Origin: a virus
Length of the DNA stretch: 24,925 bases
Direction: 5' to 3' (one strand)
IMG/VR virus record: IMGVR_UViG_3300029268_002493
Location: 1-24,925 of that record
In this document: positions 1-24,925 of the stretch, piece by piece
Layout: each line of letters opens with the position of its first letter
Numbering within the stretch: the stretch's first letter is position 1
The notes under the pieces: generated by a model
Database searches by the model: none
Told to the model about the DNA's origin: nothing
The model's input: only the letters and a program-made list of their open reading frames with translations
Position numbers and translations under genes: made by a program

Positions 1-34
1 GTTTATGCTTTCTTGTTAGTTTATATTGAATTGG

Positions 35-949
35 TTAAAGAGGACACCATCCATCCCCCAAAAAAAGAAAAGCCGCTTTCTGGGTTGGGTCATAATACAT
101 ATCACCGTCAGCAGGATTGCTGGGTTCCGTTTCGCTTGCCCCACGCCATTTAATAAAATCATGACTGTGCAAGCCGTCTAATAGATCAGCATTGACATTT
201 ACGCAAAGCAGTTGATTATTCACATATATCGGAGAATAGCCGTTCGCGTAGATCTCCAACTTCCGCCAAATGCTAACAGATGTTAAATTCATCCTTAAAA
301 GCAGGTTGTCCCCCATAACAAAAAATCGTATAGCGGCGTCGCCGTATGGGTTAGATGTGTTTATGTTAAGCCCATTGATTCCAGTACTTTCGATGACCCC
401 GCAGGCGGGAAGGTGTCTTAATAAGGAAGAGCCATAAAACTCATCAAAAAAATAAGAATAGAGACAACCAGCAGACGTATCTAACATAAGTGTAGAAAAT
501 CCAGCTTGATCCATATTGATATTTTGAATACAAACTCCGGAGAAAGAATCAGTAGTAAACAAGTGCCAATGATAATCAGGTTGCTGAGTTCCAATTCCAA
601 TTTGAAAACTATAAATTGGTTCTGGAAGTTCGAACATAGCTGAAGCAGAGAGGCTGTTATCAACACCACACTTAAGGATATTACCCTGGGTTACCGCAGA
701 GAAAATAACTTCCGAAAGCGCAGGATATTCTCCGATGGCAACAGAAGCGAAAGTTGGGTTAGCACTGACACCAATTGAGACCACGCCTGTTCCAGAATCG
801 GCCCCCGTACAACTGAGGCCCTGCATATTAGAATCGGAACGCAAAGCAAGTTTTGTAATAACAGATTTGCCCGAAATATTGGTGCAGAGATCGTCAATAG
901 TTATACCGCCATCCAGAATGTTATTGCTTTTAACCTGCGTGCGGGCCAT
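35..949 (-). CDS. Putative tail fibre / receptor-binding protein (304 aa)
   Basis: This is the last gene of the late operon and the leftmost in the window. It opens with a low-complexity N-terminus (MARTQVKSNNILDGGIT) of the kind that attaches fibres to the tail. Near residues 250-265 it carries ADLLDGLHSHDF, a motif that recurs in phage tail fibres and fibre tips. A short C-terminal stretch (SNPADGDMYYDPT) resembles trimeric fibre caps, and the protein ends in LGDGWCPL. The start is an ATG two bases after the preceding gene's stop, behind AGGGGAT. The middle has no family I recognise; host-range domains diverge quickly, so this is expected. Fibre role is inferred from the motif and from its place after another fibre gene. 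It could instead be a fibre-tip or head-decoration protein. Confidence 0.7.
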   Translation of the reverse strand: MARTQVKSNNILDGGITIDDLCTNISGKSVITKLALRSDSNMQGLSCTGADSGTGVVSIGVSANPTFASVAIGEYPALSEVIFSAVTQGNILKCGVDNSLSASAMFELPEPIYSFQIGIGTQQPDYHWHLFTTDSFSGVCIQNINMDQAGFSTLMLDTSAGCLYSYFFDEFYGSSLLRHLPACGVIESTGINGLNINTSNPYGDAAIRFFVMGDNLLLRMNLTSVSIWRKLEIYANGYSPIYVNNQLLCVNVNADLLDGLHSHDFIKWRGASETEPSNPADGDMYYDPTQKAAFLFLGDGWCPL

Positions 950-951
950 TT

Positions 952-2220
952 TTATCCCCTATAATACTGAATAATTACGTTATCGCCCGCCTTAGCGGCG
1001 GAAACCAATAGCACGCTAGTACCCGATGGCTTAGTATAATCTTCTGTGTATCTAAGTTTTATCCCATTATGGAACACATTGAACATACCAATTCTAAGAG
1101 TTCCTTCCACAGCTAATTCGCCCGTATTAGCCGCCGTTAGAGAGAATGTCGTCTGCCCTTCTGTTGCGGTATAAGATTGTTCAATCATGTCGGCCAGGAA
1201 AGCAACATTTGTTTTGTTTACAATTATAGTGTTAGTAGACATTGTAAGGCCGCTACCGATATTCACGCTTAACTTTGTTCCCGAACCTCCGGAGAGACCA
1301 CCGGTAGTGCTTAACGCACTGCTATTAATTTTGGCCTCAGTGATAGCGCCAGCCCCTATTTTATCCGTAGTAACTGCTCCGGTACCAATATGAGCTTCTA
1401 AAACTCCCCCTGCTTTGATTTTTAGAGTGGAGGTACTAATATCTAAGGAGGTATCAACATTAAGCCCAATAGCGACGGTGCGCGTGCCCCCGGTTAGGGT
1501 TATTCCGTTACCATTAGTAATATTGAAAGTATCGGTTTTAGTGGAAGCGCCCATGCTTCCGGCACCATTAATTGTAATAGCAGAATATGCCAGTTGGTTG
1601 ACTTCCGCACCGGAGGCGATCCCCGAGAGCTTGGTAAAATCTGAGCTACTCATCAAACCATTAATTGAACCGGTAGCCACTCTTGCGGTGTCGAGAGCAA
1701 AAGCAGTACCAGCAAGAGTCAGTCCTGTGCCTGCGGTATAGCTTCCGGCACCACTGAATTGTACCCACGTAATTGTGGTAGTCTCCAAAACCGCTGCGCC
1801 GGTATCAACCGTACAGACCCACCCTGTGTCAGCCTGTGTAGAACCGCTTTCAACGAAAACAAATGCGGAAGTCAGCTGATCCCAAGAGTCGGCATCAGAG
1901 GTTCTCGTCCATGCACCGGTGGCAACGGCATATATACCGTTTTGGCTGGAGGTTGTTTGATTTTTAACTAACACTCTATTGCCGGCGGTGAGGACAACCC
2001 CGTCTATCGTTTGAGCACCTGAGAGAGTAATAGTTCCGACTGTAGCGGCACGAACTGCGGCTTTTACCCTTAGGCCCTGAGCTACGGTATCCACGTAATT
2101 CTTAGTTGCCGCATCCTGGGCTAATGAAGGTTCTGCGAGATTAGTGATTTTTTTTGCGTTAAAATCAAGGTCTGCAACGATTTTAACTTGATTAGGGATA
2201 GAAATTTTTGTAATTGCCAT
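952..2220 (-). CDS. Tail fibre protein (422 aa)
   Basis: Three modules typical of phage fibres are visible. Residues about 20-48 hold the KITNLAEPSLAQDAATKNYV motif, common to tail fibres and collar-type proteins. Residues about 50-155 hold a beta-rich repeat domain recognisable from IDGVVLTAGNRVLVKNQTT followed by QNGIYAV and GAWTRTSDAD, found in many tail proteins. The last 75 residues hold an NG..L....DYT....V.L beta module that also ends the preceding gene product. The middle is rich in Gly, Thr and Ala, as in long beta-structured shafts. The start is ATG behind AGGAGC, nine bases after the upstream stop. It acts on the outside of the virion, presumably in adsorption. The fibre assignment is firm; the receptor cannot be inferred. 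Confidence 0.85.
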   Translation of the reverse strand: MAITKISIPNQVKIVADLDFNAKKITNLAEPSLAQDAATKNYVDTVAQGLRVKAAVRAATVGTITLSGAQTIDGVVLTAGNRVLVKNQTTSSQNGIYAVATGAWTRTSDADSWDQLTSAFVFVESGSTQADTGWVCTVDTGAAVLETTTITWVQFSGAGSYTAGTGLTLAGTAFALDTARVATGSINGLMSSSDFTKLSGIASGAEVNQLAYSAITINGAGSMGASTKTDTFNITNGNGITLTGGTRTVAIGLNVDTSLDISTSTLKIKAGGVLEAHIGTGAVTTDKIGAGAITEAKINSSALSTTGGLSGGSGTKLSVNIGSGLTMSTNTIIVNKTNVAFLADMIEQSYTATEGQTTFSLTAANTGELAVEGTLRIGMFNVFHNGIKLRYTEDYTKPSGTSVLLVSAAKAGDNVIIQYYRG

Positions 2221-2229
2221 GATTTGCTC

Positions 2230-3849
2230 CTAAAGAATTTGATAATTTATGAGAACGTTTGATTCGGGCGGTATCGCCTGGATAAACGTGATTGTGTTGT
2301 TGTTGGATTCTGTATAATCCTCGTTTAGTGTAAGCCTCATACCATTAAGGTAGAGTTCGGTAGAGGCGGATTGAAAGAGTTTTCGGGTTGTAAAAGAGAG
2401 GCTTTCGGTAGAAAGAGGAATTTCTCCCAATATTTTTCCTGATAGGAATTTATCTGAGAGCACGCTGGGATTGTTAAGACCCGGAGAAGCGGGTACAGTT
2501 GTGTTAAGAAGTATGGCCTCTAACTCTGTATACCCCTCCTGAAGATTGCGAACAATTTTGAAAGGTCGGTACTTTTTTCCATCGATTACATAATTATTAG
2601 TAATAGAAAAGTCGGTTCCAACGAGTTTAATAACATAAAAGATAGAAGTTGTTTCACCACCTCTGTGTTTTAACCAATAATCGGCTATAAGCCGGCCGTT
2701 AGGAACAAAGTTGGAGTCCCCTCCGAGCTGTGTAAAGTCATACCAGGAATTGCATGGGGAATAAACAATATCGGGATCCTTAATTGCAAAACATAGAGTC
2801 ATTCCCTGATTTGTAACCAGCCAAAGATTAGAGTGCCAATTGCCTTGGCCGGTGGGGCCTTGAGCGTCTGTCACAACTGGTGTTTTAACTTCAATGGTCT
2901 TGTCTTTAATATCAGTATAAACACCTGCTTCCCAAATATAGGGGGATTGATTAGTCGGGGGTTCAACAGTTACTCTAACATATTGGATGGGTAATGACTT
3001 AAATGTTCTTAAAATTGAGATGACTTTATTTCCGACAGGAAGAGATTGAGCCGGACTGTGGAATGGGAGAAAAAAGGGATATTCACTTTTTTCGACTCCC
3101 GTAATACAACAAAAACTGTTAGCAAGACTTCTCAGAACGTCAGCCAGGGTTTCAAATCCATAGCTTTTATCTTGGAAGATCTTGCTGATATTAACGTTGA
3201 CGTTTTCAATCGACCCGTTGAAATAATTATAAGACCCAAACTCATAATGAAACAGCCAGTGATGATTAATGTTAAGAGAGGCGTTTGGGTCTACTTTACG
3301 GTAAATCTTTTCTATCAAATCTTTAAGAAGTTCAGGCTGGTCATAAGTTGAATAGCCCAACGGATTCGTCGGATTACCGTCAAGATCGAATAGTTTTGTT
3401 TCATTGAGAATATTGGTTGAGGGTGCAGCTTTGAATTCAAAGGTTTTTTCGGCTTCGGGGTATTCGAGTTCATCGAGCTTAATTTTACCGGTAAATTCAT
3501 TAACAAAAACCTGGTTATTAAGAATTTGGAGGGTAACTTCCGCCTCTTTGCTTAAGACATGCGGGGCGTATTGCCCGCCTTCGTTGAAGAATATCTTAGT
3601 AAGGAAGTCTTTAGAGTCAAGCACGGTGAAGGTAAAGAACGAGGGAACGATAAGAAGATTTTTCATCTCATAGGATGTATCAATTTCACCAAGATTTGTT
3701 ATATAACATCCAACAGAAGAGGCGGTGATAATCGTGTCTATATGATTATTATAATCAAAAGAAATGGTGAGTTTACATCTCTCTCCGGTCGGAAGCAGCA
3801 TTCTGTGGTTGCTTCCGTCAGACTCGAATACTATTAGGAGTTTAGCCAT
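2230..3849 (-). CDS. Putative tail-tip / distal tail protein (539 aa)
   Basis: It lies directly after the tape measure gene, with its start overlapping that gene's stop by eight bases, which is the usual place for distal-tail or baseplate-hub proteins of long-tailed phages. The protein is beta-rich and has no signal peptide or membrane segment. Residues 1-140 look like a compact beta domain. Residues about 486-539 form the fibre-type module LYLNGMRL...NEDYT... that ends in VLINYQIL, which the next gene product also carries at its C-terminus. I do not recognise a named family for the first 480 residues. Tail-tip function is inferred from position and from the C-terminal module. A hub or fibre-anchor role is equally possible. 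Confidence 0.6.
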   Translation of the reverse strand: MAKLLIVFESDGSNHRMLLPTGERCKLTISFDYNNHIDTIITASSVGCYITNLGEIDTSYEMKNLLIVPSFFTFTVLDSKDFLTKIFFNEGGQYAPHVLSKEAEVTLQILNNQVFVNEFTGKIKLDELEYPEAEKTFEFKAAPSTNILNETKLFDLDGNPTNPLGYSTYDQPELLKDLIEKIYRKVDPNASLNINHHWLFHYEFGSYNYFNGSIENVNVNISKIFQDKSYGFETLADVLRSLANSFCCITGVEKSEYPFFLPFHSPAQSLPVGNKVISILRTFKSLPIQYVRVTVEPPTNQSPYIWEAGVYTDIKDKTIEVKTPVVTDAQGPTGQGNWHSNLWLVTNQGMTLCFAIKDPDIVYSPCNSWYDFTQLGGDSNFVPNGRLIADYWLKHRGGETTSIFYVIKLVGTDFSITNNYVIDGKKYRPFKIVRNLQEGYTELEAILLNTTVPASPGLNNPSVLSDKFLSGKILGEIPLSTESLSFTTRKLFQSASTELYLNGMRLTLNEDYTESNNNTITFIQAIPPESNVLINYQIL

Positions 3850-6580
3850 AGTTTAGGACATTCCTTTCTAATTGATCAAGGCGCATTCTAAGCTTATTAA
3901 AACTCATATCCATTTTCCCGGAAAGATTAATATTAATGGGTTGAGGGGCACGCTGGTTATTAGCATAAAATTTTGTAAGATAGGATAGGGGGAAAACTCC
4001 TTCTGATTCACTTCCTTCGCCGACCATCATGAGAGTTGGGCGTGTGACAATAGCGCCGGATGCAGCACCGGCTATGGTTGGAATCTCGAATGAACCGCCC
4101 CCGATGGGAGAGATCTTTCCGAATAAACCACCCAAAAAGCTAGTGGCGCCACCAGTGAGGGCGGAGAAACCAGCGACAATTACGTTTAACACTATCCATT
4201 CAGCTACCATCTTTTGCAGGGTTTGTAGCACAGCATTGCCAAAATTAGCAAAGGCCACAGTCATAAAATCAGCGTCATCTTTAACTCTGATGCGTAATTG
4301 TCCAAACATTTCCGCAATCATATTCACTGAATTATCTGTAATGCTCTCCATTAGTTTGCTTTTAGACGCCCAGTGATCAACTATTTGCTGTGTTGTTTCA
4401 GACACGGGAACGGGTAACTCAACTTCAGGGACATAAGGCAGGGGACCATTGCCAAAAGATTGAAAAGACATCGGCAACTGCGCTTTCGGAAGCTCTCCTT
4501 GCGGACTCAAAAGTTCGTTCAACAGAGGATTATTTTTCTTTATCCATTCGAAATATTCACTCTGGAGAGCTTTCTCTTTGTTAATTCTAAACGTTGTTTC
4601 GTTAAATTTATCTCCAAGACTCTTCTTAAAAGAAGTGATTTCTTCGTCCATCAATTTTTTTCTAAAATCGTAATAGTTTGAGTCAGCGAACTTCACCTGG
4701 TCATAATATTTTTTTAGGTCATCTATAGACTTGGAGGTGGAGGAAGATGTTTTCGTTTTCCCCGATAATGAGTCAAGTTCTTTCTGAGTAGATTTAATAA
4801 GGTTTAGCACTCTGGACTGTCCCGCTTTATCTGTTATGTCGAGTTTGTCATATTCGCCATTTAAGGCTTCAATTTCTTTTTTAAGCTTGTTAGTGTAAGC
4901 TCCCACAGATGTGTCGTTAACAATAGGAGAGGGTGTTTTGTCTAGATCCTTAGCAAGCACATCCATTCGCTTTGTAATACTCTCGACCTCCTTTGCTGCC
5001 GTTTTGTAGTTTTGTAATTCCTCATCAAAAGCCGAATTTGATATTTGCTTTGTGACACTCCCTTTAACATAATCCCAGAAACTGGGGCCCCCGATATTCT
5101 TCATTTTTTCTTCAGAGTCGAGTTGTTTCCCTCTTGCTTCTCTTAATTTATCCTCTAATATTTGCAAGTCCATTTTTTTTATGTAAAGGCCATTGATCTT
5201 TTTAATTGACGCTGAGAGTTCTTCGTTCGATGTTTTCTCGAGGTTAATATTCCCAAGATAGCCCGGATATTTTTGGTTAATTTCATCCAGAATGCGTTTT
5301 CTTTCGTCATTTTTAAGATTATTGTCTTGAAGTTTGTCAGTAAGGGATTGAAATTCTCTCTGGTTAAGACGAAGGTCTTTTTCTGTTTCGGACATTTCCT
5401 GATTAACTTCTTCGGCGCTGTCTCCGAATAAGGAGAAAGCCGTTGCCAGAGCACCAACGGCCAGACTCACCCAGCCGATGGGACCAAGCGAGGCAAAAAA
5501 GCCCTTGACTGCAATAGACGCGGCAGCCATTTTCCCTGCAAAAACCTGACCGGACATGGAAGCAAGGTTCATTTGAAGTGAAGCAGTCTGCATCGCGGCT
5601 CTTAGTGTGGTGGTATTTATTATCATGGGGACAAGACCGGCAAGATTGGCTTTAAGTCCTGTTACCTGTAGGAGCATAAGCGCTGTTGTGAGGGCGCCGG
5701 CTCCTGCTATCACGCCTCCCAACGCTGGCGAGACTTGATTAATTTTACCAATAAAATTAGAGACGGCTATAACTATGGGGCTAATCCCAAAGTTTAGAGC
5801 GCTTCCAAAAGCAGTCTGCATAACACCGATATTATCGCTAAGCGTGGAGAGTAGACCGGCGCCGGATGCACTTTGTTTGTCCATCATACCAAAGAACCTG
5901 CCTCCTTCGCTGGTTGCACCGATGAAAGCCTCCTTAACAAGATCAAAGGAAATCCGTCCGGCTGAGACTTCATCTTTGAGTTCTCCCATAGATTTCCCGG
6001 TTTTTTCTGACATAACCTGTAAAGGGTTAAATCCTGCCCCAATCATCTGTAAGAGGTCGCCGCCCATAAGCTTGCCACTCGAAGCAACCTGGGCAAATAC
6101 AAGGGAAAGAGAAGATAGCTTCTCTGCATTGCCACCGCTAACATCTCCGAGCATCTTCAGGTACGGAATAATATTATTAGCCTCTATTCCGAAGTTAAGA
6201 AGGAGTTGAGCGTTTTTGCTAATATCGGGAAATTCAAAAGGTGTGACTGCAGCAAATGTCTTGAGATCCGAAAGCATGATCTTAGCAGCCTCGGCGCTTC
6301 CCAACATCACTTCGAAGCTAATTTGAGCTTGCTCGGCATCAAGAGCCAAGGTGAAGGGTGTTCCGAATACGTCGGAGATTACGCCGTATACCTCCTGGAA
6401 GCCCTGCATAGCATTTCGTGCATTTGTTAGCCCATCGACTAAACCGGCACCGACACCGGTACCGCTGTCCTTTGTCTTTTTGAAAGACGCTATCAGCTCA
6501 TCGATCTCTTTCTGAGTTGCGTCAAGAGTAGTGAGAGCTTCCTTCCCATCTATTACTATTGTTAGCTTGATTTGTGACAT
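3842..6580 (-). CDS. Tail tape measure protein (912 aa)
   Basis: This is the longest gene in the window. Residues about 60-260 match the conserved tape-measure domain: an AEQAQISFEVMLGSAEAA segment, TPFEFPDISKNAQ, and GGDLLQMIGAGFNPLQVMSE. Hydrophobic Gly/Ala-rich stretches follow (for example around GGVIAGAGALTTALMLL and PIGWVSLAVGALATAFSLFG), then a long charged coiled-coil region from about residue 390 to 640, and a further hydrophobic patch near residues 800-835. This is the usual architecture of tape measure proteins, which set tail length and enter the membrane during DNA ejection. It follows the tail-assembly chaperone frames, as in lambda and Mu. The ATG start lies about 160 bases downstream of the end of the frameshifted chaperone frame. 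Confidence 0.93.
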   Translation of the reverse strand: MSQIKLTIVIDGKEALTTLDATQKEIDELIASFKKTKDSGTGVGAGLVDGLTNARNAMQGFQEVYGVISDVFGTPFTLALDAEQAQISFEVMLGSAEAAKIMLSDLKTFAAVTPFEFPDISKNAQLLLNFGIEANNIIPYLKMLGDVSGGNAEKLSSLSLVFAQVASSGKLMGGDLLQMIGAGFNPLQVMSEKTGKSMGELKDEVSAGRISFDLVKEAFIGATSEGGRFFGMMDKQSASGAGLLSTLSDNIGVMQTAFGSALNFGISPIVIAVSNFIGKINQVSPALGGVIAGAGALTTALMLLQVTGLKANLAGLVPMIINTTTLRAAMQTASLQMNLASMSGQVFAGKMAAASIAVKGFFASLGPIGWVSLAVGALATAFSLFGDSAEEVNQEMSETEKDLRLNQREFQSLTDKLQDNNLKNDERKRILDEINQKYPGYLGNINLEKTSNEELSASIKKINGLYIKKMDLQILEDKLREARGKQLDSEEKMKNIGGPSFWDYVKGSVTKQISNSAFDEELQNYKTAAKEVESITKRMDVLAKDLDKTPSPIVNDTSVGAYTNKLKKEIEALNGEYDKLDITDKAGQSRVLNLIKSTQKELDSLSGKTKTSSSTSKSIDDLKKYYDQVKFADSNYYDFRKKLMDEEITSFKKSLGDKFNETTFRINKEKALQSEYFEWIKKNNPLLNELLSPQGELPKAQLPMSFQSFGNGPLPYVPEVELPVPVSETTQQIVDHWASKSKLMESITDNSVNMIAEMFGQLRIRVKDDADFMTVAFANFGNAVLQTLQKMVAEWIVLNVIVAGFSALTGGATSFLGGLFGKISPIGGGSFEIPTIAGAASGAIVTRPTLMMVGEGSESEGVFPLSYLTKFYANNQRAPQPININLSGKMDMSFNKLRMRLDQLERNVLNYG

Positions 6581-6596
6581 TATTTTGTTATATTTG
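6566..6596 (+). promoter_or_regulatory. Candidate Bacteroidota-type promoter reading plus
   Basis: CTTG (6566-6569) is followed by 19 bases and then TATATTTG (6589-6596). This fits the Bacteroidota pattern TTTG-N19-TAnnTTTG with one mismatch in the -33 box. A start near 6603 would leave a leader of about 14 bases before the small plus-strand ORF at 6617. The promoter overlaps the beginning of the tape measure gene on the other strand. It is AT-rich sequence, so chance is possible. Confidence 0.35.
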
Positions 6597-6616
6597 CATA
6601 TAATCTTAGATTAATT

Positions 6617-6745
6617 ATGACAACAATTGAGTGTATTCTTTTTTGGATGATTCTTATCCCAATGGTTTGGGCGATAAACAAATATATCGTTAATAAAATA
6701 TCTCCGTGTGACAACAGCTATTTAGAGAAGCATTGGCGCGACTAA
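6617..6745 (+). CDS. Possible small membrane protein (42 aa), antisense to late operon
   Basis: This ORF occupies the gap between the frameshifted tail chaperone and the tape measure gene, on the strand opposite to both. It encodes 42 residues with one hydrophobic segment (ILFWMILIPMVWAI, residues about 7-20) followed by a charged, lysine-containing tail. A Bacteroidota-like promoter sits just upstream. No clear Shine-Dalgarno sequence is visible. Its stop overlaps the end of the chaperone -1 frame by three bases. Against it: it is short, and an antisense gene within a late operon is unusual. It is recorded because it fills most of an otherwise gene-free stretch. Function unknown; single-pass membrane location is inferred from hydrophobicity alone. 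Confidence 0.35.
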   Translation: MTTIECILFWMILIPMVWAINKYIVNKISPCDNSYLEKHWRD

Positions 6746-7310
6746 AGAGAGGCTTGGAACGCATTATTGTCGAGCAGTTTGTTTAGCTCTTCCACTCTTT
6801 TTATATAAAGCCACTCATAAACCCAATTTCTTTCTGTATTCAAGACAGCCTCTTTTTTAGAAATATCACCATCGGTAAGTTCGTATACAATATCCCGCAG
6901 ATCATTAGTCCTAATTTTCGGAAAGAAATAGTCTGCGGAATATTTCTTTAATCGTCTTGCTTCTTCAATGGCGTCCGTAGCTCTGCAGTTAAGCTGCGCA
7001 AAGCGAGCGTTGAACGCTGTGATGAACTTATTTTCGTATAAAAAAAATCAGCGACCACTTCAACAGCAACCGCCTCATCAATTTCGTTGACATCAATTAC
7101 ATCAACAGGATCCATCGGTTCGAGAATCAGAGATAATAATTCAAACAGGTCTTCTTGCTTAAAGTGCGTCGCAACATTAAGCGAGTCACCCTCTGCTACC
7201 AGTGAGAGCTTTATTAGAGCATTGACCCGCGGAGCTTCTTTAAGTTTAATGTTTCTTAGCCGGGCGTTTAACCCGGCTATATTGTAGATTTTGTTTTTGA
7301 TTTCGTCCAT
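6742..7310 (-). CDS. Tail assembly chaperone, -1 frameshift product (GT-like, 189 aa)
   Basis: The short chaperone frame reaches a run of eight T (minus strand, positions 7047-7040) read as GAT TTT TTT TAT. A slip of -1 on T TTT TTT enters a frame open for 99 codons with no start codon of its own, continuing LYENKFITAFNARF and ending at TAG (6744-6742). The joined product has 90 residues in frame 0 plus 99 in frame -1. The extension is charged and helical (IEEARRLKKY, RVEELNKLLD). Lambda G/GT and Mu gp41/gp42 use the same arrangement just ahead of the tape measure gene, where the long form recruits tape measure protein during tail assembly. A sequencing error in the homopolymer, or a broken gene, would look similar; position strongly favours programmed shifting. 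Confidence 0.72.
6948..7310 (-). CDS. Tail assembly chaperone, short form (G-like, 120 aa)
   Basis: Starting from the ATG at 7310, eight bases after the tail tube gene stop, this frame encodes MDEIKNKIYNIAGLNARLRN and continues as a small acidic helical protein (EPMDPVDVIDVNEIDEAV) until the slippery T8 run. Without a shift it terminates at 6948 after a positively charged tail. The longer frame upstream would need a TTG start inside the preceding gene and is not preferred. Its position between tail tube and tape measure genes is that of gpG of lambda and gp41 of Mu, which coat the tape measure protein before tail tube polymerisation. No sequence family is recognised, as is normal for these fast-evolving chaperones. 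Confidence 0.68.
   Translation of the reverse strand: MDEIKNKIYNIAGLNARLRNIKLKEAPRVNALIKLSLVAEGDSLNVATHFKQEDLFELLSLILEPMDPVDVIDVNEIDEAVAVEVVADFFYTKISSSQRSTLALRSLTAELRTPLKKQDD
7040..7047 (-). promoter_or_regulatory. Slippery sequence for -1 ribosomal frameshift (T8)
   Basis: Eight consecutive T on the minus strand are phased T TTT TTT T relative to the upstream frame, which is the X XXY YYZ layout of -1 shift sites. The -1 frame is open from here to 6742, while the zero frame stops at 6948. I did not find an obvious strong stem downstream by eye. Confidence 0.65.
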
Positions 7311-7317
7311 GTAATCA

Positions 7318-8136
7318 CTATAAATCAAATGAGACTGTTAATGTTTCGCCAAGATGTGCTTCTCCGCCGGTGGCATCCGTGAAGTATAACTTATAGAGCC
7401 CGGTTTCAAGAATAATTTCATACTTTGTGTCAGCGATGGTGACGGTTCCAGTCCCTGTAGTTTTTGTAAGTACCACATTAGAGGGCTCTCTTTCAATTGG
7501 ATCAAGGTTCCGGTCCACAAGTGTAAGCTTTATTTCAGTAATGTCATCTTCTGCTGTTGGAGCACCAGGCATAATATATTTAACAAGTGGCTCGTTAGTG
7601 CGCAATTTATAAGCGTAAGAGAATTCCGTGGCCGCGGGGATGCCTTCACTCGGGAGTGAGGTAGGGTTCCCCGGAAGAGCCCAGAAGTCAGACCAGCTGC
7701 CCCACGGACTCGGATTTAGAAATTCGATTATCCTGTCAGCTTCAACATATTTGTTCCCGGTAAGCTTGATAGAGGATTTGTCGTCACCGGGGGTAGCCGT
7801 TACTTCGAGATTAAGGAGGACTGACATGATATAAGTGTCCATTCCTTTAAGCATGATGGTGCAGACTTTGTTTACCAGCTTCTGGATTTCAAAAAGGGAG
7901 AAATACTGAAATGTTTCGATTGTGACCGAGCAGTCATAACCCAGAAGGAGCTTGCTGCCGTCTACGAGTTCTGACAGTCTTGGTTTCATTTCAACAGCGA
8001 CTCCGGATTTGGGAATGAGGAGAGAGCCCGCCCATCCGGTTGAGCCTGCCCAGGCGTCGTCGCGAATGTAAACGTCCGTTACACCCTTTAACATGCGGGT
8101 TTTGTCTTTAGTTATATTGGGGATAATGTCTGGCAT
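7318..8136 (-). CDS. Putative major tail (tube) protein (272 aa)
   Basis: This mid-sized soluble protein precedes the tail chaperone and tape measure genes, the canonical place of the major tail tube protein. It has an all-beta flavour (GVTDVYIRDD, SVTIETFQYF) and a C-terminal region of about 80 residues (EIKLTLVDRNLDPIE..., TGTVTIADTKYEIILETGLY) that looks like an Ig-like add-on domain, common on siphovirus tube subunits. No tail sheath gene is found beside it, so the tail is probably non-contractile. The start is an ATG immediately after the stop of the candidate holin gene. The assignment rests on context and fold impression; I do not recognise a diagnostic motif. Confidence 0.7.
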   Translation of the reverse strand: MPDIIPNITKDKTRMLKGVTDVYIRDDAWAGSTGWAGSLLIPKSGVAVEMKPRLSELVDGSKLLLGYDCSVTIETFQYFSLFEIQKLVNKVCTIMLKGMDTYIMSVLLNLEVTATPGDDKSSIKLTGNKYVEADRIIEFLNPSPWGSWSDFWALPGNPTSLPSEGIPAATEFSYAYKLRTNEPLVKYIMPGAPTAEDDITEIKLTLVDRNLDPIEREPSNVVLTKTTGTGTVTIADTKYEIILETGLYKLYFTDATGGEAHLGETLTVSFDL

Positions 8137-8137
8137 A

Positions 8138-8341
8138 TTATTTACCTTTCGTCAATTGAATAAATTTTGTGTTAGAATACTGGAGCAAGTCAGCACTTGC
8201 GAATAGTAAGAATATACCCTGTCCAATTTGATAGGCGACTGTATATTCAGGGGTAATCTGAGCAACGAAAGCACCAAGCATAGCAATTCTACGCTTATTA
8301 CCTTCGAAGAATGTCCATATTTTGTTTAAGTATTTTTTCAT
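8138..8341 (-). CDS. Small membrane protein, candidate holin (67 aa)
   Basis: A basic N-terminus (MKKYLNKIWTFFEGNKRR) is followed by a hydrophobic region from about residue 19 to 50 (IAMLGAFVAQI, then GQGIFLLFASADLL) and a short polar lysine-containing tail. Size, charge pattern and location two genes after a cell-wall hydrolase fit a holin or other lysis accessory that sits in the inner membrane. One or two membrane passes are possible. No holin family signature is evident, so function is inferred from context only. It abuts the tail tube gene. Confidence 0.5.
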   Translation of the reverse strand: MKKYLNKIWTFFEGNKRRIAMLGAFVAQITPEYTVAYQIGQGIFLLFASADLLQYSNTKFIQLTKGK

Positions 8342-8365
8342 TTAATGGGGCGCTTTAAACCCTGT

Positions 8366-8806
8366 TTAGCTAGTTCTGATAGCAATAATTAAATTGTACG
8401 CTGCGAACACGAAATCGAGTGACTTCTGCAGCACAACCTTAACCTGATCGGTTTGTAATCCGAGATTGTCCTTAACAATTTGCAGAAGGGTTTTTAGTTC
8501 GTTTTCGTCCAGATCATTAATTTCCGAAGGTACTTTATTTATGCCGTTAAGGGCAGCCGGAAGCTTAAGAACCACGTTGAAGAAGTTGGGTAGATCTGCC
8601 AGAGTGACTTTCCCGTCAGCAAAGGTTTTATTGATTGCGTTTGCAAAAAGAACTGCAAAAAGAAGGACGTCTTTGGTCTCGTCAATACCTATTTTAACGT
8701 CTTCCGGAGTGTCGAGGATAAGCCCTTTTATCTCCTTGGGTATGTCTAAGGTCATGGACTGAAATTCCAAAGGTTTTGGCTGGGCGTCTAATTCTATGCG
8801 TGTCAT
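8366..8806 (-). CDS. Uncharacterised protein in lysis cassette (146 aa)
   Basis: Its ATG overlaps the endolysin stop as ATGA, so it is translationally coupled to the endolysin. The protein is mostly helical, with a segment FADGKVTLADLPNFFNVVLK around residues 62-81 and an alternating hydrophobic C-terminal half (QVKVVLQKSLDFVFAAYNLI). There is no signal peptide and no clear membrane-spanning segment. I do not recognise a family. Sitting between a glucosaminidase and a candidate holin, it may be a lysis regulator, membrane-associated lysis factor or a small virion protein; none of these is shown by the sequence. Confidence 0.75.
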   Translation of the reverse strand: MTRIELDAQPKPLEFQSMTLDIPKEIKGLILDTPEDVKIGIDETKDVLLFAVLFANAINKTFADGKVTLADLPNFFNVVLKLPAALNGINKVPSEINDLDENELKTLLQIVKDNLGLQTDQVKVVLQKSLDFVFAAYNLIIAIRTS

Positions 8807-9246
8807 AATTTGTACTCTCTTAATTTATTAATGATTGTTATCACCTTCCCCACATAATTGGGGTCGGTCGCGTATTTATAAACGTGCTCATTCTGTATGC
8901 TGGAAATAAAATCTTCCGGAGTTTTCTTTAGAAAAGCTTTTGGCCATCTTCTCTTAATCAGATCGGCATAATCACGGAAGCACTCCAGAGGGGTATCATA
9001 AGCCCGGAAATAGTCCTTAACAGAAACCATCTGACCGTTAAGAAATTCCTTTGTTTTTAAGATTTGCGTACTCCCTTTCCAGTTCTTGCCCGCTTTAATA
9101 CCGAAAAAATTGTTCTCAGGAGCTTTAGAACCCCAGGCACTTTCGAGAGCGGCTTGTGCCAAGCAGACCAGATAAGGGACTCCCGTAGCTTCTTCATTTG
9201 CTTTGGCATATTCAACATACTTCAAATAAAAATCTTTTGGTTTCAT
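8803..9246 (-). CDS. Endolysin, glucosaminidase domain (147 aa)
   Basis: The whole protein is a single mannosyl-glycoprotein endo-beta-N-acetylglucosaminidase-like domain (the FlgJ C-terminal type), which cleaves peptidoglycan sugar chains. Visible signatures are LAQAALESAWG (Glu35 is the expected catalytic acid), NNFFGIKAG at residues 45-53, YFRAYDTPLECFRDYADLI, and a late YATDPNYVGKVITIINKL. There is no signal peptide, so release to the periplasm needs a holin or a similar route; a candidate lies two genes downstream. The ATG is preceded by AAAGGAAG. It follows a terminator hairpin and forms a lysis cassette with the next two genes. A virion-associated lysin role is an alternative. Confidence 0.9.
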   Translation of the reverse strand: MKPKDFYLKYVEYAKANEEATGVPYLVCLAQAALESAWGSKAPENNFFGIKAGKNWKGSTQILKTKEFLNGQMVSVKDYFRAYDTPLECFRDYADLIKRRWPKAFLKKTPEDFISSIQNEHVYKYATDPNYVGKVITIINKLREYKL

Positions 9247-9255
9247 TGCTTCCTT

Positions 9256-9295
9256 TAATTAAAACCTGCCGGGGCTAAAAGCTTATCCGGCAGGT
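9256..9295 (-). terminator. Rho-independent terminator between secreted-protein gene and endolysin
   Basis: A perfect 9-bp stem (ACCTGCCGG at 9264-9272, CCGGCAGGT at 9287-9295) with a 14-base loop is followed on the minus strand by TTTTAATT. It lies downstream of the secreted-protein stop and just before the endolysin ribosome-binding site. It could attenuate or separate lysis-gene transcription. Confidence 0.7.
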
Positions 9296-9318
9296 AACTA
9301 ACTATCATTTGGGGGAAT

Positions 9319-9756
9319 TTAATTGTCTCTTTTAGCACTTACTTTAAATGTGAAAGCAGACCTGTACCCGTTACCTGTGACTCCAATTATTGCTATCCTG
9401 TGCTGAACGTTATAATATGTACTGGTGTCGGCCCACGCTTTCTGAGTTAATACCGAATCGGTTCCAATGGTGGTTTCCGTAACAAATGTTGAACCGAAAT
9501 AACTTACTTGTCTGACCAGCTTAACCTTAACAGAGTCGTGAGTCTGGCTTCCTATAGCGAATACATCAAAAACTTTAGAAGTTCCGGACAACTTAAATCC
9601 GGAAGTATAGAGCGTATCAGTTCCGCTTAATGTCCCTTGGACGGTCACCGATTTGAAGCCATCATCATAATTGTCAACCACCTGAGTCAATATCTGGCCG
9701 TTGCTGATTATCGCGAACCCAAGAACGCTGATCATTAAAAAAAATAGTGTTTTCAT
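9319..9756 (-). CDS. Secreted protein of unknown function (145 aa)
   Basis: The first 20 residues form a clear Sec signal peptide (MKTLFFLMISVLGFAIISNG) with a likely cleavage site before or after the Gln at 21. There is no lipobox cysteine. The mature part, about 125 residues, is rich in Thr, Ser and Val with alternating beta-strand patterns (KSVTVQGTLSGTDTLY, DSVKVKLVRQV) and no cysteine, so it is probably a periplasmic or surface beta-protein. It sits between the gp37-like tail gene and the lysis cassette, closed by its own terminator and preceded by AAAGAAAAGG. A secreted product is out of place among virion genes. Candidate roles are superinfection exclusion, surface alteration or an unrecognised virion component. 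Confidence 0.8.
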   Translation of the reverse strand: MKTLFFLMISVLGFAIISNGQILTQVVDNYDDGFKSVTVQGTLSGTDTLYTSGFKLSGTSKVFDVFAIGSQTHDSVKVKLVRQVSYFGSTFVTETTIGTDSVLTQKAWADTSTYYNVQHRIAIIGVTGNGYRSAFTFKVSAKRDN

Positions 9757-9783
9757 TTCTTTACCTTTTCTTTATTGTGTTAA

Positions 9784-10221
9784 TTAAAATTCCTTATGTG
9801 TTAAATATCGGGTTGGCACTCTGACCGTTACCACATACCACCAGACTCCGTTTTCTTCTTTCAAGAATTCATCATCGGATACGTATATCTGTTTATAATT
9901 TTCTTTTATCCATAGTCCGCTAACAGTATCTATTATAAGTTGAACCCATTCCTCAACAGCCTTGCCCGTATACGACGCCCTTACGACCGCTATCACCCCG
10001 ATTTCAATATTCCGGTTCTGCAGAATTGAGTTTTCTGATTGAGAGTCTTCAAAAGTGCTCCCCCGGTATATAACGAGCAGAGATCCTTTCGGGTGACTCA
10101 ACTTGTAATTCTCAATTGACACCGGTTGCTCAACTAAAACTCTTTCCTTAGCGTCTTCGATCTTGCCAATCTCGGTTTCAAGAGCCTCAATAATGGTCAA
10201 TTTAGCAGTCATTATGTCCAT
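9784..10221 (-). CDS. gp37-like tail completion protein (145 aa)
   Basis: It follows the gp36-like gene with the ATG one base after its stop. Size, order and residues (LTIIEALETEIGKI at the start, QNRNIEIGVIAVVRA in the middle, WWYVVTVRVPTRYL at the end) fit the Mu gp37 / DUF1834 type proteins, thought to act as tail terminators at the head-tail interface. A second in-frame ATG four codons in is an alternative start. The protein is soluble, with mixed alpha/beta character. Family assignment is by pattern and gene order rather than by a diagnostic motif. Confidence 0.65.
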   Translation of the reverse strand: MDIMTAKLTIIEALETEIGKIEDAKERVLVEQPVSIENYKLSHPKGSLLVIYRGSTFEDSQSENSILQNRNIEIGVIAVVRASYTGKAVEEWVQLIIDTVSGLWIKENYKQIYVSDDEFLKEENGVWWYVVTVRVPTRYLTHKEF

Positions 10222-10222
10222 A

Positions 10223-10678
10223 TTAATAGAGGTCTAAAGTCTCTTTAGGAAATAACCGGTCAGCGTAAGATTTATTAATCACTATCTCGCTTTCAGGAGC
10301 GTCCTCAGAAGGAATGTCCAGGTTAATGATCCCCCTTTGAATCTTTTCAAGCTCGGAGACTCGTTTGTTATATATAGTCACAATGCTTTCAGGCAGTTCC
10401 AGTCTGAACCGCCGTTTATATAAGTTATAAATCGCAATGTCCTTGCTAATCGACAGGAGTCTCCCGGGAGTCGTTGTAAAGGGGAGTGTATAACGACTCC
10501 TGAGATAACCATCAATTTCTTCGTCTGCGCTTCTGATCTGCTCGACAACTCTTACAGCACATACATCATCTTCGTCAGTCAGGTCAATCTCGTCAAGCTC
10601 ACTGTTTTCATCATTCGTGAGCCGCAACAGTTCATCCTGGGAGATGTCTTTTAGTATCTCTGTAATTGTGGAATACAT
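10223..10678 (-). CDS. gp36-like head-tail connector (DUF1320-type, 151 aa)
   Basis: The ATG overlaps the capsid stop as TAATG. The protein has the features of the DUF1320 / Mu gp36 connector family: an N-terminal helical segment (STITEILKDIS), an acidic region, the sequence EIDGYLRSRYTLPFTTTP near residues 55-73, then a helix ending in IYNLYKRR. Members of this family lie between the major capsid and tail genes and form part of the neck through which DNA passes. The C-terminal 50 residues (KRVSELEKIQRGIINLDIPS) follow the family pattern of a helix plus an acidic tail. Confidence 0.82.
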   Translation of the reverse strand: MYSTITEILKDISQDELLRLTNDENSELDEIDLTDEDDVCAVRVVEQIRSADEEIDGYLRSRYTLPFTTTPGRLLSISKDIAIYNLYKRRFRLELPESIVTIYNKRVSELEKIQRGIINLDIPSEDAPESEIVINKSYADRLFPKETLDLY

Positions 10679-11604
10679 TAGCTTGCTATCCGGATCCCCT
10701 CAATTTTTGCGATTGATTTGCTGTTAAGAAGCGCAATCGCAGTATCCATTTCAACGCTGTGCTCATAATTGTTTTCAATCAACCCAAGGTCCTTAACCTC
10801 AAGCCCGAGGTTTGTGGGCAATGTAAGATCGGTCGCTTCGCCGAAGCGGGCAGCATAAACAGAAGTACAATCATTGCTGTTTCCACAGGTCTCGGTATTC
10901 GTGATAATATCAGCGCCCGTCTGACTATAACCGACGTCTACAATTCCGACACCGGCAAAGTACGGAATTAACAAGCCGAATTCATTCTTCTGGTAAGTGA
11001 TCAAAGAAGCTGCAATTGTACTCAGACGGCTCCAGAGAGTGCCGTTCATATAGAGAACCTCAGCTCCGCCATCAATCTTTTTGATCAAAAGCTGCAAGAG
11101 TTCGATCAGTTTTTGCTGCGTTGCCTTAGCGGCATCGCTGTTCCCAAGGGTGACGTTGATCCCGTTAGCGTTTGGGGTAATCTTTTGGGCTGCGGGCATA
11201 AGTTTGACTATGCCGTCGAATTGTGTGGCGTCATTAGCGGCGTCTCCGTTAAAAAATAAATCCTGAAACTTTCTTCCGAGGTCTTCGGCAAAGCTGAGAA
11301 GCTGTAAAGCTCTTTCGGAAGCTATGTCGCCGCCCCTTCTCTCGTAAGCTCTGTCAACCTGTACTTTATCGCCCACAATCTTTAAAGCCGGGTTTGCAAA
11401 TGTAGGAGCCTGTGGGTTGGCTGCGTATGCGCTGCCTATCGCCCTGGTCTTGCCTCCGGTTGCGGTGGATTTTGTGCGCCTGTATTCAGCACTCCCCACC
11501 ATTTTATAAAACTGCGCTTTTCTTAAAACGCTTGCTTTAGAAATCACGGCTGTAACAACTTGCTGAGTCACAGCATCGCTTGCGGAAATTTGTCCTATTA
11601 ACAT
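10678..11604 (-). CDS. Major capsid protein (308 aa)
   Basis: This protein follows the protease/scaffold gene, where Mu-like phages encode the major head subunit. It begins MLIGQISASDAVTQQVVTAV. The start chosen is the ATG at 11604, which has AAAGGA upstream; a longer frame would need a TTG inside the preceding gene. Sequence features fit an HK97-fold capsid: an N-terminal helical arm, a basic segment with YRRTKSTATGGKTRAIG, a long helix with QKLIELLQLLIKKIDGG, and a beta-rich C-terminus (GLEVKDLGLI). Length is normal for the fold. No cysteine-based or cross-linking feature is obvious. Assignment rests on context and fold impression. Confidence 0.85.
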   Translation of the reverse strand: MLIGQISASDAVTQQVVTAVISKASVLRKAQFYKMVGSAEYRRTKSTATGGKTRAIGSAYAANPQAPTFANPALKIVGDKVQVDRAYERRGGDIASERALQLLSFAEDLGRKFQDLFFNGDAANDATQFDGIVKLMPAAQKITPNANGINVTLGNSDAAKATQQKLIELLQLLIKKIDGGAEVLYMNGTLWSRLSTIAASLITYQKNEFGLLIPYFAGVGIVDVGYSQTGADIITNTETCGNSNDCTSVYAARFGEATDLTLPTNLGLEVKDLGLIENNYEHSVEMDTAIALLNSKSIAKIEGIRIAS

Positions 11605-11608
11605 ATTC

Positions 11609-12487
11609 TTATCCTTTATTGTTGGTTCTAATTTGATCTGCAATTACTTCGCTTGGAGTCAGTTTTCTCTCCTCAATCTTATTCTTAGCAACTTCCTTGA
11701 ACTCTATTATTTTTGGCTGATTCTCCAGAAACTCTTTGAAAAGTTTAACCGGATCAGCCGCGGTCTTGTCCGAAAACTCGAATACTTTTGCGTTGTCCTT
11801 CTCAGTCAGTTCAACAACGGCAAGCGCCTCCAGTATCTTCGAAGCAGACTCAGTCTGCGCCGGCAGCAGATTCCCAAATGCAATTCTCTCATTAAGGAAC
11901 TGCTGGAATTCAGCCGTGCGTATTCTTAAACTCAACCGGTTAAGCTCTTCTTCCGCCTGTTGCTGTGCTGATTTTGTGATTACAAGCTCTTCTGCAAGTC
12001 CTGCAAATTTTGCAACCTTCTCCTCAAGCTCTGCTATCTTAGCCTCATTCTCCCGGTATAATTCTGAAAATTCATCCTCGGGTTCCTGAAACTCTATAAC
12101 AGCATCCTTCTCTTCGTTAAACTCAATATCCCCAAGTCCTTTTACCGCCGGGGGAACGGCTCCCAAAAAGCCAACATGACGCAAACTCATATCGGGGTTT
12201 AAGGCAACCGATCTGTTTTTATACATCCCCTTTTTAACAGCATCAGCAAACTCAACAACCACCTGTTTGGGTTTTGCGTATAACACATTACCAATTCGCT
12301 TCAGAGATTCGATCCAGCCAAAAGCCGGTCCGTTTTCTTTCGGGTGGCCCACGACTATCGGAGCCTCATACTCGGAAGGCTTGTAATTACTTACAATCTT
12401 GTCGAGATGCTCGGGGGTATATTCCTGAGTCTGCCCTTTTGAGTTAGTGTGGGTACCGGTCTTGAATATCGCAAACCATTTTTTCAT
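11609..12487 (-). CDS. Prohead protease/scaffold, Mu gpI-like (292 aa)
   Basis: The N-terminal 120 residues match the Mu-like I-protein protease: FKTGTHTNSKGQTQEYTPE, APIVVGHPKENGPAFGWIES at about residues 42-61, then YKNRSVALNPD and HVGFLGAVPPAVKGL. From about residue 130 the protein becomes acidic and coiled-coil (ENEAKIAELEEKVAKFAGLA), as expected of the scaffold portion that fills the prohead and is removed before packaging. It is the first gene of the minus-strand late operon and has a consensus Bacteroidota-type promoter about 35 bases upstream. Capsid protein follows directly. In Mu a shorter internal product, gpZ, supplies scaffold; I could not decide whether an internal start is used here. 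Confidence 0.9.
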   Translation of the reverse strand: MKKWFAIFKTGTHTNSKGQTQEYTPEHLDKIVSNYKPSEYEAPIVVGHPKENGPAFGWIESLKRIGNVLYAKPKQVVVEFADAVKKGMYKNRSVALNPDMSLRHVGFLGAVPPAVKGLGDIEFNEEKDAVIEFQEPEDEFSELYRENEAKIAELEEKVAKFAGLAEELVITKSAQQQAEEELNRLSLRIRTAEFQQFLNERIAFGNLLPAQTESASKILEALAVVELTEKDNAKVFEFSDKTAADPVKLFKEFLENQPKIIEFKEVAKNKIEERKLTPSEVIADQIRTNNKG

Positions 12488-12521
12488 TTTTTCTTCTCTT
12501 AATTTTTATCAAAAACATACG

Positions 12522-12552
12522 CAAAACTATCTAATTTGAAATTCCTCTCAAA
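12522..12552 (-). promoter_or_regulatory. Late-operon promoter, Bacteroidota consensus
   Basis: On the minus strand TTTG (12552-12549) is followed by exactly 19 bases and then TAGTTTTG (12529-12522), a full match to the Bacteroidota -33/-7 pattern. Predicted initiation near 12515 gives a leader of about 28 bases to the protease/scaffold ATG at 12487. Confidence 0.6.
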
Positions 12553-12554
12553 TT
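12533..12554. promoter_or_regulatory. Inverted repeat overlapping the late promoter (possible operator)
   Basis: AATTTGA (12533-12539) and TCAAATT (12548-12554) form a perfect 7-bp dyad with an 8-base spacer. It covers the -33 box and most of the spacer of the late promoter, a position suited to a repressor or activator site. AT-rich composition raises the risk of a chance dyad. Confidence 0.35.
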
Positions 12555-12753
12555 GAGTGGTTCAAAATGAATTTTCATAATAATCCTTTATTTTTGCCAA
12601 AACGTTCTATAATCGTTTCTAAGCGACTTTTATTTAAAAGGCATACAAAGAGACCTTTGAAAAAAGTTAATTGATTTGGGATGAATTTAATTGGTGTTTA
12701 ATAGAAACCATAGTGTATGCACAACTCAATATTAACAAAAACGGAAAATATGT
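12555..12753. promoter_or_regulatory. Divergent intergenic region; candidate activator-dependent promoter for plus operon
   Basis: This AT-rich, gene-free stretch separates the divergent late and head-packaging operons. On the plus strand TATTTTTG at 12589-12596 is an exact TAnnTTTG -7 box, but no TTTG lies 19 bases upstream. A promoter lacking its distal box is what a Mor/C-type activator would serve. The leader to the first gene would be about 150 bases. TATAAT at 12608-12613 is also present without a matching -35. The initiation point is not resolved. Confidence 0.35.
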
Positions 12754-12990
12754 ATGAATATTCTTAATTCCGAGATCATTGCCCTGCTCACCGGAGGCGG
12801 CCTCCAACTCGCGGTTTTCGTAATATGGCTCTTTACCTTCAAATACTTTACAAAGCAAAATAATGAGACAATGCGCAAATTATTTTACAATATGGAACAA
12901 GACCTGAAATACAAGGAGCTCCTAATCGGAATCTTATCGCGGTTAGAACTGAAAATTGACCTGATCGGAAAGGGAAGGGAACGGGAATGA
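12754..12990 (+). CDS. Small membrane / coiled-coil protein (78 aa)
   Basis: It is the first gene of the plus-strand head-packaging operon. Residues about 7-30 form one membrane segment (IIALLTGGGLQLAVFVIWLF), followed by a basic linker and a helical, coiled-coil-like tail (TMRKLFYNMEQDLKYKELLI). Its position ahead of the small terminase genes corresponds to the Mu region encoding gp25/gp26 and lysis accessories. A spanin, holin or DUF2730-like (gp25) role is possible, but I recognise no firm family. The stop overlaps the next ATG by four bases. Confidence 0.7.
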   Translation: MNILNSEIIALLTGGGLQLAVFVIWLFTFKYFTKQNNETMRKLFYNMEQDLKYKELLIGILSRLELKIDLIGKGRERE

Positions 12991-13232
12991 GCAATGAATT
13001 ATTGATGGCAAAAGGAAGACTTGCGGACTGCGAAAAACAAATTAGCGACGCAGAGCTTAAAGCTGAAAATTATATGATTGCCCTTAGAGAACTTCTTGAT
13101 CCTTACAGGGACTTCGCAGATCTCGAACTTGAAAAAGCTCTCTTGCTTCTTAAGGATTTCAGGGGACTCCAACTTGAGGTGAGGGAATTGCGAACTTTGG
13201 GATGCAGATTGAAAAGAGATTATAACTTATGA
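12987..13232 (+). CDS. Small coiled-coil protein (81 aa), unknown
   Basis: The ATG overlaps the preceding stop as ATGA, and its own stop overlaps the small terminase ATG in the same way. The product is almost entirely helical and charged (GRLADCEKQISDAELKAENY, then LELEKALLLLKDFRGLQLEV), with two cysteines far apart and no membrane segment. Mu-like phages carry one or two such small proteins before the small terminase. No function can be read from the sequence; a packaging or lysis accessory is a guess from position. Confidence 0.72.
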   Translation: MSNELLMAKGRLADCEKQISDAELKAENYMIALRELLDPYRDFADLELEKALLLLKDFRGLQLEVRELRTLGCRLKRDYNL

Positions 13233-13615
13233 AAAGCGTGGTTATTTATGAGGAGGCAAAGCGATTATTTATCGAAGGCTATTCCCTCGATGCAATTGTA
13301 GAGCTGCTTAAAGGCAATGTTGCCCGTAAAACTCTCTTTAACTGGTGTAAGGAACATAGCTGGGAAGATCAGAGAAGAAAAAGGATTACCTCAACATCAG
13401 ACCTTCAGGATGATCTCATCGAAATCGTCAGGACTGCCATACGCGAGACAAAGGCTAACCCAACACCCCATAATATCTACGCAATTGTTAAGGCAGTCTC
13501 AGCAATGAAACTCTTCCAGGGTATCCAGCTTGAACCGGAAGAAGAAATTAAGAACACCGCAATCAAAGAAGAAACTATTAAACAAATTGAACGGGATATT
13601 CTCGGAATCGAATGA
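13229..13615 (+). CDS. Terminase small subunit, Mu gp27-like (128 aa)
   Basis: The N-terminal 50 residues form a helix-turn-helix (YEEAKRLFIEGYSLDAIVEL, then NVARKTLFNWCKEHSWEDQR), the DNA-recognition part of small terminases and of the Mu gp27 / DUF1804 group. A helical C-terminal part (TAIRETKANPTPHNIYAIVK) probably mediates oligomerisation. It immediately precedes the large terminase, whose ATG overlaps its stop. It is expected to bind phage DNA and start headful packaging. Length is slightly below that of Mu gp27. Confidence 0.82.
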   Translation: MKSVVIYEEAKRLFIEGYSLDAIVELLKGNVARKTLFNWCKEHSWEDQRRKRITSTSDLQDDLIEIVRTAIRETKANPTPHNIYAIVKAVSAMKLFQGIQLEPEEEIKNTAIKEETIKQIERDILGIE

Positions 13616-14970
13616 AAGAGAACAAGTATTTTCTGCCTTATCAATCGCGATGGCTTAATGATACAAGCAAAATTAAAATATGGGAAAAGTCACGCCGTAT
13701 CGGTGCTACTTATGTCCAGGCTTATGAAGATGTACGTGATTGCGTAACGGCAAAAGTCCCATCCGTATGGTTCTCTTCCGCGGATGAGTCTGCGGCTAAA
13801 GAGTATATTATTTATTGTGCACAATGGGCAAAACTTTTTGATAAAGGCGCCCGCGATCTTGGCGAAATAGTCCTCGAAAGTGATAAGTCAATCAAGACTT
13901 TCACAATTGAATTCTCCAACGGGAAAAGAATAAACGCCCTGAGCTCCAATCCAAAAGCTTTCAGAAGTAAGGGGGGTAAAGTCGTTCTCGACGAATTCGC
14001 ATTTCATGGTGATGCGGTTGCACTTTGGAAAGCCGCCAAACCGGCTGTTACATGGGGGTTCCCTCTTCGGATACTCTCCACTCATCACGGTCAGCAGTCT
14101 CTTTTTTATAAATTTGCTGACCAGGTTAAAAAGGGAAAACTCGGTTGGTCACTTCATACGGTTGATATTTTTAAGGCGGTCTCGGAAGGCCTTGCCGACA
14201 AGATTAAGGGAAGACAACTCACCCGGGAAGAGCGTGAAGAATGGCTCAAGAGCGAGGAAGAAGACAGTTTTGATAAAACCACCTGGCTTGAGGAATACTG
14301 TTGCGTTGCGGTTGATGAAGCAACTGCCTTCCTGAGCTATGATCTGATCACCGCTAATGAAGGAGAGTGCCTCCTTGACGACTTGGATACAATTGAAAAT
14401 GAGCTTTATATCGGAGTTGACATCGGCAGGAAAAAAGACCTTACCGTTATATGGGGAGTTGAGAAAATAGGCGCCCGGCTCTATACCAGATTCGTTCATA
14501 CTCTTGAAAAGACTCCATTCAAAATCCAAAAGGACATCCTCTTTGAATATCTCAAACATCCTAAATTCAGAAGAGCAGGTATAGACGCAACCGGTATCGG
14601 TATGCAACTCGCCGAAGAAGCTCAGGTTGCCTTTGGTAAATATTCCGTTGAAAATATTATGTTCACCGGCAAAAGTAAGGAAGAACTGGCATATAATCTC
14701 CTGATAACTTTCGAAGATAAAAACATTGTAATCCCCGACAGTCACGAAGTCAGGGAAGATCTTCACAGCGTAAGAAAAATTTCAACTGCCGGTAATCACG
14801 CCCGCTTTGACGTCGCCAAAAGTGAAGTCTCCGGACACGCAGACCGGTTCTGGGCTCTTGCCCTTGCTATCAATGCAGGTAAAACCGGAAGCGGGGAGAT
14901 TATCGTAGCCAGCGGAGGGCGAAGAAGGAGACAAGTCCTCGATGCTTTATTAAATAACTATTATTCTTAA
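13612..14970 (+). CDS. Terminase large subunit, Mu gp28-like (452 aa)
   Basis: This is the packaging ATPase and nuclease. A Walker-A-like segment SRRIGATY lies at residues 27-34, in the degenerate form usual for large terminases. Walker B is VVLDEF at 124-129 (Asp127, Glu128), and the LRILSTHHG stretch at 152-160 resembles the coupling motif. The C-terminal RNase H-like nuclease shows YIGVDIGRKKDLTVI with Asp270, RAGIDATGIG with Asp325, and a late Asp411 in HADRFW. Length matches the Mu gp28 group. It starts inside the small terminase stop and is followed by the portal gene 11 bases on. All key residues are present, so the enzyme looks intact. Confidence 0.93.
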   Translation: MKENKYFLPYQSRWLNDTSKIKIWEKSRRIGATYVQAYEDVRDCVTAKVPSVWFSSADESAAKEYIIYCAQWAKLFDKGARDLGEIVLESDKSIKTFTIEFSNGKRINALSSNPKAFRSKGGKVVLDEFAFHGDAVALWKAAKPAVTWGFPLRILSTHHGQQSLFYKFADQVKKGKLGWSLHTVDIFKAVSEGLADKIKGRQLTREEREEWLKSEEEDSFDKTTWLEEYCCVAVDEATAFLSYDLITANEGECLLDDLDTIENELYIGVDIGRKKDLTVIWGVEKIGARLYTRFVHTLEKTPFKIQKDILFEYLKHPKFRRAGIDATGIGMQLAEEAQVAFGKYSVENIMFTGKSKEELAYNLLITFEDKNIVIPDSHEVREDLHSVRKISTAGNHARFDVAKSEVSGHADRFWALALAINAGKTGSGEIIVASGGRRRRQVLDALLNNYYS

Positions 14971-14981
14971 GGAATTATTAA

Positions 14982-16664
14982 ATGGCTAGTAAAGAACTTA
15001 TTAATGAAATCGCCACCAGGCAAAGCATAGATAAAGTCCTCACATACTTTAACCGCTTGCCGGATCCCGACCCGATACTCGTAAAACTCGGGAAGGACAT
15101 TACGGTTTACAATGACCTCCGGAGCGATGCCCACCTCTTCAGCGTAGAACAGCAGAGAAAATGCCACGTGGCTAAACTCGAATGGCAGCTTGACAGGGGA
15201 GAGAGCGATGACAAGGTATATGACATCCTTAATGAAGTCTTCACCAATACTCTCAATGTTTACGACATTACGGAACAGATACTTGACAGCATACTTTTCG
15301 GCTATACGGTGTTTGAAATAATCTGGGAGGTGAAGGACAATTTAATACTCCCGGTAAGGGTGGAAGAAAAACCGAGAGAGTGGTTCTTCTGGAATGACAG
15401 CAATCAGATCAGACTCAAGGATCCCTTGAGCTTGGAAGGGACTGAACTCCCCCCTTATAAATTTATTATTGCAAGACACAAACCAACTTACCGCAACCCA
15501 TACGGTGAAAAAACCATTTCAAGATGCTTCTGGCCTGTGGCTTTTAAGCGAGGCGGAATCAAGTTCTGGGTTACATTTACTGAAAAATTCGGTATGCCTT
15601 ACCTCATAGGGAAGCTTCCCAAAGGGCAGGATAAAGACCAATTCACAAAACTTAAAGATTCGCTTGAGGATATGATCCAGGATGCCGTCGGAGTAATCCC
15701 GGATGACGGAAGCGTGGATGTTTTGGAATTTACAAGAACTTCAAGCGTGGATGTCTATGAAAGATTCCTCTATTTTATGAATTCCGAAATAAGCAAAGCA
15801 ATCCTGACTGAGACGCTCACTACAGAAGTCCAGGACAAGTCAACCCATGCGGCCGCAGGAGGTCATAGTGATATGCTCACTGCCCTCACCAAGGGAGATA
15901 AGAGAATTGTGCACACTGTATTCAGAACCCTTATAAGATTTATTAAAGAATTAAACTTCGGCAATGTACCTGTCCCTGAATTTGAATATTATGAAGATGA
16001 AGACATTGACAAAACACTCGCTGAAAGAGATAAGATTTTAACCGATTCCGGAGTCAAGTTCAGCAAACAGTATTGGTTAAAAACATACAATCTTCAAGAA
16101 GAAGATATTGATGAAACTCCTGTTCCAAGTGCTGTCCCGGTTTCCGGAGAGGGAGATCCTGCAATTACACAACAATCTCCGGTTGCTTCAGTCGTCCTGA
16201 ACGGCGCCCAGATTGCGGCCGCTGTAACCATAGCCGAAAGCGTATCGAAGGGAGACATACCCCGCGAAGCGGGTATAAATCAGCTTCAAGTGTTCCTGGG
16301 TCTGAGCGCGGAACAGGCAGAAGCGGTTATGGGAAACGCTGGGGAAGGGGCGGTTATAAAAGCAGACAAAGTTATTGCGGGGGCTAAAACTCCACAGCCC
16401 GCTCCGGCTGCTGCACAATTTGCAGAACCCGAAACCGCAGAGCAACAGCCGGATCTTAATCTTCCGGACAAACTCCTCCAGACCCAAATTGAGCAAAGTC
16501 TCAAACCGGTTTTCGACCTGGTCGATAAAAGCGAAAGCTATGACACTCTTATGGAAAAGCTTTCTGAAATCTATCCGAAGATGGGCACCTCACAACTGGA
16601 AACTATTCTTTCCAAGATAATTTTTATCAGCGAAACCAGAGGACGCATCGATGCCGGAAATTGA
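14982..16664 (+). CDS. Portal protein, Mu gp29-like (DUF935-type, 560 aa)
   Basis: The N-terminal half matches DUF935 portals: YNDLRSDAHLFSVEQQRKCH near residues 43-62, ITEQILDSILFGYTVFEIIW, then FTEKFGMPYLIGKLPKGQ around residue 205. The C-terminal 170 residues are Ala/Gln/Pro-rich and less conserved, with a helical end (LLQTQIEQSLKPVFDLVDKS). The portal ring sits at one head vertex, takes DNA from terminase and joins the gp36-like connector. The start is ATG behind AAGGAATT, 11 bases after the terminase stop. The stop lies inside the start of the gpF-like gene, a 14-base overlap. Confidence 0.92.
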   Translation: MASKELINEIATRQSIDKVLTYFNRLPDPDPILVKLGKDITVYNDLRSDAHLFSVEQQRKCHVAKLEWQLDRGESDDKVYDILNEVFTNTLNVYDITEQILDSILFGYTVFEIIWEVKDNLILPVRVEEKPREWFFWNDSNQIRLKDPLSLEGTELPPYKFIIARHKPTYRNPYGEKTISRCFWPVAFKRGGIKFWVTFTEKFGMPYLIGKLPKGQDKDQFTKLKDSLEDMIQDAVGVIPDDGSVDVLEFTRTSSVDVYERFLYFMNSEISKAILTETLTTEVQDKSTHAAAGGHSDMLTALTKGDKRIVHTVFRTLIRFIKELNFGNVPVPEFEYYEDEDIDKTLAERDKILTDSGVKFSKQYWLKTYNLQEEDIDETPVPSAVPVSGEGDPAITQQSPVASVVLNGAQIAAAVTIAESVSKGDIPREAGINQLQVFLGLSAEQAEAVMGNAGEGAVIKADKVIAGAKTPQPAPAAAQFAEPETAEQQPDLNLPDKLLQTQIEQSLKPVFDLVDKSESYDTLMEKLSEIYPKMGTSQLETILSKIIFISETRGRIDAGN

Positions 16665-17406
16665 TTACGGCTTTCTAATTGGTCTTGAACCAAAGGCAAT
16701 TGTGGAGTGGTTCAAAAAAAAGGGGAATACAATCTCCTGGAACTGGCAGGAGGTCTGGAAAGAGGCTAACCTCAAAAGCTTCACAGTCGCAAAAGCCTTA
16801 AAACTTGACATCCTTCAGGACATCCGGAATGAAGTCGATAATGCAATTAAGAATGGTCTCTCCGTTCAGCAGTTCAAAGAAAATCTTACCCCTGTTCTTA
16901 AGACAAAAGGATGGTGGGGGAAGGTTCCTGCAAAAGATGTCCCGGGTGTTAACTCCGCTGACCTGGAAGATCCTGAAAAACCTGTCCAGCTCGGATCTCC
17001 TTACCGCCTGAAAAACATTTATACCACCAACCTCAACGTAGCATATTCCAAGGGCAATTATGACGGCATGAAAACAAACGTCTCAAAACGTCCTTATTGG
17101 ATGTATGAAGCCGTCCTGGATGCCAACACCAGACCCGATCACCGCAAGCTTCACGGCAAAGTCTTCCGGGCAGATGATCCTATCTGGAAAACGCACTACC
17201 CCCCTAATGGCTGGGGCTGCCGCTGCACTGTGCGAGCTCTCGACCAGGATGACCTTGAGGAAATGAACCTTAAGGTAGTGAAAGGTCCCGATTATGAAGG
17301 CTCTATCAAAATAGATAAAGGCTGGGATTATAACCCGGGAGAGGGCTATGAACCTGATCTTAAAAAATATGACAAGGATTTAGTTAAAGCATATAAAAAT
17401 GATTAA
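16651..17406 (+). CDS. Head morphogenesis protein, Mu gpF-like (251 aa)
   Basis: The phage Mu F-type minor head domain is visible at residues about 110-200: NIYTTNLNVAYSKGNYDG, then RPYWMYEAVLDANTRPDHRK, LHGKVF and PPNGWGCRCTVRAL (His164, His168 and the Cys189/Cys191 pair are family hallmarks). The first 90 residues (IVEWFKKKGNTISWNWQEVW) are the helical N-terminal part typical of this family. Such proteins are minor head components associated with the portal. It overlaps the portal gene upstream and the membrane-protein gene downstream. In Mu the next gene is gpG; here gpG lies on the opposite strand beyond an unrelated gene. Confidence 0.9.
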   Translation: MPEIDYGFLIGLEPKAIVEWFKKKGNTISWNWQEVWKEANLKSFTVAKALKLDILQDIRNEVDNAIKNGLSVQQFKENLTPVLKTKGWWGKVPAKDVPGVNSADLEDPEKPVQLGSPYRLKNIYTTNLNVAYSKGNYDGMKTNVSKRPYWMYEAVLDANTRPDHRKLHGKVFRADDPIWKTHYPPNGWGCRCTVRALDQDDLEEMNLKVVKGPDYEGSIKIDKGWDYNPGEGYEPDLKKYDKDLVKAYKND

Positions 17407-17953
17407 ACCATACCTCTACCAACTCTTTATCCGTCAATGGACTGGATATAGCTTCCTATTGGGTCTTATCGTGGGATGTGCAGCATACTTCCTTGATATT
17501 CCATTGCTCTATCCTTTAGCATTTGTGCTTATGACGAATATGTTTGATTTACTTGGATATGGTCAGATAATGCAACCTATATATGACGCTGATAAGATGT
17601 CGTTAGATAAGTATGCCATTGAATCAAGAATATATAAAGAAGTATTACCTTATTACCGCATCATACAGAAGTTATTTATATTCCAACTGGCTAACTATGT
17701 GTGGATATTAACAGATAACTGGGTGATTGCTTTGGCTTGTCTATGTAGCAATTTTGGAGGCTTTCAGGATGTGTTGTACTACTTCTTTGGGAGATACAAC
17801 TTTAACCAGGATTACACCTGGTTGAAGTGGACTCCGCTGGGGATGTTATTGGGGGACTTGAATAAAACAGAATTTATCATACAAGGGATAGTTAGTTTTG
17901 GATTGATTATCATACTAATATGGAGTTTAGCGAACCTTAGGTTGCTTACCTAA
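17399..17953 (+). CDS. Polytopic membrane protein of unknown function (184 aa)
   Basis: The ATG overlaps the gpF stop by eight bases, so it is translated with the head genes, but the product is an integral membrane protein. About four hydrophobic segments are visible: residues 16-34, 37-54, 92-118 and 158-180. Loops carry YDADKMSLDKYAIESRIYKE and an aromatic patch (DVLYYFFGRYNFNQDYTW). No signal peptide or known family is recognised. Leucine codons TTA/TTG and ATA are frequent, making the gene more AT-rich in feel than terminase and portal beside it. A strong hairpin covers its stop. It is probably a cargo gene, for example for superinfection exclusion or host membrane alteration, but this is inference only. 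Confidence 0.8.
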   Translation: MIKPYLYQLFIRQWTGYSFLLGLIVGCAAYFLDIPLLYPLAFVLMTNMFDLLGYGQIMQPIYDADKMSLDKYAIESRIYKEVLPYYRIIQKLFIFQLANYVWILTDNWVIALACLCSNFGGFQDVLYYFFGRYNFNQDYTWLKWTPLGMLLGDLNKTEFIIQGIVSFGLIIILIWSLANLRLLT

Positions 17954-17959
17954 GGTTCG
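17931..17959 (+). terminator. Hairpin at end of plus operon
   Basis: CGAACCTTAGGT (17931-17942) and ACCTAAGGTTCG (17948-17959) form a perfect 12-bp stem with a 5-base loop. The membrane-protein stop lies in the right arm. There is no T run after it, so it may be an RNA-stabilising or processing hairpin, or work with the weaker hairpin downstream (17999-18019) and the terminator at 18032-18054. Confidence 0.5.
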
Positions 17960-17998
17960 TAAGAATCTGAATGACCAAGAGTCAGAACAGTTAAGAAG

Positions 17999-18019
17999 CC
18001 GCCTGATTTTATCTGGCGG
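17999..18019 (+). terminator. Weak hairpin between convergent operons
   Basis: CCGCCTGAT and ATCTGGCGG pair with one mismatch around a TTT loop and are followed by TTTCGG. It is a modest candidate for ending plus-strand transcripts. Confidence 0.35.
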
Positions 18020-18024
18020 TTTCG

Positions 18025-18054
18025 GTATAAAAAAAGCCGGCTTAACCGGCTTTT
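18025..18054 (-). terminator. Terminator of early operon, possibly bidirectional
   Basis: AAAAGCCGG (18032-18040) and CCGGCTTTT (18046-18054) form a 9-bp stem with a 5-base loop. On the minus strand it is followed by a run of T, giving a good intrinsic terminator. The gpG stop codon TAA (18044-18042) is inside the loop. The shorter TTTT on the plus side may also stop the convergent operon. Confidence 0.75.
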
Positions 18055-18509
18055 GTCAAATAAGCAACTATCGATTTCTTTATTTTCTCCCCATCCTTCG
18101 GAGTCAGGTTCATAAATGGTCTTGCCGGAATCTTCCACTGACTCATTCTGTTGCTCTTCGGCTTCGCCACATCTTTCCCCGCTTTTTTTTGTGTCAGATA
18201 CGTCTTCAATGTACTCTTCGAAATCGTGGCTCCGTACTGATGCGTGGCTGCATAAACCAGGTTTGTGGACACAGTGGCACTGCTTTCATTATAGCTCGCC
18301 TGAATACTCCGTTTCAAAGCTCCCGTCCTCTGCAAAATCTTCCCGGTGTATCCCTTCTTCTGCCTCTGCTTCAGTGTGGAACTTTTGAGCCGTGCCCATT
18401 TTGAGGGTCGCCCCTCCGCGTCAAAATTCTTCATCACCGCCTCCAGCATTATCTGACTTATCTCATTCATTAACGGGGTCAGATTCGTTATTTTTGGTAG
18501 ATCTCCCAT
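18042..18509 (-). CDS. Virion morphogenesis protein, Mu gpG-like (155 aa)
   Basis: The protein matches the phage virion morphogenesis (tail completion, gpS / Mu gpG) family: FDAEGRPSKWARLKSSTLKQ near residues 29-48, RTGALKRSIQ at 61-70, VYAATHQYGATI around 85-96, and WKIPARPFMNLTPKDGEKI near the end. These proteins act in head-tail joining or tail completion. It has a strong AAGGAGG upstream of the ATG at 18509. Its gene is the last of the early block, directly after the Mor-type activator, rather than next to gpF and gpI. It ends in the operon terminator. Confidence 0.88.
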   Translation of the reverse strand: MGDLPKITNLTPLMNEISQIMLEAVMKNFDAEGRPSKWARLKSSTLKQRQKKGYTGKILQRTGALKRSIQASYNESSATVSTNLVYAATHQYGATISKSTLKTYLTQKKAGKDVAKPKSNRMSQWKIPARPFMNLTPKDGEKIKKSIVAYLTKAG

Positions 18510-18524
18510 ATCACCCAGCCTCCT

Positions 18525-18818
18525 TCATAACTGCAATTCAAGTTGTGAGTCACCAAGATGGCGCTCGTTAATTATCTCATATACGTATCTCTCACTCAGA
18601 TCCAGCATCCTCGCAAGCTGTTTCGGACTTGCTCCGCCAACGTTCTCAAGGATGTATTCCCGCTTCATTGAGAGCAGGCACTTGTCCGAAAAATATACCG
18701 GAGTCTTATTGAAGCGGTCTATAAGTTTAAGCAGATTCTGAATGCCTATCAGCTCTGCAATGTCTCTCTGATCTCCTGTCAAGTGTTTTGTATAGTCAAT
18801 TTCTTTTGTCCATTCCAT
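18525..18818 (-). CDS. Mor-type transcription activator (97 aa)
   Basis: The C-terminal half carries a helix-turn-helix at about residues 62-84 (GASPKQLARMLDLSERYVYE), closely resembling the DNA-binding part of Mor/C activators. Before it lies the short strand TPVYFS at 39-44, matching the beta-strand of the Mor dimer. Length is somewhat below Mu Mor. Such proteins bind dyads near promoters lacking a good distal box and switch on later phage genes. The ATG overlaps the GemA stop as TAATG, as in Mu, where mor follows gemA. The likely target is the divergent region 12488-12753, where a -7 box without a -33 box occurs. Confidence 0.85.
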   Translation of the reverse strand: MEWTKEIDYTKHLTGDQRDIAELIGIQNLLKLIDRFNKTPVYFSDKCLLSMKREYILENVGGASPKQLARMLDLSERYVYEIINERHLGDSQLELQL

Positions 18819-19330
18819 TAAGCAAGCTCCTCTATTGCTTTAACAACTTTCTTAACATCCCAAACCGGCACCCATTCAAGCTTATCAACCCCGGTAATCC
18901 TCTTAACAAACATCCTTAGCGCTTCATCACTCTTGTTCCTCACTTTCATACTCCCTCTCCACATCCCCTCAACCATCCTCAATTGCCTTGGCGTGGCAAG
19001 CTTTGTGTTCCCGATCCGCTTGTCACTTAGCTCATTATACTTGCTCGGCTTTGATTTCTGCTTGAACCCTAACTTCCCCATCGTCTGGATAACCAGCACC
19101 TGCTGATCCAGCGTTAAATCCTTGCTGCTTTCCACTCCATACCCCGATAGTATGTCCCTGTAACTCTCATCGTCCAGTTTCACTTGAGATTTTGCTACGT
19201 GGATCAGCTTAATCCTCTTTTTGTGAAGATCAATAAGCCGCAAATTCTCCTTCTTATTGCTGTCAACCTCAATCTTTTTAACACCGGAATTTGTCCACAT
19301 CGGCAATAAATACATCTTCTCTGCTGCCAT
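18818..19330 (-). CDS. gemA: GemA / gp16-like regulatory protein (170 aa)
   Basis: The gp16/GemA signature is visible at residues about 38-80: KKRIKLIHVAKSQVKLDDES followed by YRDILSGYGVESSKDLTLDQ. A second conserved part is TPRQLRMVEGMWRG near residues 117-130, with a C-terminal region ending in WVPVWDVKKVVKAIEEL. In Mu this early protein affects host gene expression and DNA topology-linked processes; the mechanism is not settled. It starts with ATG overlapping the preceding stop, behind AAAGGA, and leads directly into the Mor-type gene. Family membership is clear; the function in this host is inherited from Mu by inference. Confidence 0.85.
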   Translation of the reverse strand: MAAEKMYLLPMWTNSGVKKIEVDSNKKENLRLIDLHKKRIKLIHVAKSQVKLDDESYRDILSGYGVESSKDLTLDQQVLVIQTMGKLGFKQKSKPSKYNELSDKRIGNTKLATPRQLRMVEGMWRGSMKVRNKSDEALRMFVKRITGVDKLEWVPVWDVKKVVKAIEELA

Positions 19331-19566
19331 TATTTCGTTCCTTTCAGTTTAATTCTTAAAGGTAAACCCAGGCTTTTTAATGTCTCGTGCCAGTCTCCAT
19401 GCCTCTCCTTGCACCTTGCCAAATGGCTTATATGCACACTGCCGTCATATATTGCAAACTCATCAAAACCCTCCCCATTCTCAGATTCAACAGGGATCAG
19501 AAGTCCTCTGAACGTAGGGATAACGACAAATTTTACTTTACAGTGACGACAGGTGTATATCTTCAT
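19330..19566 (-). CDS. Small zinc-finger-like early protein (78 aa)
   Basis: Residues 5-8 (CRHC) and a later HLARCKERH around residues 49-57 give a CxxC plus HxxxCxxxxH layout, suggesting a small zinc-binding fold. The chosen start is the ATG at 19566, three bases after the upstream stop; a longer frame would need a TTG within the previous gene. The end overlaps the GemA ATG. The protein has no membrane segment. I do not recognise a family; early Mu-like operons often carry small nucleic-acid-binding or host-takeover proteins here. Zinc binding is inferred from spacing only. Confidence 0.75.
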   Translation of the reverse strand: MKIYTCRHCKVKFVVIPTFRGLLIPVESENGEGFDEFAIYDGSVHISHLARCKERHGDWHETLKSLGLPLRIKLKGTK

Positions 19567-19568
19567 AA

Positions 19569-19874
19569 TCAGAATAATTTTAGCTGAGGATCCTGAGGCT
19601 TCGTCCTCCAGGTACAAGCCATCCTTCCGGATAGCCTGCTGATTTCTTTCCCGGAATATTCTATTAACTCGAGCTGCCTTAATTCAAAAACCCGGGGCGT
19701 TATGGTGTGTGGATATTTATTTAAGATTTGCGCAATATCCTCGTTGCTTATCGGCTGATATTTTTCAATAACACTGAACACAGCCGCCTGTGCATTACCA
19801 AGGCTGGACAGCGTCTCAAGATAACTCTCGTACCTTCCCTGCTCAGCCATATATCCTTCCCTCGCCCTGCTCAT
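19569..19874 (-). CDS. Winged-helix-like early protein (101 aa)
   Basis: The ATG overlaps the preceding stop as ATGA. Residues about 28-85 look like a small winged helix: AAVFSVIEKYQPISNEDIAQ, then TITPRVFELRQLELIEYSGK, ending in a wing-like CTWRTK. Proteins of this shape in phages often act on DNA or control transcription. The C-terminal tail KPQDPQLKLF is short and polar. It sits in the middle of the early operon between Gam and GemA. No named family is assigned, and DNA binding is inferred from fold impression only. Confidence 0.78.
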   Translation of the reverse strand: MSRAREGYMAEQGRYESYLETLSSLGNAQAAVFSVIEKYQPISNEDIAQILNKYPHTITPRVFELRQLELIEYSGKEISRLSGRMACTWRTKPQDPQLKLF

Positions 19875-20098
19875 TCTTGTCCACCCGCTTTTATGTGTCC
19901 GTAATTGTTACTCACAAATACGGCACAACGATTCCCTTTCCACCTCAACACTGCTTCCCGTTTTGGGTTACTTTTTACAAGCCTCACAAGCTCAAGGTAA
20001 GATGTAACATATCTCTTTTCTTTCCAGCTTCGCTTTAGAAATGTTCTGGTGGATTCCACAAAATGGGTTAGCTGTATCATCTCAACATTCTCTGTCAT
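19871..20098 (-). CDS. Uncharacterised early protein (75 aa)
   Basis: The start chosen is the ATG at 20098, which overlaps the Gam stop as ATGA; a longer frame uses a GTG inside Gam and is less likely. The product starts MTENVEMIQLTHFVESTRTF and is basic (KRSWKEKRYVTSYLELVRLV, RKW-type residues later), ending in NNYGHIKAGGQE. It has no membrane segment and no recognised motif. High basic content would suit nucleic-acid binding. Position between Gam and a winged-helix protein suggests a host-takeover or replication accessory. Confidence 0.72.
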   Translation of the reverse strand: MTENVEMIQLTHFVESTRTFLKRSWKEKRYVTSYLELVRLVKSNPKREAVLRWKGNRCAVFVSNNYGHIKAGGQE

Positions 20099-20607
20099 TG
20101 ATCTGCCTTTATCTCTTCCCACTTCAATTCAACAAAGAAGTTTTCTTCCTGGTCAACCTTCAAACCCACTCCCGCAAGCTGATCGTCCGTGAGTCTCTTC
20201 CCGGAATAATCCGCAAGTATCCCGTCCTTGTCAATCTCCTCTTTAACCCTCACATAATTGCCGTCAAATAGCCTCTTAATAAGCTCTAAAGCGGTCTTTA
20301 TATTGTACTTTCTGTTCAATAAACTTATCTTCGGAGGCGTTATCCTAAACCCAACCTTACCCGAAGCAAACTCAAGGCTCCTTGTCTTCTGGAAAAGCAG
20401 CTTGTTTTTAATACAAAAAGCCTCTACATCCGGAAGAATATCATCAATTATACCCCTCTGTTTGGTCGTTTTCTTGTCAAAATCCTCCTTCAAATGGTTA
20501 ATCTGCCTGTTCATTTCCGCCTCTTGAGCTGCAATAACTGCCTTTGCTTCAGCCATTCTATACATAGCGGTTTCAACTTCTTTCACGTTCGTTAGTTTCA
20601 TGGTCAT
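20095..20607 (-). CDS. gam: Host-nuclease inhibitor Gam, Mu-type (170 aa)
   Basis: This protein matches Mu Gam, which binds DNA ends as a Ku-like dimer and blocks exonucleases. Visible features are the N-terminal helical region (AKAVIAAQEAEMNRQINHLK, residues about 22-41), the KKTTKQRGIIDDILPDVEAF stretch, the beta hairpin SLEFASGKVGFRITPPKISL at about 82-101, and a C-terminal GLKVDQEENFFVEL. Length is close to Mu Gam (174 aa). It overlaps the small gene upstream (ATGA) and the one downstream. It is the third clear Mu early function in the operon and argues against a plain IS21-type transposon. Confidence 0.92.
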   Translation of the reverse strand: MTMKLTNVKEVETAMYRMAEAKAVIAAQEAEMNRQINHLKEDFDKKTTKQRGIIDDILPDVEAFCIKNKLLFQKTRSLEFASGKVGFRITPPKISLLNRKYNIKTALELIKRLFDGNYVRVKEEIDKDGILADYSGKRLTDDQLAGVGLKVDQEENFFVELKWEEIKADQ

Positions 20608-20765
20608 TCCTTTATTCTTATGTTTAAATTAAGTGATTTATAAAGATCATTCAATATCTCTGTCTTCTCAAATGGGAGATATGTCCTTAGCAGGTGTGCA
20701 CACAGTATAACCACAACCTTCGGCGGCAGCAGCTCCACTGCTTTTTCCAAACTAAGTCTTCCCAT
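20604..20765 (-). CDS. Small early protein (53 aa), unknown
   Basis: This short gene starts MGRLSLEKAVELLPPKVVVI and ends SLNLNIRIKE. Its TGA overlaps the Gam ATG as ATGA, and its start lies 14 bases inside the preceding small gene, so it is tightly coupled at both ends and explains the otherwise empty space before Gam. It is hydrophobic in the middle (VVVILCAHLLRTYLPF) and could be membrane-associated or a compact helical protein. No family recognised. Confidence 0.65.
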   Translation of the reverse strand: MGRLSLEKAVELLPPKVVVILCAHLLRTYLPFEKTEILNDLYKSLNLNIRIKE

Positions 20766-20943
20766 TCCCACCCCTGATAAGTTTCAGCCAGCAGAACAAC
20801 AGCCCCCTGTAGGGAAATATAATCGCCTTTCTGGGAACCTGCTTGTAGTTCGCGTACCGGTTGTTCTTCTTCAATTCAATATCACATTCGTACCGCCCCT
20901 TGTATTCGCAACTGTTTATACAACATATCAGCCTGTCCATCAT
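20752..20943 (-). CDS. Small cysteine-containing early protein (63 aa), unknown
   Basis: The ATG overlaps the upstream stop as ATGA. The product has four cysteines in its first 20 residues (LICCINSCEYKGRYECD) and a fifth near residue 51 (GLLFCWLKLI), with basic residues between. The cysteine spacing could suit metal binding, but no classical zinc finger is complete. Its end overlaps the next small gene by 14 bases. Function unknown. Confidence 0.62.
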   Translation of the reverse strand: MMDRLICCINSCEYKGRYECDIELKKNNRYANYKQVPRKAIIFPYRGLLFCWLKLIRGGNGKT

Positions 20944-21146
20944 ACCTCCTCTGTCAACTGTCGTACATGATGTCTTACTTTCATAGCCGAGAACTTCACC
21001 CCTATCATTTTCTTTAACTCTTCATTCACATATTCCCTCAACGTCCCCCTCTGCTTTGCCACATTGGCCTTCAGCTTATCTATCTGCTCTTCAATAGAAC
21101 CGATATAAACATCAACCCCTTCAGTCTGTTTCATCTTTTTCAACAC
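20940..21146 (-). CDS. Small coiled-coil early protein (68 aa), unknown
   Basis: A strong GGAGG precedes a cluster of possible starts: GTG at 21146, TTG at 21143 and ATG at 21134. By spacing, TTG or GTG fits best; the longest form is given. The protein is charged and helical (IEEQIDKLKANVAKQRGTLR, then YVNEELKKMIG) with a basic end. It follows ATPase B by eight bases. No family recognised; a DNA- or partner-binding accessory is possible. Confidence 0.65.
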   Translation of the reverse strand: MLKKMKQTEGVDVYIGSIEEQIDKLKANVAKQRGTLREYVNEELKKMIGVKFSAMKVRHHVRQLTEEV

Positions 21147-21154
21147 AACCTCCG

Positions 21155-22039
21155 TTAATTAACAATTAATTCTTTAGCAAGCTGAACCATCTTATGCGTC
21201 AGCTTTCCGCCGTTTATCTCGCTTATCCTCTGCGTCCTCAATAAAAGTTTACTCAGTCTTCTCGCATTCCCCATGGCAAATTTTTCAAATTCAACAGTAA
21301 CCCCGTTCGCTCCCGGGAAGTAAGTTGTTACAATAGCCTTAACATCATCGCTCTCAAGCTCATGTATCCTTAAGACCAGCCCCACTCTCGAATACAGGTA
21401 TGCGTGTTCTCCTTTTCTTCCCTTAAGGTTGTGCATCAGTCTCGGAAGTCCGGTCAGGACAATCGCTATCCCGGTCTGATCGTTAATAGTCCGTAACAAA
21501 TCAAGCGCTCTGGTCGGCAGATGCTCTCCCTCATCCACAATCAGCATCCTCCCGCTCTCCCTTAGCCTCTCAATCACATCTTTCATAAGCTGATTAATGC
21601 TTCCCGTTCCGTCCCCTCCGGTCTTCCGGTGAAGCTCCTGAATAATAGTCTTCGTTGAATAGCTCAGATTAGCCTCAATCAGGATCACGTCCCGGTTCAT
21701 CCTCGCGTACTCACGCACGCTAAACGTCTTCCCCAATCCGGCGTCACCGGTGATCACGGCAATCTCTCCGTCCAGATGCGCCATCCTCAATACCTCGAAT
21801 ATCCTTTTCGCGTTGTTTATCTTCACAAATTCAATATTCCGCTTCGGGTTCTTCTGCTTCTCCGTGTCCCTCTCAACAAACTGGGCAATAAGCTCCTCAA
21901 TCTTCCCCACATTCCCCGGATAACTCCCGCTCATATACTGGCTTAGTGCTGTCTGGCTTATCCCTATCGCCTTTGCAACTGCCGTAAAAGAATAGTTGTA
22001 TTTCTCACAATGCGTTTTGAAAAGTTCAATTGTTTTCAT
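21155..22039 (-). CDS. DNA transposition protein, MuB-like AAA+ ATPase (294 aa)
   Basis: An N-terminal helix-turn-helix (FTAVAKAIGISQTALSQYMS, residues about 18-37) is followed by an AAA+ domain with Walker A GDAGLGKT (98-105), Walker B MLIVDE (165-170), a sensor-like IVLTGLPR (193-200) and an arginine-bearing YSRVGL near 218. MuB forms ATP-dependent filaments on DNA, delivers target DNA to the transposase and protects the phage from self-insertion. The layout (HTH then AAA+) and length match MuB (312 aa). It follows transposase A by about 100 bases. IS21 IstB is related, but the neighbouring Gam, GemA and Mor genes support a phage origin. All motifs are intact. Confidence 0.93.
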   Translation of the reverse strand: MKTIELFKTHCEKYNYSFTAVAKAIGISQTALSQYMSGSYPGNVGKIEELIAQFVERDTEKQKNPKRNIEFVKINNAKRIFEVLRMAHLDGEIAVITGDAGLGKTFSVREYARMNRDVILIEANLSYSTKTIIQELHRKTGGDGTGSINQLMKDVIERLRESGRMLIVDEGEHLPTRALDLLRTINDQTGIAIVLTGLPRLMHNLKGRKGEHAYLYSRVGLVLRIHELESDDVKAIVTTYFPGANGVTVEFEKFAMGNARRLSKLLLRTQRISEINGGKLTHKMVQLAKELIVN

Positions 22040-22073
22040 ATATTTAATCCTTAATTATTTTACATTCGTAGTC

Positions 22074-22100
22074 AGAGCCCGCCTTAAACAAGCAGGCTCT
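22074..22100 (-). other. Hairpin in the A-B intergenic region
   Basis: AGAGCCCGC (22074-22082) pairs with GCAGGCTCT (22092-22100) with one mismatch. It lies between the stop of transposase and the ATG of the ATPase. There is no T run on the minus strand, so it is more likely an RNA-processing or attenuation structure than a terminator. Confidence 0.4.
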
Positions 22101-22137
22101 TTCTGTTAATTAATATTTCTCGCCTTCTTCTCAGTTC

Positions 22138-24204
22138 TCATCCTTCAGCTTCCTCCTTCTCATATTGATAAATATAAATCTTCTCTTCCTCAATCTCCGG
22201 TTCGTCAGCAACTAACTTGTATCCATAGTTCAGCTCCTTTTTTGTTTCCTTCTTTTGGGTTATCTCTTTAGGTTTGTTCTCCAGCGGTCCCTCGCCAATC
22301 AGCTCCTGCTGAATAGCAAATATCTCTTTCATCTCCGTAGTCACATTCTTCTTAATTCTCCCCTTCATCTCAAGCAGTCCCTCAAGTTTCTCCACATCCT
22401 CCTCTGTCCCCAGCAACCTGGCTGCCGGATGCACGTAATCCATACGGCTTGCCTTGCAAAGGAACTTCTCCCTGTAATAAACCAACACCTCTTCCAGGTT
22501 GAATATGTCAAACTTCACTGTTACCGGTTCACCTACCAGCGGCGTCAGCCTCTCATTATAATAATGGTCCCCGCAAAAGCTCACTCCGTTCCTGTTCAGC
22601 TTCCTCTCCTCGCTGTCCAGCATAAGGTACCCCAGCTCCTCCGGATTAATCAGCCTTCCCCCAAAGTCCGGACCTGCTTTCACCTTTTCAAGGCTTTTGC
22701 TGAACACTTCCGCCGGACAAAGTCCCTTATAGAACCCTTCCTGGTGCTTTCGCTCTGCATATTCCCCGAAATAACGCAAAAGCGACTCTATAACTCCCCT
22801 GAATTCCAGCGTTTCGGAGTCATAAAGTCGCTTATGCAGCTTCTCATTCCGGCTTAAACGTGCCGGTTTGTTCTCTATATTATACCCTGAATAGGTGCTT
22901 AATCGCCTCTCAAACTCCCCTAAAACCCCATAAAACCGCTCAATAGTCTTGCTTTGCCCGTGGTATGGAGTGGCATAGATGGTCTGAATCCCCATCCTGC
23001 TATATAATCCGGCAATCTGAGCCTGGCTAAAGTCCCTTGTTCCCCTGAAATATTTCCCCCTGAACGCCCTTCCGTTATCCAGATACACTATCCTGGGTGT
23101 AAACCCAAGCATCATTATCGTTCTCCTCAGTGCGCTGGCTATCACCCTCGTGTTCTCAGTCCTCATCACATCAAACCCCAAAGGCATTGAACTCTTCATG
23201 TCAAAAAAGAGAATCAAAGTCATCCTGCACTTCCGTCCGGAAATAGGGTCAATCATAAAGAAGTTGAAAGTGTGCCCGTCCGCAACCACAATATCCCCAA
23301 CCTCAATCTCGTCCAGATTTCGCTTAACATAAGGGCTCACTTTGTCATTAAATGCTTTTTCCCCTTCTCTATATATAGTATAAATATCCTTGTTCGCCTT
23401 AGCCCATCCTTCAATATATCTTCGGTAAGTGATGTCCGTCCTCGGCTCCACTCCCTCCCTCAGCAGCTGATCCCTTGTCCGGCGTATCACCTCGCTCAGT
23501 TTCGGTCTGTTCGGGTTCAGCAAATTCGTTATAGTCAGCTCAATCTCCCGGACTGTCAGACTAACCGGCTTGGCTTTATAATTCGGAGCCAGACAATGGG
23601 CATCAAATCCGCTGTCTGCCAGTCTCTTTTTCCACCTCTCAATCGTCTTCAAACTTAACGGTCCCAGCTTCCGGAATAGGTCTTGATATTTACCGTTATT
23701 ATAGTCATAAATGAACGCCTCTTTTGCCCCCGTTTTGTTCCCCTTTCCGGTGGTCTCTTTTACGTAAATCTGAAGCAAATCAAACCTCGCCATAGCCACC
23801 GGATTTGTCACCGGTGATGCAGGGTTTTCGGCTGCAACTCCCAGGGATGCTTCGTTCTGGTTTGCGTACTCTTTCCAATACTTTATCTGTGCAAATTCAG
23901 GCAGGGAAGAAAGCAAAATCTCATACCCCTCCCCGCCGTTTGTACGTACTTTCTGTACACTATATTTGTTTTGCGTTATTTTTCTCTGAATTGTTCTTGA
24001 AGTGGTGTTTATTAGTGTCGCACCTTTTTTAACTGAAACCCATACCTCAGTTTTTCTTTTTCCCTCTAAGTCATTTGTTTTTAAGGAGTTATCAGTGGTG
24101 CGACATACTTCTTCTTGTGTCGCACCTTGTGTCGCACCTTTGTACAAAAGGTGCGACACTGATTGAGGCTGAATTTCGTAATATTTCATAGCGGTTTGTG
24201 GCAT
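22138..24204 (-). CDS. Transposase, MuA-like DDE recombinase (688 aa)
   Basis: Residues about 53-95 carry a Mu-type HTH (VWVSVKKGATLINTTSRTIQ). Middle helical domains (DLLQIYVKETT..., LKTIERWKKRL) bind the phage ends. The RNase H-fold core has Asp309 in VVADGHTF, Asp376 in YLDNGRAF and Glu422 in KTIERFYG; spacing is close to MuA. A beta-barrel region follows (NGVSFCGDHYYNERL, VKFDIFNLEEVLVYYREKFL) and the tail is Lys/Glu-rich, where MuA contacts MuB and ClpX. It catalyses strand cleavage and transfer at phage ends. Residues 16-63 are partly encoded by a cluster of GTGCGAC repeats, giving KGATQGATQ. The ATG is one base past the preceding stop. Confidence 0.95.
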   Translation of the reverse strand: MPQTAMKYYEIQPQSVSHLLYKGATQGATQEEVCRTTDNSLKTNDLEGKRKTEVWVSVKKGATLINTTSRTIQRKITQNKYSVQKVRTNGGEGYEILLSSLPEFAQIKYWKEYANQNEASLGVAAENPASPVTNPVAMARFDLLQIYVKETTGKGNKTGAKEAFIYDYNNGKYQDLFRKLGPLSLKTIERWKKRLADSGFDAHCLAPNYKAKPVSLTVREIELTITNLLNPNRPKLSEVIRRTRDQLLREGVEPRTDITYRRYIEGWAKANKDIYTIYREGEKAFNDKVSPYVKRNLDEIEVGDIVVADGHTFNFFMIDPISGRKCRMTLILFFDMKSSMPLGFDVMRTENTRVIASALRRTIMMLGFTPRIVYLDNGRAFRGKYFRGTRDFSQAQIAGLYSRMGIQTIYATPYHGQSKTIERFYGVLGEFERRLSTYSGYNIENKPARLSRNEKLHKRLYDSETLEFRGVIESLLRYFGEYAERKHQEGFYKGLCPAEVFSKSLEKVKAGPDFGGRLINPEELGYLMLDSEERKLNRNGVSFCGDHYYNERLTPLVGEPVTVKFDIFNLEEVLVYYREKFLCKASRMDYVHPAARLLGTEEDVEKLEGLLEMKGRIKKNVTTEMKEIFAIQQELIGEGPLENKPKEITQKKETKKELNYGYKLVADEPEIEEEKIYIYQYEKEEAEG
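24015..24159. repeat. GTGTCGCACC repeat cluster with 13-bp-arm inverted repeat
   Basis: Five copies of the core occur within 145 bases of the transposase 5' coding region: GTGTCGCACC at 24015-24024, GGTGCGACA (reverse) at 24097-24105, GTGTCGCACC at 24117-24126 and 24129-24138, and GGTGCGACAC (reverse) at 24150-24159. The last two form an inverted repeat with perfect 13-bp arms (24129-24141 and 24147-24159) around a 5-base loop. Two copies form an in-frame 12-base tandem repeat. Confidence 0.85.
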
Positions 24205-24205
24205 T

Positions 24206-24667
24206 TCAAATTCCTAATTCAAGTTGCGGGCTTGCTTTCTTATCTATATATAGTCTCACGCTTATGCTCTCGCTCACCATCCCGTTCAAAAGACCGGTTA
24301 CCTTCTCATAACCCTTCCTCTCCGGGTTTGCCAAAAAGTTCAGCAGCTCCCTCACCGTCTCAGCTGCCAGCGTCTGGTAGTGGCTCACCATCTCAGTCTC
24401 CTCCCCCCTGGTCCTCACCGGCTTGGGCACCTTAACCAGCGCAAAACCGCATTCCAGCGCCATAAAACGCAGTAAATTATAGTTCTTCTTTAGTTTCATT
24501 GCAGGCAGGGCTATCTCCAGCGGGAATGGCAGCTCCTCCGTAGTGCTCGAAATGCGGCAAAGATAACTGTGGCTGCGGTTCAGACTGTTGGCAAGCTCAT
24601 ATATTGTCGGTCCTTTGGAATGAATCAATTCGTTTTCAAGAGTCTTTATCCTGGTCAATGTATCCAT
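24206..24667 (-). CDS. Phage regulatory CII-like protein (153 aa)
   Basis: The N-terminus holds a helix-turn-helix (TIYELANSLNRSHSYLCRIS, residues about 21-40), followed by a conserved-looking PFPLEIALPAMKLKKNYNLL and LRFMALECGFALVKVPKP, a pattern typical of the phage regulatory CII family (CP76-type). The remaining 70 residues are helical and charged. Such proteins regulate early transcription in temperate phages. It lies between the Cro/Ner-like gene and transposase, and begins behind AAGGAAAT at the ATG. In Mu the corresponding place is ner-A, with no CII homologue, so its role here may differ. Confidence 0.72.
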   Translation of the reverse strand: MDTLTRIKTLENELIHSKGPTIYELANSLNRSHSYLCRISSTTEELPFPLEIALPAMKLKKNYNLLRFMALECGFALVKVPKPVRTRGEETEMVSHYQTLAAETVRELLNFLANPERKGYEKVTGLLNGMVSESISVRLYIDKKASPQLELGI

Positions 24668-24754
24668 TGCAAAATTTCCTTAAAATTTTAATAGCTTATT
24701 AATTACGCAAGTATTATATTTGTGTAGGCTCGTCTGCATAGTTTGGTATAGGGC
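24668..24754. promoter_or_regulatory. Possible operator: two overlapping dyads before the CII-like gene
   Basis: TTAAAATTTTAA at 24680-24691 is a perfect 12-bp palindrome, and TTAATA / TATTAA (24688-24693, 24697-24702) forms a second dyad with a 3-base centre. They lie just upstream of the CII-like gene start and downstream of a Cro/Ner-like gene. The stretch is very AT-rich, so chance palindromes are likely. No clear promoter could be assigned. Confidence 0.3.
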
Positions 24755-24925
24755 TTATGCAACTTTACCGGCAGACTCTCTTATCAATTCCTTTATTCTA
24801 TTGAGGTATTTGTCGCTTTTCCTCATGCCTCTTAGTATATAGGAAACGTACATTGGGCTTATCCCAAGACGGCGGGCTATCTCTGATTGGTTGATCATCG
24901 TGAGATCAATTTTAATGGGTTCCAT
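24755..24925 (-). CDS. Small HTH regulator, Cro/Ner-like (56 aa; may extend past window)
   Basis: A Cro/C1-type helix-turn-helix is visible at about residues 10-33 (MINQSEIARRLGISPMYVSY followed by ILRGMR), with a basic helical tail ending ESAGKVA. The ATG is the last codon of the window, so the true start could lie further upstream; an internal ATG at residue 10 is also possible. As the first gene of the early operon it fits the role of Mu Ner or lambda Cro: limiting repressor or early transcription. The phage repressor is not in this window and would be expected next to it on the right. Confidence 0.75.
   Translation of the reverse strand: MEPIKIDLTMINQSEIARRLGISPMYVSYILRGMRKSDKYLNRIKELIRESAGKVA

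Follow-up and report, generated by a model that had tools for sequence, protein, structure and literature searches.

A candidate programmed -1 frameshift in a probable tail assembly chaperone locus of a Mu-like phage and its relatives

The closest described system to the locus analysed here is the G/GT pair of phage lambda, in which two frames overlapping in -1 relation separate the major tail protein gene from the tape measure gene, and a slippery heptamer, G_GGA_AAG, gives a short and an extended product. Tail frameshifting of the lambda type takes place at a low level and is widely conserved despite low sequence similarity (PMC5009743, PMC2628397), and in a cluster of tail assembly chaperones related to that of HK97 frameshifting amounted to 6-7% when tested (PMC3711429). 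Mu, a transposable phage, has its gp41/gp42 pair at the corresponding genomic position and uses a -2 shift (PMC5009743, PMC2628397).

We analysed a stretch of 24,925 nucleotides (the window), which is the whole of IMG/VR virus record IMGVR_UViG_3300029268_002493. In its gene content the window is a transposable phage of the Mu type: it carries MuA- and MuB-like genes for transposition, and genes for a Mu-like portal, a MuF-like minor head protein, a protease and a major head protein. Unlike in Mu, its late genes are divergent, with terminase, portal and MuF on the plus strand (12754-17953) and capsid and tail on the minus strand (35-12487); among the genes of the window, none for a tail sheath was recognised. 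Two overlapping minus-strand frames lie between the tape measure gene and a gene without a match in Pfam or PHROG that is assigned to the major tail protein by its position (Table 1). As the first-pass annotation had stated, the pair stands immediately before the tape measure gene, which starts at 6580 and is recognised by both family libraries. This locus very probably encodes two forms of a tail assembly chaperone, the longer one made through a programmed -1 ribosomal frameshift.

Table 1. Coordinates of the frames, slip site and flanking genes in the window
Feature	Position	Strand	Basis
Putative major tail protein	7318..8136	-	Position; relatives have counterparts there
N-terminal 90 aa common to the short and extended products (from ATG through the Asp-Phe-Phe slip codons); putative tail assembly chaperone, lambda G-like role	7041..7310	-	Translation, orthologues, AlphaFold model
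T8 slippery run; canonical T_TTT_TTT in phase at 7047-7041	7040..7047	-	Sequence (A8 on the plus strand)
0-frame extension, read without a shift (30 aa and stop); overlaps the -1 frame	6948..7040	-	Translation
-1 frame extension (99 codons and TAG); putative lambda T-like part of the 189-aa fusion	6742..7041	-	Codon score, homologues, dN/dS, helical model
Tape measure protein, presumed chaperone client	3842..6580	-	Pfam TMP_3, E 1.5e-24; PHROG tape measure, E 8e-60

The locus shares with lambda G/GT its place between tail protein and tape measure genes, the predicted short and extended products, a -1 overlap in which the second frame has no start, an in-phase heptamer of the X_XXY_YYZ type, and a -1 frame that is conserved and under selection. 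It differs in its site, T_TTT_TTT, in the smaller size of its predicted products (120 and 189 aa) and in the lack of any sequence family match. The first-pass annotation had named both lambda G/GT and Mu gp41/gp42 as parallels. The first holds. The shift of Mu is -2, which makes Mu no more than an analogue and leaves lambda as the proper parallel; the third frame (+1, or -2) meets a stop 3 codons past the T run and the coding frame is -1, so that the -2 route of Mu was not found here. Family libraries did not recognise the window proteins as gp41/gp42.

Around the slip site the minus strand reads GTC GCT GAT TTT TTT TAT ACG. Starting at ATG 7310, the 0 frame ends in a stop at 6950-6948 and encodes 120 aa, or 126 aa if TTG 7328 is taken as the start. 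In the -1 frame a TGA at 7050-7048 abuts the T run, and reading then continues as TTT TTT TTA TAC to a TAG at 6744-6742. As a consequence of this TGA, which closes the -1 frame just before the run, entry into the frame is only possible at or after the run, and a -1 slip adds 99 codons to the first 90 aa to produce the 189-aa fusion. Translation reproduced the coordinates and lengths given by the first-pass annotation (120 and 189 aa, T8 at 7047-7040, 99 codons in the -1 frame) and its observation that the -1 frame has no start of its own. That the -1 frame is translated as a separate protein through re-initiation or internal initiation, as the overlap of the frames would allow in coupled genes, is very unlikely: no start codon yielding most of the -1 frame is present there and no suitable one lies near its beginning, homology to the fusion starts exactly at the slip site in two relatives (L030 and L033), and coupling would not need a conserved slippery heptamer.

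An open frame together with a slippery phase, taken alone, is only suggestive. The T8 by itself is not unusual, since five other 8-base A/T runs are present in the window; the evidence lies in a -1 frame that is open, coding and conserved. The -1 stretch was open in 0.065% of mononucleotide shuffles, and at none of 4192 positions inside the other genes of the phage did the -1 frame stay open for as long as 99 codons. Among the ORFs of the window there are 13 poly-A/T heptamers in slippery phase, and the second-longest open -1 stretch behind any of them measures 77 codons; it follows an A8 at CDS position 320 of the tail completion gene (18042-18509, minus strand) and is probably due to chance. 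To score coding potential we used codon log-odds trained on the other genes of the window, leaving out these two frames. The part ahead of the slip scored 0.30 and the -1 frame 0.23, with 0.28 for its portion past the 0-frame stop; for comparison, wrong frames gave -0.39 and -0.58, and real 100-codon windows 0.245 +/- 0.063. The 0-frame tail scored -0.14. By codon usage the -1 frame is coding, and it bears the signature of the phage's own genes.

Relatives were reached first by way of the nearby MuF minor head gene, which led to close phages and prophages, including Ignavibacteriota MAGs, and then through a profile of the -1 part, which recovered further viral contigs and prophages; in a search at the level of the phylum this profile matched 10 of 396 genomes, some of them weakly. 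Direct searches of phages and genome contigs with the 189-aa protein found little or nothing, and the capsid as a query gave no match. Matches of the tail-tube query to L004 and L005 were rejected as spurious, since they lay inside long unrelated proteins. We also left L001/L002 out of the evidence on frame conservation because this rearranged contig holds only a remnant of the gene. L001 (the same as L002, L034 and L035) is rearranged or chimeric; at about 2.8-4.2 kb it carries two MuF copies in opposite orientation together with interspersed repeats (peptide ...FEDIKTN...), within the tape measure region, that resemble a CRISPR array.

The first-pass annotation had proposed an alignment with related prophages as a check on the phase of the T run and on both frames. 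Our results show both frames in the same -1 relation in 17 related loci besides the window, viral contigs and prophages that include Ignavibacteriota, counted after dropping repeats of the same contig (two of them, L124 and L125, are nearly identical). The heptamer is T_TTT_TTT in 14 loci, T_TTT_TTC in one (L145) and A_AAA_AAA in two (L138 and L143), and in 15 of the 17 T_TTT_TTY sits on the same Phe-Phe codons. Given Asp-Phe-Phe, the chance of finding T_TTT_TTY in all 15 is about 1e-5 under the assumption of independent loci, although these loci are related. The two A_AAA_AAA sites imply that the slippery property is retained although the residues change. Among the loci with a T run its length varies, from T6C (L145) through T7 (n=6) and T8 (n=4) to T9 (n=4). 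GATTTTTT is invariant and in register in all 12 aligned loci, and the alignment is free of gaps over 120 nt, from which it follows that run length shifts by substitution in the next codon while the phase stays constant. The 0-frame tail, 13-32 codons long in the relatives, gave no homologue by tblastn. Two further features were seen in some relatives: a second in-phase A_AAA_AAA, a possible tandem slip site that the window does not have, lies 12 nt after the T7 in L124-L127 and L136, and the first chaperone codons are tandemly duplicated at the 0-frame start of L129/L033 (MGYKINNQEYQLKE... twice).

Homopolymers are prone to error, and a true run one base longer or shorter, through a sequencing or assembly error or the decay of a gene, would make of the two frames a single continuous gene. 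Because the run varies by substitution and not by indel, the frame relation cannot stem from a miscounted homopolymer. Furthermore, independent contigs with runs of 6-9 all keep the -1 relation, gapless across the site, a fused version was not found among the relatives, and constraint acts on the frames before and after the slip. Relatives with a -1 frame full of stops, the finding that the first-pass annotation had said would count against its reading, were not seen either. The sole one-base difference inside the -1 frame occurs in one copy, from the IGN3 MAG (L107/L132), of which L136 is a near-identical intact counterpart. Judging from these sequences, error is excluded in practice, and error or decay together are hardly credible.

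Selection on the -1 frame, another check put forward by the first-pass annotation, could be estimated among six close relatives; the window, at about 30% protein identity to its relatives, is too distant for dN/dS. Where dS was estimable, dN/dS of the -1 part was 0.09-0.27 (about 0.1-0.3), near the 0.07-0.31 of the 0-frame part, though many dS values are saturated and these figures are rough. By this rough measure, the -1 frame is under purifying selection in the relatives. In the overlap both frames are conserved within the close group, where counts are too small to separate them and dN/dS is too noisy. Conserved heptamer, codon usage and purifying selection in relatives together support the first-pass reading of a programmed -1 frameshift.

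The genomic setting recurs as well. The next ORF after the pair is long and resembles a tape measure gene in eight of nine extended prophage loci (the ORF at that place in L153 is short), and an ORF of about 310 aa resembling a tail protein lies upstream in several of them, these neighbours being assigned by position and appearance and not by family search. In a separate set, collected as relatives of the tape measure gene and with the overlapping upstream pairs picked by eye, the pair is in -1 relation in 15 of 17 loci and in +1/-2 relation in 2. A canonical slippery heptamer falls within the overlap in every one of the 15 -1 pairs, with a chance of 3-18% each. The two +1/-2 pairs (L023 and L025) lie upstream of the tape measure gene without a canonical -1 heptamer, and are perhaps a Mu-like -2 case.

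Neither part of the chaperone pair matched a family in Pfam or PHROG, and PDB sequence profiles gave chance matches only. The first-pass annotation's statement that the chaperones show no recognised family hence stands for sequence libraries; it does not extend to structure, as the best matches of the N-domain model, weak as they are, are tail assembly chaperones. The AlphaFold model of the N part (pLDDT 80.6) has as its first BFVD match a Kitkat (Arthrobacter phage) tail assembly chaperone (E 0.013, probability 1.00); entries of 155 and 279 aa for this phage's chaperone stand at ranks 1 and 3. The first PDB match of the model, weak, is the HK97 tail assembly chaperone (2ob9; E 0.6, TM 0.37), to which profile search found no sequence similarity. 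These fold matches point weakly to a tail assembly chaperone. For the C part, which is modelled as helical (pLDDT 78.7), the fold search found no meaningful match.

The mechanism we propose is the following. Most ribosomes would stay in the 0 frame and make the 120-aa protein. In a minority, tRNA-Phe on the TTT codons in the P and A sites of T_TTT_TTT would slip one base back, and these ribosomes would read 99 more codons to make the fusion. Canonical slippage, with both Phe tRNAs moving at once on U_UUU_UUU, matches the phase exactly. By analogy with lambda gpG/gpGT, the common N part may bind the tape measure protein and the -1 part may recruit the major tail protein, and tail assembly would be sensitive to the proportion in which the two forms are made. 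As for stimulators of the shift, no consensus pairs indicating a conserved downstream RNA structure were found among the relatives, the predicted fold of the window's own downstream stretch is hardly more stable than that of shuffled sequences (z -0.86), Rfam gave no match around the slip site, and no Shine-Dalgarno-like element was recognised by eye upstream. U_UUU_UUU is far less shift-prone than A_AAA_AAG in E. coli (PMC5009743). A low shift rate would suit a tail chaperone gene.

The lack of an RNA stimulator would also agree with slippage of RNA polymerase on the T8, adding a T or dropping two, so that part of the mRNA would encode the 189-aa product without any ribosomal shift. This is possible at the lengths found in the window (T8) and in four relatives (T9). 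Yet the six T7 loci and the T6C locus L145 retain the same arrangement and the exact phase of the heptamer. Runs of T7 or T6 are too short for efficient transcriptional slippage. The T6C case therefore favours the ribosome, and we consider polymerase slippage unlikely. A mixed lineage, in which polymerase slippage on T8-T9 and the ribosome on T6-T7 together set the chaperone ratio, is unlikely; were it true, the two-product output would have been kept while the mechanism drifted between transcription and translation with run length.

A ribosomal frameshift of this kind is already known from lambda and many phages, and what is new is the family and its conserved U_UUU_UUN site. With it, a sequence family unmatched in Pfam or PHROGs would join the frameshifted tail assembly chaperones, and the mechanism would extend to Mu-like phages of Ignavibacteriota and related bacteria, whose second product ordinary gene finders miss. 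Lacking a conserved RNA stimulator, and ranging from T6C to T9 with swaps to A_AAA_AAA, the U_UUU_UUN sites would provide a natural series in which run length can be set against product ratio.
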